Shown here: piece after piece, positions 1 to 64,000 of the stretch
Layout: each line of letters begins with the position of its first letter
Numbering within the stretch: the stretch's first letter is position 1
Source of the DNA: Betaproteobacteria bacterium
GTDB taxonomy: Bacteria; Pseudomonadota; Gammaproteobacteria; Burkholderiales; JACQAP01
Direction: 5' to 3'
Assembly: GCA_016194905.1 (NCBI GenBank)
Contig: JACQAP010000017.1
Location: 62,001 to 126,000 of the forward strand
Length of the DNA stretch: 64,000 nt
The notes under the pieces: model-generated
What the model saw: the letters and a program-made list of their open reading frames with translations, nothing else
Databases searched by the model: none
What the model was told of the DNA's origin: nothing
Position numbers and translations under genes: made by a program

Positions 1-545
1 ACTCGAATTTCCGGAGCGAGGGAACGCGCGAGCGCGAGCGTCATCGCGTTCAGCGCACCCTTGGATGCGACATAGGCCGTCGACGAGCCGATGCCCATGA
101 CGCCGGAGATGGAAGAAATGTTGACGATCGCGCCCCTGCCTTGTTTCTTCATTGCCGGTACGCAGGCGCGGATCATCTGGTAGGGGCCGATGACGTTTAC
201 CGCGTAAATGCGCTGGAAATCTTCCGCATCGAGGCCATCGAGATCGGTAGCGGCGGCGAACTTGGTAATGCCGGCGTTGTTGATCAGCGCATCAATGCGT
301 CCCCACTTGTCGAGGGCGGCCTTGGCGAGGGACCGGCAATCGGCGTCGTTGCCCACGTCGCCTTTGACCATGACGGCTTCGGCTCCGGCCGTCTTGCAGG
401 CGTCGACGGTTTGCCTCGCGTCTTTCTCACTCTTGGTGTAGTTGACGACGACGCGGCAACCCTTCTTTGCGAGCCGGATTGCGCAGGCCGCGCCGGTGCC
501 GGTAGCCGAGCCGGTGACGATGCACACCGCTCTCTCGAGCTTCAT
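1..545 (-). CDS. SDR family oxidoreductase (3' end cut by window edge)
   Basis: Reading leftward from the ATG at 543-545 gives about 181 residues without a stop before the window ends. The N-terminus has the Rossmann motif TGSATGTG (residues about 11-18), followed by NNAG near residue 89 and the catalytic Ser with YVASK near residue 158, the classical short-chain dehydrogenase set. A usual SDR has about 250 residues, so the last 60-70 are missing. The family oxidises or reduces alcohols and ketones with NAD(P)H in the cytoplasm; the substrate cannot be told. It is read in the same direction as the gene starting at 1554, but a terminator at 662-690 separates them. Confidence 0.85.
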   Translation of the reverse strand, partial: MKLERAVCIVTGSATGTGAACAIRLAKKGCRVVVNYTKSEKDARQTVDACKTAGAEAVMVKGDVGNDADCRSLAKAALDKWGRIDALINNAGITKFAAATDLDGLDAEDFQRIYAVNVIGPYQMIRACVPAMKKQGRGAIVNISSISGVMGIGSSTAYVASKGALNAMTLALARSLAPEIR

Positions 546-661
546 TGTTTTTCTCCCGTGAGGATCGTGACGAACGCAGGAAAATCGCCACCATGCGGAC
601 AACGGTCCTCCATTTGATGCGTATTATCGCCGAGCGGCGCCGGTCCCGCACTCCGGGGCCG

Positions 662-690
662 GCAAAAACAAAGGCCCGTGCCGCGGGCCT
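662..690 (-). terminator. Rho-independent terminator
   Basis: AGGCCCG (672-678) pairs with CGGGCCT (684-690) around a 5-nt loop; on the minus strand the hairpin is followed by TTGTTTTTG. It lies about 35 bp past the stop of the DUF6515-like gene and ends that transcript before the SDR gene. Confidence 0.7.
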
Positions 691-723
691 GGCTGCTTCT
701 GCGAAAACTTCGTCCTGACGGCG

Positions 724-1554
724 CTACTTCACCGTATAGCCGCGCCCATCCAGGCAGGCGCTGAGCGCGCGCTGGTAATCCGGATCCATCTGCCCGCCCG
801 AGTTGGCAGGATCGAGGCCGGTCTGACTCACCGCCCAACTGTTGCATTCGCCGCGATCGCGGTTCTGCTGATCGGCGTTCTGCCCTTGGCGGGGATAAAT
901 GAACAATTGGTTGCCGCCGGACTGTGCCACGGCTGGAGGAGGAGCGACGGGTGCGGGAGGCGCGGTGCCGACAGCTGGCGCAGGGGCCATTTGCTGAACG
1001 CCGTTATCGACCGGACCCAGTTCGGTGACGGCGTTGTCGGGCGGAACGACGGTGCCCGGCGGTGGCGTCATCGCGATCGTGCCCGGCGGTTGTTCGACCA
1101 CGGTGTAACCCTGCGGACCCCGCGCGTAGTACACGTCATTGGCGTAGTAGTAGGGATAAGGTCCCACCCACACCCGCGTATAGAACGGCGGCAGAACCGG
1201 AACGATGATGCCGACCGGCGGACGCACTACGATGAAAGTATTGCGCACCGGCCGATACCAGACTCCGCCCGAAAAATAGAACTGCTGTCCACCGTGCGCT
1301 ATCACGCGCGGATGCGGCGGTAGCACGTTGAACCGGTAGCCGCGTGGCGGATAGTAGTGATCGTGGTGGTAGCGCGAATCGCGGAATTGCTCGCGGTGGA
1401 ATTCGTGCTCGCGGAACTCGTGTCCGCGAGGGCCACCCTGGTCGGCGTGGACGGGACGAGGGATTCCCGCCACGCACGACAGGGCAAGCAAGGCCGCGAT
1501 CGCAGCCCGTACACTCAACACTCGAGTGGATGACGCGGTTCGATCGGACGACAT
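724..1554 (-). CDS. Secreted DUF6515-like protein, Tyr/Pro-rich
   Basis: 276 aa. A positively charged start and a hydrophobic stretch (residues about 12-36, AAIAALLALSCVAG, ending VHA-DQ) form a Sec signal peptide. A His/Arg-rich segment with repeated HEF follows, then the body typical of DUF6515 proteins, with GGVWYRP, YYYANDVYYA and GYTVVEQPPG. A Pro/Ala linker (about 160-205) leads to a C-terminal module with DRGECNSWAVSQTGLDP and two cysteines, probably a disulfide. The function is unknown; the family is exported to the periplasm or outer membrane. The downstream neighbour at 1576-2079 is on the same strand with 21 bp between, so both may form an envelope operon. Confidence 0.75.
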   Translation of the reverse strand: MSSDRTASSTRVLSVRAAIAALLALSCVAGIPRPVHADQGGPRGHEFREHEFHREQFRDSRYHHDHYYPPRGYRFNVLPPHPRVIAHGGQQFYFSGGVWYRPVRNTFIVVRPPVGIIVPVLPPFYTRVWVGPYPYYYANDVYYARGPQGYTVVEQPPGTIAMTPPPGTVVPPDNAVTELGPVDNGVQQMAPAPAVGTAPPAPVAPPPAVAQSGGNQLFIYPRQGQNADQQNRDRGECNSWAVSQTGLDPANSGGQMDPDYQRALSACLDGRGYTVK

Positions 1555-1575
1555 GACTGTCTCCCGGGGCGTGGT

Positions 1576-2079
1576 TTAGCGCGGGGTCACGGCAACGTTC
1601 ACTCGCAACTGGTTACCCGGGTTGTAGGGCAGCCGGGTCGAGAAACGCTGGCCGTCGTATTCGTACGTCACCATGTAGCCGGTGGTCACGGCCTGGAAAC
1701 TGTCGACCTGGCGGCAGCGCTGCACCGGCGTGGCCGTGGTGACGGTACCGTCGGACCTGTTCTGGTTGGCGACGGCGTCGCCAGCGACCGCGCCTACGCC
1801 CGCACCGACCGCCGCGCCCGCCACGCGGCCGTTGCCGCGGCCAACCTGGGCCCCAAGCAAACCGCCGGCGACGCCACCGATGATGGCGCCGAGATAGTTG
1901 CGTTGTTGCGGAACAGCCTGGGTGACCTGCTGCGTTTCAGTCCAACACTGTTGTGTCGGATGGTTGACCTGTTCCGTAATCGGCGCTACCCCGACCACGT
2001 TGGCCAATGCTTCAAATGCGTGAGCGTTTACTTGGGAAAACGCCATCATGGACGCAACGGCGATCGATATCTTCTTCAT
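1576..2079 (-). CDS. Glycine-zipper 2TM-domain envelope protein (SlyB/17-kDa antigen type)
   Basis: 167 aa with an N-terminal signal sequence (MKKISIAVASMMAFSQVNAHA). The centre (residues about 62-108) is a glycine zipper, GAIIGGVAGGLLGAQVG and GAAVGAGVGAVAGDAV, as in Rickettsia 17-kDa antigen and SlyB-type proteins. I see no lipobox Cys near the cleavage site, so it may be a soluble or membrane-inserted protein rather than a lipoprotein. The C-terminal 50 residues (VTTGYMVTYEYDGQRFSTRLPYNPG) match the common extension of this family. The predicted role is envelope integrity or stress. It is the first gene of a probable two-gene unit with the 724-1554 gene; the start ATG has GGAGAG upstream on the minus strand. 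Confidence 0.8.
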   Translation of the reverse strand: MKKISIAVASMMAFSQVNAHAFEALANVVGVAPITEQVNHPTQQCWTETQQVTQAVPQQRNYLGAIIGGVAGGLLGAQVGRGNGRVAGAAVGAGVGAVAGDAVANQNRSDGTVTTATPVQRCRQVDSFQAVTTGYMVTYEYDGQRFSTRLPYNPGNQLRVNVAVTPR

Positions 2080-2382
2080 GACCTCTCTCCTTTTCCAACC
2101 TCAGCCAGACAAGAACCTGGTTTGTGCTCTAACGTTTTTGAGCGCATCCGGTTGAAGGAGTTTTGTAACGTAGTGTAGAAAGGCCGTGACGGCGTGACGT
2201 GCGGGCATACCGGCTCCGCCATAGTCGTAACGACGTGACGCGGTGGAATAAAACGAACCGCGAGATTTGGTGCGCAGAGTTTTGGAGTAACCGGCAAGGG
2301 GGCATATCCACCTGAATTTCCGGTTATTTACACCGTCACGCCGCCACATCGTCACGACCGTCCCGATTATGGCGGAGCCGGT
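2080..2382. other. Intergenic region occupied by an inverted-repeat element
   Basis: About 300 bp between the divergently read glycine-zipper and MFS genes. Positions 2183-2408 form the inverted-repeat element; the spacer (2224-2367) contains extra GTCACG/CGTGACG units and a short AT-rich patch near 2325. Promoters for both genes must lie here, but I cannot place -35/-10 boxes convincingly. Confidence 0.5.
2183..2223 (+). repeat. Left arm of a 226-bp inverted-repeat element
   Basis: These 41 bases are the reverse complement of 2368-2408 with only two mismatches. The core TATGGCGGAGCCGGTATGCC is flanked by CGTGACG/CGTCACG tracts. Several more GTCACG/CGTGAC copies lie inside. Nothing between the arms codes for protein, so this resembles a MITE or a REP-doublet. 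Confidence 0.7.
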
Positions 2383-2408
2383 ATGCCCGCGCGTCACGTC
2401 GTCACGGC
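2368..2408 (-). repeat. Right arm of the 226-bp inverted-repeat element
   Basis: Partner of 2183-2223 (39 of 41 paired). This arm carries GGCGGAG followed five bases later by the ATG at 2383 used here as the MFS start, so the repeat may supply the ribosome binding site and start codon of that gene. Confidence 0.7.
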
Positions 2409-3687
2409 TTTTCAGGCACAATCCCTCAAGGTGAGGAACGAACAACAAAATAATAATGGCGCGACGCATGGCGGGGTGGATTCCACTCACGCGTGGACGC
2501 GGCTGGTGCTGGCGCTGCTTCTTTCGACCATCGGCGGCGTCGGCATGTGGTCTGTAGTCGTTGCACTGCCGGCGGTGCAGGCCGAGTTCGGCGTTGCGCG
2601 CGCGGATGCTTCGCTGCCCTACACATTGACCATGTTCGGTTTCGGCGTCGGCGGGATTGTGCTGGGGCGGATGTCCGATCGTTTCGGAATCCTGCCGCCA
2701 GTCATCGTCGGCATCGTCTGTCTTGCGCTCGGGTACGCCGCCGCCGCATCGGCTTCGACGCTCTGGCAATACTCGCTCGCCCACGGCCTGCTCATCGGCT
2801 TCGGCAGTTCGGCGACCTTCTCGCCGCTGCTCGCCGATACGTCGCACTGGTTCACCCGCCGGCGTGGCATTGCCGTGGCCATCATTGCCAGCGGCAACTA
2901 CCTCTCCGGAGCGCTGTGGCCGCCGGTCGTGCAGCATTTCATCGAAACGAGCGGATGGCGGCAGACCTTGTCCGGCATCTCGGTCTTCTGCGTGGCCACC
3001 ATGCTGCCGCTGGTGCTCACGCTGCGCAGGCGAGCGCCGACGGAACCCGACGCCGAATCCACGAATACGCGCGACCTGACGAGGCGCAGCCGTCCGTTGG
3101 GACTATCGCCGCAGGCATTGCAGAACATGCTGATCGTTGCCGGCGTATGCTGTTGCGTCGCGATGTCCATGCCGCAGGTGCACCTGGTTGCCTACTGCGG
3201 CGACCTCGGATACGGCGCCGCCCGTGGCGCGCAGATGCTGTCGCTGCTGCTCGGATGCGGCATCGTCAGCCGCCTTGTCTTCGGCTTGATTTCGGACCGC
3301 ATCGGCGGGCTGCGCACGCTGCTGATCGGATCGAGCATGCAGTGCTTCGCGCTGCTGCTGTTCCTGCCGTTCGACGGGCTCGCTTCGCTATATGCAATCT
3401 CGGCCTTGTTCGGCTTGTTCCAGGGGGGCATCGTGCCGTCCTACGCCATCATCATCCGCGAGTACTTTTCGCCGAAGGAGGCCGGCGCGCGCATCGGCAT
3501 CGTGCTCACCGCAACGATGCTGGGCATGGCGCTGGGCGGCTGGATGTCCGGCGTGATCTTCGACCTGACCGGTTCGTACCGGGTGGCGTTCATCAACGGC
3601 ATCGCGTGGAATGTCGTGAACATGGCGATTGCGCTCATGCTGCTCGGCAAAAGCAGGGGACAGGAAAGAGAAGTGGTTGGTGTCTAG
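2383..3687 (+). CDS. MFS transporter
   Basis: 434 aa with 12 predicted membrane segments, the first at about residues 40-62 (LVLALLLSTIGGVGMWSVVV). The loop after the second segment has GRMSDRFG, the MFS motif A, and GLISDRIG marks the equivalent loop of the second half. It should carry a small organic solute by proton coupling; the substrate is not predictable. Start: the ATG at 2383 has GGAG five bases upstream, both inside the right arm of the inverted repeat. GTG at 2431 or 2476 are alternatives that would remove a non-conserved polar N-terminus of 16-31 residues. It may work with the TRAP genes downstream, but the repeats between them argue against one transcript. Confidence 0.8.
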   Translation: MPARHVVTAFQAQSLKVRNEQQNNNGATHGGVDSTHAWTRLVLALLLSTIGGVGMWSVVVALPAVQAEFGVARADASLPYTLTMFGFGVGGIVLGRMSDRFGILPPVIVGIVCLALGYAAAASASTLWQYSLAHGLLIGFGSSATFSPLLADTSHWFTRRRGIAVAIIASGNYLSGALWPPVVQHFIETSGWRQTLSGISVFCVATMLPLVLTLRRRAPTEPDAESTNTRDLTRRSRPLGLSPQALQNMLIVAGVCCCVAMSMPQVHLVAYCGDLGYGAARGAQMLSLLLGCGIVSRLVFGLISDRIGGLRTLLIGSSMQCFALLLFLPFDGLASLYAISALFGLFQGGIVPSYAIIIREYFSPKEAGARIGIVLTATMLGMALGGWMSGVIFDLTGSYRVAFINGIAWNVVNMAIALMLLGKSRGQEREVVGV

Positions 3688-3727
3688 TGAGAGGCGCGAA
3701 CCAGAATGAAACGACGGCCATCCAATA

Positions 3728-3762
3728 CTAGGCACTAGGCACTAGGCACTAGGCACTAGGCA
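3728..3762. repeat. Five perfect tandem copies of the heptamer CTAGGCA
   Basis: Exact 7-bp period across 35 bases in the gap between the MFS stop and the dctP start. The reverse-strand unit AGTGCCT resembles the AGTGCTG unit of the heptamer array at 37474-37501. Confidence 0.9.
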
Positions 3763-3793
3763 CGAAGTACCCGTCCATCACGGAGAAAAGAAC

Positions 3794-4822
3794 ATGACCC
3801 TACCGGCATCGCGTCGCCGCTTTCTTGCAGTCGCTTCCGTAGCGGCTGCGTCTGTTTCCGCGGGCATTCCGGTGCGTGCGCGCGCGCAGAGTGCAATTGC
3901 CTTGCGCATCTCCTCCTCACTCACTGCCGACCAGAATTCCGCGCATTACATCTGGTACCAGCGCTTCGCCGCCAACCTGAAATCCGCGGTGGGTTCCAGG
4001 ATTGCGGCTGATTTTTTTCCGAACAGCCAGCTCGGCAAGGAAGCCGATGTGGTGCAACAGGTCAAGGTCGGATCGATCGACATCATGCTGACGGGTTCCT
4101 CGATCTGGGCGACCGTCGCGCCGGAATTCGGCATGCTGGACCTAGGCTATGTGTTCGACAGCTACGCGCACATGGCCAGGGCGCTCGATGGCGGCGTCGG
4201 CGCGAGCCTCGCTGCGATCCTGCACGGCCGCACCGGCTGCATGGTCATGGGGTGGGGATCGCATTTCGCGGCGCGCAGCGTTTATACCAAGGCGCCGGTG
4301 AAATCACTGGCGGAGCTGAAAGGCGTGAAGCTGCGTATGTTGCCGACGAGCGCCTTCATCGACACCTTCAAGCTGATGGGCGCGGTGCCGACGCCGATTC
4401 CGTTCAACGAACTCTACACCGCGGTGCAAACGGGGGTGGTCGATGGCTTCGAACACGACGCCTCGACCGTGCTCGCCACCAAGCTCTACGAGGTTACGCG
4501 GCACTGTTTCCTGACCGAGCATCTGTTCCCGCCTATGGTCGCCGTGATCGGCAAGCGCGGGCTCGACAGGATTCCCGCGGACATCCGTCCGGCCTTTTTG
4601 CAGGTGGCGCAGGAGGCTAGCCTGTATCAACGCGCACAGGCGGCGGAGAAGGGGCGCGCGGCGTTCGAGGAGCTCAGGAAGTTGGGGATTGCTTTCCATC
4701 CCATGGCCAAAGCCGAGCGCGACGCATTGCGCAAACAGATGGAAGCGCAACTCTGGCCCGCGTTTGCGAACCAGTATCCCCCCACCAGGCCCTTGTTCCA
4801 GGCGGTCGCGATCGCCCGCTAG
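3794..4822 (+). CDS. dctP: TRAP transporter substrate-binding protein, DctP family
   Basis: 342 aa. The N-terminus SRRRFLAVASVAAASVSAG is a twin-arginine-like signal, cut near RARA-QS, so the protein is exported, perhaps folded, to the periplasm. Family marks: HYIWYQRFAANL, FFPNSQLGKEADVVQQVKVG, the conserved KLRMLPTSAF / GAVPTPIPFNELYTAVQTG stretch and VDGFEHD. DctP proteins bind carboxylates or related organic acids and deliver them to the DctQM permease, encoded 30 bp downstream. GGAG at 3782 precedes the ATG. The ligand is unknown; the conserved Arg in KLRML is the usual carboxylate-binding residue. Confidence 0.9.
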   Translation: MTLPASRRRFLAVASVAAASVSAGIPVRARAQSAIALRISSSLTADQNSAHYIWYQRFAANLKSAVGSRIAADFFPNSQLGKEADVVQQVKVGSIDIMLTGSSIWATVAPEFGMLDLGYVFDSYAHMARALDGGVGASLAAILHGRTGCMVMGWGSHFAARSVYTKAPVKSLAELKGVKLRMLPTSAFIDTFKLMGAVPTPIPFNELYTAVQTGVVDGFEHDASTVLATKLYEVTRHCFLTEHLFPPMVAVIGKRGLDRIPADIRPAFLQVAQEASLYQRAQAAEKGRAAFEELRKLGIAFHPMAKAERDALRKQMEAQLWPAFANQYPPTRPLFQAVAIAR

Positions 4823-4852
4823 GATGCGGTAGAAGAGGGCGGGCGACGAAGA

Positions 4853-6727
4853 ATGAAAGATCACGCCGTCTACGTCTCTCAGTTCGCCAAGCCGCGTTCC
4901 GCACATCGTGCATTGGGCCGGCTGCTGGTCGCGACGGAAATTTTCGCCGCCGTTGTGCTGGCGAGCGACGTGCTCGTGGTGTTGTGCTCGGTCGTCTGGC
5001 GTTATTTCCTGCACGATCCGGTGGATTGGGCGGAGGAAATCGCACGCGCCCTGATGGGCATGCAGGTTTTCCTCGGTGCGGCGACGACGCTGGCGCGTGT
5101 GCAGCATGTCGGCATCGACAGCTTTCGCAATCTGTTTCCCGCGTCCTGGCGTCCGCTGCTGATCCAGCTCTGCCACTGGATCATCGTCGTGGTGGCGATC
5201 GCGCTGTTGCTGTCCTCGTGCGCGCTGTTTGCAGATTCGCGCGGGCAGACCACGCCGATCGGACTGCCGCAATGGATCTATATCGGCCCGGTCGTGATCG
5301 GCAGTGCGCTCATGCTGCTGTTCGGCATTGCCGGTGCGTTGGCAGGCCCGGGCAATTCCGTTTGGGGGACGCTGGTCTTCGGGGTGGCGCTCGCGGCTGC
5401 AGTCTGGGCATGGAATGCGGCCGTGCCCGCGCAGGCGATCACGCCACTGATGCTGCTTGCAGTCGGCTTCGTGCTGAGCATCGTCGCCGGCCTGCCGATC
5501 GCGTTCGCGCTCGCGTTTTCCGCCTTGCTTTATTTTCTGGCCGATCCCTCGCTGCCGATGCTGGTGTACTCGCAGCAGGTATTGTCGGGCATGGATCACT
5601 TCGTATTGCTGGCGATCCCCTTCTTCGTGCTGGCCGGCCTGCTGATGGAGGCGAACGGCATGTCGTCGCGGCTGATCGAACTGTTGTTGCGCATGATGGG
5701 GCGCGTGCGCGGCGGATTGAACCTGATCATCATCACCGCGACTGCTTTTTTTTCTGGCGTGTCCGGGTCGAAGCTCGCCGACGTCGCCGCCGTTGGCGGG
5801 ATCATCATGCCGGCGGTACGCCGCACGCGGCAGGACCCGAACGATGCCGCGGGGCTGCTGGCCGCCTCGGCGGTCATGGCGGAAACCATCCCGCCATGCA
5901 TCAACATGATCATCATGGGCTTCGTCGCCAACATCTCCATCGGCGGGTTGTTCATTGCCGGCCTGGTGCCGGCGGCGTTCATGGCACTGGCCCTCGCGCT
6001 GGTCGCCTATGCCTTCGGTTCGCGCATCGATCCCGCCGCGGCATTCGAAAAACGCAGACAGCTGGTGCCTCTGGTGGGCGGCGCGCTGGTCGGCTTGGTC
6101 ATGATCGCGATGATAGGCAAAGGCGTGACATCCGGCATGGCGACCTCCACTGAAGTCTCCGCCTTCGCGGTCGCCTACGCGCTGATCGTGGGCGGATTGG
6201 CGTTTCGCGAACTGAGCGCGCGCAGCGTATTGCGTCTGTTCGTGCGCTCGGCCTCGATGGCCGGGAGCATTCTCTTCATCGTGGCGGCGGCGTCGAGCGT
6301 GTCCTTTGCGCTGACCATCCAGCAGATCCCGCAGCAGCTCTCCGGATTCATGATGGAGCTGGGACACCGCTTCGGTGCGGACGGTTTCGTGCTTGCCTCG
6401 ACCCTGCTGATGATTGCCTTCGGCGCGATCCTCGAGGGCGCGCCGGCGCTGATCATTTTCGGTCCGCTACTGACCCCGATCGCGCTGCAGCTCGGCGTCT
6501 CCCCGCTGCACTTCGGTACCGTCATGGTGGTGGCGATGGGGTTGGGGCTGTTTTCCCCGCCGGTCGGCCTGGGTTTGTTCGCGACCTGCTCCATCACCGG
6601 CACCGAGCTGAAGGACGTGGTGCGGCCGATGGCGAAGTATCTCGCGGTACTGTTCGTTGCGCTGCTGGTGCTCGTGTTCGTGCCGGCGTTCTCGCTCTGG
6701 CTCCCCGCGAAGTTCGGCTTCGGCTAA
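4853..6727 (+). CDS. TRAP transporter permease, fused DctQ-DctM
   Basis: 624 aa. Residues about 20-165 are a four-helix DctQ module (WRYFLHDPVDWAEEIARALMG is replaced around the conserved W-E pair). The rest is a DctM large permease with ten or more helices: LPIAFALAFSALLYF, FVLLAIPFFVLAGLLMEANG, SGSKLADVAAVG, IPPCINMIIMG and FSPPVGLGLF. Together with DctP it makes a complete sodium-driven secondary transporter in the inner membrane. The Q and M subunits are separate genes in many species; the fusion is known but less common. The stop overlaps the stop end of the convergent pseudo-protease gene by 4 bp. Confidence 0.9.
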   Translation: MKDHAVYVSQFAKPRSAHRALGRLLVATEIFAAVVLASDVLVVLCSVVWRYFLHDPVDWAEEIARALMGMQVFLGAATTLARVQHVGIDSFRNLFPASWRPLLIQLCHWIIVVVAIALLLSSCALFADSRGQTTPIGLPQWIYIGPVVIGSALMLLFGIAGALAGPGNSVWGTLVFGVALAAAVWAWNAAVPAQAITPLMLLAVGFVLSIVAGLPIAFALAFSALLYFLADPSLPMLVYSQQVLSGMDHFVLLAIPFFVLAGLLMEANGMSSRLIELLLRMMGRVRGGLNLIIITATAFFSGVSGSKLADVAAVGGIIMPAVRRTRQDPNDAAGLLAASAVMAETIPPCINMIIMGFVANISIGGLFIAGLVPAAFMALALALVAYAFGSRIDPAAAFEKRRQLVPLVGGALVGLVMIAMIGKGVTSGMATSTEVSAFAVAYALIVGGLAFRELSARSVLRLFVRSASMAGSILFIVAAASSVSFALTIQQIPQQLSGFMMELGHRFGADGFVLASTLLMIAFGAILEGAPALIIFGPLLTPIALQLGVSPLHFGTVMVVAMGLGLFSPPVGLGLFATCSITGTELKDVVRPMAKYLAVLFVALLVLVFVPAFSLWLPAKFGFG

Positions 6728-7698
6728 TGCAGCGAGGGCTTCTTCAGGAAGTCGTTGCGGTCGACCGATTGCAGACGCACGTTGAGCAGCGAGCCTTCGC
6801 GAGCCAGCGTCAGCGGAATTGCCGTGCCGGCGGCACCGAGCCGCCAGATTCTGCGGAACAGATCCGCCAGCGATGAAACACGCTGGCCGGCGACTTCGAG
6901 CACCATGTCGCCCTGGCGTATGCCCGCGCGATGCGCCGGGCCGTCCTTGGCCAGTCCGCCGACAACGATCTGGCCGCTCGCCTCCGTCGCATACATTCCC
7001 AGCCAGGGACGCGGCGCACGGCTCGAGCGCCCCAGCTTCATCATGTCGTCCAGAATCGGTTCGAGCAGGTCGATCGGCACGATCATGTTGCCCTGCGCCT
7101 GCTTGCCGTCGAGTACCTCTTCCACGAGCAGCGAGCCGATGCCGAGCAGCCGGCCGTCGTCTCCCAGTACTGCCGTGCCTCCCCACTGCGGATGCGCTGG
7201 CGCGGTGAACAATGCTTCGTCGAGCACATACTCCCAGTAACCGGCGAATTCGCGTTTGGCGATGATCTTCGCTGTCAATGCATGCGCGCGCCCGCCGTGG
7301 CCGATGACGATGACGTCGTCTCCGATTGCGCAAGAGGTTGCGCTGCCGCGTGGCAGCGCAGACACGCCGAGACGGCCGAGCGGCTGCACCAGTCCGAATC
7401 CGGTGGCCTGGTCGTAAGCCAGCGGGTAACCCGCGACCGCCAGGCCGCTATTGGTCGTCAGCCAGATGCTCCGGGCTTCGGTAATGAGATAGCCAATGGT
7501 GAGGACGAGGCCGTCGTCGCGGATGACAACGCCGTTGCCGGCCCGCTCGGTGCCGAGGATCGAAGCAGTAAAGGCGTCTTCGGGGATTTCCGAGCGCAAC
7601 TGCACGACTGCGTCCAGTGCCGAGTCGAGGTCGAACCGCAACTCGTCCTGCTGCGGTTGCACGCCCTTCGGAAAAGCCCAGTTGCCTGGTTCGGCCAT
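6724..7698 (-). CDS. HtrA/S1C-like protein with PDZ domain, catalytic triad lost
   Basis: 324 aa from the ATG at 7698 (a TTG at 7737 is a weaker alternative). Residues about 25-215 have the trypsin-like S1C layout and 230-310 a PDZ domain (GLAKDGPAHRAGIRQGDMVL). The active-site positions are all changed: LTIGYLI where LTNAHVV is expected (His to Tyr70), ATGFGLV for TDLAV (Asp to Gly100) and PQWGGT for GNSGGP (Ser to Trp172). It cannot be a serine protease by this mechanism and may be a peptide-binding or scaffold protein. No signal peptide is evident, so it is probably cytoplasmic. It is convergent with the TRAP permease, 76 bp downstream of the MFS gene read in the same direction. Confidence 0.8.
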   Translation of the reverse strand: MAEPGNWAFPKGVQPQQDELRFDLDSALDAVVQLRSEIPEDAFTASILGTERAGNGVVIRDDGLVLTIGYLITEARSIWLTTNSGLAVAGYPLAYDQATGFGLVQPLGRLGVSALPRGSATSCAIGDDVIVIGHGGRAHALTAKIIAKREFAGYWEYVLDEALFTAPAHPQWGGTAVLGDDGRLLGIGSLLVEEVLDGKQAQGNMIVPIDLLEPILDDMMKLGRSSRAPRPWLGMYATEASGQIVVGGLAKDGPAHRAGIRQGDMVLEVAGQRVSSLADLFRRIWRLGAAGTAIPLTLAREGSLLNVRLQSVDRNDFLKKPSLH

Positions 7699-7774
7699 GA
7701 AGAGAATCCGGATCGCGCCCGCCGACTGCGGCGGCAACGAGGCATGTTACGCGATTCCCCGCAACCGTGACGGG

Positions 7775-9016
7775 TCAGGCGGGCTGCAGTTTTGGCGCGA
7801 TGCGGGCTTCGCGGATCGGAAGATTGCACAATGCCGCGAGCGCCGCGAGCGCCGCGTCGGCATACCACATGATCGTATAGTCGCCGAGATTCGTGATCGC
7901 CAGCCCGCCCAGCCAGGCGCCGAGAAAACCGCCGATCTGATGCGACAGCAGGGTCAGGCCGAACAGCGTGCCGATATAACGGCCGCCGAACAATTTGCCG
8001 ACCACTGCAGCGGTCGGCGGCACCGTCGCCAGCCAGGTCAGGCCCAGGCCCGTGGCGAACAGATAGAAGGTCAGCGCGGTTTTCGGCGCGGCGAGATAGA
8101 TGAGAATCAGCAGCGCGCGCGATGCGTACATCCAGAACAGGATGTATTTGCTGCGATAAGTCTGCGTGCCCCAGCCGGCAACCAGACTGCCGACGATGTT
8201 CGCTAGGCCGATGATCGCCAGCGACCAGCTTGCCACCTGGGCCGGTTGGCCGCACAGCTGCACTTCCCCCGGCAGATGCGTGATCAGGAACGCAATGTGA
8301 AATCCACAGGTGAAGAAGCCGGCGTGCAATAACAGATAACTCGAATCCTTGAATGCATTGCGCACTGTCTTGCGTAAACCGTGATCGGGCGCCGAAGCCA
8401 GCGTAGCCGACGCCTGTTTGGCGACGGGCTCCGCGTCCGGACGGCGACGCAATACTCTGGTCAGCGGCAGTGCGGCCAGCGTCAGAACCGCCAGCGACCA
8501 CATGGCGCCCATCCAGCCGAGTCCGCCGATCAGCCGCTGCGTGATCGGCGCGAATACGAATTGTCCGAACGAGCCGCCGGCGTTGATGATGCCCGAGCCG
8601 AGTCCGCGTTTTTCCGCCGGCAGGTAGCGCGAGGCGGACCCGATCAGCACCGAGAAGCTGCCCGCACCGGAGCCGGCCGCCATCAGGACGCCCAGCGCAA
8701 TGATCAACCCCGAAGTCGAAGTCATGAACGGCGTGACGGCATAAGCCGCGGCCAGCAACAACACGCCGCCGGCGAGAACCCGGCCGGCGCCGTAACGGTC
8801 GGCAATCGCGCCGGCAATCGGCTGCGTCAGCCCCCAAATAAACTGGCCGATCGCCATGGCCAGGCTGATGGTCGCGATGCCCAGCCCCGTGGTGGTATTC
8901 AGCGGCGACAGGAACAATCCCTGCGACTGGCGCGTGCCCATGGTCACCATCAGCAGCAACGCTGCAACGAGCGTAATGGTCCAGTAGGAAACCCGAATCT
9001 CGGAGCGGGTGGTCAT
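7775..9016 (-). CDS. MFS transporter, oxalate/formate antiporter-like
   Basis: 413 aa, 12 membrane segments. The ATG at 9016 is chosen because GGAGGA lies 8 bp upstream; the open frame continues 40 residues further without a conserved sequence. Marks of the OxlT-type group: GTRQSQGLFLSPLNTTTGL in the first loop, FIWGLTQPIAGAIADRYG (motif A) and the central LITHLPG. It probably moves a monocarboxylate or aromatic acid. Its start lies 2 bp past the stop of a MarR-family gene, so the two are co-transcribed and the MarR protein very likely controls export or import by this carrier. Confidence 0.85.
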   Translation of the reverse strand: MTTRSEIRVSYWTITLVAALLLMVTMGTRQSQGLFLSPLNTTTGLGIATISLAMAIGQFIWGLTQPIAGAIADRYGAGRVLAGGVLLLAAAYAVTPFMTSTSGLIIALGVLMAAGSGAGSFSVLIGSASRYLPAEKRGLGSGIINAGGSFGQFVFAPITQRLIGGLGWMGAMWSLAVLTLAALPLTRVLRRRPDAEPVAKQASATLASAPDHGLRKTVRNAFKDSSYLLLHAGFFTCGFHIAFLITHLPGEVQLCGQPAQVASWSLAIIGLANIVGSLVAGWGTQTYRSKYILFWMYASRALLILIYLAAPKTALTFYLFATGLGLTWLATVPPTAAVVGKLFGGRYIGTLFGLTLLSHQIGGFLGAWLGGLAITNLGDYTIMWYADAALAALAALCNLPIREARIAPKLQPA

Positions 9017-9018
9017 GA

Positions 9019-9528
9019 TCAGTTGTCCTCCGGCAAAGCGGGTTTGAGGCGCGACAAGGCCTGATCGAGCCGCGCATGGAAGTTGGCGACGAAACCCTGG
9101 CCAAGGTGCTGTTCGAGCGCGAGTTGGGCCTGCCGCCAATACTTGCGTGCCGCGTTGCGGGTGCGGGTCCCGCTTGCAGTGCGCACGAACAGGCGCTGCC
9201 GCGCATCGGTACCCGACGACTCCGCAACCCAGCCTTGTTCCAGCAACGGTTGCAGGCTGCGGGTCAGCGTCGTGCGATCGATTTCCATGCGGTCGGCCAG
9301 CGTGGTCAACGATTGCGGATCCTCGGACAATTGCGCAAGCAGCGAATACTGGGAAAGCTTGAGACCGCTGTCGCGCATGTGGTGCTCATAGAACGCGGTG
9401 ACGCGCCGCGTAAGGCGACGCAGCCGCGCCCCGGTGCAGACGAGCGGTTGCGGGTTTTCCGCAGCGCTCTCGGCGGCGATTGCGGCGCGCGCAGATTTCG
9501 GACGACCGGTTGTGGTGGCGGTGGTCAT
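9019..9528 (-). CDS. MarR family transcriptional regulator
   Basis: 169 aa. The winged-helix DNA-binding region spans about 45-145: LSQYSLLAQLSEDPQSLTTLADRM (helices 2-3), IDRTTLTRSLQPLLEQGWV (recognition helix) and the wing with DARQRLFVRTASG. An N-terminal 25-residue polar tail with a PKSARAAIAA stretch precedes it. MarR proteins bind palindromes as dimers and release on a small, often phenolic, ligand. It is first in an operon with the MFS gene, and a perfect 16-bp palindrome at 9547-9562 lies 19 bp before its start, which suggests autoregulation. Confidence 0.88.
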   Translation of the reverse strand: MTTATTTGRPKSARAAIAAESAAENPQPLVCTGARLRRLTRRVTAFYEHHMRDSGLKLSQYSLLAQLSEDPQSLTTLADRMEIDRTTLTRSLQPLLEQGWVAESSGTDARQRLFVRTASGTRTRNAARKYWRQAQLALEQHLGQGFVANFHARLDQALSRLKPALPEDN

Positions 9529-9546
9529 TTATGAAGAGGTGAAAGA

Positions 9547-9562
9547 ACGTGCATATGCACGT
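9547..9562. promoter_or_regulatory. Perfect 16-bp palindrome, likely MarR operator
   Basis: ACGTGCATATGCACGT is fully self-complementary and sits 19 bp upstream of the marR start in an AT-rich patch. The position and length suit a MarR dimer site that overlaps the marR-MFS promoter. Confidence 0.65.
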
Positions 9563-9620
9563 ACTTTAGCATAGCTTGAGGAAGCTGGCTGGACGAAAGG
9601 GATCCGGTGGCGGACGGGGA

Positions 9621-9652
9621 CGAAAAAAGCCCGGTTTCCCGGGCTTTTTTCG
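9621..9652. terminator. Bidirectional rho-independent terminator
   Basis: AAAAAAGCCCGG (9623-9634), loop TTTC, CCGGGCTTTTTT (9639-9650): a perfect 12-bp pairing with T tracts on either strand. It ends the stress-protein gene read leftward from 10131 and insulates the marR promoter. Confidence 0.9.
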
Positions 9653-9669
9653 CGCCTGCTGCCCGAAGT

Positions 9670-10131
9670 TCAGAATTCCTTCGCCGCCTTCGAGAAGGAG
9701 TCGCGTAGCGCGTCGTAACTCTTCGCGAAGCCGCCTTTTACCTCATCCCAGGCGTTTGCGGAACCGCGCTTCAGCTCGCCGTAGCTCTGGGACAGATCCT
9801 GGCGCTGCTGGCGCAGCGTCTTCATCGTTTCCCGCGCATGCTTGCGCGCCGACGCATTCATCTTGTCCCAGTTCCTGCTCATCTCGCTTTCGAAATGATC
9901 GATGTGCGCATCGGCGTCCGCGAGAACGCTTTTCGCGTTCTTCAATGCTTCGTCGCGCTGCTCCGCGGAATAGTTTTTGATCGCATGCGCTGTCTCGTCG
10001 ATTTTTTGCGAAACGTCCTTGCCGGTGGTCTTGCCGCTCGGACTCTCTGCGGCAAACGACATCGGTGCGCCGGCCAGCAAAAGGGCGAGGAACAGCGTCA
10101 GGGCAGTGATCTTCCAGATATCGGTATTCAT
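9670..10131 (-). CDS. Periplasmic helical protein, sll1863-type stress family
   Basis: 153 aa from the ATG at 10131, preceded by GAGGAG. A signal peptide (WKITALTLFLALLLAGAPMSFA, cut before AES) leads to a fully helical, charged body: AIKNYSAEQRDEALKNAKSV, MSRNWDKMNASARKHARETM and QQRQDLSQSYGELKRGSANA, with heptad spacing that suggests an antiparallel coiled coil. The C-terminal WDEVKGGFAKSYDALRDSF resembles the repeats of stress-induced sll1863-like proteins. The molecular function is unknown. It is monocistronic, followed by a strong terminator. Confidence 0.75.
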   Translation of the reverse strand: MNTDIWKITALTLFLALLLAGAPMSFAAESPSGKTTGKDVSQKIDETAHAIKNYSAEQRDEALKNAKSVLADADAHIDHFESEMSRNWDKMNASARKHARETMKTLRQQRQDLSQSYGELKRGSANAWDEVKGGFAKSYDALRDSFSKAAKEF

Positions 10132-10316
10132 CGCATTCTCCTCTTGTGAATCACCCCGGCGATGCGCCGACTCGAAGCGTGGGCGTTCGAAAAATAATCG
10201 GCTTGGAGCGCAACCGGAATGGCAACGATCCGATGCGTGAATCGTCATACGCGTAAGGCAGGTCGTGAATGGGAAAGTTCCATGTCATAGCCGCGAAGGC
10301 GGCGGCCCCCGGGGGG

Positions 10317-10739
10317 TTAGTTGGCCGCAACCACGTAATCCTGCATGCGAATGCGCAGCGTTTCCGGAATCGGTACGGCCTTCAAGGTCTGCTTGGAGAA
10401 AATGCAGATGGTATGGCGGCATTTCAGGCAGGCGCGTCCGTCGATGCTGGCAGTGAAACCGAGTTCGATCGAGCTGTTGCCGAGCCGGAGAATCGACAGC
10501 TCGATGACGAGCGTGTCGCCGAAACGCGCCGGGCTGAGGAAGTCGCACTGCGTGCCGACCGTCGGCGTACCGAGCTGCTGCTTCATCAGGAAGTCGGAGA
10601 AACGCTCCTGCAGCCCGACGTTGAACCAGTCCTCCATCGCGTCGTGCAGCAGATCGAAGAAGCGCGGAAAGTAAACCTGGCCCGCGGGATCACAATGCGA
10701 AAAGCGGATCGGATAATCGACGCGAAAGACTTTGCCCAT
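10317..10739 (-). CDS. Acyl-CoA thioesterase, 4-hydroxybenzoyl-CoA thioesterase-like hotdog fold
   Basis: 140 aa from the ATG at 10739. RFSHCDPAGQVYFPRFFDLLHDAMEDWF (residues about 10-37) is the signature of the 4-HBT class, with the catalytic Asp in CDPAG. The rest (RFGDTLVIELSILRLGNSSIELGF) gives the hotdog beta sheet. It should hydrolyse an aryl- or acyl-CoA in the cytoplasm. It begins 7 bp after the D-aminoacylase stop, so both are one transcript. Confidence 0.85.
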   Translation of the reverse strand: MGKVFRVDYPIRFSHCDPAGQVYFPRFFDLLHDAMEDWFNVGLQERFSDFLMKQQLGTPTVGTQCDFLSPARFGDTLVIELSILRLGNSSIELGFTASIDGRACLKCRHTICIFSKQTLKAVPIPETLRIRMQDYVVAAN

Positions 10740-10746
10740 GGTCCGC

Positions 10747-12435
<1,689 letters not shown>

Positions 12436-12615
12436 GATGCTCCCCCGGTTTTCTTGTTTTGGAACGACGCATCAGCCGCCGTGCCGGTTCGCTCTTATAG
12501 TCCAAGGTTCGCGACTGCGCAACCCGGAATTTTTTTGAGCGATGAAAATCTTATTGAAACGTGAGAACAGCGGGCCGCGTTACTATGCGCGCTTGGTCGT
12601 TTTCCCGAATCCGAA
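12436..12615. promoter_or_regulatory. Divergent promoter region of the deacylase and YbfB-type MFS genes
   Basis: 180 bp between two outward-reading starts. It must hold both promoters; the AT-rich part is 12530-12560, with TTATTGAAAC. No strong palindrome is visible. Confidence 0.4.
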
Positions 12616-13749
12616 ATGAATCGACTCTCCGCAGTGCGTCTCGCGTTTTCCGGCATGCTGGCGCTGGCCATCGCCATCGGTGTGGGCCGCTTTGCGTTCA
12701 CGCCGATTCTGCCGATGATGCAGAAGGACCATGGCCTGACGCTACGCATCGCCGGCTTGCTGGCGTCGACGAACTATGTCGGCTATTTCATCGGCGCGCT
12801 ATCGGCGATCTGGATCCGGGCGGCGACGGTCACTGTGGTGCGCTTCTCAGTGGTGACGGTGGCCTTGCTGACGGGCGCCATGGGCCTGACTCATCATCCG
12901 TTCGCTTGGCTGCTGTTGCGCGGGCTCGCGGGCCTGGTGAGCGCGTGGATCCTGGTATTTGCGTCTGCCTACATCCTGGAGCAGCTTGCGACACTGGGTA
13001 GAAGACGGTTGGGCGGCGTGGTGTTCGGCGGCGTCGGGTTCGGCACCGCGCTGACCGGCGCATCCTGTCTGTTGTTCCTGAATCTGTCGTGGTCGGCCGA
13101 CCAGGCCTGGATCGCCGTCGGCGTCATCGCGCTGGCGCTTGCGTTCTCGTGTTGGCCCGGTTATCGCGAGGCAACGCAAACGCGGGCCGCGACGAAGGCC
13201 GACGCTTCGCCGCTGCGACTGCGCACGCACATGCTCGTGGTCGTCTGCTACGGAATCTTCGGCTTCGGTTACATCATTCCCGGCACCTTCCTGCCGGCCA
13301 TGGCGAAACAGAGTATTCCCGACCCGGCGGTTTTCGGTTGGGCCTGGCCGATTTTCGGGAGTGCCGCGCTCATCTCCACGCTGATGGCGGGCTGGTTGTC
13401 GGCGCACCTGCCGAATCGACTCATCTGGGCGTCGTCGCATGTAGTCATGGCGATCGGTGTTGCGATGCCCGTCCTGCTGCCGGGGATGGCGGGCATCGTG
13501 ATCTCGGCGTGCTGCGTGGGCGGCACCTTCATGGTCGCGACGATGACCGGTATGCAGGAGGCGCGCGTGCTTGCGCCGGATCACGCCTCGCACCTGATGG
13601 CGGCGATGACGGCCGCTTTCGGCATGGGGCAGATATTCGGCCCGCTGTTGGTGAGCCTGATGGGCGATCTGCAAAATGGAATGAACGCGCTGTTGCTCGG
13701 GGCTTCCGCCTTGTTGCTGGGTAGTGCAGTCGCGCTGTTTCGTCGCTGA
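12616..13749 (+). CDS. YbfB/YjiJ family MFS transporter
   Basis: 377 aa with 12 short membrane segments and little loop sequence. IGVGRFAFTPILPMMQKDHGL near the N-terminus is typical of the YbfB/YjiJ family (R and F in GVGRFAFTPILP), as are GLLASTNYVGYFIGAL and GYIIPGTFLPAMA. The substrate is unknown. It stops 7 bp before the end of the AGE gene and is convergent to the long sugar operon. Confidence 0.87.
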   Translation: MNRLSAVRLAFSGMLALAIAIGVGRFAFTPILPMMQKDHGLTLRIAGLLASTNYVGYFIGALSAIWIRAATVTVVRFSVVTVALLTGAMGLTHHPFAWLLLRGLAGLVSAWILVFASAYILEQLATLGRRRLGGVVFGGVGFGTALTGASCLLFLNLSWSADQAWIAVGVIALALAFSCWPGYREATQTRAATKADASPLRLRTHMLVVVCYGIFGFGYIIPGTFLPAMAKQSIPDPAVFGWAWPIFGSAALISTLMAGWLSAHLPNRLIWASSHVVMAIGVAMPVLLPGMAGIVISACCVGGTFMVATMTGMQEARVLAPDHASHLMAAMTAAFGMGQIFGPLLVSLMGDLQNGMNALLLGASALLLGSAVALFRR

Positions 13750-13756
13750 ACCGCGA

Positions 13757-14947
13757 TCAGGTCCCGATCGCGTTGAGCACTTCGTAGCACGCGCCCATCG
13801 TGTGGTAGTCGGTTTTTCCCGCTGGGGATTTTTCGTCGCTGTATTTCCGGTTGTCACGCGTGAGAATACGGTACCACGCGCCGTGCTCGTGATCGACGAA
13901 GTGTCTCCAACTGTAGTCCCAGAATCGGCCGTACCACTGCCAGTATTTTTCGTCGCCAGTGCGCTTTGCCAGCAGCGCCGCCGCCGCGAGCGATTCGGCC
14001 TGCACCCAGAAATATTTGTCGCCGTCGCAGATGCTGCCGTCCGGCGCAAAACCATAGACGATGCCACCGTGGTTGTGGTCCCATGCGTGTTTCATTGCGG
14101 CGTCGAACAGCTCGGCCGCGCGCGGCGCCAGCCACTCCGGGCCGGTCAACCGATCTGCGTGGCGCTCCAGTATCAGCAGCAGCTTGGCCCATTCGGCAAG
14201 ATGCCCGGGCTGATAACCCCACGGACGAAAAATATTGGTCTTGTCGTCCTTGTTGTAATTCCAGTCCACCGACCAGTCGGCGTGGTAGTGCTCCCAGATG
14301 AGTCCGTTTGCCAGCGCCGCTTGTCTCACCGTAATGTTTCGCGCCAGTTTTGCCGCGCGATCGAGATAGCGCGTCTGTCCGGTGGCTTCGAACGCCGCCA
14401 GCATCGCTTCGCAGGCGTGCATGTTGGCGTTCTGCCCGCGATAGGAGGAGACCGCCGACCAGTCCGCGGCGGCTTCGTCCGCGTACAGGCCGGAAGCCGG
14501 CGACCAGAATTTTCTCTCCATCAGGTCGAACGTCTCGCCGATCCACGCGCGCGCGGGTTCGACGCCGGCCATCGATGCGTGCGCATATGCCAGCAGGACA
14601 AATGCGAGACCGTAGCAATGATTGGTCGCGTCGGCGACACGCTCGCCGTCGAGCAGCCAGGCGTATCCGCCGGTCGACGCATTGCGATGCCGTTCACGCA
14701 GGTAAGCCGTGCCATGCTCCACGGCGCGCAGGTACGCCGCATCACCGAACCGGCGATACGCCATCGCATAGTTGAAAACGAAACGCGTGCTGCTGACCAG
14801 GTGACGGGTATGCGAGTCGTAGACGCTGCCGTCGTCCCGAAAAAAATGAAAGAACCCGCCGTGCGGATCGATCGCACGCGGATGGTAGAAAGCCATCGTG
14901 TGGCGGACATGATCGAGCAGGAAGCGCGGGTCGCGGAAGTCGGGCAT
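13757..14947 (-). CDS. AGE family sugar epimerase/isomerase
   Basis: 396 aa, an (alpha/alpha)6 barrel like N-acylglucosamine 2-epimerase, mannose isomerase and YihS. Conserved catalytic-site pieces: SHTRHLVSSTRFVFNYAMA (about 45-63), GQNANMHACEAMLAAFE (His near 180), RPWGYQPGHLAEWAKLLL (His near 250) and DYHTMGACYEVL at the C-terminus (His near 385). The pair of histidines near 250 and 385 matches aldose-ketose isomerases such as YihS. It is the last gene of the LacI-controlled operon, 8 bp after the PfkB kinase, so it probably isomerises the imported or oxidised sugar before phosphorylation. Confidence 0.87.
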   Translation of the reverse strand: MPDFRDPRFLLDHVRHTMAFYHPRAIDPHGGFFHFFRDDGSVYDSHTRHLVSSTRFVFNYAMAYRRFGDAAYLRAVEHGTAYLRERHRNASTGGYAWLLDGERVADATNHCYGLAFVLLAYAHASMAGVEPARAWIGETFDLMERKFWSPASGLYADEAAADWSAVSSYRGQNANMHACEAMLAAFEATGQTRYLDRAAKLARNITVRQAALANGLIWEHYHADWSVDWNYNKDDKTNIFRPWGYQPGHLAEWAKLLLILERHADRLTGPEWLAPRAAELFDAAMKHAWDHNHGGIVYGFAPDGSICDGDKYFWVQAESLAAAALLAKRTGDEKYWQWYGRFWDYSWRHFVDHEHGAWYRILTRDNRKYSDEKSPAGKTDYHTMGACYEVLNAIGT

Positions 14948-14955
14948 GTTCTTCG

Positions 14956-15876
14956 TCAGTTCATTTTCGCGAGAACTTTTTCGACTGCGGCGAGCGCGGG
15001 TGGCGTAGCGCCGGATTGCAGACAGGCGGCTGTGCCGGCGGCCACCGCGCGGCGCAAATGCGCCGGCCAGCCGGCATCCGGTCGATGCATCAGGCTATAG
15101 AGCAAGCCGCCGATGCTGGCGTCGCCCGCGCCGACCGAATCGACGATTTCAACGGGCGGACAGTCCTGGTGAAAACGCCGTCCGTCCGCATGCAGTTCCG
15201 CGCCTTCGGCGCCGCGCGTAAGCATAACGACCGCCCGTGGATTGAGTGCCTGGAGCTGCGCCAATGCGCCATCCATATCCCGGGTGCGGAACAGGCCACC
15301 CAAATCCTCATCGGAAACCTTGATCACATCCGCCAGGCGCGCCACGCGGGCAAGAGTCGCGTCGTAAGCGGGTGTCATCAAGTTGCGGAAATTCGGATCG
15401 AAGCTCACCCGCGCGCCCGCCGCCTTCGCGCCTTCCAGCAAGCCGATCAGCCGGCTGCACAGCGGTTCGCGCGCGAGGCTGATGCCGCCGCAGTGCACCC
15501 ATTCGACCGAACGGATCCAATCCCGGGGAAGCACACGCGGATCGAAGGCGAGGTCAGCGCTGTCCGCGCCGATGAAGTAATACCGCGGCGGGGATGTTTC
15601 ATGAACGATCGCCAGCAGCGAGGGTTTGTCGTGCTGTTGCAGGAAGCGCATGTCCAGTCCGGCCTCGCGGCTCAGCGCGGCAATCTCGTCGCCGAAGTTG
15701 TCGCGGCTGACGCTGCCGGCAAACGCACTCGAAATGCCGAAGCCCGCCATGACACGCGCCACATTCCATGGCGCGCCGCCGGCGCGCGCCAGCCAGTAGC
15801 CGTCTTCCTGGCGGATCAAATCGGTGAGTGCTTCGCCAGCACTGACGAAACGCGGTCCGGGCTGCGCTGTCGTCAT
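14956..15876 (-). CDS. PfkB family carbohydrate kinase, fructokinase-like
   Basis: 306 aa. FVSAGEALTDLIRQ opens the Rossmann-like core, AGGAPWNVARVMAGFG (about 31-46) is the sugar-binding di-Gly region, and DSVGAGDASIGGLLYSL (about 250-266) is PfkB signature 2 with the catalytic Asp in GAGD. It phosphorylates a ketose or similar sugar with ATP in the cytoplasm. The ATG overlaps the stop of the DUF993 gene (ATGA at 15873-15876), so translation is coupled. Its neighbours are DUF993 upstream and an AGE isomerase downstream. Confidence 0.9.
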   Translation of the reverse strand: MTTAQPGPRFVSAGEALTDLIRQEDGYWLARAGGAPWNVARVMAGFGISSAFAGSVSRDNFGDEIAALSREAGLDMRFLQQHDKPSLLAIVHETSPPRYYFIGADSADLAFDPRVLPRDWIRSVEWVHCGGISLAREPLCSRLIGLLEGAKAAGARVSFDPNFRNLMTPAYDATLARVARLADVIKVSDEDLGGLFRTRDMDGALAQLQALNPRAVVMLTRGAEGAELHADGRRFHQDCPPVEIVDSVGAGDASIGGLLYSLMHRPDAGWPAHLRRAVAAGTAACLQSGATPPALAAVEKVLAKMN

Positions 15877-17042
15877 GAGATGCCGGCGTGTACCCGCAGG
15901 AAGCTGCGCATGCGCGAAACCGCGAGTTCGGGATCGATGAGTGCGCCACAGCGGTCTGCGAGTTCGAATACTTTCGCGTAGTGCCGCACGGAGCGTGCCG
16001 ATTGCAGCCCCCCGGCGGCGACGAAATGCGACTGGTGGCCGTTCAGCCAGGCGATGAAGATCACTCCGGCCTTGTAGTGCCGGGTGGGCGCGCGAAAGAT
16101 TTCGCGCGACAGCGGAATCGTCGGTGCGATGATGCTCTTGTAGCCTTCGGCATCGCGGCTGGCGAGCCTCGCCAGCGCCGCCGCGGCCACCTGTGCAATC
16201 GGATCGAAGATGCCGAGCAGCGCGTGAGAATGATGGCTGCCGTCGCCGGCGATCAGCGTGTCGTAGTTGAAATCGTCGCCGGTGAACATGATGACGCCGT
16301 CTGGCAGCCTGGGGCGCATCGCGACCTCCCACTGCGCGTCGAGCAGCGAAATCTTGATGCCTTCTATTTTCTGCGCATTCGCCCGCACGATGTCGAGTAC
16401 CGTGTCCATTGCCGCCGCAATGTCGTTGGTGCCCCAGTAGCCTTTCAGCGCCGGGTCGAACATCTCGCCCAGCCAGTGCAGTACGACTTTGTCCTTGCAT
16501 TGACGCAGCAGTTCGCCGTAAACGCGCTTGTAGTCGTCGGCGCTTTTTGCCACGGCAGCCAGCGCGCGGCTCGCCATGAGAATGATGCGTCCACCGGCCG
16601 CTTCCACCGCTTCGATCTGCTCTTGGTAGGCGTGCATTACATCGGCGATCGTGGTGCGTTCGTTCGCGACCAGCTGGTCGGTGCCGACGCCGCAGGCGAG
16701 ATCGGCGCCGGGAATGGTCCTGGCATGGGCGACGCTGCGGCGGATCAGCTCGCGCGCGCCCGGCCAGTCCAGACCCATGCCGCGCTGTGCCGTGTCCATC
16801 GCCTCGGCGACCTTGAAGCCCAGCCGCCACAGATGCTCGCGGAAACGCAGCGTCGCCTGCCAATCGATCACCGGCGGCCCGTCCCACGGATCGCAGGGCT
16901 GAAGCGGATCGACTACCACATGCGCCGCCGCGTAAGCGCTGCGGTTCCATTGCGCCTGCGCCACCCGGGCGAACGGCGAGGACGCTTGGGTGAGCTTGTA
17001 CGGTTGCAATGCGCCGTTTTCATCGGGCAGGATCAGTTGCAT
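15873..17042 (-). CDS. DUF993 family protein (DapA-like TIM barrel)
   Basis: 389 aa, matching the DUF993 family (related to the dihydrodipicolinate synthase TIM-barrel clan). Visible conserved parts: SPFARVAQAQWNRSAYAAAH near the N-terminus, WQATLRFREHLWRLGFKVAEAMDTAQRGMGL split at about residue 75, IPGADLACGVGTDQL, GGRIILMASRALA, VLHWLGEMFDPALKGYWG and GDDFNYDTLI. No member has, to my knowledge, a firmly assigned reaction; an aldolase or lyase on a keto-sugar is the natural guess from the fold. It starts 9 bp after the GMC gene stop and overlaps the kinase start by 4 bp, which ties it to sugar catabolism. Confidence 0.85.
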   Translation of the reverse strand: MQLILPDENGALQPYKLTQASSPFARVAQAQWNRSAYAAAHVVVDPLQPCDPWDGPPVIDWQATLRFREHLWRLGFKVAEAMDTAQRGMGLDWPGARELIRRSVAHARTIPGADLACGVGTDQLVANERTTIADVMHAYQEQIEAVEAAGGRIILMASRALAAVAKSADDYKRVYGELLRQCKDKVVLHWLGEMFDPALKGYWGTNDIAAAMDTVLDIVRANAQKIEGIKISLLDAQWEVAMRPRLPDGVIMFTGDDFNYDTLIAGDGSHHSHALLGIFDPIAQVAAAALARLASRDAEGYKSIIAPTIPLSREIFRAPTRHYKAGVIFIAWLNGHQSHFVAAGGLQSARSVRHYAKVFELADRCGALIDPELAVSRMRSFLRVHAGIS

Positions 17043-17051
17043 GGCGGTTCC

Positions 17052-18662
17052 TCAAGCAAGGCGGCCGAGAATATGGTCCGCAGCTTTTTCCGCGACCATG
17101 ATGGTGGGCGCGTTGGTATTGCAGGACGGGATGAGGGGCATCACCGACGCGTCGGCCACGCGCAGGCCTTCGAGGCCGATGACGCGCAAATCCGGTGTCA
17201 CCACGCTTGCCCTGTCGCTCGCCGGTCCGATGCGGCAGGTGCCCACGGGATGGTGGTCCGTCTTGGCATGCGCGCAAGCGAATTCGAAAAGGTCGGCGTC
17301 GGTCTGCAATGCATCGCCGGGCAGTCGCTCGGCCAGGACGAAGCGTTTCAGCGCGGGTTGGCGCATGATCTCACGCGCCAGGCGCAGACCCTCGATGGCG
17401 AGTTCACGATCACGCGGCTCGGCCCAGTAGTCGGGATCGATCAGCGGTGCCGCGGTCGGATCGGCGCTGGTCAGCCGTACGGTGCCGCGCGAGCGCGGGC
17501 GCAGGTAGGCGCTGTTCAGCGTAACGCCGGGGTTGCGCATCTTCGCCACCCCGGCTTCGATGCCGGAACCCAGGCCCAAGTGAAACTGGATATCGGGCGA
17601 GCGCGCGCTTTTCTCGGCGTACCAGAAACCGCCGGTTTCGAACAGGCTGGAGGCCACCGGCCCCTTCTTCCACAGTAGATATTGAAGCCCGGCCCACGCC
17701 GCGTGGTGCGGCTGGTTGTACTTGTCGTAGGTATGGTCCCCGGTGCATTCGGCGATGACGAACAGGTCGAGATGGTCCTGCAGATTGCCGCCGACGCCCG
17801 GCAGATCGTGCACTACATTCACGCCGACCGAACGCAGATGGGCGGCCGGCCCGATGCCCGACTGCATCAGGAGTTTGGGTGAGCCCATCGCGCCCGACGT
17901 CACGATTACTTCGCGCCCGGCACGCACGAGTTGCGGCGAGGCGGAGCCTGCGGCGGCGACCTCGACACCGGTCGCGCGTCCGTTTTCCACCACCACGCGC
18001 AAGGCCTGAGTCCCCAGCCGCACGGTCAGGTTGCGCCGATCGCGGATTGGATTCAGGTAAGCCACCGAGGTGGAGGAGCGGCGTGCGTTGAACTGTGTGA
18101 GCTGGTAGTAGCCAAGTCCGTCCTGATGCGCGCCGTTGAAGTCCGGATTGAAGGGGATGCCCAGTTCCTGCCCGGCCTGGAAGAAGGCCTCGCAAATCGG
18201 CAGCGGGCTGATCGGATTCGATACGCCCAGCGGCCCGCCGTAACCGTGATACTCGTTGGCGTAGCGCTGGTTGTTCTCGGCCCGCTTGAAGTAAGGCAGC
18301 ACGTCGCGGTACGACCAGCCGTCCGCGCCGGCGTCGCGAACCCACGCGTCGTAGTCGACCGGCACACCGCGGGTATAAATCTGCGCGTTGATCGACGAGC
18401 CGCCGCCGATGACCTTGGCCTGCGTGTAACGCAGGACGCGGTTCTTCAGATGCTTCTGCGCAACCGTGGACCAGCCCCAGGAGGCGATGCCCTTGGTCAT
18501 CTTCGCGAAGCCCGCCGGCAGGTGAAAGAACGGATGGCGGTCGGAACCGCCGGCTTCTAGCAGCAACACTTTTACCTGCGGATCGGCGCTCAGACGATGC
18601 GCCAGCACGCACCCGGCTGTGCCGCCGCCGGTGATGATGTAGTCGTAGGTAGTGTCAGTCAT
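17052..18662 (-). CDS. GMC family FAD oxidoreductase, choline-dehydrogenase-like
   Basis: 536 aa from the ATG at 18662 (AAAGG upstream). YIITGGGTAGCVLAHRLS (residues about 6-23) binds FAD; LRYTQAKVIGGGSSINAQIY is GMC signature 1 and VTSGAMGSPKLLMQSGIGP signature 2. The catalytic His is in DHHPVGTCRIG and its Asn partner in SCNTNAPTIMV. GMC enzymes of this class oxidise primary or secondary alcohols, passing electrons to quinone or oxygen. No signal peptide is seen, so it is probably cytoplasmic. It is the second GMC gene of the operon; the pair flanks an SDR gene. Confidence 0.9.
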   Translation of the reverse strand: MTDTTYDYIITGGGTAGCVLAHRLSADPQVKVLLLEAGGSDRHPFFHLPAGFAKMTKGIASWGWSTVAQKHLKNRVLRYTQAKVIGGGSSINAQIYTRGVPVDYDAWVRDAGADGWSYRDVLPYFKRAENNQRYANEYHGYGGPLGVSNPISPLPICEAFFQAGQELGIPFNPDFNGAHQDGLGYYQLTQFNARRSSTSVAYLNPIRDRRNLTVRLGTQALRVVVENGRATGVEVAAAGSASPQLVRAGREVIVTSGAMGSPKLLMQSGIGPAAHLRSVGVNVVHDLPGVGGNLQDHLDLFVIAECTGDHTYDKYNQPHHAAWAGLQYLLWKKGPVASSLFETGGFWYAEKSARSPDIQFHLGLGSGIEAGVAKMRNPGVTLNSAYLRPRSRGTVRLTSADPTAAPLIDPDYWAEPRDRELAIEGLRLAREIMRQPALKRFVLAERLPGDALQTDADLFEFACAHAKTDHHPVGTCRIGPASDRASVVTPDLRVIGLEGLRVADASVMPLIPSCNTNAPTIMVAEKAADHILGRLA

Positions 18663-18684
18663 GTGCCTTTGCGTCAAACATTTT

Positions 18685-19455
18685 TTAAAGGCGGGGAATG
18701 GCCAGGCCGCCATCCAGGTTGATGACCGAGCCGGTGGCAAACTGGAAATGGCCGCTTGCCAGCGCTGCCACGGCGGCGCCGATGTCTTCGGGTTCACCCC
18801 AGCGGCTCATGGGGACCAGGCCGTCGGCGATGCGCCGGTCGTACTTGTCGGCGACCCCGGCCGTCATCGGCGTGCGGATCACGCCGGGACGCACTTCGAA
18901 CACCGGGATGCCGTCCCGGGCAAGCCGCAGCGCGAACAGTTTCGTCAGCATCGCCAGGCCCGCCTTCGACATGCAGTACTCGCCGCGTTCAGGCGAGGCG
19001 AGTGCCGCGCTCGCCGAGGAGACGGTGATGATCGAGCGCGCATTCCGAGAAGCGGTTGCGGTCATGTGCCTTGCGACAGCCTGGGTAAAAAAGAAAGTGC
19101 CGCGCAGGTTCACGTCCAGCACTTGGTCGAACGCTTCCGGCCTGACATCGAGCAGATCGCCGCGCGCAGGGGAGGGCACGCCGGCATTGTTGACCAGGCA
19201 GTCGATCGCGCCGCATTGCGCGACCGCTTCTGTCACCACGCGCGCATGATCGGCCGTGTCCGCCAGATCGCTGCGCAGGAAGTGCGCTTTCGCGCCGGCC
19301 GCTTGCAAGGCGGCGAGCGTGGCACGCGCGTCGTCGTCTTCCGCAATGTCAGTGACTGCGATATCGAAGCCCGCGCGTGCCAGCGCGAGCGCGATGGCGG
19401 CGCCGATGCCGCGACGTGCGCCAGTGACGAGGGCAACGGGACGGGACTGAGCCAT
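18685..19455 (-). CDS. SDR family oxidoreductase (3-oxoacyl reductase-like)
   Basis: 256 aa, full length for classical SDRs. ALVTGARRGIGAAIALALA binds NAD(P), with Asp40 in VTDIAEDD indicating NAD preference; CLVNNAGV, then Ser in TVSSASAAL and the YCMSKAG catalytic Tyr/Lys. It ends with FATGSVINLDGGLAIPRL, typical of sugar or polyol dehydrogenases in catabolic operons. It lies between two GMC genes (1 bp after one, 22 bp before the other), so it may reduce or reoxidise the keto-sugar they make. Confidence 0.9.
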   Translation of the reverse strand: MAQSRPVALVTGARRGIGAAIALALARAGFDIAVTDIAEDDDARATLAALQAAGAKAHFLRSDLADTADHARVVTEAVAQCGAIDCLVNNAGVPSPARGDLLDVRPEAFDQVLDVNLRGTFFFTQAVARHMTATASRNARSIITVSSASAALASPERGEYCMSKAGLAMLTKLFALRLARDGIPVFEVRPGVIRTPMTAGVADKYDRRIADGLVPMSRWGEPEDIGAAVAALASGHFQFATGSVINLDGGLAIPRL

Positions 19456-19456
19456 G

Positions 19457-20979
19457 TCAGAATTCGTGCAGGCGTGCCTTCAGGTGGCTGCCGACGCGCA
19501 GTGCCTGGGCTGCAATCGTCAGCGCCGGGTTGAGCGCGGCGGAGGAAGGAAAGAAGCTCGCGTCCACCACGTACAGGTTGTCGTGATCCAACGCGCGGCA
19601 ATACGGATCCAGCGCGGAAGCCGCCGGGTCGGTGCCGAAGCGCGCGGTGCCGCACTGGTGCGAGGGCGTGTCGGTGCCGAATGGTTTCGACAGCACGATC
19701 GGGAAGCCGATGTCCTTCAGCAGCTTCTTCGCCACTTCGACGAAGCGGCGGTGCGCGCGCAGGTTGCTGCGCTTCCAGCGCAGCTCGATCGCGCCGTCGT
19801 TGCGTACCCTGACTTCGCTGTCGCGCTGCGCCAGGTCTTCGGACATCACGTACCAATCCACGCTGTGGCGTGCGAGCCAGGTGCGCAGCCATTTCGGTGT
19901 GCGCGGCAAGGCGTTGCGCAGCATCGGCTCCTGGATCTTGCCCAGCAACTGCAAGTTACCGAGCGGTTTCTCGCTCGCACCGCTGGCGAAGTAGAAATCG
20001 TTCAGCGAAAGCGTCTTGGGAAAACGCGTTCCGTTCACATGCAACGGTGTCAACGCCATGATCCCGGTGCAGTTGTGATTCATGTAGTAGCGGCCGACCA
20101 CACCCGAGGAGTTGGCCAGGCCTTGCGGGTTACGCGCATCGGCAGAACGCAGCAGCAACGCGGCGCTGTTGATGGCGCCGGCCGACAGCACGAACAGCCG
20201 TGCGCTGACGGTCAGTGTGTTGCCGTCGCGCCGGTACTCCGCTGCAGCGATGTGCTTACCCCCTTCTTCGGCGATGAGTCGGGTGACTTCGCTGCCGGTC
20301 TGCAACGTAACGTTCGAATGCTTCAATGCCGGATTGATCAGCCTGGTCTCGGCGTCGCCCTTGGCGCCGACACGGCACGGGAAAGCATCGCAGGTGCCGC
20401 AGCGAAGGCAGGTGCCGCCGGGATGGAGGTCGACCGCCGCGGGCATGTGAAAGGGGTGCAGGCCGAGTGCGCGCATGCGTTCGAATGCTTTGCCGATGAT
20501 CGGCTCGTGCGGAATCGGCGCATGCGGGTAGGGCGTCGAGCGTGGCGGTTCGGTCGGATCGTCGCCTGCCTTGCCGTGCACGCCGAACAGTCTTTCAGCC
20601 TCGCCGTACCAGGGCTCGAGATCGGCGTAGCGGATGGGCCACGGCATGGTCTTGCCGTCGGCGTGCTCGATCCCTCCGAAATCGCGTTCGCGGAAGCGGA
20701 ACATGGCCGTGCCGTACACCTTGGTATGGCCGCCGACGAAGTAGAACTGTCCCGGGCGGAATGGTTTGCCGTTGCCGTCGTACCAGGTCTCGCGCGTGCG
20801 GTAGCGCTGTTCGACGAACACCGCCTCCGGACTCCAGTTCTCGGCTTCCCTGGGCAGGCGTTCTCCGCGCTCGAGGATCAGGATGCGGGCGCCGGTGGCG
20901 GCAAGCGTAAGCGCGACCGCCCCGCCGCCGACGCCGGAACCGATGATGACCACGTCGTAGGAAGCATTTTCCCCAACGC

Positions 20980-20983
<4 letters not shown>
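19457..20983 (-). CDS. GMC family FAD oxidoreductase with Cys cluster
   Basis: 508 aa. The GTG at 20983 is taken as start because it overlaps the ABC ATPase stop as GTGA and gives YDVVIIGSGVGGGAVALTLA as the FAD-binding N-terminus. It resembles the large subunits of membrane-linked sugar dehydrogenases (gluconate 2-dehydrogenase, glucoside 3-dehydrogenase): GGHTKVYGTAMFRFRERDF and a Cys-rich segment, GGTCLRCGTCDAFPCRVGAKG, near residue 205. The His in TPSHQCGTARFG and the Asn in SSAALNPALTIAAQALR form the usual GMC pair. It probably oxidises a ring hydroxyl of the sugar. The Cys cluster could bind iron-sulfur or be structural. Confidence 0.88.
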
Positions 20984-22095
<1,112 letters not shown>

Positions 22096-22099
22096 GAAT

Positions 22100-22969
22100 T
22101 CACCCTTTGACGGAACCCGCCATCAAGCCGCGGACGAAGTATTTGCCGGAGACCAGGTAGACGACCAGCGTCGGGATGGCCGCGATGAATGCACCGGCGA
22201 AATGGACGTTGTACTCCTTGACCCCGGTGGAACTGTTGACCAGATTGTTCAGCGCCACGGTGATCGGGAACGAACTGTAATCGCTGAATGAAGCGCCGAA
22301 CAGGAATTCGTTCCAGATGTTGGTGAACTGCCAGATGACCGTGACCACGATGATCGGCCCGCTGCTGGGCAGCAGGATGCGAAACAGCACGCCGAAAAAA
22401 TCCGCGCCGTCCATTCGCGCCGACCTGATGAGCTCATTTGGGAACGCGGCGTAATAGTTACGGAAGAACAGAGTCGTGAAACCGATCCCGTAGACCACGT
22501 TGACGAAAACCAGGCCTTTTACGGTGCCGGCCAGACCAAGTACGCCGAGCGTCTTCGCCATCGGGATGAGCACGATCTGGAATGGAATGAAGACGGAAAA
22601 CAGCATGGCCGCGAACAGCAGGTTGGCGCCGCGGAATCTGAACTGGGTGAGGATATAGCCGTTGAGTGCGCCGATCAGTGTCGAGATGGCCACTGCCGGC
22701 ACGACCAGCAGGAACGAGTTGACGAAATAGGGCTTCAGCCCGGTGGGCTGCACGCCGATCTGTGCCGTGCTCCAGGCGGTAAGCCAGGGCTCGATGGTCC
22801 AGACAATCGGCAGAGCCATGAGATTGCCGCCGCGGATTTCATCCAGCGGCTTGACTGAATTGCACACCATCACATAGACCGGCAGCAGAAACAGCACCGC
22901 CAGGCACAGCAGGACCGCGTAGAGAAAGATGCGATCGGCTCTCAGGCCTGTCGATCGACGGTCAGCCAT
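22100..22969 (-). CDS. Carbohydrate ABC transporter permease (MalG type)
   Basis: 289 aa, six membrane segments. The EAA loop, the contact site for the ATPase, is in NELIRSARMDGADFFGVLFRI near residue 185. The first helix is LFLYAVLLCLAVLFLLPVYVM. The C-terminal GKYFVRGLMAGSVKG is typical of MalG-like permeases. It overlaps the upstream permease gene by 8 bp. Confidence 0.93.
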   Translation of the reverse strand: MADRRSTGLRADRIFLYAVLLCLAVLFLLPVYVMVCNSVKPLDEIRGGNLMALPIVWTIEPWLTAWSTAQIGVQPTGLKPYFVNSFLLVVPAVAISTLIGALNGYILTQFRFRGANLLFAAMLFSVFIPFQIVLIPMAKTLGVLGLAGTVKGLVFVNVVYGIGFTTLFFRNYYAAFPNELIRSARMDGADFFGVLFRILLPSSGPIIVVTVIWQFTNIWNEFLFGASFSDYSSFPITVALNNLVNSSTGVKEYNVHFAGAFIAAIPTLVVYLVSGKYFVRGLMAGSVKG

Positions 22970-23828
22970 TTTTCACCTTGCGCATCTCGCTGAAGAGATA
23001 GGGCAGGACGACCAACCCGATCGCCGCGAGCATCATGACTGCACTCGCGGCGCCGATCGCCATCTCGTTGCGGGTGAAGCTGTACTGATACATGAAGACG
23101 GAGGGCAACCAGGTCGAGCGGCCGGGCCCGCCGTTGGTCAGCGCGATGACCAGGTCATACGACTTGATCGCCATGTGCGCCAGAATCACGAAGGCCGAGA
23201 CGAATACCGGGCCGAGCTGCGGAATGATGATATGCAGGTAGATCTGCCAGGTGCGCGCGCCATCGACACGCGCCGCACTGATCTGCTCGGCGTCCACTCC
23301 CCGCAGCCCGGCGAGGAACAATGCCATCACGAAGCCCGTGGTCTGCCATACCGCGGCGATGATGACGCAGTAGATCGCCATGTCGCTGTCCTTGATCCAG
23401 CCGAAGGCGAAGCTTTCCCAGCCAAGGTCGTGCATCGTGTGCTCGAGGCCGACGCCCGGATCGAGCAGCCATTTCCATGCCGTGCCGGTGACGATGAACG
23501 AAAGCGCCATCGGGTAGAGGAAGATGGAGCGGAACGCACCCTCGGCGCGGATGTGCTGGTCGATCAGGATAGCGAAGCCGAGCCCGAGCACGACGGCCAC
23601 GCCGATATACAGACTCGCAAACACCCAGAGATTGCTCAGCGCGACGTGCCAGTTCTCCTGCGCGAAAAGACGCTGGTAGCTGGTCGTGCCCGCCCATTCG
23701 TACGACGGCATCAGTGTCGACGACGTGAACGAAAGGTAGATTGTGAACATGATGTAGCCGTAGACGCAGACCAGCACGAGCAGGACGCTGGGGCTGAGCA
23801 ACAGCTTGGGCAGGGCACCGGCTCGCAT
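22962..23828 (-). CDS. Carbohydrate ABC transporter permease (MalF type)
   Basis: 288 aa with six membrane segments and the EAA motif in EQISAARVDGARTWQIYLHI near residue 190. The periplasmic loop after helix 1 (STLMPSYEWAGTTSYQRLF) is the usual short MalF/UgpA form. It pairs with the MalG-type permease encoded by the overlapping next gene. Confidence 0.93.
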   Translation of the reverse strand: MRAGALPKLLLSPSVLLVLVCVYGYIMFTIYLSFTSSTLMPSYEWAGTTSYQRLFAQENWHVALSNLWVFASLYIGVAVVLGLGFAILIDQHIRAEGAFRSIFLYPMALSFIVTGTAWKWLLDPGVGLEHTMHDLGWESFAFGWIKDSDMAIYCVIIAAVWQTTGFVMALFLAGLRGVDAEQISAARVDGARTWQIYLHIIIPQLGPVFVSAFVILAHMAIKSYDLVIALTNGGPGRSTWLPSVFMYQYSFTRNEMAIGAASAVMMLAAIGLVVLPYLFSEMRKVKNG

Positions 23829-23911
23829 GGGCGGAGAACTCCGTTATTCCGGGCGGCGCGGGAACGGCCGCCCGGGGATTCACACGGAACTGGCTCGTTA
23901 AAGTGGCGAGC

Positions 23912-25159
23912 TTACTGTTTCACTGCGGACGCCAGAGCGGCAACCGCCTTCTTGTCGTCGAGCTGGCCGTTGAAGTGGCGCGTGACGACGTCATAGATGG
24001 CGTTTTTGATCGAGGCCGGGACTGCGTGGCCATGCGCGATCGAGCCGACCAGCGTGTTGTTCTTGTTGGCCTCGGCCAGGTCCTTCATGCCTTTCTTGCC
24101 GCAGGCATCGAAGGCCGTGTCGGGCACATCGGTGCGGGCCGGTACCGAACCCTTGACGACGTTGAACGCCGATTGGAAGCCGGGGTCCATGATCGCCGAT
24201 GCCAGTTTCGCCTGGGCGGCAGCCTTGTCACTGCCCACCTTGAACATCACGAACTGGTCCGAGTTGAACGACACCGTGCCCTGGGTTCCCGGCATGCGGA
24301 AGCACAGGAAGTCCTTGCCCGGCACTTTTTTGGCGTTCAGGAACTCGCCCTTGGCCCAGTCGCCCATGATCTGAAAGCCCGCCTTGCCGCTGATCACCAT
24401 GCCCGACGCCACATTCCAGTCACGGCCGGAGAAGTCCTTGTCGACCAGTTTGCGGATCTGCGACATGCGCTGGAAGACCTTCTCGGTGGTGGGCGAGTTG
24501 ATCGCCTTGGCATCGAGATCGATGAAGGCCTTGCGGTAGTAGTCGACGCCGCCGGTGGACATCACCACGCCGTCGAATATCGTGGCGTCCTGCCAGGGCT
24601 GGCCGCCGTGCGCGATGGCGATGAAACCGGCCTTCTGCACTTTTTCGGCCGCGGCGATGAATTCGTCCCAGCTCTTGGGCTCACTGGTGACGCCGGCTTT
24701 CGCCAGGACTTCCTTGTTGGCCCAAACCCAGTTGGTGGAGTGGACGTTGACCGGCGCCGCGATCCACTTGCCGTTGTACTTGGAGAATTTCTGCAGAGCA
24801 GCCGGCACCGTCTTGTCCCAACCTTCCTTGGCGGCTACTGCGTTCAGGTCGGCAACCACGCCTTGCTTGCCCCAGTCCAGAATGTCGAAGCCGAGCATCT
24901 GCACCGCGGTAGGTGGATTGCCTGCCGTGACACGGGCACGCACTGCGGTCATTGCCGCCTCGCCGCCGCCACCGGCGACCGGCATGTCGTTCCAGGTAAC
25001 TCCCTGCTTTTCCAGGTTGGCCTTGAGTACGTTGAGGGCTGCGGCTTCACCGCCCGATGTCCACCAGTGCAGGACCTCGACGGAATTATCGGCCGCTAAC
25101 GAGGTGCCGGCGAATCCGAACGCACCCGCCAGAACTGTGGCAATCAATTTCCTACGCAT
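23912..25159 (-). CDS. Sugar ABC transporter substrate-binding protein
   Basis: 415 aa with a signal peptide ([22 protein letters not shown]). [21 protein letters not shown] is the conserved opening of extracellular sugar-binding family 1; [19 protein letters not shown] and [17 protein letters not shown] follow. The group resembles the glucose/mannose-binding proteins of Thermus and Pseudomonas. It works in the periplasm with the two permeases downstream. GGAGGAG lies 5 bp before the ATG, the strongest ribosome site in the operon, matching the excess needed for a binding protein. An 83-bp gap separates it from the next gene. Confidence 0.94.
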
Positions 25160-25273
25160 GTTCTCCTCCTGCTATCAGTATTGAATGCCCGTTTCCGGCC
25201 GGACAATTGCCGTTTTGTGAACTGCTAAGGGTTCAAGTGTGCCAAATTATCGGGGCAGCGACCATCCACTTTT

Positions 25274-26062
25274 CTAATTCCCCCGGTACTCGGGTTGCCG
25301 CTTCTCGCGGAAGCTGGCGACGCCCTCGCGGGCGTCCGCGGTGGTCGCAGCCAGCGCGCCCGCCATCGTTTCCAGGGCGGCGGCCAGGCCATCGCCCCGG
25401 CCGGCGTCGATGATCTGCTTGGTGAGTTGTACCGAAACCGGCGCCAGCTTGGAGATGCCGGCGGCAAGTTCGCGAGCACGCGCCAGCACGTCGTTGTCCT
25501 TGACCTGCTCGTGCAGGATGCCGATGCGCCATGCTTCCATCGCGTCGATGCGCGTACCAGTCAGCGCGAGATACTTCACCTGGCTGGCACCGATCAGTGC
25601 GGCGAGCCGCTGCGTTCCCGACCAGCCCGGACAGGTTGCAATGGCCGCCTCCGGCAACCCGAATCTCGCCGACGCGACGGCGATGCGGATGTCGGCGACG
25701 GCGGCGAGTTCGAGCCCGCCGCCGAACGCATGGCCATTGATCGCGGCGATGACCGGCACGCGCAGCCGCGCCCATTGGTCGAAAACCTGGTGGCCGCGCC
25801 TGACCCAGCGACGCCACATGTCGAGCGGTTCCAGCGCCGCCCAGGCATTGATGTCGGCACCGACGCAGAATGCCTTGTCGCCGGCGGCGGTCAGGATGAC
25901 ACAGCGGATCCCGGCGTCGGCGTCGATCCGTGCAGCGATGTCTGCGAGCGTCCCCATCATTTCCGGCGTGAGCGCATGGAGCTTCTCTGCGCGATCCAGA
26001 ATGACGGTTGCGACTGCTCCGTCGATGTGAATTTTTATCTGGCTTGTCGGTGATTCAGGCAT
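25274..26062 (-). CDS. Enoyl-CoA hydratase/isomerase family protein
   Basis: 262 aa crotonase fold. CVILTAAGDKAFCVGADINAWAAL (about 55-78) and VIAAINGHAFGGGLELAAVADIRIA (about 105-130) form the oxyanion hole; the acidic position is in SARFGLPEAAIATCPGWSG. It overlaps the CoA-transferase start region by 8 bp, so the two are translationally linked. A hydratase beside a CoA-transferase suggests activation and beta-oxidation-like cleavage of a short acid, unusual inside a sugar operon. The annotation of the reaction is general only. Confidence 0.88.
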   Translation of the reverse strand: MPESPTSQIKIHIDGAVATVILDRAEKLHALTPEMMGTLADIAARIDADAGIRCVILTAAGDKAFCVGADINAWAALEPLDMWRRWVRRGHQVFDQWARLRVPVIAAINGHAFGGGLELAAVADIRIAVASARFGLPEAAIATCPGWSGTQRLAALIGASQVKYLALTGTRIDAMEAWRIGILHEQVKDNDVLARARELAAGISKLAPVSVQLTKQIIDAGRGDGLAAALETMAGALAATTADAREGVASFREKRQPEYRGN

Positions 26063-27644
26063 GAGCCGGCGCCTTGAGTTTTAAATTTAGCGGTGCGTTG
26101 CGGAACAGCGCGGCGTCCATGACCTTGAGCTGCGGGTCGACCTTCAGCGCAAAGGCCGCCTGATCGAGCACGTCGCGCTTCAGGTCCACGCCGGGCGCGA
26201 TTTCCCGCACCGTCAAACCGTCGGCGAGCAGGTCGATCACGCAGCGTTCGGTAACGTAGCTGATTTTTTGCCCGCGGCGGCGCGCCATGGTGCCGCTGAA
26301 GGTGACGTGCTCGACTGCGTCGACCAGTTTCCTGCTCCTGCCTTCCTGCGCGATCTTCAGCCTGCCGTCACCGACCTCGAATTTGGCGCCGGCGGTGAAG
26401 AAACCGGAGAAGACAATGTGCTTCGCATGGGCGGTGATGTCGATGAAGCCGCCGCAGCCCGCGGTCAGATAGGGTTTGGCGCCGAGCTTGGAGACGTTGA
26501 CGCTGCCGTCGCGGTCGATCTGCAGAAAGGACAACAACGCGACATCGAAGCCGCCGCCCTGGAAATAAGTGAACTGGTCGGGTGAAGGGACGATTGCGTC
26601 GGCGTTCGCCGCGCAGCCGAAGGCAAAACCCAGCAGCGGCACGCCGCCGACCGCGCCCTGTTCGATGACCCAGGTGACGTCGCCGTGCAATCCTTCCTCG
26701 AGCAACACGCGCGGCACGTTGGCGGAAATGCCGAAGCCGAGATTGACCGCTGAACCAGTGGCGAGCTCCAGCGCTGCCCGGCGGGCGATCACTTTTTCCG
26801 CTCCCCACTCCTGCAGTTCGAAGCTGCTCTCGGGCCGGACGATTTCGCCGCTGATCGCCGGGTCGTAAAACGTCTGCGTGGTCTGCATCTGTTCGGGGTC
26901 GACCACGATGTAGTCCACCAGCGTTCCCGGTACGTGCACCTGTTGCGGCTTGAGCGAGCCGGCACGGACCACGCGTTTCACTTGCGCGATGATCACGCCG
27001 CCGCTGTTGCGGGCGGCCAGAGCCTGGTCCATTCCACCGAGGAAAGCCCCTTCGTGTTCGAAGGAGAGATTGCCGCGCTCGTCCGCGGTGGTGGCGCGCA
27101 AGATGGCCACGCGCGGTGCGATCGCCGGAAAAAACAGCCATTCATCATCGGCGAATTTCACTTTTTTCACCACTGGTTCCGCTGCCGCGCGCTGGTTCAT
27201 GGCGCCGCCCTGGCGCGCAGGATCGACGAAAGTATCGAGACCCACCTTGGTGAGCACGCCGGGGCGTTTCGCTGCTGCGTCGCGGTGCATGTCGAACAGA
27301 ATGCCGCTCGGCAGGTTGTATGCAGCGATCGCCTCTTCGACGATCAGGCGCCAGATTTCGGGCATCGGCAGCGACGACGGGCCGCTCGGGTAGGAGCCGG
27401 CCAGAATTTTCTTCAGCATGCCGGGACGGGCCAGATGATCGATGCCGCGGATGCCGTACATGTCGCCGGCGGCGATCGGATGCAGCGTGGTGAGACCGCG
27501 CGGGTGACTTTCCGCGGCAAAGCGGTTGCCGAGTGCCGCCAGCACCTTGTCGGGACAGCCGAGCCCGCTGGAAGAACTGACGGTGACGATGTCGTCATCC
27601 CGTACGAGCTGTGCGGCCTGTTCGGCGGAGATCACCTTGTTCAT
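26055..27644 (-). CDS. Acyl-CoA:acetate/3-ketoacid CoA-transferase (YdiF/propionate type)
   Basis: 529 aa, the length of the fused alpha/beta family I CoA-transferase. VISAEQAAQLVRDDDIVTVSS opens the alpha part; PGTLVDYIVVD and the beta part with LELATGSAVNLGFGISANVP follow; the catalytic Glu lies in VIEQGAVGGVP near residue 335. It moves CoA from acetyl- or succinyl-CoA to an organic acid. It begins 20 bp after the Gfo/Idh stop. Its presence suggests that the operon's end products include a free acid that must be activated. Confidence 0.9.
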   Translation of the reverse strand: MNKVISAEQAAQLVRDDDIVTVSSSSGLGCPDKVLAALGNRFAAESHPRGLTTLHPIAAGDMYGIRGIDHLARPGMLKKILAGSYPSGPSSLPMPEIWRLIVEEAIAAYNLPSGILFDMHRDAAAKRPGVLTKVGLDTFVDPARQGGAMNQRAAAEPVVKKVKFADDEWLFFPAIAPRVAILRATTADERGNLSFEHEGAFLGGMDQALAARNSGGVIIAQVKRVVRAGSLKPQQVHVPGTLVDYIVVDPEQMQTTQTFYDPAISGEIVRPESSFELQEWGAEKVIARRAALELATGSAVNLGFGISANVPRVLLEEGLHGDVTWVIEQGAVGGVPLLGFAFGCAANADAIVPSPDQFTYFQGGGFDVALLSFLQIDRDGSVNVSKLGAKPYLTAGCGGFIDITAHAKHIVFSGFFTAGAKFEVGDGRLKIAQEGRSRKLVDAVEHVTFSGTMARRRGQKISYVTERCVIDLLADGLTVREIAPGVDLKRDVLDQAAFALKVDPQLKVMDAALFRNAPLNLKLKAPAHA

Positions 27645-27664
27645 GTTCGATTGATGATAAAGCT

Positions 27665-28726
<1,062 letters not shown>

Positions 28727-28739
28727 TTATGGCTGTAAT

Positions 28740-28773
28740 AACGTTCCAATGAATAAATTGGAACGTTCCAATT
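28740..28773. promoter_or_regulatory. Tandem LacI-type operators between divergent genes
   Basis: AATTGGAACGTTCCAATT at 28756-28773 is a perfect 18-bp palindrome with the central CG of LacI/GalR sites. A second AACGTTCCAAT at 28740-28750 pairs with ATTGGAACGTT (28757-28767). The sites lie 64 bp from the Gfo/Idh GTG and 53 bp from the lacI ATG, placed to repress both. TATACT at 28778-28783 may be the lacI -10 box. Confidence 0.75.
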
Positions 28774-28825
28774 AGAATATACTATGGCACCCTGATTGAA
28801 TCCTGTCAATAATGCTGGCGCATCC

Positions 28826-29863
28826 ATGACTCAGACAAAGAACAGCCCAAAACGTCGGTCGATCACGATTACCGACGTGGCCAGCGCCGCCGGCGTATCC
28901 AAGTCCACCGTGTCTCTGGTTCTCCAGAGCAGCCCGCTCATCGCGCCCGAAACCGCGGAGCGGGTGCGCAGGAGCGTCGCCGCGCTTGGCTATGTTTACA
29001 ACCGGCGCGCCGCCGACCTGCGGCGGGAATCGTCGAACATGATCGGCATCGTCATCAATGACCTTGGCAATCCTTTCTTTGCCGAAATGCTGGTCGGCAT
29101 GGAACGCCGGCTGGCCGATGCGGGTTACATCAGCCTGATGGCACACACGAATGAACGGCTGGACGTTCAGGACAGGGTGCTCACTTCCATGCATGAGTAT
29201 CATGCGGCGGGAGTGATCCTGTGCCCGGCGTTCGATACGCCGCAGGCGTTGCTCGAGCGGACGCGGCGCTCCGGCATTCCGCTGGTGATCGTGGTACGGG
29301 AGCCGGCGGCCGGCAGTTACAACTTCGTCGGTGCCGACAACGAGCGCGGTACGTTCGACGCCAGCCGTCATCTGGTCGAGCAGGGCCACCGTCGCATCGC
29401 CTTTCTCGGTCGCGTCGGCGGCGGCCCGGTGTACGACTTCAGGCGTGCAGGATATGAACGGGCCATGCGGGAGCACAATCTGCCAATTGCACCCGACTGG
29501 TTCATCAACATCGCGCTTACGCGGGAGGGTGGACGCGACGGTATCCGTCAGGCGCTGGCTATGAATCCGCAGCCTACTGCGGCGGTGTGCTACAACGATG
29601 TCGTCGCCTTCGGCGCGATGAGCGAATTGGGGGAGCACGGGCTCGTAGTCGGGCACGATTTTGCGATTACCGGTTTCGACGGCGTTGCCGCTGCCGCGCA
29701 CACCAATCCGCCATTGACAACGGTGGATGTGGGCCCCGGTTCGCTCGGAGCATCCGCCGCCGAGGCGTTACTTGAGCGCCTGACCAATGCCGACGCGCCG
29801 ACGACCCGGCGTCTTGTCGAACCGAGGCTGGTAGTGCGTCAATCTTCCGGCCCGCCGAAGTAG
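28826..29863 (+). CDS. LacI family transcriptional regulator
   Basis: 345 aa from the ATG at 28826 (an upstream TTG adds ten non-conserved residues). The helix-turn-helix ITITDVASAAGVSKSTVSLVL (about 13-33) is followed by the hinge VGYVYNRRAADLRRESS and a periplasmic-binding-fold effector domain (IGIVINDLGNPFFAEMLVGM; FVGADNERGTFDASRHLVEQG; ITGFDGVAAAAHTNPPLTTV). It should repress the divergent sugar operon until the sugar or an intermediate binds. The palindromes at 28740-28773 are the likely operators. Confidence 0.93.
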   Translation: MTQTKNSPKRRSITITDVASAAGVSKSTVSLVLQSSPLIAPETAERVRRSVAALGYVYNRRAADLRRESSNMIGIVINDLGNPFFAEMLVGMERRLADAGYISLMAHTNERLDVQDRVLTSMHEYHAAGVILCPAFDTPQALLERTRRSGIPLVIVVREPAAGSYNFVGADNERGTFDASRHLVEQGHRRIAFLGRVGGGPVYDFRRAGYERAMREHNLPIAPDWFINIALTREGGRDGIRQALAMNPQPTAAVCYNDVVAFGAMSELGEHGLVVGHDFAITGFDGVAAAAHTNPPLTTVDVGPGSLGASAAEALLERLTNADAPTTRRLVEPRLVVRQSSGPPK

Positions 29864-29894
29864 TCGGCTGCAGATTCGTTCAGAAGGAAAGCGG

Positions 29895-30365
29895 ATGGAG
29901 AATTTCGAACGCTTGCTCGAGGAACTGCTGTCCCAGGAACAGGAGCTTCAGTTTCGCGAGTTCCGCAACGACGATGCGCTGTTGCTCGGCATGAGGCTGG
30001 TGAACCGCGCGAAGGCCGACGGCAAATCAGTCACGGTGGACATCTGCCGTAACGGCCAGCAGCTCTTCCACTGCGCCTTGCCCGGAACTTCGGCCGATAA
30101 CGATGCCTGGATCCGGCGCAAAAACAACGTCGTCAATCGTTATGGGCACAGTTCATTCTATGTAGGTACGCAGTTCCGCGCGAAGAATACGACCTTCGAG
30201 CAATCGTCGCGGCTGGACATCGACCAGTATGCGGCGCATGGCGGTGCGTTTCCGGTCATCGTGCGCGATGTCGGCGTGGTCGGCACCGTGACAGTGTCCG
30301 GCCTGCCGCAGGAAGAAGATCACGGCCTGGTCGTGCAAGTGCTGCGTGAGTTCCTGGCCGGATAG
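29895..30365 (+). CDS. UPF0303/HbpS-like heme-degrading-domain protein
   Basis: 156 aa, the full length of UPF0303 proteins. Family residues: LLEELLSQEQELQFREF, GKSVTVDICRNGQQLFHCAL, DNDAWIRRKNNVVNRYGHSS and the C-terminal DVGVVGTVTVSGLPQEEDHGL. The fold is that of HbpS/GlcG, which bind heme or small cofactors; a real role is unproven. It starts 31 bp after lacI on the same strand and is probably co-transcribed with it; GGAAAG precedes the ATG. Members occur often next to sugar operons. Confidence 0.85.
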   Translation: MENFERLLEELLSQEQELQFREFRNDDALLLGMRLVNRAKADGKSVTVDICRNGQQLFHCALPGTSADNDAWIRRKNNVVNRYGHSSFYVGTQFRAKNTTFEQSSRLDIDQYAAHGGAFPVIVRDVGVVGTVTVSGLPQEEDHGLVVQVLREFLAG

Positions 30366-30517
30366 ATTGCGTGCTGCCATTTGCACGCCATGGGAATACG
30401 TGATAACGCCCGTGGCGCGCACGGCGGATTGGCAATAGATGCGAGCAAAGGAGGGACAAGAAGGCACCGGCGGCCGCAGGCGAAGCTGCGAACCGCTGAA
30501 CAAAAGAAAGCGCCAGT

Positions 30518-30865
30518 TCAGGCCCGGCTGGCGGCGCGGCGGCGGCGATCGATCGACGTATCGACTTTGGCCGTGCGGCGATCGGACAGACCGGCGCGGC
30601 GGATCAATTCGTTCCAGACCGAGTCGCTGCCTTCGGACTTGAAGCGCTCGTACAACGCGACTTCCTCGGGATAGGCGCCGCCACAGCCGAGGCGTTCAAG
30701 ATGGCGTGTGCCTGACCCCGATGCGGTGTCGGCATCCCAAGCCCGCATGATGGCCTGCCACAACGCCCGCTCGAACGGCTCGTCCTCTTCGTCAAAACCG
30801 TACTGCCATTTCAGAAACGACGCTTCCGCGGGAGACAGTTCTTTGCTGCGAAACTTGATGCTCAT
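30518..30865 (-). CDS. Small hypothetical protein
   Basis: 115 aa, acidic at the N-terminus (SPAEASFLKWQYGFDEEDEPFERALW) and basic at the C-terminus (DRRTAKVDTSIDRRRRAASRA). I do not recognise a domain. GAGGAG 3 bp before the ATG supports real translation. It looks cytoplasmic, with short helices and no membrane segment. It is convergent to the HbpS-like gene and stands alone on its strand; 184 bp without a gene separate it from the DUF2237 gene downstream. Confidence 0.6.
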   Translation of the reverse strand: MSIKFRSKELSPAEASFLKWQYGFDEEDEPFERALWQAIMRAWDADTASGSGTRHLERLGCGGAYPEEVALYERFKSEGSDSVWNELIRRAGLSDRRTAKVDTSIDRRRRAASRA

Positions 30866-31049
30866 AGCTCCTCTATTTCAGCAAGGTCCGGGACGTTTCG
30901 CCACGCGCCGGCAGGCTGACAATACCACGGTCGGGCCGATTTCCGCCACGGCCGTCGTTGCACGCCGATTTTGACCGCCAACGGGGACAAGTTCTCCGGC
31001 GAACCCTGTGGGGGCTTCAGCCCGCTCGCCGCTTTGACCTTTCCCTGTT

Positions 31050-31448
31050 TTATTGCAGATCGATCGCGTGCTTCTTCAGATCCTCCAGGCTGACGTAGTC
31101 AAGCGTGCGCTCGTGCGTGGAGTTGAGGACGACGCGCGGCGCGCAGCCGGCCTTGAACGCTTCGCGCCAACGCGCCGCGCACAGGCACCAGCGGTCGCCG
31201 GCTTTCAATCCGGGAAAACCGAAATCCGGCATCGGCGTGCTCAGGTCGTTGCCGCGCGCAAGGGAAAATTCCAGGAACTCCTTCGTCATGAGCGCACAAA
31301 CCGAATGCACGCCGTGATCGTCGCGTCCGGTATTGCAGCAACCGTCGCGATAGAAACCGGTCAGTGGCTTGCTCCCGCACTCGCCGAGCGGTCCGCCAAG
31401 CACATTGCGCGCTGTGTTGCCGCCGGGAGCCTTCGGATCAAAAGGCAT
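31050..31448 (-). CDS. DUF2237 family protein
   Basis: 132 aa from the ATG at 31448. The whole length matches DUF2237: ARNVLGGPLGECGSKPLTGFYRDGCCNTG, HGVHSVCALMTKEFLEFS, GNDLSTPMPDFGFPGLKAGDRWCLCAARW and TLDYVSLEDLKKHAIDLQ. Many Cys and the GDRWCLC stretch are conserved; the function is unknown. It starts 2 bp after the stop of the META-domain gene, so it is in the same transcript. Confidence 0.88.
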   Translation of the reverse strand: MPFDPKAPGGNTARNVLGGPLGECGSKPLTGFYRDGCCNTGRDDHGVHSVCALMTKEFLEFSLARGNDLSTPMPDFGFPGLKAGDRWCLCAARWREAFKAGCAPRVVLNSTHERTLDYVSLEDLKKHAIDLQ

Positions 31449-31450
31449 TC

Positions 31451-32248
31451 CTATCTGGCCCGCACAAACTTCATGGTTCCGCCTTCGCCCGGCAGGTCGA
31501 GGAAAAGGTTGTCTCCCCTGATGCGCTGGCCGACCGCGGCCTCGAGAGCCTTCAAGTATCGCTCGGACAGCGTGCCGGACGGACAGGCGACTCTGGTCAT
31601 GCCCGAGACCTTGATCGAGATGGCGCGGCCATTGAGCTTGTAGGCCGCCTGACCGCGATTGCAGTCGGCGCGTACCAGCGCCTTGCCGCTGCCTTGCAGC
31701 TCCAGCGTGTAGCGTTCCGGTTGCTCGATCGCGAACTTGTCGACAGAAGAAACCAAGCCTTCCCATCTCCATGAGCCAATGGCGTTCGCCGTGCCGACGA
31801 CGGGTACTGCCGTCGGCGGTGCAGCAGCGGCTTTCGTCTGCCGCAGTTGCAAGCCCTGGCTGCCAAACTGGGTGGCGGACTCCGGGGTGGTCTGCAGGAT
31901 GTCGCCCTGTTTGACGAAGTGCAGCGTGTTCGGGCCGACCGCGACGCCGTCCTTGCGTTCGATGATGAGGTCGATCTGCTCGACGGAGACCGGGTTCCAG
32001 CGGCCGTCTTCGGCAATGGGCGCCCTGTTGTTCCGGTAATCGCTGATCATGCTCATGGTGCCATCCGCTTTCAGCCGCAATTCGATCTTGCGGCCGGGGC
32101 CGGGGCCGGTGGCGGCGGGCGTATCGCCGCGATAGATGGCCATCGCCGGGGCGGCGAAGGCGGCGCTGCGCGGCAGCATCATCAGTACTGCACAGGCAAT
32201 GACGCCAAAAATGGCCAATCGAAACAGATGCGGGTGTCGAATCAGCAT
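31451..32248 (-). CDS. META-domain (HslJ-like) exported protein
   Basis: 265 aa. Signal peptide: LFRLAIFGVIACAVLMMLPRSAAFA. Residues about 35-125 are a beta-rich NlpE-like domain (GRKIELRLKADGTMSMISDY; APIAEDGRWNPV). Residues about 145-262 are a META/HslJ module (GSWRWEGLVS; YTLELQGSGKALVRADCNRGQAAYKL; DNLFLDLPGEGGTMKFVRA). Such proteins are envelope components linked with heat or drug resistance; biochemical function is unknown. It is followed directly by a DUF2237 gene. Confidence 0.8.
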   Translation of the reverse strand: MLIRHPHLFRLAIFGVIACAVLMMLPRSAAFAAPAMAIYRGDTPAATGPGPGRKIELRLKADGTMSMISDYRNNRAPIAEDGRWNPVSVEQIDLIIERKDGVAVGPNTLHFVKQGDILQTTPESATQFGSQGLQLRQTKAAAAPPTAVPVVGTANAIGSWRWEGLVSSVDKFAIEQPERYTLELQGSGKALVRADCNRGQAAYKLNGRAISIKVSGMTRVACPSGTLSERYLKALEAAVGQRIRGDNLFLDLPGEGGTMKFVRAR

Positions 32249-32313
32249 GGTCGAGGTCCGATCGGGAATTCAGGAGAATCTTCGCGCCATGGCCTCTCCA
32301 TGGCAAGGGGCGG

Positions 32314-33282
32314 TCAGGTTTTTGCGAGCAGGCGCGCAAACACGTCCCGGTCCACATTCGCGCCGCTGAGAACGACAGCCGCTTTGCGTCCGGCAAGTCT
32401 GTCGCGCTCCTTGAGCGCCGCGGCAAGTCCCGCCGCGCCGGCGCCTTCGGCGACATTGTGCGTCGCCGAGTACATCAGGCGCATCGCCTCTTCGACTTCG
32501 TCGTCGGTCACCTGCACGATCCTGGCGAGGTGGCGCCACAGGATTTCGAGCGCTTCCGGTTCGGGCGTGCGGCAGGCCATGCCGTCGGCCACGCGCGTGG
32601 TGACCGGATGCTCGACGGCGCGGCGCCGCTCGAACGACAACGCATAGGCGGGCGCGTGTTCGGAAACGACGCCGACGATTTCGGTCCGGTAGCCCAGCGC
32701 ATTGCGCGCCGCGATCATGCCGCAGATGCCCGAGCCGAGCCCGATCGGAACGTAGGCGACATCGAGATCCGGGACTGCGCGGAGTAATTCCAGCGAGTAG
32801 GACGCCACGCCGTGCACGAGCAGCGGATGGAAGGAGGGCACCATATGCAGCCCGCGCTGTTGCGCGATCCACGCCGCGCGTTCCCGCGCCGCCTGGAAGT
32901 CTTCGCCGTGCTCTATCAGCTCGACACCAAGCGCGCGCATCGCCGCATTCTTCTCTGCGCTGTTGCCATGCGGAACCACAATTGTGGCGGCAATGCCGTA
33001 TTGATGCGCCGCGAATCCGACCGACTGGCCATGGTTACCGCGCGTCGCGCTGATGACGCCGGTAGATTTGCCGTTGCGCTGCGAGAAGTCACGCAAGTAA
33101 ACCAGTCCGCCGCGCAGCTTGAACGCCCCCACCGGCGTGTGGTTTTCGTGCTTGACCCAGATTTCCGCGCCGGTCGCGGCTTTCAGCAGCGGCCACGCGT
33201 ATTGCGGCGTCGGTGCGATGGTCTCGTAGACGATCGCCGCCGCGCTCCGCAGCGTTTCCAGCGAGGGCAGGAAATCCTTCAT
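32314..33282 (-). CDS. Threonine/serine dehydratase, PLP-dependent
   Basis: 322 aa from the ATG at 33282. The PLP lysine is in TPVGAFKLRGGLVYL (about residue 50), the phosphate-binding loop is PIGLGSGICGMIAAR, and SATRGNHGQSVGFAA is typical of fold-type II dehydratases. It should convert L-threonine or a hydroxy-amino acid such as hydroxyaspartate to a keto acid and ammonia. No ACT regulatory domain is present, so it is the catabolic form. It lies 65 bp upstream of the META gene on the same strand, with no evident functional link. Confidence 0.88.
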   Translation of the reverse strand: MKDFLPSLETLRSAAAIVYETIAPTPQYAWPLLKAATGAEIWVKHENHTPVGAFKLRGGLVYLRDFSQRNGKSTGVISATRGNHGQSVGFAAHQYGIAATIVVPHGNSAEKNAAMRALGVELIEHGEDFQAARERAAWIAQQRGLHMVPSFHPLLVHGVASYSLELLRAVPDLDVAYVPIGLGSGICGMIAARNALGYRTEIVGVVSEHAPAYALSFERRRAVEHPVTTRVADGMACRTPEPEALEILWRHLARIVQVTDDEVEEAMRLMYSATHNVAEGAGAAGLAAALKERDRLAGRKAAVVLSGANVDRDVFARLLAKT

Positions 33283-33331
33283 CCCGCCATTGTAAGCGAC
33301 CGCCGTGCGCGTTGATGAACAGGGCTGGTTT

Positions 33332-33378
33332 AACCCTTCACCGCAAAGGCGCGAAGGCGCAAAGGAAACGCAAAGGAA
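33332..33378 (+). repeat. Left arm of inverted repeat flanking the pseudo-protease segment
   Basis: AACCCTTCACCGCAAAGG with further GCAAAGG units. It is the reverse complement of 34893-34931 apart from an 8-bp insertion in the left arm and a base or so around it. The motif belongs to the dispersed CGCAAAGG/CCTTTGCG type found between genes. Confidence 0.8.
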
Positions 33379-33479
33379 GGCAGAGCAGGAAAAGAGAAAT
33401 AGCGGCGTGGCAGGGGATGTCATCGCGGACGCCGCGGAGGAGCATAAGATGTGGAAGTCGCGACCTAATCTGAAAGACG

Positions 33480-33543
33480 ATGTCCGCTTCTTTGGAACTT
33501 TAGTCCGACGAGCGAAAGGCAAAAACCGGCCAGTTGCGGACAT
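33480..33543. repeat. 64-bp segment with ATGTCCGC/GCGGACAT ends
   Basis: ATGTCCGC at 33480-33487 and GCGGACAT at 33536-33543 are perfect inverted ends. The interior does not fold strongly and does not code for a known protein. Probably a remnant of a dispersed repeat. Confidence 0.5.
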
Positions 33544-33674
33544 ACACTGATCGCTAGTCAATGTCTGGTTGTGCAGGCAAAGCGGTCAATGTATACCCCA
33601 CTGCCCGATTCGAAGCCCATATGTTCCCGGTCTCCTTTTCACAACGTAATAATCGGACCGGTCATTGAGAAGAA

Positions 33675-33761
33675 GGGTAACAATCATTACGATAGAAACA
33701 TATGGTAGCCGTCTCTATTAATAAGCGTCCAGACCCGTGGGTCTCTGGATAACTGTTAGGC
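33675..33761 (+). other. Possible attC-like recombination site (upstream)
   Basis: GGGTAAC (33675-33681) and GTTAGGC (33755-33761) are spaced like the outer R boxes of an integron attC site (consensus RYYYAAC ... GTTRRRY), with AATCATT and GGATAACT as inner boxes and a hairpin between. The left box deviates from consensus, so this is tentative. Confidence 0.25.
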
Positions 33762-33781
33762 AGCGAAGGTGGGGCTAGTCG

Positions 33782-34588
33782 ATGATCGACGTTGAGAAGT
33801 GGCAGAAGCTCGGCGCGTTCATCGCCGCGAACTGGTTGGCGTTCCTCGTCGGGGGAGTGGCAGGGGCTACCGTCACCGCAGGCCTATATGAGAAGTTCGT
33901 TATGCCGGCGCTTAGGTACGAAATTGACCGCTTCAAGTTGGCTGACCAAAGCGCACCGGCCTCGAATCGCGAGAATCGACCCACGGCCGAGGCCGGTAAG
34001 CCATCCGGCGTTGCACAGACAGAAATCCGAAAGATGGAACCCCTCTTGAACGCGACAGCACACGTCCGCGTCGAAGGGCGCGGCGCCGATGGAAGACCGT
34101 GGGTCCGTGAGGGCTCAGGTATCTTCCTGACGCAGAACGGTCGCATCTTGACCGTTTCGCATTTGCTGGATGGCTCGGTGGAAGCCAGAACCTTCTCTGA
34201 AGTTAAGATCACCGTCACAGGCGATCGTTCCGCTATGGAGCGAAAGGCCACCGTTCTCAAGCTCAGCAAAACCGTGGGCTTGGCACTGCTTCAGCTCGAC
34301 GACGGGGGCTCCGTTGCGACGGCGTCGTTTGCGTCCAAGGGGCCTAACCTCGGTGATGAGGTTCTCATGATCGGCTTCGCGCATGGGCAGTCTAAGACCG
34401 TCCTTCGCTCTACCGTCACACGAATAAGCGCTCTCGGAGTTGGTATCCAGGGTCAAGCCGGCCCAGGGTTCGGCGGCGCTCCGGCATTCGACAGAGGTGG
34501 CCTCCTGATCGGGATCGTCATGAGCGGCTCCGAGGATGGTATCAACGCAATCCCGGTAGAACTCGCGCGTGAGTTCGCGAGACTCTGA
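33782..34588 (+). CDS. Membrane-anchored trypsin-like protein with incomplete triad
   Basis: 268 aa. Residues about 14-34 form one membrane segment; 35-85 are a polar linker; 88-265 are a trypsin-fold domain. His127 is kept (LTVSHLL), but the Asp position is Gly166 (TVGLALL) and the Ser position is Phe230 (GFGGAP for GNSGGP). So proteolysis by a Ser-His-Asp triad is not possible. The segment RYEIDRFKLADQSA may be a short coiled coil. It is the only gene of a 1.6-kb segment bounded by inverted repeats and has slightly lower GC than its neighbours. The likely role is binding or sensing of peptides outside the inner membrane. No ribosome site is obvious (GAAGGTGGGG lies 7-16 bp upstream). Confidence 0.75.
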   Translation: MIDVEKWQKLGAFIAANWLAFLVGGVAGATVTAGLYEKFVMPALRYEIDRFKLADQSAPASNRENRPTAEAGKPSGVAQTEIRKMEPLLNATAHVRVEGRGADGRPWVREGSGIFLTQNGRILTVSHLLDGSVEARTFSEVKITVTGDRSAMERKATVLKLSKTVGLALLQLDDGGSVATASFASKGPNLGDEVLMIGFAHGQSKTVLRSTVTRISALGVGIQGQAGPGFGGAPAFDRGGLLIGIVMSGSEDGINAIPVELAREFARL

Positions 34589-34929
34589 GCGCCTGCTTCG
34601 CCATGGCTAACGGCACATTCGACCGGACCACTGGCTCGCATTCGCTCGCAGCGGCAGATCAACGCGGGCGTTGCACGACCGCTTTATTTTACTCAACTGA
34701 CCCTCGGCGACTAGGCGATGACAGTCGCAAACGGGTCGGGAAGCGACGGTCGCGTTTCCAGAAAGCCGCTGGTGGCGCCTGCCAAACCGGACACTGGCCG
34801 TAAGACCAAATTGCGACTACTACATATAGGACGTACGAGCGCCACTTCCAGCCAACGATCAATCCCGAACTTCATTCTCGCTTACGTTTGTTTTCCTTTG
34901 CGTTTCCTTTGCGTCTTTGCGGTGAAGGG
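34589..34929. other. 341-bp non-coding region with possible cassette end and repeat arm
   Basis: No gene recognised. Contains an attC-like segment at 34605-34676 and the right inverted-repeat arm at 34893-34931. A short AT-rich patch (34680-34700, 34800-34835) lies between. Confidence 0.5.
34605..34676 (+). other. Possible attC-like recombination site (downstream)
   Basis: GGCTAAC (34605-34611) and GTTGCAC (34670-34676) with imperfectly complementary inner tracts (ACATTCGACC against GATCAACG). Spacing of about 72 bp fits attC, but both R boxes are degenerate, so I rate it low. Confidence 0.25.
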
Positions 34930-34931
34930 TT
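34893..34931 (-). repeat. Right arm of inverted repeat flanking the pseudo-protease segment
   Basis: Reverse complement of 33332-33378 without its 8-bp insertion. Its last two bases belong to the guaD stop codon, so the repeat abuts that gene exactly. Confidence 0.8.
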
Positions 34932-36246
34932 AGAGCGATCCCCAGACGCGGTTGCCCATGATGTAGGTCGCGCCAACCTCGCGATCGTCGCCCAGCATCA
35001 TCAGCGCGAACAGTTTCTCTGCAGGCGTGCGGGCGGTCTTCATGCGTCGTGCGATCAAGGGCGTGGAATCCATGCGCAGGACGACGAAGTCGGCCTCCCG
35101 GCCGGGGGCGAAACTACCGATGCGCTCGCCGAGCCCGAGCGCCCTGGCGCCGCCGAGCGTGGCGAGATAGAAGCCGCGCCAGGGCGTGAGCCGGTGGCCG
35201 CGCATCTGTGCCACCTTGTAGGTTTCGCCCAGCGTGCGCAGCATGCTGAAGCTGGTGCCACCACCGACGTCGGTGCCGAGCCCGGTGCGCATGCCGGCAT
35301 GCCGCGCTGCCGCGAAATCGAACAGCCCACTGCCGAGAAACAGGTTCGAAGTTGCGCACACCGCGGCGGCAGCGCCGGTGTGCGCCATGCGCCGGCGATC
35401 CTCGTCGTCGAGATGGATGCAGTGTGCGTACACCGAACGGTCGCGCAGCAATCCGAAGCGCTCGTAGATGTCCAGATAACTGCGCGCTTGTGGAAATAAT
35501 TCACGCGCCCACTTCACTTCATTCAGGTTCTCGGCGACGTGGCTGTGGACGAACACGCCGGGATGCTCGATGGCGAGCCGCCCGGCCGATTCAAGCTGGG
35601 CTTCCGAAGAGGTGACGGCGAAGCGGGGCGTGATCGCGTAGTGTAGCCGGCCGCGTCCGTCCCATTTCTCGATCAGGGTCGCGGAATCGCGGTATCCGCT
35701 GTCGGGGGTGTCGCGCAGATACTCCGGGCAGTTGCGGTCCATCAGTACCTTGCCCGCGATCATGCGCAGGTTGCGTTTTTCGGCCTCAGCGAAGAAAGCA
35801 TCGACCGAACAGGGGTGCACGGTGCCGAATACCAGCGCCGTGGTGGTGCCATTGCGCATCAGTTCGTCGAGAAAGAAGCGCGAGCATTCCGCCGCGTGCT
35901 CCGCATCGGCGAAGCGATGCTCGGCCGGAAACGCATGATCATCGAGCCAGTCGAGCAGTTGCGCGGCATAGGCCGCGATCATGTCGGTCTGCGGATAGTG
36001 GATGTGCGTGTCGATGAAACCCGGCAGCAGCAGGCGGCCCGAATAATCCGCGATCTGCGCGCCCGCAGGCAATGTCGGCAACAGCAGGCGCGCGTCGTCC
36101 GCCGCCTTCACCAAGCCGTTTTCCACTATGAGCAGGCCGTCGTCGAAATACCGCACGGCGGAGGTTGCATCGCCGTCGCCCGGATCGCCGAGAAAATGCA
36201 GCAGCGAGCCGCGATAGGCACGCAGCGCCGGCGTGTGTGGTTTCAT
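34930..36246 (-). CDS. guaD: Guanine deaminase
   Basis: 438 aa, the amidohydrolase-type guanine deaminase. LLLPGFIDTHIHYPQTDMI (residues about 72-90) holds the HxH zinc ligands; LFLDELMRNGTTTALVFGTVH-like text (FFLDELMRNGTTTALVFG) is highly typical of GuaD; HSHVAENLNEVKW gives the third His and catalytic Glu; GLGTDVGGGTSFSML provides the Asp. It converts guanine to xanthine plus ammonia, feeding XdhAB upstream in the operon. It begins 16 bp after the puuD stop and is the last gene of the leftward purine operon. Confidence 0.95.
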   Translation of the reverse strand: MKPHTPALRAYRGSLLHFLGDPGDGDATSAVRYFDDGLLIVENGLVKAADDARLLLPTLPAGAQIADYSGRLLLPGFIDTHIHYPQTDMIAAYAAQLLDWLDDHAFPAEHRFADAEHAAECSRFFLDELMRNGTTTALVFGTVHPCSVDAFFAEAEKRNLRMIAGKVLMDRNCPEYLRDTPDSGYRDSATLIEKWDGRGRLHYAITPRFAVTSSEAQLESAGRLAIEHPGVFVHSHVAENLNEVKWARELFPQARSYLDIYERFGLLRDRSVYAHCIHLDDEDRRRMAHTGAAAAVCATSNLFLGSGLFDFAAARHAGMRTGLGTDVGGGTSFSMLRTLGETYKVAQMRGHRLTPWRGFYLATLGGARALGLGERIGSFAPGREADFVVLRMDSTPLIARRMKTARTPAEKLFALMMLGDDREVGATYIMGNRVWGSL

Positions 36247-36262
36247 CGGGTCAGCTCGCCAT

Positions 36263-37462
36263 TCATTTGGTCAGTGCGCCGTGGCCGAACCACTGCGCGA
36301 TGGTCTCGCGTTCCACGTCGGTCATGCCGGTCAGGTTGGCGAGCGGCATGACGCGGCTCGAAACCTGCTGATTGATCTGGACAGCCTGGGTCGCGATGCG
36401 ATCGGGCGTATCCAGCATGACGCCTTTCGGCGCGATCGCGAAGCCGGGCTGGGTCGGCGCCTGCGCGTGGCAGGCCGCGCAGCGCGCCTGCACGATCGCG
36501 CTGACCCGGCCGAATTCGTCCGCCGGTGCTGCCGCCGCCGGGCCGGTGCTGCGGAACGCCGGTGCAATCGCAAAGGCGACGAGCGCAAGCGCGACCACGC
36601 CGGCTATCGCCGGCAGCGGCGACGCGCCGCCCTTGTGGCGGGAGACGAAATACACGCGGATGGCTGCGCCGGCGAAGGCGATCGCCGCGAGGATCAGCCA
36701 GTTGCGCGCATGTCCGTAGGTCATCGCGTAATGGCTGCTGATCATGGTGAACAGCACCGGCAGCGTGAAATAGGTGTTGTGCACCGAGCGCTGTTTGCCG
36801 CGCACGCCGTGGATCGGATCGGGCTCGCGCCCTTCGACCTTGGCGCGCACCAGTTCCTTCTGTCCGGGAATGATGACGAAGAACACGTTGGCGACCATGA
36901 TGGTGCCGAGCATGGCGCCGAAATGGATGTAGGCGCCGCGGCCGCTGAACACCTGGCACAGCCCCCAGGCCGCGGCGACGGTGAGCACCAACAGCACGCC
37001 GCCCAGCACTGCGTCGGTTTTCCCGAACGGCGATTTGCACAACAGGTCGTAAATGAGCCAGCCGCCGGCCAGCGACCCGATGCCGATTGCGATCGCGGCG
37101 GCCTTACCGATGTCGGCGACGTTGCGATCGATCAGGTAGACCTCGGCGCCGACGTAGTACATCAGGCAGAGCAGGAAGAAGCCCGAGATCCAGGTGGTAT
37201 AGGCCTCCCATTTGAACCAGTGCAAAGGATCCGGCAGCGTGGCCGGCGCCACCTTGTATTTCTGCGCGTTGTAGAAGCCGCCGCCATGCACCGCCCACAA
37301 TTCGCCCGATACGCCCTTGTCGGCCAGGGCGCGGTTCTTCGGCGCCAGCAGATGATTGTCGAGCCAGACGAAGTAGAACGACGCGCCGATCCAGGCAATG
37401 CCGGTGATCATGTGGAACCAGCGCAGCAGCAGGTTCAGCCAATCGAGTAGGTATGCTTGCAT
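36263..37462 (-). CDS. puuD: Urate hydroxylase PuuD (membrane urate oxidase with cytochrome c domain)
   Basis: 399 aa. Eight or so membrane segments begin with LLLRWFHMITGIAWIGASFYFVWLDNHLL; LWAVHGGGFYNAQKY and AYTTWISGFFLLCLMYY are conserved PuuD parts. The C-terminal 85 residues are a cytochrome c domain with CAACH (about residue 330) and a Met ligand in SRVMPLANLTG. It oxidises urate to 5-hydroxyisourate and passes electrons to the respiratory chain instead of oxygen, avoiding peroxide. The product is used by UraH, first gene of the operon. A 118-bp gap with heptamer repeats precedes its start. Confidence 0.95.
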   Translation of the reverse strand: MQAYLLDWLNLLLRWFHMITGIAWIGASFYFVWLDNHLLAPKNRALADKGVSGELWAVHGGGFYNAQKYKVAPATLPDPLHWFKWEAYTTWISGFFLLCLMYYVGAEVYLIDRNVADIGKAAAIAIGIGSLAGGWLIYDLLCKSPFGKTDAVLGGVLLVLTVAAAWGLCQVFSGRGAYIHFGAMLGTIMVANVFFVIIPGQKELVRAKVEGREPDPIHGVRGKQRSVHNTYFTLPVLFTMISSHYAMTYGHARNWLILAAIAFAGAAIRVYFVSRHKGGASPLPAIAGVVALALVAFAIAPAFRSTGPAAAAPADEFGRVSAIVQARCAACHAQAPTQPGFAIAPKGVMLDTPDRIATQAVQINQQVSSRVMPLANLTGMTDVERETIAQWFGHGALTK

Positions 37463-37473
37463 AGCTGCCGCAA

Positions 37474-37501
37474 AGTGCTGAGTGCTGAGTACTGAGTGCT
37501 G
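37474..37501. repeat. Four tandem heptamers AGTGCTG (one variant)
   Basis: AGTGCTG, AGTGCTG, AGTACTG, AGTGCTG, then AGT. Same 7-bp period and AGTGC core as the array at 3728-3762 when that is read on the other strand. A CTCTGCG/TCTCTGC-rich stretch follows to about 37570. Confidence 0.85.
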
Positions 37502-37580
37502 AGTAAAAACCCCGGCCTTCGTTGCATTTCCTCTGCGGCCTCTCTTTTTTCTCTGCGCCTCTGCGTTGAAGATTTTTGCA

Positions 37581-38507
37581 TTACGCGTCAGGATGGAAGC
37601 GCCGGCCGAGCGAAACCGGCTGGTTGAGCAGGATGGTCTTCGGGTCGCGGCAGATGATCACCAGTACGACGATCGTGGCGATGTACGGCAGCATCGACAG
37701 GAACTCGGACGGAATGCGTACGCCGAAACCCTGAGCATGCAGTTGCAGGATGGTGACGCCGCCGAACAGGTACGCGCCGAGCACCACACGCCACGGTTTC
37801 CAGGTGGCGAACACCACCAGCGCCAGCGCGATCCAGCCGCGCCCGGCGGTCATGCCTTCGACCCACATCGGCGTGATCGCCTGCGACAGGTAGGCGCCGG
37901 CCAGCCCGCTCATCGCGCCGCCGAACAGCACGGCAAGATAGCGGATGAGGATCACCGGATAACCGATCGCGTGCGCCGATTGCGGCGATTCGCCCACCGC
38001 GCGCACCAGCAATCCGGCACGCGTGCGATTCAGGAACCATTGCATGACGATGAACAGGAGGAGGGAAGCGTAGACCAGCATATCGAAGCGGAACAGCAGC
38101 GGCCCGATCAGCGGAATATCGCTGAGCCACGGAATCGAGATGCCTTTGAGTCCGTCGACCACGGTGCCGACGAAATTGCGGCCGACGAAAGCCGACAGGC
38201 CGACGCCGAACAGGGTCAGCGCGAGCCCGGTGGCAACCTGGTTGGTCTGCAATGTCAGCGTGAGAAATCCGAACAGCAACGCCAGCGCCATGCCCGCCAG
38301 CATGCCGGCGGCAAAGCCGAGCGTGAGGCTGCCGGTCTGGTTGGTGACGGCGAAGCCGGCTATTGCGCCGCCCAGCATCATGCCTTCGACGCCGAGGTTG
38401 AGGACGCCCGCGCGCTCGACGATCAATTCGCCCAGGCTCGCATACACCAGCGGCGTGGCCGCGCCGACCGTGCTCGCCAGAATCGGGATCAGTTGCTCCG
38501 CGTTCAT
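37581..38507 (-). CDS. Nucleoside-type ABC transporter permease (BPD_transp_2)
   Basis: 308 aa from the ATG at 38507, which overlaps the previous stop (ATGA). TPLVYASLGELIVERAGVLNLGVEGMMLGGAI is the hallmark of YufQ/NupC-like permeases of the BmpA system. About nine membrane segments follow. It pairs with the permease encoded at 38504-39613. A purine nucleoside or base is the likely substrate, given the neighbours. Confidence 0.92.
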   Translation of the reverse strand: MNAEQLIPILASTVGAATPLVYASLGELIVERAGVLNLGVEGMMLGGAIAGFAVTNQTGSLTLGFAAGMLAGMALALLFGFLTLTLQTNQVATGLALTLFGVGLSAFVGRNFVGTVVDGLKGISIPWLSDIPLIGPLLFRFDMLVYASLLLFIVMQWFLNRTRAGLLVRAVGESPQSAHAIGYPVILIRYLAVLFGGAMSGLAGAYLSQAITPMWVEGMTAGRGWIALALVVFATWKPWRVVLGAYLFGGVTILQLHAQGFGVRIPSEFLSMLPYIATIVVLVIICRDPKTILLNQPVSLGRRFHPDA

Positions 38508-39613
38508 GCCGCTTCTTTCGACACGACCGGGATGGCCGCGGCCGAACCGCGAGGCCGTGTTTTCCAACGCAGACGGAAGTTGATGAACAGGTCCGCTGCG
38601 AGAAGATAGAACAGCAGCATGCCCTGGAACACGCCGGTGATCGCCGCAGGCAGCGCCATCTGGATTTGCGCTGTTTCGCCGCCGATGTAGAGCAGCGACA
38701 TGAGCAGGCTCGCGAGCACGACGCCGAAAGGATGCAGGCGTCCGACGAAGGCGACGATGATCGCGGCGAATCCGTAACCCGGTGAAATCGACGGCTGCAA
38801 CTGGCCGATCGGGCCGGCGACTTCGGCGATGCCCGCCAGTCCGGCAGCGCCGCCGCCGATCATCAGCGCCAGCCAGACGTTGCGCTTCTCGCTGAAACCC
38901 GCATAAGACGCCGCTGCGGGCGCGAGGCCGGCTACTTTGAAGCGAAAACCGGCAAAGGTTTTCTCGGCGAATACCCAGGAGACCGCGGCAAGAACCAAGG
39001 CAATGAGGAAAGCGATATTGGTGCGCACGCCTTCGACGAGCAGCGGCAACATGGCGGCATCGTGGAACATCGGCGATTGCGGAAAGTTATAGCCCTGCGG
39101 ATCGCGCCACGGTCCATGTACCAGCCACGACAGAAGCAGCTTGGCGACGTAGACCAGCATCAGGCTGACCAGAATCTCGTTGGTATGAAAGCGGTTGCGC
39201 AGGATGGCGGGGATCGCCGCCCACGCCATGCCGCCGAGGGCGCCTGCGACCAGCATCAGCGGCAGCAGCAGCCACGCGCTTTGCACGTCGTGCAGCCATA
39301 GTGCCACGCCGCCGCCGACGATCGCGCCGAGCGTGAGCTGGCCCTCGGCGCCGATGTTCCAGACGTTGGCGCGAAAGCCGAGCGCGAGCCCGAGCGCGCA
39401 CAGCATCAGCGGGGTGGCTTTCAGGCAGAGTTCACCCAGGCCGTAGAGCGTCGACACCGGCTTGATGAAGAAGACCGCGAATGCCTGCGCCGGATCCTTG
39501 CCGAGCAGCGAGAACAACAGATAGCCGGAGACCAGCGTCAGCGCCACCGCCAGCAGCGGCGACGCGTAAGACATGATGATCGAGGGTTCCGGCCGCGGCT
39601 CGAGCTTAAGCAT
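38504..39613 (-). CDS. Nucleoside-type ABC transporter permease (BPD_transp_2, YufP type)
   Basis: 369 aa from the ATG at 39613 (39631 is an alternative ATG). LCLKATPLMLCALGLALGFRANVWNIGAEGQLTLG is the YufP-type signature, present here with FRANVWNIGAEGQ near residue 90. About ten membrane segments. The start overlaps the ATPase stop by 8 bp. Confidence 0.92.
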   Translation of the reverse strand: MLKLEPRPEPSIIMSYASPLLAVALTLVSGYLLFSLLGKDPAQAFAVFFIKPVSTLYGLGELCLKATPLMLCALGLALGFRANVWNIGAEGQLTLGAIVGGGVALWLHDVQSAWLLLPLMLVAGALGGMAWAAIPAILRNRFHTNEILVSLMLVYVAKLLLSWLVHGPWRDPQGYNFPQSPMFHDAAMLPLLVEGVRTNIAFLIALVLAAVSWVFAEKTFAGFRFKVAGLAPAAASYAGFSEKRNVWLALMIGGGAAGLAGIAEVAGPIGQLQPSISPGYGFAAIIVAFVGRLHPFGVVLASLLMSLLYIGGETAQIQMALPAAITGVFQGMLLFYLLAADLFINFRLRWKTRPRGSAAAIPVVSKEAA

Positions 39614-41159
39614 GCGCGGCTTCCGCGGCATCGGCGAACTGGCCGCCCATCCAGGCGCCGATTTTTTCGACGCTGGTTCCGGCAGAGGGCACCGGCGACG
39701 ACAGCCGGCCTTCGGCGATCACGGCCAGTCGGTCGCAGATCATGAACAACTCGTCGAGCTCTTCGGAAATCACCAGCACGGCGACACCCCGGTCGCGCAG
39801 GTCGACCAAAGACTGGCGGATCAACATGGAAGCGCCGACGTCTACGCCCCAGGTCGGTTGCGCGACGACGATGATCCGCGGATCGAGCATGGTTTCACGG
39901 CCGACGATGAACTTCTGCAGGTTGCCGCCGGAGAGGCTGGACGCGGCCGCCTGTTCGTCGCGGCTTTTCACCTTAAAGCGGCTGATCACGTCGCGCGCGA
40001 AACTGCGCACGACTTTGCGGCGGATCAGGCCGTGATGGACCATGCCGCCGTTAACCATTTTGCGATGGCTGCCGGTAAGCAGCGCGTTTTCGGCCAGGCT
40101 GAGCGCCGGCACGGCGCCGCGGCCGAGACGCTCCTCCGGCACGAAGCCGAGCCCGATCGCGCGCCGCTGCGCGGGATCGAGGCGGCCCGCGGCAACCTCC
40201 CCGAGCACGATCGTTTCCGGCTTTCCGGATCGCGCTTCGCCGGACAACGCCGCCAGTAATTCCTTCTGACCGTTGCCGGACACGCCCGCGATGCCGACGA
40301 TTTCGCCGCTGCGCACGGTGAGGCTGATCTCGCGCAGGTTGACGCCGAACGGATCGAGCGTCTTCAGCGTGAGCCGGTCGATCTGCAGCAGCACCTGGCC
40401 GGGTTCGCGGCTTTGCAGCCGGCATTCGGGCAGGTCGGAACCGATCATCATCCTGGCGAGGCTCTCGGCCGTTTCCCGTTTCGGCCTGGCGGTGCCCGTC
40501 ACGCGACCGCCGCGCAGCACCGTCGCGCTGTCGCACAAGGCCTGGATTTCGTCGAGCTTGTGGCTGATGTAGAGGATGCTGCAGCCTTCGGCTGCGAGCC
40601 GGCGCAGGGTCTCGAACAGTTTCAGCACCGCCTGCGGCGTCAGCACCGACGTCGGCTCGTCCATGATCAGCAGCTTCGGATTCTGCAGCAGGCAACGCAC
40701 GATCTCGACGCGCTGCCGCTCGCCCACCGACATGCTGTGGACCAACCGGTCCGGGTCGATCGGCAGGCCGTAGTTCTGCGAGACTTCGCGGATGCGCGGC
40801 GCCAGCTTCGCGGGCTGGATGCGCTCGTCGAGTGCGAGCGAAATATTCTCCGCGACGGTCAGGGTTTCGAACAGAGCGAAATGCTGGAACACCATGCCGA
40901 CGCCGAGCCTGCGCGCTTCCGCGGGGCTGGCGATTTGCACCGGCCGGCCTTCCCACAGCATCTCGCCCGAATCGGGGTGAGTCACGCCGTAGATGATTTT
41001 CATCAGCGTGCTTTTTCCCGCGCCGTTCTCGCCCAGCACCGCATGTATTTCGCCCGGACGCACCGCGAGGTCGACGCCGTCGTTGGCAACCACCGCCGGA
41101 TAGCGTTTGGTGATGCCGCGCAGTTGCAATCGCGGCGGCATGGCAAGCCGGTCGTTCAT
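39606..41159 (-). CDS. ABC transporter ATP-binding protein with two nucleotide-binding domains
   Basis: 517 aa from the ATG at 41159 (ATGA overlap with xdhB). Domain 1: Walker A GENGAGKST (about 40-48), MVFQHFALFETLTVAENIS, signature MSVGERQRVEIVRCLL, Walker B LLIMDEPTSVLTP. Domain 2 (about 260-510): GVSGNGQKELLAALSG in place of a canonical Walker A, signature LSGGNLQKFIVGRE, and VAQPTWGVDVGA as Walker B. Two-domain ATPases of this sort serve ribose/nucleoside importers. It works with the two permeases downstream and the BMP binding protein encoded at 50736. Confidence 0.93.
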   Translation of the reverse strand: MNDRLAMPPRLQLRGITKRYPAVVANDGVDLAVRPGEIHAVLGENGAGKSTLMKIIYGVTHPDSGEMLWEGRPVQIASPAEARRLGVGMVFQHFALFETLTVAENISLALDERIQPAKLAPRIREVSQNYGLPIDPDRLVHSMSVGERQRVEIVRCLLQNPKLLIMDEPTSVLTPQAVLKLFETLRRLAAEGCSILYISHKLDEIQALCDSATVLRGGRVTGTARPKRETAESLARMMIGSDLPECRLQSREPGQVLLQIDRLTLKTLDPFGVNLREISLTVRSGEIVGIAGVSGNGQKELLAALSGEARSGKPETIVLGEVAAGRLDPAQRRAIGLGFVPEERLGRGAVPALSLAENALLTGSHRKMVNGGMVHHGLIRRKVVRSFARDVISRFKVKSRDEQAAASSLSGGNLQKFIVGRETMLDPRIIVVAQPTWGVDVGASMLIRQSLVDLRDRGVAVLVISEELDELFMICDRLAVIAEGRLSSPVPSAGTSVEKIGAWMGGQFADAAEAAHA

Positions 41160-43501
41160 GCGCCGGCTCCCGCGAAGGCCGCAAGCGGTTGCGCGGCTCG
41201 CGCTTTCGTCAGCGAGGCCAGCGCACGCAAAATGGATTCGGGCGTGGCAGGCGCAACCAGGACGGGCAACGTGCCGGATTCGCAGCTCGCGCACGCATCC
41301 CGGATCGCGTACAGCACCGAGATTGCGAGCATCAGCGGCGGTTCACCGACCGCCTTGGAGCGGAAGATGGTGTCTTCGCGATTGGGCGCGTCGGCGAGCA
41401 GGCGCACGTTGAAATGTTTCGGCCAGTCGGCTGCGGTCGGAATCTTGTAGGTCGACGGCGCGTGCGTTCTGAACTGCCCGCGAGCATCCCAGACCAGTTC
41501 TTCGGAGGTCAGCCAGCCCATGCCCTGCACGAAGCCGCCTTCGACCTGGCCGATGTCGAGCGCCGGGTTCAGCGAGCGGCCGACGTCGTGCAGGATGTCC
41601 ACCCTCAGCAGCTTGCTCTCGCCGGTGAGCGTGTCGATGGCGACTTCGGATACCGCGGCCCCGTAGGCAAAATAGAAGAATGGCCGGCCGGTAAGCGTCT
41701 TTTTATCCCAATGGATCTTCGGTGTCCGGTAGTAGCCAGTGGAAGACAGCGAAATGCGCGCCGCGTAAGCCTCGCGCACCAGCTCGCCGAACTCGATTAC
41801 GTGGCCGCCGGCGAGGACCTTGCCGGCGGCGAAGCGCACGGCATCGGACGGCACGGAAAATTTCTCCGCAGCAAAGGCGGCGAGCCTGCCTTTGAGTTTC
41901 TGGCAGGCAGCCTGCGCCGCCTTGCCGTTCAGGTCGGCACCGGATGAGGCGGCGGTTGCGGACGTGTTCGGCACCTTGCTGGTATCGGTGCTGCTGGTGC
42001 GGATCTGCGAAACATCGATCTGCAGTTCGCTCGCCACCACCTGGGCGACCTTGGTGTAGAGCCCCTGTCCCATCTCGGTGCCGCCGTGGTTCACCATCAC
42101 GCTGCCGTCGGTGTAGATGTGCACCAGCGCGCCGGCCTGGTTGTAGATCGTGGCGTTGAACGAGATGCCGAATTTGACCGGCGTCAGCGCGATCCCGCGC
42201 CTGAGGACCGGGCTGGCGGCATTGAATTCGCGGATGCGGCGGCGGCGCTCGCGGTAGTCGCTGCTTGCCTCGAGTTCGTCGGCGATGCGATGGATGATGT
42301 TGTCTTCCACCACCATGCCGTAAGGCGTGACGTTGCGTTCCGCGGTTCCGTAGAAATTGGCGCGGCGCACGTCCAGCGGATCCTTGCCGAGATTGCGCGC
42401 GATATCGTCCATCACCGCCTCTATCGCGACCATGCCTTGCGGACCGCCGAAGCCGCGGAACGCGGTATTCGACACGGTGTTGGTCTTGCAGCGATGCGAG
42501 ACGATTTCGACGTTCTCGAGGAAATAGCAGTTGTCGACGTGGCAGATCGCGCGGTCGTTCACGGGTCCGGACAGGTCCGCGGAAAAGCCGCAGCGCGAGG
42601 CCAGCATGATTTTCGCCCCGGCGATGCGGCCGCTGTCGTCGAAACCCACTTCGTACTCGATCAGGAAATCGTGGCGCTTGCCGGTCATGATCATGTCGGC
42701 ATCGCGATCCAGGCGCAGCTTGACCGGCCGGCGCGTGCGCGCGGCGATCACCGCGGCGGCGCAGGCATATTGTCCCGGCTGGCTTTCCTTGCCGCCGAAG
42801 CCGCCGCCCATGCGCCGGCACTGCACGACGACCTCGTGCGATTTCTTGCCGAGCGCATGCGCGACCATGTGCTGCACCTCGGTCGGGTGCTGCGTCGAGC
42901 TGTAGATCAGCATGCTGCCGTCTTCCTGCGGCAGCGCCACCGCAACCTGGCCTTCCAGATAGAAGTGTTCCTGCCCGCCGAGTTCCGCGCTGCCGGCCAG
43001 TCGATGCCGCGCGCGGCCGATCGCCGTTTCGGGTTCGCCGCGGCGCAGGGTGTGCGTGGGCACGACGAAACTTTTTGCCGCGAGTGCGCTGCGGACGTCG
43101 AGGATCGCCGGCAACTCCTCGACCTCGACACGCGCAAACTTTGTCGCGCGCCGCGCGGCGCCATAAGAGGTTGCCGCGACCCCGAACAGCGACTGGCCGG
43201 CGAATTCCACCAGCGATTCGGCGAAGATCGGATCGTCGTGCAGCACCGGGCCGATCAGGTTGGAACCGGGAACGTCGGCTGCGGTGACGATGGCCACCAC
43301 CCCGGGTGCGGTGGCAACCGCCGAAAGGTCCATCGACTTGATGCGGCCGTGGGCGACCGTACTCATGCCGAGCGCGACATGCAGGACATTTTCCGGGAGC
43401 GGGATGTCGTCGGTGTAGTTCGCCGCGCCGCTGACATGCAGCGGCGCGCTTTCGTGCGGCAGCGGTTGGCCGGCGACGGACACGTGAACGAGTTCGGGCA
43501 T
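41156..43501 (-). CDS. xdhB: Xanthine dehydrogenase molybdopterin-binding subunit
   Basis: 781 aa, complete. SAPLHVSGAANYTDDIPLPENVLH begins the family body; GQEHFYLEGQVAVALPQEDG and CRRMGGGFGGKESQ bind molybdopterin; NTAFRGFGGPQGM and the C-terminal KAVGEPPLMLAISV hold the catalytic Arg and Glu. With XdhA it oxidises hypoxanthine to xanthine and xanthine to urate. It starts 4 bp after xdhA stop. No xdhC maturation gene is near. Confidence 0.95.
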   Translation of the reverse strand: MPELVHVSVAGQPLPHESAPLHVSGAANYTDDIPLPENVLHVALGMSTVAHGRIKSMDLSAVATAPGVVAIVTAADVPGSNLIGPVLHDDPIFAESLVEFAGQSLFGVAATSYGAARRATKFARVEVEELPAILDVRSALAAKSFVVPTHTLRRGEPETAIGRARHRLAGSAELGGQEHFYLEGQVAVALPQEDGSMLIYSSTQHPTEVQHMVAHALGKKSHEVVVQCRRMGGGFGGKESQPGQYACAAAVIAARTRRPVKLRLDRDADMIMTGKRHDFLIEYEVGFDDSGRIAGAKIMLASRCGFSADLSGPVNDRAICHVDNCYFLENVEIVSHRCKTNTVSNTAFRGFGGPQGMVAIEAVMDDIARNLGKDPLDVRRANFYGTAERNVTPYGMVVEDNIIHRIADELEASSDYRERRRRIREFNAASPVLRRGIALTPVKFGISFNATIYNQAGALVHIYTDGSVMVNHGGTEMGQGLYTKVAQVVASELQIDVSQIRTSSTDTSKVPNTSATAASSGADLNGKAAQAACQKLKGRLAAFAAEKFSVPSDAVRFAAGKVLAGGHVIEFGELVREAYAARISLSSTGYYRTPKIHWDKKTLTGRPFFYFAYGAAVSEVAIDTLTGESKLLRVDILHDVGRSLNPALDIGQVEGGFVQGMGWLTSEELVWDARGQFRTHAPSTYKIPTAADWPKHFNVRLLADAPNREDTIFRSKAVGEPPLMLAISVLYAIRDACASCESGTLPVLVAPATPESILRALASLTKARAAQPLAAFAGAGA

Positions 43502-43505
43502 GGGC

Positions 43506-44975
43506 TCAATGCTCCTCGAGTTCGGCCACGCGGGTCGGCACCGGTTTCCCGCTGTGCTCGGCAAAGAAGCGCAGCAGCAGGTTCTGCGCCACCAGCATCC
43601 GGTATTCGGCGCTGGCACGCATGTCGGTCAGCGGGGCGTAGTCCAGCGCGAGCGCGGAAAGCGCCGCTTCCATGGTGGCGCGCGACCACGGCTGGTCGAT
43701 GAGCGCCGCCTCCGTGTGCATTGCGCGTTTCGGCACGGCAGCCATGCCGCCGTAGGCAATACGTGCCTTTGCGATGCGGCCGTCCTCCAGGTCGAACGCG
43801 TAGGCGCCGCACAGCGCGGAAATGTCCTGGTCGAAGCGTTTGGAAATCTTGTAACTGGCGAACCGGCGCCCGGCGGGTGACAGCGGAATGCGCACGGCTT
43901 CGACGAACTCGCCGGGTTGCAGCGCTGTCTTCTGGTAGCCGAGATAGAAGTCTTCGAGCGGCATCTCGCGTTCGCCGCCGCCGCGGCGCAGCTTCACGGT
44001 TGCACCGAGAACCAGCAGGAAAGGCATGGAGTCGCCGATCGGCGATCCATTGGCGACATTGCCGCCGAGCGTGCCGGAGTTGCGCACCGGGGGCGAACCG
44101 AAGCGATCGGCGAGTTCCGCCAGCATGGGATAGCGCGCAACGATGGCGGCATAGGCGTCGGTGAGGCTGACCGCTGCGCCGATTTCGACGGCATTTCCGG
44201 TCTCGCGCACGCTCCTGAGCTCGGCGACGTTGCCGGTGTAAATGAGCATCGGCAGGTCGCGCAGCTGCTTGGTGACCCAGAGGCCGATGTCCGTGCCGCC
44301 GGCGAGCAGCAACGCCTGCGGGTGGGCTTCGCAGAGCCGCGCGAGTTCGTCGATCGAAACCGGCGCACGAAAACCGGCGCCGCCGTCGAGCGAGACGGTA
44401 TCGGTTGCGGCGATGGCCTCCAACGCCTCGTGCCGCTTTGCATCCCGCGCATACGCGCGGCTCCAGGACGCCGGATCGGCATAGCCGCTCATGCGGCAAC
44501 CGGCATCGATGATCGGCCGGTAACCGGTGCAGCGGCACAGGTTTCCCGACAGCGCCCGCACGACATCGTCGCGCTGCGGCGCCGCCTCATTCAGATACAG
44601 GCCGAACAGCGACATGACGAAACCCGGGGTGCAGAAACCGCATTGCGAAGCATGCCAGTCCACCATCGCCTGCTGCACCGGATGCAGTTTGCCGTCGGCC
44701 GACTTCAGGTTTTCCACCGTGACGATTTCCTTGCCGTCGAGCGTGGGCAGGAAGCGGATGCAGGAATTGATGGCGCGATAGCTGATTTTGCCGGCGGCGG
44801 GTTCACCGATCACCACGGTACAGGCGCCGCAGTCTCCTTCGGCGCAACCTTCCTTGGTGCCGGTGCGTCCGAGCTTCTCGCGCAGATACTCCAGCACCGT
44901 CATCGTCGGTGCGACGTCGTCGAGTTGCACAACTTCGCCATCGAGGATGAACCGGATGGATCGGCGGGCCGGCAT
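43506..44975 (-). CDS. xdhA: Xanthine dehydrogenase small subunit (2Fe-2S and FAD)
   Basis: 489 aa from the ATG at 44975. Plant-type 2Fe-2S ligands in GCAEGDCGACTVVIG (about 40-54); second cluster in QCGFCTPGFVMSL and NLCRCTGYRPII; FAD domain from about residue 190 with LLLAGGTDIGLWV and NVANGSPIGDSMP. It transfers electrons from the molybdenum site in XdhB to NAD. It starts 2 bp after the uraH stop. Confidence 0.95.
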   Translation of the reverse strand: MPARRSIRFILDGEVVQLDDVAPTMTVLEYLREKLGRTGTKEGCAEGDCGACTVVIGEPAAGKISYRAINSCIRFLPTLDGKEIVTVENLKSADGKLHPVQQAMVDWHASQCGFCTPGFVMSLFGLYLNEAAPQRDDVVRALSGNLCRCTGYRPIIDAGCRMSGYADPASWSRAYARDAKRHEALEAIAATDTVSLDGGAGFRAPVSIDELARLCEAHPQALLLAGGTDIGLWVTKQLRDLPMLIYTGNVAELRSVRETGNAVEIGAAVSLTDAYAAIVARYPMLAELADRFGSPPVRNSGTLGGNVANGSPIGDSMPFLLVLGATVKLRRGGGEREMPLEDFYLGYQKTALQPGEFVEAVRIPLSPAGRRFASYKISKRFDQDISALCGAYAFDLEDGRIAKARIAYGGMAAVPKRAMHTEAALIDQPWSRATMEAALSALALDYAPLTDMRASAEYRMLVAQNLLLRFFAEHSGKPVPTRVAELEEH

Positions 44976-44977
44976 GT

Positions 44978-45325
44978 TCAGCTGCCGCGATAAGTGGAGT
45001 AACTCCACGGCGATACCAGCAACGGAACGTGATAGTGCTGGTCGATGCCGGAGAGGCCGAAACGCAACGCGATCCGGTCGAGGAAGGGCGGATCGGGAAG
45101 CTTCACGCCGAGCGCGCGGAAATAATCGGCCGTATGGAACACCAGTTCGTATTCGCCCGGGACGAAAGACGCGCCTTCGAGCAGCGGCCGCCCGCAGCGT
45201 CCGTCCGCATCGCTGCGCCCCGAGAACAGGACCTCGTCCGCAGGCAGGCGGCGCAGTTCGATCAGCATGCCGGCCGCGGGGCGGCCATGCGCGGTATCGA
45301 GAATGTGCGTGGTGAGCTTGCCCAT
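44978..45325 (-). CDS. uraH: 5-hydroxyisourate hydrolase (transthyretin-like)
   Basis: 115 aa from the ATG at 45325. The family ends are both present: LTTHILDTAHGRPAAGM at the N-terminus (active-site His) and the diagnostic C-terminal YRGS. FHTADYFRALGVKLPDPPFLDRIALRFGL is the central part, with conserved HYHVPLLVSPWSYSTYRGS end. It hydrolyses 5-hydroxyisourate to OHCU. It is the first gene of the leftward purine operon, divergent from gntR. Confidence 0.95.
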   Translation of the reverse strand: MGKLTTHILDTAHGRPAAGMLIELRRLPADEVLFSGRSDADGRCGRPLLEGASFVPGEYELVFHTADYFRALGVKLPDPPFLDRIALRFGLSGIDQHYHVPLLVSPWSYSTYRGS

Positions 45326-45360
45326 CGGAAACGGTGCGTCGCCGTGCCCTCGGTCATAAA

Positions 45361-45370
45361 ACTGTATACA
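45361..45370. promoter_or_regulatory. ACTGTATACA operator candidate before uraH
   Basis: ACTGTATACA contains the palindrome TGTATACA and lies 36-45 bp before the uraH start, just downstream of a TATATT/TATTAT -10-like tract on the minus strand. The same ten bases recur in inverse orientation at 49362-49371, before the porin operon. Confidence 0.5.
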
Positions 45371-45510
45371 TAATATAGCGCGGACGTTGCGTTCCGGCCC
45401 GGCCGAATGCGCCACGCTGGGGCGGAGGCTCCTCCTGCCGCACCAATTCCGGTCCGCGCATCGCATCGGCTGCAACGCAGCCGGACCGGAACCCGTCGTG
45501 TACAATCACT

Positions 45511-45539
45511 TTGAATATTGTCGCGAGGTTGTGCAATAT
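45511..45539 (+). promoter_or_regulatory. Predicted sigma-70 promoter of gntR-puuE operon
   Basis: TTGAAT (45511-45516), 17-bp spacer, CAATAT (45534-45539). An ACAAT (45502-45506)/ATTGT (45516-45520) pair overlaps the -35 box. The position favours the ATG at 45578 as the start of the regulator. Confidence 0.45.
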
Positions 45540-45577
45540 GCATGCCACGCAACAAACCCGGCGTCCCTGCAACCGTG

Positions 45578-46351
45578 ATGAGTCTGAAGAATAGCAAAGG
45601 CGTGAGGCGGACCGGAAAAAAAACGGCGAAGCTGTCTGTCCGCGCCCCCGAGGCGGTTCGAGCCAAGGCGAAGCGCGGCCTGTCCGGGACCGACAGGCGC
45701 ATTTACGACTCGGTGTTCAACGCCGTCATGAGCCAGCGCCTGCCGCCCGGCACGAAACTCACCGAGTCGACTTTCTGCGAGCTGTTCAAGGTAAGCCGCA
45801 CCATCGTGCGCAAGGCGCTGCAACGGCTCGCGCATGAACACATCATCGAGTTGCGCCCGAACCGCGGCGCCATTGTCGCACGTCCCACGCCGCAGGAAAC
45901 GCGCGAGATCTTCATCGCGCGCCGCGCCGTCGAGGCGGCGATTGTGCCGCTGGCCGTGATGCGCGCCACGAGGCCGCAGATCGCCCGGTTGCGCCAGCTG
46001 GTGAAGGAGGAAGACGCCGCATTGCATCGCGGCGACCGCCCAGCCTGGATCCGGCTGGGCGGCGAATTCCATATCATGCTCGCCGAGGCGGCAGCCAACA
46101 AAGTCCTGCTGCGCTACCTGACGGAGCTCGTGTCGCGTTGCTCGCTGATCATTGCGCTCTACGAAAGTCCCGGCAGCATACCCTGCGCCAGCGAGGAACA
46201 TAACGAGCTCATCGACCTGATAGTCGAAGGCGAGACACGCAAGGCGGCGGAGCGCATGGACCGGCATTTGCTCGCCATCGAGCGCAAGCTCAAGCTCAAA
46301 GACGACGATGAGAACATCGACCTGGCGAAAATCCTGGGCGTGACGGCATGA
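45578..46351 (+). CDS. GntR family regulator, FCD (FadR-like) domain
   Basis: 257 aa from the ATG at 45578; an earlier ATG at 45542 would sit right at the predicted transcription start. A basic N-tail is followed by the winged helix (IYDSVFNAVMSQRLPPGTKL; VSRTIVRKALQRLAHEHIIEL) and an all-helical FCD domain (FIARRAVEAAIVPLAVM; FHIMLAEAAANKVLLRYL; EEHNELIDLIVEGETRKAAERM), with the Asp/His metal or ligand residues of the group. It lies at the centre of the purine island and overlaps puuE by 4 bp, so it is the obvious local regulator, sensing a purine-pathway intermediate. Confidence 0.9.
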   Translation: MSLKNSKGVRRTGKKTAKLSVRAPEAVRAKAKRGLSGTDRRIYDSVFNAVMSQRLPPGTKLTESTFCELFKVSRTIVRKALQRLAHEHIIELRPNRGAIVARPTPQETREIFIARRAVEAAIVPLAVMRATRPQIARLRQLVKEEDAALHRGDRPAWIRLGGEFHIMLAEAAANKVLLRYLTELVSRCSLIIALYESPGSIPCASEEHNELIDLIVEGETRKAAERMDRHLLAIERKLKLKDDDENIDLAKILGVTA

Positions 46352-47283
46352 ACGCACCCGGCAGCTTTGACCCCGGCTATCCGCGCGACCTGATCGGTTA
46401 CGGGCGCAATCCGCCGCATGCGAGATGGCCGGGCGAGGCGCGCGTCGCACTGCAGTTCGTGCTCAACTATGAGGAGGGCGCGGAGAACAGCGTGCTGCAC
46501 GGCGACCCGGCCTCGGAAACCTTCCTCTCGGAAATCGTCGGCGCGCAACCCTTCGTGGGCGCACGGCACATGAGCATGGAGTCGCTTTACGAGTACGGCA
46601 GCCGCGCCGGGCTGTGGCGGCTGCTGCGGTTGTTCGAGCAGCGCCGGTTGCCGCTGACCGTATTTGCGGTGGGCATGGCGGTGGCGCGCAATCCGGAAGC
46701 GGTGGCCGCGATGGCCGCCCTCGGCCATGAAATTGCCAGCCATGGCTGGCGCTGGATCAACTATCACGGCGTGGACGAAAACACCGAACGCGAGCACGTC
46801 AGCCTGGCGGTCGAGGCGATCCGCCGCGTCGCCGGTGTCGCCCCGCTGGGCTGGTACACCGGGCGCACCAGCGAGAATACCCGGCGCCTTGTCGTGGAGC
46901 ACGGCGGCTTCCTCTACGACGCGGATTCCTACAGCGACGACCTGCCCTACTGGGAAATGGTCGGGGACAGGCCGGTCCTCATCGTGCCGTACGCGCTCGA
47001 CACCAACGACATGCGCTTTGCCACGGCGCAGGGCTTCAACAGCGGCGACCAGTTCTTCAGCTATCTGAAGGATGCGTTCGACGTGCTCTACGCGGAAGGG
47101 GAGTCGGCGCCGAAGATGCTGTCGATCGGCCTGCATTGCCGCCTCGCGGGCCGTCCCGCGCGCATCGCCGCGCTGGCGCGTTTCCTCGACCACGTGCAGA
47201 AGCACGACAGGGTCTGGATCTGCCGGCGCGTGGAAATCGCCCGCCACTGGGCCGAGCATCACCCTTATCTCGCGCCGGCGTGA
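46348..47283 (+). CDS. puuE: Allantoinase PuuE (polysaccharide-deacetylase fold)
   Basis: 311 aa. YPRDLIGYGRNPPHARWPGEARVALQFVLNYEEGAE opens PuuE proteins, seen here with GYGRNPPHARWPG and VLNYEEGAE. SRAGLWRLLRLFEQRRLPLTVF and HEIASHGWRWINYH carry the deacetylase-fold site; no zinc motif of the DHH type is obvious, as in known metal-independent PuuE. It converts allantoin to allantoate. The start overlaps gntR (ATGA) and its stop overlaps uraD (GTGA), so translation is coupled on both sides. Confidence 0.95.
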   Translation: MNAPGSFDPGYPRDLIGYGRNPPHARWPGEARVALQFVLNYEEGAENSVLHGDPASETFLSEIVGAQPFVGARHMSMESLYEYGSRAGLWRLLRLFEQRRLPLTVFAVGMAVARNPEAVAAMAALGHEIASHGWRWINYHGVDENTEREHVSLAVEAIRRVAGVAPLGWYTGRTSENTRRLVVEHGGFLYDADSYSDDLPYWEMVGDRPVLIVPYALDTNDMRFATAQGFNSGDQFFSYLKDAFDVLYAEGESAPKMLSIGLHCRLAGRPARIAALARFLDHVQKHDRVWICRRVEIARHWAEHHPYLAPA

Positions 47284-47789
47284 CGATTTCGATCCATCAA
47301 ATCGATGCGCTGGACCGCGAGGCATTCATTGAACAGCTCGGCGGCATCTACGAGCATTCGCCCTGGGTTGCGGAGCGGACATGGAAAGCGCGGCCGTTCC
47401 GGTCGCGCGACGCGCTGCACGCGGCGATGGAAGAAGTTGTCGCGGCCGCCGGCCACGAGGAGCAACTGGCATTGATTCGCGCGCATCCGGAACTCGCGGG
47501 CAGGCTTGCGGTGGCGGGGCAGCTGACCGGTGCGTCGCGCAGCGAGCAAGCCGGCGCCGGCCTCGATCGCTGCACGCCGGAAGAGTTCGCACGACTGCAG
47601 GCATTGAATGCCGCCTACCGGAAGAAATTCGAATTTCCGTTCATTGTCGCGGTACGCGGACTGACGCGCACGCAGATCATCGGCCAGCTGGAACAGCGGC
47701 TCGCGCATTCCGCGGAACAGGAATTCAGCGCTTGCCTGCTGGAAATCGGGCGCATCGCCGGGTTCCGGCTGCATGACCTGATCGGATAA
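47280..47789 (+). CDS. uraD: OHCU decarboxylase
   Basis: 169 aa. The GTG at 47280 overlaps the puuE stop as GTGA. All-helical UraD fold: LGGIYEHSPWVAERTWKARP, catalytic His and Glu in AGHEEQLALIRAHPELAGRLA, then EEFARLQALNAAYRKKFEFPFIVAVRG. It decarboxylates OHCU to S-allantoin, following UraH. The earlier in-frame starts lie inside puuE and are not needed. Confidence 0.94.
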   Translation: MTISIHQIDALDREAFIEQLGGIYEHSPWVAERTWKARPFRSRDALHAAMEEVVAAAGHEEQLALIRAHPELAGRLAVAGQLTGASRSEQAGAGLDRCTPEEFARLQALNAAYRKKFEFPFIVAVRGLTRTQIIGQLEQRLAHSAEQEFSACLLEIGRIAGFRLHDLIG

Positions 47790-47813
47790 GCGGGAGCTGG
47801 CAAGGAGCGGCCC

Positions 47814-48833
47814 ATGACAGACAAACAAATGAATCCGGACGCACCGGACTTCGTGCGCCGATGCGTGAACCTGGCCGATCCACGCATCGGCGCCAGGGCG
47901 CTTTCGGCAAGCGACGAATTCTTCGCGCCGAAGGATCGCATGCTGGCACGTGCCGCCGCGGTGTTCGTCGCCGGCAAATACGACGAGAACGGCAAGTGGA
48001 TGGACGGGTGGGAGACCCGCCGCCGGCGGGGTCCCGGCCACGACTTCTGCGTGATCCGCCTGGGCCTGCCGGGAGCGATACGCGGTTTCGACATCGACAC
48101 CAGCCATTTCACCGGCAACTATCCGCCCGCTGCTTCGATCGAAGCGTGCCTGTCGGAGGGCGACCCCGGCGCGGATGCCGAATGGGTCGAACTGCTTGCG
48201 CCGCTCAAACTCGCCGGCAACACGCATCACTATCCGGCGATAGCCGACCCGCGGATATGGAGCCACGTGCGGCTCAACATTTATCCCGACGGCGGCATTG
48301 CCCGGCTGCGCGTGTATGGAGAGGTCGCGCGCGACTGGTCGCAGCGCGGCGGCGACACGCTCTACGACCTCGCCGCCGTCGAAAACGGCGGCCGTCCGGT
48401 GGCGTGGAACGACGCGCATTTCGGCAATCCGATCAATCTGCTGGCGCCCGGGCGTGGCGAGAACATGGGCGACGGCTGGGAAACGCGCCGCCGGCGCGAA
48501 CCGGGCAACGACTGGAGCGTGATCGCGCTGGGCTGGCCCGGAATCATCCGCAGGATCGAAGTCGATACCGCGCATTTCAAGGGCAACTATCCCGATCGTT
48601 GCTCGCTGCAGGCCACCAACGCGAAGAACGTGCCTGACGAGGCGCTGGTGACGCAAAGCATGTTCTGGCCGGTGCTGCTGCCCGAACAGCCACTGTCGAT
48701 GGACGCGGTGCACGTATTCGCGGAGCAGATCAGCGGCCTCGGCGCGATCACGCACGTGCGCTTCAACATCATTCCCGACGGCGGCGTGAGCCGGCTGCGC
48801 CTGTGGGGCCAGGTCTCTGCGGGGCGGCGATGA
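47814..48833 (+). CDS. alc: Allantoicase
   Basis: 339 aa, two repeated beta-jelly-roll domains of about 165 residues: each has the GWETRRRR...G.D(F/W)..I.LG.PG.IRG/RR...DT.HF.GN(Y)P pattern, at about residues 63-105 and 221-263. AAGGAG precedes the ATG by 7 bp. It hydrolyses allantoate to ureidoglycolate and urea. It is 24 bp after uraD and overlaps allA by 4 bp. Confidence 0.95.
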
Positions 48834-49339
48834 GCGCGGCGCAGGTACTGGAGGTGCGGCCGCTTACGCGCGCGGGGTTTGCGCGCTTCGGCGACGTGAT
48901 CGAGACCGATGGCTCGCGCTCCTTCGCCATCAATGACGGCACGGCAATGCGCTTCAACGACCTCGCGCAGATCGATGTGTCGATGCAGGGCGGCCGCACG
49001 GCGCTCAGCGTGTTCCGCGGCCAGCCGGTGCGTTTTCCGTTGCAGTTGTCCGAAGTCGAGCGCCACCCGCTGGGTAGCCAGGCCTTCGTGCCGGTGGGCG
49101 TGATTCCTTTTCTGATCGTGGTGGCGGCCGACGGCACGGACGGACGGCCCGGCGAGCCATTCGCCTTTCTGAGCAATGGCCGCCAGGGCGTGAACTACGC
49201 CCGCGGCGTCTGGCACCATCCGTTGCTCTCGCTCGGCGGCGTCAGCGATTTTCTGGTCGTCGAGCGCGCCGGTCCCAGCGAAAACTGCGATGTAGCCGCG
49301 CTACCCGGACGCTATCTGATCGAATCGGTCGTTTTCTGA
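48830..49339 (+). CDS. allA: Ureidoglycolate lyase
   Basis: 169 aa, cupin-type All[49 protein letters not shown] and the C-terminal [27 protein letters not shown] match the family. It splits ureidoglycolate into glyoxylate and urea, ending the pathway. The ATG at 48830 overlaps the allantoicase stop as ATGA. Confidence 0.94.
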
Positions 49340-49361
49340 CGGCCGGCCGGGGCCGGGAAAG

Positions 49362-49371
49362 TGTATACAGT
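49362..49371. promoter_or_regulatory. Second ACTGTATACA operator candidate
   Basis: TGTATACAGT is the exact reverse complement of the site at 45361-45370. It lies 23 bp after the allA stop. Confidence 0.5.
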
Positions 49372-49500
49372 CTTTTTCCGGGAATGCGTATTCCGCTGCG
49401 CATTTCCGGTCGCCGGCGTGCTCCGCACCTGCCTCGTTTCCATCCGCCAACAATCCCCGCATTGCACCATTCGTGAACACGCGTGCTCCGCGCAGGCTTC

Positions 49501-49536
49501 ATTTTGAAGCGTGGATGCTGCTTCAAAATTTTTTTT
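49501..49536 (+). terminator. Strong rho-independent terminator or attenuator after allA
   Basis: ATTTTGAAGC (49501-49510) pairs perfectly with GCTTCAAAAT (49520-49529) around a 9-nt loop, followed by an 8-base T run. It lies 162 bp past allA and ends the gntR-puuE-uraD-alc-allA transcript. Confidence 0.85.
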
Positions 49537-49588
49537 AAGTCCATGTTTTGACTGTCTGCCCGCACTCGCGGTGCGGTTTGCCGACCGG

Positions 49589-49604
49589 TGGCATAGGGTT
49601 TGCA
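49589..49604 (+). promoter_or_regulatory. Predicted sigma-54 promoter of porin operon
   Basis: TGGCATAGGGTTTGCA matches TGGCACG-N4-TTGCW with correct GG/GC spacing; only CG to TA differ. It lies 136 bp upstream of the porin ATG. Such promoters need an NtrC-type activator and fit nitrogen limitation. Confidence 0.55.
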
Positions 49605-49739
49605 GAGTATCCACGCAGTGCATTTTATTGGATGCAATCGCGCGTTCCGATGGGGTGCTTGCGCGTTGCCGGATAGATCGGAATGCAGATCTTCCCGGCA
49701 GCGGTTCATGGGCTCGAAGACTTCAAGGGAGTTTGCAAA

Positions 49740-50603
49740 ATGAGCGGGATAAATCGAAAGGTGGCGACGGCACTTGTGGCCGGCGCTGTGGCATTGGGAA
49801 CCGTGCTTGGCGCGGGCATGACATCCGCCGTCGCGGCGGAATGGAGCGATACCTCGATCGGCTACCGGTACGGCACCAAGTTCCGCGAACCGTTCAACAA
49901 CGAGGACATCAGCAAGAGCATCATCGATTTGCAGCACGTGAGCGGCTACAAGTACGGTGTGAATTTCTTCAATGTCGACTTCCTGATGTCGGACAGCAAC
50001 GATCCGGGCGCGAACAGCACGGGAGCGCAGGAGGCGTACCTGGTCTACCGCAATACCGTCGACCTCGCCAAGGTCACGGGCGGTGACTACAAATTCGGGA
50101 TCGTGCGCGACATCGGCGGCACATTCGGCTTCGACTGGAACACGAAGAACGATGTCGGTTACTCCTCCAAGAAGCGAATGCTCGTGATCGGTCCGACCGT
50201 CATGATGGATGTTCCCGGCTTCCTGAACGTCAGCGTGCTGGCACTCTGGGAGAGCAACGCGCCGGTCGGCATCACCAGCCGCTACGACTACGACACGCAT
50301 GCGATGCTGGATCTCGCCTGGGGCATTCCCATCGGTTCCTCGCCATTCCGTTTCCAGGGCTACTTCGACGTCATCGCCCCCAAGGGCAAGGATGAGTTCG
50401 GCGGAGACACCAAGACAGAAATCCATTTCGACGGCGCAATCATGCTGGACGTGGGACGTATCGCGGGTGGCCCCAAGGATATGTTCAAGGTGGGCCTCGA
50501 ATACGAATACTGGGAGAACAAGTTCGGTAATGACCACAACGGTCCGGCCGGCGACGGCGCCTTCGCCAAGACCCCGATGATCCGCGCCGAATATCACTTC
50601 TAG
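49740..50603 (+). CDS. Tsx-like nucleoside-specific outer-membrane channel
   Basis: 287 aa from the ATG at 49740 with AAGGGAG upstream. Signal peptide: KVATALVAGAVALGTVLGAGMTSAVA. The mature protein begins AEWSDTSIGYRYGTKFREPF and is rich in alternating beta strands; NFFNVDFLMSDSNDPGANSTGAQEAYLVYR and YDYDTHAMLDLAWGIPIG resemble Tsx/DUF5020 channels. The last residues YHF end in Phe, the usual outer-membrane barrel signal. It should let nucleosides or bases pass into the periplasm. It is the first gene of the rightward transport and deamination operon. Confidence 0.85.
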   Translation: MSGINRKVATALVAGAVALGTVLGAGMTSAVAAEWSDTSIGYRYGTKFREPFNNEDISKSIIDLQHVSGYKYGVNFFNVDFLMSDSNDPGANSTGAQEAYLVYRNTVDLAKVTGGDYKFGIVRDIGGTFGFDWNTKNDVGYSSKKRMLVIGPTVMMDVPGFLNVSVLALWESNAPVGITSRYDYDTHAMLDLAWGIPIGSSPFRFQGYFDVIAPKGKDEFGGDTKTEIHFDGAIMLDVGRIAGGPKDMFKVGLEYEYWENKFGNDHNGPAGDGAFAKTPMIRAEYHF

Positions 50604-50735
50604 GCCGGCGGATCCTGCGCGGCAACGGCGGGTACATTCCGTCACGCGGCGGCAAGATGCCGCCGCGTGACGGTTTCGTTGATATAAGCTTATGGCAGGT
50701 TGTTCATGCATGTTGGAAACATCAAGGAGGAAGTC

Positions 50736-51821
50736 ATGAAAAGATTCGGTTCCCGTCTGGCCGCATCGCTGCTGGGCGCAGTCCTGGCGCTGGGCGCGGC
50801 GGGTGGCGTCATCGCCGCCGAGCCGCTCAAGGTCGGGTTCGTCTATGTCGGGCCGGTGGGGGACGCGGGCTGGACTTATGCGCACGACCAGGGCCGCCTG
50901 ATGCTGGAGAAGGAGCTGGCCGGCAAGGTGAAAACGACTTTCGTCGAGAACGTGCCGGAAGGCGCCGACGCGGAGCGAGTCATCCGCCAGCTCGTCACCG
51001 ACGGCAACAAAGTGATCTTCACCACCTCGTTCGGTTACATGAACGCAACCGTGAAGGTCGCGCAAAGCTTTCCGGATGTGATTTTCGAGCACGCCACCGG
51101 CTACAAGACGTCGAAAAACCTCGGTGTCTACGAAGCCCGGTTCTACGAAGGAGCGTATCTGCTCGGCATCCTGGCCGGCAAGATGACCAAGTCCGACACG
51201 CTGGGCTTCGTCGGCTCTTTCCCGATCCCGGAAGTGATCCGCAACATCAATGCATTCACGCTCGGTGCGCAGAGCGTCAACCCGAAAATAAAGACCAAGG
51301 TGATCTGGGTCAACACCTGGTATGACCCGGCCAAGGAACGCCAGGCCGCGGAGACGCTGGTCGCGCAGGGCGCGGACGTGATGTGCCAGAACACCGACTC
51401 GCCTGCGGTGCTGCAGGTGGCGCAGGAAAAAGGCGTCTATGCCTTCGGCTGGGATTCGGACATGACCAAGTTCGCGCCCAAGGCGCATCTGTCGGCGAAC
51501 ACCAACAACTGGGGCGTGTACTACGTCGCGGCGGTGAAATCCATTCTGGCGGGAACCTGGAAGCCGGACGTCGTGAAGTGGGGCTTGAAGGAGAACCTGG
51601 TGGTGATGTCGCCGGTGAATGCGGCAGTCCCGGCCGATGGCAAGAAAGCCTTCGAGGACAAGCAGAAGGCGATCAAGGAAGGCAAGTTCCAACCGTTCCA
51701 GGGACCGGTCAAGGATCAGTCGGGTGCGATCAAAGTGGCCGCAGGCAAGGTCATGCCGATCGAGGAATTGATGGGCTTCAACTGGTACGTGGAGGGTGTC
51801 GAAGGCTCGATTCCGAAGTAA
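50736..51821 (+). CDS. BMP family ABC transporter substrate-binding protein
   Basis: 361 aa from the ATG at 50736, with AAGGAGG 5 bp upstream. Signal peptide: SRLAASLLGAVLALGAAGGVIA. PLKVGFVYVGPVGDAGWTYAHDQGR is the PF02608 opening, followed by VIFTTSFGYMNATVKVAQSFPD, YEARFYEGAYLLGILAG and QNTDSPAVLQVAQEKGVYAFGWD. BmpA-type proteins bind purine nucleosides or bases. It is the periplasmic partner for the ATPase and permeases encoded 10-13 kb away on the opposite strand in this island. Confidence 0.92.
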   Translation: MKRFGSRLAASLLGAVLALGAAGGVIAAEPLKVGFVYVGPVGDAGWTYAHDQGRLMLEKELAGKVKTTFVENVPEGADAERVIRQLVTDGNKVIFTTSFGYMNATVKVAQSFPDVIFEHATGYKTSKNLGVYEARFYEGAYLLGILAGKMTKSDTLGFVGSFPIPEVIRNINAFTLGAQSVNPKIKTKVIWVNTWYDPAKERQAAETLVAQGADVMCQNTDSPAVLQVAQEKGVYAFGWDSDMTKFAPKAHLSANTNNWGVYYVAAVKSILAGTWKPDVVKWGLKENLVVMSPVNAAVPADGKKAFEDKQKAIKEGKFQPFQGPVKDQSGAIKVAAGKVMPIEELMGFNWYVEGVEGSIPK

Positions 51822-51842
51822 GCTATTGCGCATCTGTCATGA

Positions 51843-52919
<1,077 letters not shown>

Positions 52920-52936
52920 CGCGGCATCGCTTCGGC

Positions 52937-53971
52937 ATGGGCATCATCGAACAACCCGACGACCGCACGCTGCTGGATGACTGGCATCCCGTCGCGGGTT
53001 CGTCTTCGCTCGTTGCCGGCAAACTCCTCGCGGTGCGTCTTCTCGGACGGGAAGTGGTGCTGTGGCGGGATCCAATGAACGATGTGCATGCGTGGGAAGA
53101 CCGCTGCCCGCATCGCGGCACGCGGTTGTCGATCGGGCACGTCGAAGGCGCCGAAGTCGTGTGCGCGTATCACGGCTGGCATTACGGCACGGACGCGCGC
53201 TGCACTCGCGTTCCCGCGTTGCCCGAGTTGTCGGGCAAGACGCAAGCGAAGGTGATGGCCTACCGCGCCGAAGAAAAATACGGCCTGGTCTGGGTCTGCA
53301 TCGGCGAGCCCGTCGCAAAGGTGTTGCCGTTCCCGGAATATGCCGACCCGAATCTGCGCAAGGTGCTGTGCGGCCCGTATGACGTGGCCACCAGCGGCCC
53401 GCGCATCGTCGAGAATTTTCTCGACATGGCGCATTTCGCGATGGTCCATACCGGCATTCTCGGCGACCCGGGCCGGACCGAGGTGCGCGACTACGATGTC
53501 GCCGAATTCGACGACGGGCAGGGCGGCAAGGGCATTCTGGCGACGCATTGCCATGCGTGGCAGCCGCAGACCAACAGCCTTGCGCACGGCGGCAGCGAAG
53601 TGGAGTACACCTATCGCGTGGTGCGGCCGCTGACGGCCATCCTGACAAAACTGCCGCAGGCGCAGTCGGATTTCCGCGAAGCCATCAGCCTGCATGTGCA
53701 GCCTGTAGAAGAAGAACTGAGCCGCGTCTGGATCATTCTCGCGCTGACCAACTTCGTGCAATCCGAGGACGAACTGCGCGCTTTTCAGGACCGCATCTTC
53801 CTGCAGGACAAGCCGATCCTGGAAAACCAGGTGCCGAAGAAACTGCCGCTGGATCCGGGGGCGGAAATGCCGGTGCGCTGCGATCGCATGTCGCTCGCGT
53901 ATCGGCGTTACCTGCGCGACAAGGCGCTGCGTTACGGCGTCCTGACGGCCGCAGCGCCAGTGCACGCCTGA
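52937..53971 (+). CDS. Rieske non-heme iron oxygenase, purine-cluster (HpxD-like?)
   Basis: 344 aa. N-terminal Rieske domain with Cys57 and His59 (CPHRG) and Cys76 and His79 (CAYHGWHYG). The C-terminal catalytic domain has the Fe(II) motif FLDMAHFAMVHTG (Asp163, His166, His171). The size and layout match HpxD and methylxanthine N-demethylases (NdmA/B) more than aromatic-ring alpha subunits, which are about 450 aa. The position between adenine deaminase and 8-oxoguanine deaminase points to oxidation of a purine ring or side group. No reductase partner lies in the window. It starts 17 bp after the deaminase stop. Confidence 0.88.
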   Translation: MGIIEQPDDRTLLDDWHPVAGSSSLVAGKLLAVRLLGREVVLWRDPMNDVHAWEDRCPHRGTRLSIGHVEGAEVVCAYHGWHYGTDARCTRVPALPELSGKTQAKVMAYRAEEKYGLVWVCIGEPVAKVLPFPEYADPNLRKVLCGPYDVATSGPRIVENFLDMAHFAMVHTGILGDPGRTEVRDYDVAEFDDGQGGKGILATHCHAWQPQTNSLAHGGSEVEYTYRVVRPLTAILTKLPQAQSDFREAISLHVQPVEEELSRVWIILALTNFVQSEDELRAFQDRIFLQDKPILENQVPKKLPLDPGAEMPVRCDRMSLAYRRYLRDKALRYGVLTAAAPVHA

Positions 53972-54005
53972 GTCGCCCGACGCGGCACGTCCTCCCGAAT
54001 TCGAG

Positions 54006-55448
54006 ATGTCGACACCGGCTCCTGCAAATACGCTGCTGACCGACACCCTCCTCATCTGCGGCGCTGAAGTCGTCGTGACCATGGACGCAATGCGCCGCGA
54101 AATTCGTGGCGCAAGCGTCTTCATCCGCGGCGATGCAATCGAAACGGTCGGCAGTGATGCCGACGTTGCCGCCTGGATCGCCGCCGATCCGGTTGCGCTT
54201 ACGCCTGCCAGGACCATCAGCGCGCGCGGCTGTGTGGTCCTGCCCGGCCTGGTGAACTGTCATCATCACCTCTACCAGTCGTTGACCCGCAGTGTCGGCA
54301 CCGGCCGCGGACTGGCGTTGTTCGACTGGCTGAAGAGGCTCTATCCGGTGTGGGCGGAACTGACTCCCGACGCGGTCTATGTCAGCGCCAAACTCGCGCT
54401 GTGCGAGCTGGTGCTGAGCGGTGCGACCACGGTGGCGGATCATCTTTACCTGTTTCCGAACGGTGCGCGTCTCGACGACGAGATCCGTGCTGCGGCCGAA
54501 ATCGGCGTGCGCTTCCATCCGACCCGCGGCAGCATGAGCCTGGGGGAGGGCCGCGGCGGCCTGCCGCCGGACCGCATCGTCGAGGACGAGCGGGCGATCC
54601 TTGCCGACAGCCGGCGCGTGATCGAAACCTTCCACGATCCCGGCCCGCGCTCGATGCTGCGCATCGGCCTGGCGCCGTGCTCGCCGTTCAGCGTCAGCCC
54701 GGAACTCATGATCGACAGCGCGCGGCTGGCGCGCAGTCACGAGCGCGTCGGCCTGCACACCCACCTCGCGGAGACGCTGGACGAGAATCGCTACTGCGCG
54801 GAAATGTTCGGCAAGCGGCCGCTCGAGTACGTCGAATCGCTGGACTGGCATGGCGACGAAGTGTGGTTCGCGCACATGGTGCATCCCGACCGCGACGAAA
54901 TTGCGCGGCTGGTGCAGAGCCACAGCGGTGTCTGTCATTGTCCGAGCAGCAACATGATCCTCGCGTCCGGCATCGCGCCGGTGCGGGACATGCTCGATCG
55001 CGGCGTAAAAGTGGCGCTCGGCGTGGACGGTTCGGCCAGCAACGACGGCAATCACATGCTCGGCGAAGCGCGCCAGGCGATGCTGCTGCAACGGGTCGGC
55101 TGGCCCGGGTTCGAATCGCGCGGGGACCGCATGTCAGCGCGCGAGGCGCTGGAACTGGCAACGTTGGGCGGCGCGAAAGTCCTGCAACGCAGCGACATCG
55201 GCAGCCTCGAACCGGGTAACGCGGCGGACGTGGTGGCATTCCGCGTGGACGACCTTGGCCATGCCGGCGCGCTCGGCGATCCGGTTGCAGCGTTGGTGAC
55301 CTGCGCGCCGCAACGCGCCTGGCTGTCTGTGATCAACGGCCGCGTCGTGGTCGAAGACGGGACGCTCCGCGGCATCGACCTCGGTCCGCTGGTCGAGCGC
55401 CACAACCGGATCAGCCGCGGCATGCTCGAGCGCGCCGGGCTGGCCTGA
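54006..55448 (+). CDS. 8-oxoguanine deaminase
   Basis: 480 aa. GCVVLPGLVNCHHHLYQSLTR (about 75-95) carries the first zinc ligands; FDWLKRLYPVWAELTPDAVY is typical of the family; GLHTHLAETLDE has the His and catalytic Glu; CHCPSSNMILASGIAPVRDML and GVDGSASNDGNHML complete it. It matches PA0142-type enzymes that deaminate 8-oxoguanine to urate (via 8-oxoxanthine) and also act on isocytosine or guanine. Ammonia release and urate production fit the puuD route. It is 34 bp after the Rieske gene and 2 bp before the next deaminase. Confidence 0.92.
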   Translation: MSTPAPANTLLTDTLLICGAEVVVTMDAMRREIRGASVFIRGDAIETVGSDADVAAWIAADPVALTPARTISARGCVVLPGLVNCHHHLYQSLTRSVGTGRGLALFDWLKRLYPVWAELTPDAVYVSAKLALCELVLSGATTVADHLYLFPNGARLDDEIRAAAEIGVRFHPTRGSMSLGEGRGGLPPDRIVEDERAILADSRRVIETFHDPGPRSMLRIGLAPCSPFSVSPELMIDSARLARSHERVGLHTHLAETLDENRYCAEMFGKRPLEYVESLDWHGDEVWFAHMVHPDRDEIARLVQSHSGVCHCPSSNMILASGIAPVRDMLDRGVKVALGVDGSASNDGNHMLGEARQAMLLQRVGWPGFESRGDRMSAREALELATLGGAKVLQRSDIGSLEPGNAADVVAFRVDDLGHAGALGDPVAALVTCAPQRAWLSVINGRVVVEDGTLRGIDLGPLVERHNRISRGMLERAGLA

Positions 55449-55450
55449 AT

Positions 55451-55939
55451 ATGGCAGCCGCGAGTGATAAAAACGATCTGCTGTATCTGCGCAAGGTGAT
55501 CACCCTGTCGGAACAGGCGAAGGCGCGCGGCAAGCATCCGTTCGCGGCACTGATCGTGGACCGACAGGGGGAAGTTCTGGCCGAAGCCGGCAATGCATTC
55601 GGCTGGCCGGACGGCGATGCCACCGGCCACGCGGAATTGCTGGCGGTGCGGGACGCCTCGCGCCGCTATCCGCCGGAGCATCTTGCCAAGGCGACGTTGT
55701 ACAGTAGCGCCGAACCCTGCGCCATGTGCGCGGGCGCGATCTATTGGTCGGGTATTTCGCGGGTGGTCTACGCGCTCTCCGAGGAACGTTTGCTGTCGCT
55801 CACAGGAAATCATCCGGAAAATCCGACGTTGTCGCTGCCCTGCCGCGAGGTATTCGCGCGTGGGCAGCGCGCGATCGAAGTCGTCGGGCCGCTGCTGGAG
55901 GACGAGGCGGCTGTTCCCCACAAAGATTTCTGGCGCTAA
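55451..55939 (+). CDS. Nucleoside deaminase, CDA fold (GuaD/TadA-like)
   Basis: 162 aa with the zinc motifs of the cytidine-deaminase fold: TGHAELLAVRDA (HAE, about 58-60) and EPCAMCAGAIYWSG (PCxxC, about 93-97). Length and the GAIYWSGISRVVYAL segment match the B. subtilis-type guanine deaminase group rather than TadA. It may deaminate guanine, guanosine or another purine. It begins 2 bp after the 8-oxoguanine deaminase gene and is the last gene of the purine island. Confidence 0.88.
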   Translation: MAAASDKNDLLYLRKVITLSEQAKARGKHPFAALIVDRQGEVLAEAGNAFGWPDGDATGHAELLAVRDASRRYPPEHLAKATLYSSAEPCAMCAGAIYWSGISRVVYALSEERLLSLTGNHPENPTLSLPCREVFARGQRAIEVVGPLLEDEAAVPHKDFWR

Positions 55940-56155
55940 AGCCCAACTCTCACCGCAGAGGAAAGGTATGAAGGTCGGGCTTTCGTCTTCCGTATTGGTC
56001 ACTTAATTGCGCGCGCAGACAAAAGGCAAGACGTGATCCCATCGCTGCGCGATCCCGAAGGCGATGGTTCAACGGCAGAGATCAACGGTCTGCCAACGGC
56101 GACGCTGCGCTGGGCGTAAGGTAGACTCGTCGTTCCCGCACCCCGGAGGCGATTC

Positions 56156-57235
56156 ATGGCGACCCAAGCGGCGGCCGACGAAGTCCTGTTCTTCATTCCG
56201 GATCTCGGCGGCTTTACGAAATTCATCGCCGAGACCGAGATCCAGCACAGCCAGCACATCATTAAGGAACTGCTGGAAATCCTGGTCGACGCCAATACGC
56301 TCGGCATGAAGGTATCCGAGTTCGAGGGCGACGCCGTGCTGTTCTACCGCAACGGCGCGCCGCCGTCGCTCGAGCAACTGGTGCAGCAGGCCAGGAAGAT
56401 GTACCTGGACTTCCATACGCACCTGAAAAAATTTGAATACGCCCGCATCTGCCAATGCGGTGCCTGCGCCGGCGCCAGCGGCATTGCTCTGAAGATGGTT
56501 GCGCATTTCGGCTCCGCGGGCACCATGCAGGTGAAGAATCATCTGAAATTCATCGGCAAGGACATCATCATCGCGCACCGCCTGCTGAAGAACTCGGTGA
56601 CCGTGCCCGAGTACCTGCTGGTCACCCGGCCGACCCTGTCCAGGCTTGCGGACGCGGACGGCCGGCTCGTCTCCTTTGCCAATGGCGCCGACGCCTATGA
56701 CAACCTCGGCACGATCGAGTATCACTTCAAATCGCTGGACAGTTACAGGGACGAGGTAAAGGTCGACCCGCCCGCGCCCGAAGGGCTGAAGAATCCGCGC
56801 AAGATGACGCAACTGACCCGGCGGATCGATGCGCCCATCGAGCGGGTCTATCAGCGGCTGATCGACCTGCCGGGGCGCATGAATTGGATGGAGAGCGTCA
56901 CCAAGGTCGAAATGTCCAACGACCAACCCAACCAGATCGGCAAGACGCATCGATGCGTCCGGGGTGATGAAGGCATCGAGGTGATGACCACCGAGGTCAA
57001 GATCAGCGACACGACAATGGAACTCTGGGAAACGGACCTCAAGAATACAAGCGCCTGCCGGTATCTGCTCACGCGGGCGCCCGGCGGCAAGGCCGATCTC
57101 GCGGTCGAGTTGTTCGTGCGCGACAACCCGATCGTTCGGATGATCTTCAGGTTCCTGATGGAGAAGAAATTGAAAGTGTTTTTCGAAAAATCGATCGCCA
57201 ACCTCGGCGAGGTATGCGAGAAGGCCGATCGATGA
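56156..57235 (+). CDS. DUF2652-SRPBCC two-domain protein
   Basis: 359 aa. Residues about 1-205 match DUF2652, a relative of class III adenylate cyclase domains: LFFIPDLGGFTKFIAETEI (the cyclase first strand-loop) and KVSEFEGDAVLFYR (Gly-Asp metal site). Residues about 220-358 look like a SRPBCC/polyketide-cyclase domain (MTQLTRRIDAPIERVYQRLIDL; NWMESVTKVEM). A Cys-rich ICQCGACAG lies near residue 100. The role is unknown; the pairing suggests a small-molecule-responsive signal protein. It stands alone, with no partner gene close by. Confidence 0.75.
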   Translation: MATQAAADEVLFFIPDLGGFTKFIAETEIQHSQHIIKELLEILVDANTLGMKVSEFEGDAVLFYRNGAPPSLEQLVQQARKMYLDFHTHLKKFEYARICQCGACAGASGIALKMVAHFGSAGTMQVKNHLKFIGKDIIIAHRLLKNSVTVPEYLLVTRPTLSRLADADGRLVSFANGADAYDNLGTIEYHFKSLDSYRDEVKVDPPAPEGLKNPRKMTQLTRRIDAPIERVYQRLIDLPGRMNWMESVTKVEMSNDQPNQIGKTHRCVRGDEGIEVMTTEVKISDTTMELWETDLKNTSACRYLLTRAPGGKADLAVELFVRDNPIVRMIFRFLMEKKLKVFFEKSIANLGEVCEKADR

Positions 57236-57489
57236 AGTCCCTGTCGATGTAGATTGCTGTCATCAGGATGCGATAGGTGCGATCGGGAAGACGTCCTTGG
57301 CAAATGTCATTCGGTGGTCCGACCGGCGTTACTCCTGCCGTTGAGCTGCCGCCGGCCACCGGCGCCCGCGTTGAGCCGCGACAGTTTACCAGCGGTCCGC
57401 TCCAACAACTTGTAAGGCCGGCAGGCGTCGCGGGACTAGGTGCCGCGGAGACCAACTGGACCAAGACGTCGCGCGACGCCTATCGATCA

Positions 57490-57969
57490 TCATCGAGTGT
57501 CTCGTTCGCGCTTCTTCAGCGTATATCGAAAATCACAGTGACTGGCGCCTTGCATGATTGTTTGCGTACGGGTGAGTTGCACGTCGGCACCAAAGCCCTC
57601 TGCCATGGGAAAATCCGCACTGCAGGTCAGCAAGAATCCTAGTTCCGGCGCACCGATCTCTTTATAAAACCTGGCGTAGCGACATTCGGTGACGTTTATT
57701 TCGAACGCATCCGGAGACTGTTTGATCACCTCGTAATCCAGGGCATCTCCAGCCGCGAACCGATCAAAGGCTGAAGCCATCTTCTCCCCAAGGTTGCGTG
57801 TTTCCTGCTTCCGCCACCATTTCTCGCCATATTTGCGATACAGGTCTCCGAGCGCCTTTCGCACGATGGCGTTGGCTCGCTCCTCGCCCAGTTCTGCCTG
57901 GAGGGCTTTGACAAGCGGAATCAGGACCTGAGCTTGTATCTTGACCTGCTTGATCAACGGAATGTCCAT
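57490..57969 (-). CDS. L-2-amino-thiazoline-4-carboxylic acid hydrolase family protein
   Basis: 159 aa. MDIPLIKQVKIQAQVLIPLV and the conserved RYARFYKEIGAPELGFLLTCSADFPMAEGF stretch (about 97-126), then GASHCDFRYTLKK match PF14196. Characterised members open the ATC ring in cysteine formation; many relatives have other activities. Cys in TECRYARF and SHCDFR are candidate catalytic residues. It lies downstream of the AllA-fold gene on the same strand, separated by 75 bp containing a palindrome. Confidence 0.8.
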   Translation of the reverse strand: MDIPLIKQVKIQAQVLIPLVKALQAELGEERANAIVRKALGDLYRKYGEKWWRKQETRNLGEKMASAFDRFAAGDALDYEVIKQSPDAFEINVTECRYARFYKEIGAPELGFLLTCSADFPMAEGFGADVQLTRTQTIMQGASHCDFRYTLKKRERDTR

Positions 57970-58015
57970 CGGTCGCCTCCCTTGGTTCTCCAGTTACCTG
58001 TTCGGGATAAATAGA

Positions 58016-58032
58016 GTCAGAGGTGCTCTGAC
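58016..58032. repeat. REP-like palindrome GTCAGAG-GTG-CTCTGAC
   Basis: Perfect 7-bp arms, 3-nt loop, next to an AATTAATTTTTTAA tract. On the minus strand it reads GGGGTCAGAG, a motif common at intergenic repeats in proteobacteria. It may also act as a terminator between the two genes. Confidence 0.55.
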
Positions 58033-58044
58033 CCCATTAATTTT

Positions 58045-58701
58045 TTAAGGGCGCCGCATCGGCGCTGCCAAATAGCAGCCGAACTCCTTGACGAAATCGA
58101 CTGAGACGCGGGCATGGACGCGCCCCTGTCGGTCGAGGAACTCGGCCTCATCGTCCAGCGGTACGACCGCCCCGTGCCACACATTGGGATGCAGGTACAG
58201 GCCGCGGCCACCCTCGCACCAGAAAGTCAAAAACTTTTCGGGTGTTACATCGTCTCCCGGCAGCGCCAGCGGAACTACGAAACTCTGCCCGCTGAGCGGA
58301 TAGAAGAGCTGGCCGCCGTCCGGGTGATAGTTCGCGCGCCAGATCAGGGCGCGCTCGCGCAATCGGCCGGAGGTTCCGATGGTGGCCTCTTCCGGCCAAT
58401 TGCTCCAGCCGAATAGATAGCTGTCGCCCACCGCGTTGTTTCGCGCATACAGAGTCTCGCCCTTCCAACAAAACTCGAACAGACCCTCGGTCACGCCGCC
58501 CTGATCGCCGGAATTCAAGTCCACTGGGCGCCACCCCTGAACCGGCCAGCGGACGATCTCGATCGGGAATGTCTTGGGATCATCTACGAGACAGCCGTAG
58601 CCTTGGAGACTGGCTTCGGTGGCGAGCACCACCGGCGTTTCATACACCCGCCGCACGCCGGTGGTTGGCGAGTAAGCGAATTCCAGTTGATCAATATCCA
58701 T
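58045..58701 (-). CDS. AllA-fold (ureidoglycolate lyase-like) protein
   Basis: 218 aa. Longer than AllA (about 165). GYGCLVDDPKTFPIEIVRWPV is the N-terminal strand set; the C-terminal GRGLYLHPNVWHGAVVPLDD resembles the AllA GVWHHPL site. WPVQGWRPVDLNSGDQGGV is a distinguishing insert. It may act on an ureido- or carbamoyl-acid other than ureidoglycolate. It precedes an ATC-hydrolase-family gene and follows a MarR gene in the same direction, possibly as one unit. Confidence 0.75.
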   Translation of the reverse strand: MDIDQLEFAYSPTTGVRRVYETPVVLATEASLQGYGCLVDDPKTFPIEIVRWPVQGWRPVDLNSGDQGGVTEGLFEFCWKGETLYARNNAVGDSYLFGWSNWPEEATIGTSGRLRERALIWRANYHPDGGQLFYPLSGQSFVVPLALPGDDVTPEKFLTFWCEGGRGLYLHPNVWHGAVVPLDDEAEFLDRQGRVHARVSVDFVKEFGCYLAAPMRRP

Positions 58702-58803
58702 GATGCCATCGTTCCTTCGGTGAGAAACTTATTCACAATTGATAGGGTCAGCCTGACACCGCTTACACCGCTTTTCACGGTGTGCAAGCCGTGTAGATAC
58801 CTA

Positions 58804-59256
58804 TCATGACTTGATTCCGGCTCGTTGCGACATATCGCGCATTACCGTTTTCCATGCCACTTGCGCGCGGTCGCCGGTGGCGGTGAACACGGCGCTCAAT
58901 AGCTTCATTTGCGCACCGGTCAGTCGGGCTTCAAGCTTCTTCCCCTCGCTCGTCAGGCTCAGGTGCTTGAAACGGCGGTCCGCTTCATCGGCCTGCATGA
59001 CGACGAGTTGTCCTTCGACCAACTGGCGCAAGGGCGCGTGCAGCGCCTGTTTGGAGACGTCCAGAATTTCCAGGAGGGCATTGACGGCAATCCGCGGATT
59101 GCGCCCGACGAAATACAGGATGCGGTGATGTACCCGACCCAGCCCACGTTCATCGAGAATGTGATCCGGCCCGTTCGTGAAAGCCCGGTATGCGAAGTAG
59201 AAGAGCTCGATAGCTTCGCGAAGTTTTTCCTCGCGGCCTGCCTGTAGGTCAACCAT
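58804..59256 (-). CDS. MarR family transcriptional regulator
   Basis: 150 aa. GRVHHRILYFVGRNPRIAVN, ILDVSKQALHAPLRQLVEGQLV (recognition helix) and the wing DEADRRFKHLSLTSEGKKL define the winged helix; flanking helices provide the dimer. It is divergent from an aminotransferase gene, and the repeat at 59289-59317 between them is a likely operator. It may also regulate the two genes downstream on its own strand. Confidence 0.88.
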   Translation of the reverse strand: MVDLQAGREEKLREAIELFYFAYRAFTNGPDHILDERGLGRVHHRILYFVGRNPRIAVNALLEILDVSKQALHAPLRQLVEGQLVVMQADEADRRFKHLSLTSEGKKLEARLTGAQMKLLSAVFTATGDRAQVAWKTVMRDMSQRAGIKS

Positions 59257-59288
59257 ATTGACATGATACCGGTGCGTTGGATAACCTG

Positions 59289-59317
59289 TCGATACGTCAA
59301 CAAACTTGACATATCGA
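59289..59317. promoter_or_regulatory. Likely MarR operator between marR and aminotransferase
   Basis: TCGATACGTCAA (59289-59300) and TTGACATATCGA (59306-59317) pair at 11 of 12 positions across 5 bp. A further ATTGACATGATAC copy lies at about 59256-59269, over the marR start. Confidence 0.6.
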
Positions 59318-59321
59318 GCAA

Positions 59322-60464
59322 ATGGAAATGCAGGTTCACGGACACTTTTCCCGCCGCCTGGCGGATCTTCACGCGTCTCCGATTCGCGAAATCCTCTCGG
59401 TCATCGACCGGCCTGGCATGGTCTCGTTTGCCGGCGGTCTTCCCGCCGCTGAAACGTTTCCGGCATTGAACGTCGATGCGATTCCGCGTTCGCTATTGCA
59501 GTACGGCCCCAGCGAAGGCGACCCCGAGCTGCGGGAAGCAGTTGCCGGGGATCTCAATGCAATCGGCCTCAAATGCTCCCGGGAACAGATCCTGATACTT
59601 TCCGGTTCGCAGCAGGGCATCGACCTGGTGGCCAAGCTTTTTATCGATCCCGGCACAACCGTGGCGCTCGAATCACCCACCTACCTGGCTGCCCTGCAGG
59701 TCTTCCGCTTCTTCGGGGCGGATTTTCTCCCGTTCGATCCCGGCCGGCCCGGCGCGGCGTGGCCGAAGAGCGCTCAGCCGTCGTTCATCTACGCCATTCC
59801 CACCTTCCAGAATCCGACCGGGCGTTGCTATTCGGCCGCCGAACGCGGGGCGCTGCAACAATTCTGCGACGAAAGGGACGTGACCTTGTTCGAAGACGAC
59901 CCCTATCGCGATCTTGTTTACGACGACTGCGATCGCACGCCGGTTTGCGCCCGAATCGAGCGCGCATCGTGGATTTACCAGGGCTCGTTTTCCAAGAGCC
60001 TGGCGCCGGGGCTGCGACTGGGGTTTCTCGCTGCGTCGCCTCGCTTGGTGCCTTACCTGACGCGGCTCAAACAGGCCGCGGACCTGCACAGCAATCGCAT
60101 CAGCCAATGGCTCGTGTTGCAGCAGATACGCGATGAGGGGCGCAGCCAACGCCTGGCCGAACTAGCGGTGGCCTATCGACGCAAGCGCGATTATTTTGCC
60201 GGCGTACTGGAGCGGCATTTTGGCAATCTGGCGACGTGGCAGACGCCACCGGGCGGTTTGTTTTTCTGGCTCAGACTTGTGCGGCACATGGACACGCGCA
60301 CCTTGCTGCCCGAAGCCATCCGGCGCGGCGTGGCCTTCATGCCCGGCGAGCCGTTCTATCCTGATCAGCCGGAAAGCTGCGGCGCCCTCCGGCTGAACTT
60401 CAGCCACGCCGGCGAGGAGCAGATCGAGCGAGGGCTGTCGATCCTGGCCGAACTTCTACGCTAG
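59322..60464 (+). CDS. PLP-dependent aminotransferase, 2-aminoadipate/MocR type class I
   Basis: 380 aa, no N-terminal helix-turn-helix, so an enzyme rather than a MocR regulator. VSFAGGLPAAETFPAL and QYGPSEGDPELREAVAGDL begin the fold; ILILSGSQQGIDLVAKLFIDPGTTVALE-type text (LSGSQQGIDLVAKLF) is the PLP phosphate site; the Schiff-base Lys is in YQGSFSKSLAPGLRLGFL near residue 225; the C-terminal LRLNFSH gives the Arg. It should transaminate alpha-amino acids such as 2-aminoadipate or an aromatic acid. It is divergent from marR. Confidence 0.9.
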   Translation: MEMQVHGHFSRRLADLHASPIREILSVIDRPGMVSFAGGLPAAETFPALNVDAIPRSLLQYGPSEGDPELREAVAGDLNAIGLKCSREQILILSGSQQGIDLVAKLFIDPGTTVALESPTYLAALQVFRFFGADFLPFDPGRPGAAWPKSAQPSFIYAIPTFQNPTGRCYSAAERGALQQFCDERDVTLFEDDPYRDLVYDDCDRTPVCARIERASWIYQGSFSKSLAPGLRLGFLAASPRLVPYLTRLKQAADLHSNRISQWLVLQQIRDEGRSQRLAELAVAYRRKRDYFAGVLERHFGNLATWQTPPGGLFFWLRLVRHMDTRTLLPEAIRRGVAFMPGEPFYPDQPESCGALRLNFSHAGEEQIERGLSILAELLR

Positions 60465-60763
60465 CTGTCCCAGTTGCATTTTTTTGGCAAGCTTCGTCGA
60501 CTTCCCGCCATCGAGTCGAGCTGCTCGGCGCGCCACAAGGGGAAACCCACACCAAGCCTGACTCCAAAGGTGTGACCCCAAAGGTGCTCAAAGCCTGATA
60601 ATCATCTAGCTGCCTCTTACGAAGGGGCGTGGCGTCGTGATGGCAAATGTAGTCATGACGAACGACCCGACGAGGAAGCGGATAGATGATTATCAGTTTT
60701 GCGGCCGCGACGAACAGAACAAGAAGTTGTTCGAGCTCCCCATGTCCCCCCAGCTGTTCGCCC
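60465..60763. other. 299-bp non-coding region with inverted repeat
   Basis: Between convergent genes. Holds a TTTTTTTT-type run at 60478-60484 and an inverted repeat at 60595-60696. No gene is recognised. Confidence 0.5.
60595..60696. repeat. 102-bp inverted-repeat element
   Basis: CTGATAATCATCTA (60595-60608) and TAGATGATTATCAG (60683-60696) are perfect 14-bp inverted ends; pairing continues imperfectly inward (GCTGCCTC/GAGGAAGC). It resembles a small MITE or a large hairpin. Confidence 0.65.
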
Positions 60764-61423
60764 CTACTCCTTCTGGCGCTTGGGCCGGAACAACTCAAAG
60801 CGGTACGCCAGCTCTGGCCCGCTCGTTCCCTCGTACGCGAGCTGTCCGACGAGCAGCGCGAACGGTTCGGTGTATCGGGCGATTCGCAGCGGGCCCGCAT
60901 CCACCGGCTCGAAACCCACGTCGCGGATCAGTTCGGCGGCGACTTCCTTGGCGCGGCGATCGTCGCCGCAGTACACCAGGCTCGGTCGGGCAGCTTTGCG
61001 CCTGGCTTCGTACACGCCGAAAAGCACTTCGCTCTGCACCGTATTGAACGCTGAGACGACGCGAGCTTTTGGAATCATCATTGCAAGTTTTTCTGCGCCC
61101 GACGATGTGTGGGCGACGACCAGCCCGGTGTTGTCGTCATTCATCGGCAGAGAGCAGGTTACCACCACTTTTCCCGACAAGTCGCCCGCCTGATTCAGCA
61201 CGTCGTCCATTCGGGACCAATGTACGGCGAGCAATACCGCGTCCGCTTCCTTCACGGCATCGCGCGGCGTGCCGGCCCGCGCCTTGCCCTCGGCTTCCCG
61301 TGCGAGCCTGTTGAGCTTCTGCTCGCTTTGGGCGTAACTGAATATCACCTCGTGTCCGGCTCGCGCGAAGATCGTTCCGAGCTTGCCGCCCATCAAGCCG
61401 GAACCGAGAATGCCGATTCGCAT
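60764..61423 (-). CDS. NADPH-dependent F420-reductase-like NAD(P)-binding protein
   Basis: 219 aa from the ATG at 61423 with GAGGAG upstream. RIGILGSGLMGGKLGTIFARAGHEV is the Rossmann start (GxGxxG), AVLLAVHWSRMDDVL and VVVTCSLPMND are usual for the group, and SAFNTVQSEVLFG follows. In organisms without F420 such proteins are general NAD(P) oxidoreductases of unknown substrate. It is 53 bp downstream of the aldo/keto reductase gene, so they may be co-transcribed. Confidence 0.85.
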   Translation of the reverse strand: MRIGILGSGLMGGKLGTIFARAGHEVIFSYAQSEQKLNRLAREAEGKARAGTPRDAVKEADAVLLAVHWSRMDDVLNQAGDLSGKVVVTCSLPMNDDNTGLVVAHTSSGAEKLAMMIPKARVVSAFNTVQSEVLFGVYEARRKAARPSLVYCGDDRRAKEVAAELIRDVGFEPVDAGPLRIARYTEPFALLVGQLAYEGTSGPELAYRFELFRPKRQKE

Positions 61424-61476
61424 GGTGCTCTCCTCACGGGACGTTGCAGGTTCTGGCGTGTCGGCCAATCTGCCGC

Positions 61477-64000
<2,524 letters not shown>

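Follow-up and report, generated by a model that had tools for sequence, protein, structure and literature searches.

A one-piece Rieske oxygenase related to NdmC/NdmD within a purine degradation cluster of a betaproteobacterium

The window that we analysed, a stretch of 64,000 nucleotides from a Betaproteobacteria bacterium (contig JACQAP010000017.1, positions 62,001 to 126,000), contains a broad set of genes for purine catabolism and uptake around a gene encoding a Rieske non-heme iron oxygenase. The features, numbered within the window, are:

34930-36246, minus strand: guanine deaminase (profile)
36263-37462, minus strand: membrane urate oxidase, Urate_ox_N (profile), which we take to be of the PuuD type
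37581-38567, minus strand: ABC importer permease (profile)
38504-39631, minus strand: ABC importer permease (profile)
39606-41294, minus strand: ABC importer ATPase (profile)
41156-43618, minus strand: xanthine dehydrogenase large subunit XdhB (1274.7 bits, cut-off 849.5)
43506-45008, minus strand: xanthine dehydrogenase small subunit XdhA (657.9 bits, cut-off 467)
44978-45505, minus strand: hydroxyisourate hydrolase (profile)
45518-46351, plus strand: GntR/FCD regulator (profile)
46348-47283, plus strand: allantoinase PuuE (profile)
47136-47789, plus strand: OHCU decarboxylase UraD, start uncertain (profile)
47814-48833, plus strand: allantoicase (profile)
48803-49339, plus strand: ureidoglycolate lyase (profile)
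49683-50603, plus strand: Tsx-like outer-membrane channel, homologous (E 3e-24, 27%) to a Tsx-family protein of a caffeine cluster
50700-51821, plus strand: BMP/PnrA-type substrate-binding protein of an ABC importer (profile; purine/nucleoside type by context)
51858-52919, plus strand: adenine/adenosine deaminase, ADD (above two adenosine deaminase cut-offs)
52937-53971, plus strand: Rieske non-heme iron oxygenase, one-piece relative of NdmC/NdmD, 344 amino acids (open reading frame from ATG to stop, Pfam, trees)
53105-53173, plus strand: Rieske [2Fe-2S] ligands C57-x-H59 ... C76-x2-H79 (invariant in an 11-row alignment)
53423-53449, plus strand: D163-x2-H166-x4-H171 (sequence and the 11-row alignment; putative bridging Asp and two iron His)
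53786-53800, plus strand: Q284 and F288, specificity positions (counterparts of the two residues changed in the QL variant of NdmA)
53807-53809, plus strand: D291, likely third iron ligand (alignments)
54006-55448, plus strand: 8-oxoguanine deaminase (628.8 bits, cut-off 532)
55451-55939, plus strand: small zinc nucleobase deaminase of the cytidine deaminase fold (Pfam, PDB comparison)

Gaps of 17 and 34 bases separate the oxygenase gene from the deaminase genes upstream (51858-52919) and downstream (54006-55448), all on the same strand. A preliminary description of this DNA had placed the oxygenase gene between genes for an adenine deaminase and an 8-oxoguanine deaminase and had listed XdhAB nearby, and both statements hold, as the profile scores of the two neighbours and of both XDH subunits exceed their cut-offs. 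The best PDB match of the 51858-52919 product was 3ou8, with 3pan, 3pao and 3pbm also matching; these entries are named adenosine deaminase and are presumably the adenine deaminase of Pseudomonas. The nearest PDB entries of the 55451-55939 product are named CMP/dCMP deaminase and zinc-binding protein (8wlw, 5xkq), and this small deaminase together with the 8-oxoguanine deaminase could hint at the use of modified bases. Downstream of the deaminases we found a gene for a fused DUF2652 and polyketide-cyclase-like protein (56156-57235, plus strand). A Pfam scan of the Tsx-like protein gave no match, a scan of the whole window at Rfam gathering scores gave none either, and the xanthine/urate NMT1 motif (PMC7373994) was not seen in it.

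The 344-residue protein matched the Pfam families Rieske (E 2.3e-21) and VanA_C (E 1.9e-18), it is the sole VanA_C match in the genome of 4.75 Mb, and it has what marks a Rieske oxygenase alpha-subunit (CxH...CxxH, DxxHx4H and a later carboxylate). We indeed found C57, H59, C76, H79, D163, H166 and H171, all named in the preliminary description, but its labelling of the last three as an Fe(II) motif is right for the histidines and probably not for the aspartate. The Asp of a DxxHxxxxH motif normally bridges subunits in this enzyme family, with the iron carboxylate ligand further along the chain, and we take D163 to be the bridging Asp and H166 and H171 to be the iron histidines. By analogy with the family, the carboxylate ligand is likely to be D291, which does not vary in the 11-row alignment or across the 27 listed rows of a comparison of catalytic domains. 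At the positions of Q284 and F288 three NdmC proteins also have Q and F, NdmA and HpxD have N and F, NdmB has Q and L, and two relatives of the split type (L049a and L022) have M and F. A genome of the same genus encodes a homologue with 81-82% identity, and the conservation of the oxygenase far exceeds chance.

A structure model was made from the 11-row alignment (mean pLDDT 79.3). Its best fold matches were SxtT and GxtA (Z 34.5-35.3, rmsd 2.1-2.4 over 313-320 residues), followed by NdmA (Z 30.9), NdmB (29.4), guaiacol demethylase (28.9) and dicamba demethylase (28.0), with NdmB and the guaiacol O-demethylase tied by fold score. Among PDB sequences the order was the same (Sxt 1.7e-55, NdmA 2.8e-40, NdmB 8.5e-32, guaiacol demethylase 1.6e-16, dicamba demethylase 1.1e-9), and an O-demethylase of the vanillate/dicamba type was rejected as closest kin, the Sxt and Ndm enzymes matching far better by sequence. 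NdmC likewise preferred SxtT (1.1e-24) over NdmA (4e-8), and HpxD had hardly any preference (1.2e-40 versus 1e-38). SxtT and GxtA are the closest solved proteins by sequence (E 1.7e-55) and by fold (Z 35). According to PDB ligand titles their substrate is a tetrahydropurine alkaloid; they were compared by PDB sequence and fold only and were left out of all trees. We take both to be hydroxylases of a biosynthetic pathway, and because these are the nearest folds, hydroxylation is as possible for the window enzyme as demethylation.

For the trees, annotated records of a plasmid collection served as HpxD and NdmA-E references. One of these records, CP125156.1 (L147), is labelled plasmid, but its size of 5.37 Mb points to a Klebsiella chromosome. 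Four plasmids from Klebsiella pneumoniae (279-431 kb) carry a gene whose product, annotated merely as dioxygenase subunit, shares 52% identity with the NdmA stretch. The row pool held 51 full-length, 112 Rieske-less (every third used, 38 rows) and 70 Rieske-only rows, duplicate loci, L106, L107, L117 and the reference loci being left out; stray hits from an antisense translation of the gene were filtered out by query position. The careful catalytic-domain tree was built from 46 of 110 rows, the Rieske tree from 54 rows (15 of the 70 Rieske-only rows and 7 references among them) and the joint tree from 39 rows. The catalytic domains of L043 (a contig of a Planctomycetota MAG) and L046 (a Piscinibacter MAG), both NdmB-like, were identical over the tree columns, which might reflect misbinning in one of the MAGs.

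The catalytic-domain tree separated the one-piece proteins and NdmC from HpxD and NdmA/B (branch 99/98), a split also found in a broader quick tree (SH-aLRT 99). The Rieske tree united the one-piece proteins with the NdmD-type domains (96/93; several inner branches are weak), the latter being a group (96/88) nested among the one-piece proteins, and in the joint tree the one-piece proteins and the NdmC/D pairs stood apart from HpxD, NdmA/B and the others (100/99). The window protein falls outside the split NdmC clade proper (89/99 catalytic, 100/99 joint) and inside the same larger clade; the 12 rows of other VanA_C proteins, enzymes without assigned function, all fall outside its clade. Identity over the catalytic domain is in line with this: 42% with NdmC, 30% with HpxD and 28% with NdmA (24-28% with NdmA/NdmB). 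HpxD identity is rejected, as the window protein lies outside the HpxD clade and the AU test rejects a grouping of the window clade with HpxD (p 0.00013 for both domains, 0.0099 for the catalytic domain). Membership of NdmA/NdmB, one-piece enzymes with a similar Rieske plus VanA-like fold (Z about 30) in a separate clade (100/100), is rejected for both domains (p 2.2e-6) and not for the catalytic domain alone (p 0.076). The phylogeny proposed beforehand thus gave no grouping with HpxD or, on both domains, with NdmA/B; kinship with purine Rieske enzymes stood, and the place of HpxD and NdmA/NdmB as comparison set is taken by NdmC/NdmD.

A single clade of all one-piece proteins, a constraint group chosen after the first tree had been seen, had p 0.008 for both domains and 0.056 for the catalytic domain, and the split form is therefore likely to be nested among one-piece proteins. 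All outgroup rows keep the Rieske domain, so that the split is the derived state, and since both domains of NdmC/NdmD are kin to the window type, the split probably arose from such a one-piece oxygenase. The NdmC/NdmD pair would thus probably descend from a one-piece enzyme whose Rieske domain was lost to a reductase, and the window enzyme and its relatives appear to represent that ancestral, undivided state.

The window protein shares with NdmC + NdmD + NdmE (the 7-methylxanthine N7-demethylase of Pseudomonas putida CBB5) the larger clade for both domains, the purine-type gene context and Q/F at the two specificity positions. Unlike that system, it has both domains on one chain and no gene for a GST or Rieske-bearing reductase was found near it. 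It differs from NdmC proper in two respects: the Rieske domain is present, and an NdmD-type reductase and an NdmE-like GST were each found in none of the 19 one-piece loci of the beta type (window included). A role for the GST in NdmCDE is proposed in PMC4408171; its absence from all 19 loci is as expected if only the split form requires it. The NdmCDE homologues of Sinorhizobium, Mesorhizobium and others, described as without known function in PMC4408171, belong to the same lineage and often have a BMP-type importer gene (46/66 split-type loci); they differ in a catalytic subunit that lacks the Rieske ligands and in the accompanying genes for an NdmD-type reductase (55/66) and a GST (57/66). 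In one such locus (L049, 6861-8681) two tandem Rieske-less NdmC-like subunits precede a single NdmD-like reductase and a GST, several Mesorhizobium loci have a similar pair of matches, and a heteromeric oxygenase is possible for this arrangement.

The association with purine genes was conserved. In the order sample 18 of 399 genomes contain a match at E <= 1e-60, and in the genus two of four (the window genome included in both); the 18 order loci and L005, on a betaproteobacterial contig, make up the two beta-type one-piece clades, with 8 loci in the window clade and 11 in the second. A gene for a purine importer, deaminase or XDH was found nearby in 8/8 and 11/11 of these loci (window included), and a BMP importer gene in 17 of the 19, versus no purine-gene link in 20 control stretches, 17 kb in length and drawn from five of the genomes in question; their positions were hand-picked round numbers, and one stretch contains 5000 N. 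The purine role suggested earlier for the oxygenase is strengthened by this difference. Flanks were of unequal length (20 kb upstream in the window, 8 kb at the other loci), and several contigs are cut (L005, L127, L008, L013, L014 and others); without the 20-kb reach guanine deaminase and ABC permease each count 4/8, and the 8/8 is unchanged, since the importer gene lies 1.1 kb from the oxygenase. The same link was present in 10 of 15 loci of Acidimicrobiia and in 47 of 66 loci with Rieske-less relatives.

The preliminary description had noted that no reductase gene is near, and we likewise found none close by; an NdmD-type reductase was found neither in the 20 kb before the gene and the 8 kb after it nor elsewhere in the window genome. 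An HpxE-type reductase was not found in the window, and the strongest candidate in the genome scores only E 4.3e-6 and sits on another contig. This absence of a local donor suggests that the electron donor probably acts in trans; candidates are two BenC-like ferredoxin-reductases (L156 and L157, all under cut-offs) and a small Rieske ferredoxin (L159) beside genes that read by eye as suf-like. The formaldehyde genes frmA and fghA were found near none of the 17 one-piece beta-type loci examined; they occur together in two of four split-type loci examined (L046 and L080, not L022 and L049) and in two of three caffeine-type clusters fetched, none being listed in the third. The window genome has an frmA homologue (63%) elsewhere.

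We consider the oxygenase to be a purine-base Rieske monooxygenase of the undivided NdmC/NdmD lineage and most likely an N-demethylase of the 7-methylguanine type, a reading to which we give a probability of about 45%. Gene context and kinship argue strongly for a purine base as substrate. Demethylation as the chemistry is moderately indicated, with kinship to NdmC, Q284/F288 as in three NdmC proteins and frmA/fghA in 2/4 split-type loci in its favour, and with the 17 one-piece loci lacking frmA/fghA, the M of L049a and L022 and the SxtT/GxtA folds against it; NdmC demethylation may be a derived activity. For 7-methylguanine itself the indications are weak. Purine bases would enter the cell via the Tsx-like channel and the BMP-type ABC importer, and the oxygenase, with Rieske and mononuclear iron domains on one chain and electrons from a general cellular ferredoxin/reductase, would use O2 to remove an N-methyl group, at N7 or elsewhere on the ring nitrogens, with formaldehyde as product; 7-methylguanine set free when RNA and DNA are turned over could be one such base. 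The freed base would pass to the adjacent deaminases and on via XDH, urate and allantoin to glyoxylate. The open-licence literature yielded no paper on a 7-methylguanine demethylase of the Rieske type, nothing relevant by title among the matches listed for 7-methylguanine demethylation with guanine deaminase in bacteria, and only a caffeine review for Rieske oxygenase with guanine deaminase and purine.

A close rival, which we regard as possible if somewhat unlikely, is a purine C8-hydroxylase that converts guanine to 8-oxoguanine, from which the 8-oxoguanine deaminase would make urate in a molybdenum-free bypass of XDH. Five of eight window-clade loci have the 8-oxoguanine deaminase gene close to the oxygenase gene (the other three include the cut contigs L005 and L127); in the window as well as in L004, L018 and L126 it follows immediately, and a homologue occurs in 3/15 Acidimicrobiia loci (L025, 46%; L062, 48%; L038, only 31%) and in one of 66 split-type loci (L022, 58%). 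HpxD, annotated as a molybdenum-independent xanthine hydroxylase, would be a precedent for Rieske hydroxylation of the purine ring, and the SxtT/GxtA folds and the absence of formaldehyde genes nearby also fit. Nevertheless, the deaminase gene is found in none of the 11 second-clade loci, guanine deaminase and XDH are already encoded in the cluster, and the kin of the window protein is NdmC and not HpxD. No paper tying 8-oxoguanine deaminase to a Rieske enzyme was found in the open-licence literature.

An HpxD-like hypoxanthine/xanthine hydroxylase, serving as a backup for XDH under molybdenum shortage, is improbable. HpxD (of Klebsiella, Pantoea, Acinetobacter and Paraburkholderia) is likewise a one-piece Rieske oxygenase of about 345 residues annotated for purines (343-351 versus 344 amino acids), the window gene lies in a purine operon, and the upstream deaminase would provide hypoxanthine; against this stand the separate, AU-rejected clade (p 0.00013 for both domains) with 30% catalytic identity, and the weak HpxE-type match, whereas most hpxD loci have a partner gene. 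An oxidoreductase or rubredoxin gene of their own adjoins in 4/5 hpxD loci, an annotated oxidoreductase gene in L149, L150 and L151 and none in the table of L147. In L148 (5911-8334) a Paraburkholderia hpxD is followed by genes for a rubredoxin and an FAD-dependent oxidoreductase with no VanB-type reductase, which suggests an alternative electron route for HpxD. It is very improbable that the enzyme acts on an aromatic acid or a non-purine N-heterocycle and lies in the operon by chance, as the VanA_C name of the C-terminal part and the fold tie between NdmB and guaiacol O-demethylase are set against a purine link in 19/19 loci of two clades and sequence matches to guaiacol and dicamba demethylases far below those to Sxt, NdmA and NdmB.

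To return to N-demethylation, a wider and more tentative proposal, doubtful as a whole, is that the one-piece enzyme would be an oxidative demethylase of free methylated nucleobases (7-methylguanine first) from RNA and DNA turnover, as a general step of purine use, and that NdmCDE arose from it by transfer of the Rieske domain to the reductase and recruitment of a GST that keeps the parts assembled. Among the matches listed for NdmCDE homologues in Sinorhizobium, PMC4408171 was the only relevant one. The undivided kin make the origin of the split NdmC/NdmD testable. The one-piece enzymes of Burkholderiales and Acidimicrobiia form a group of oxygenases linked to purine genes; we found no substrate assigned to it, so pathway maps may lack a step in how bacteria use purines.
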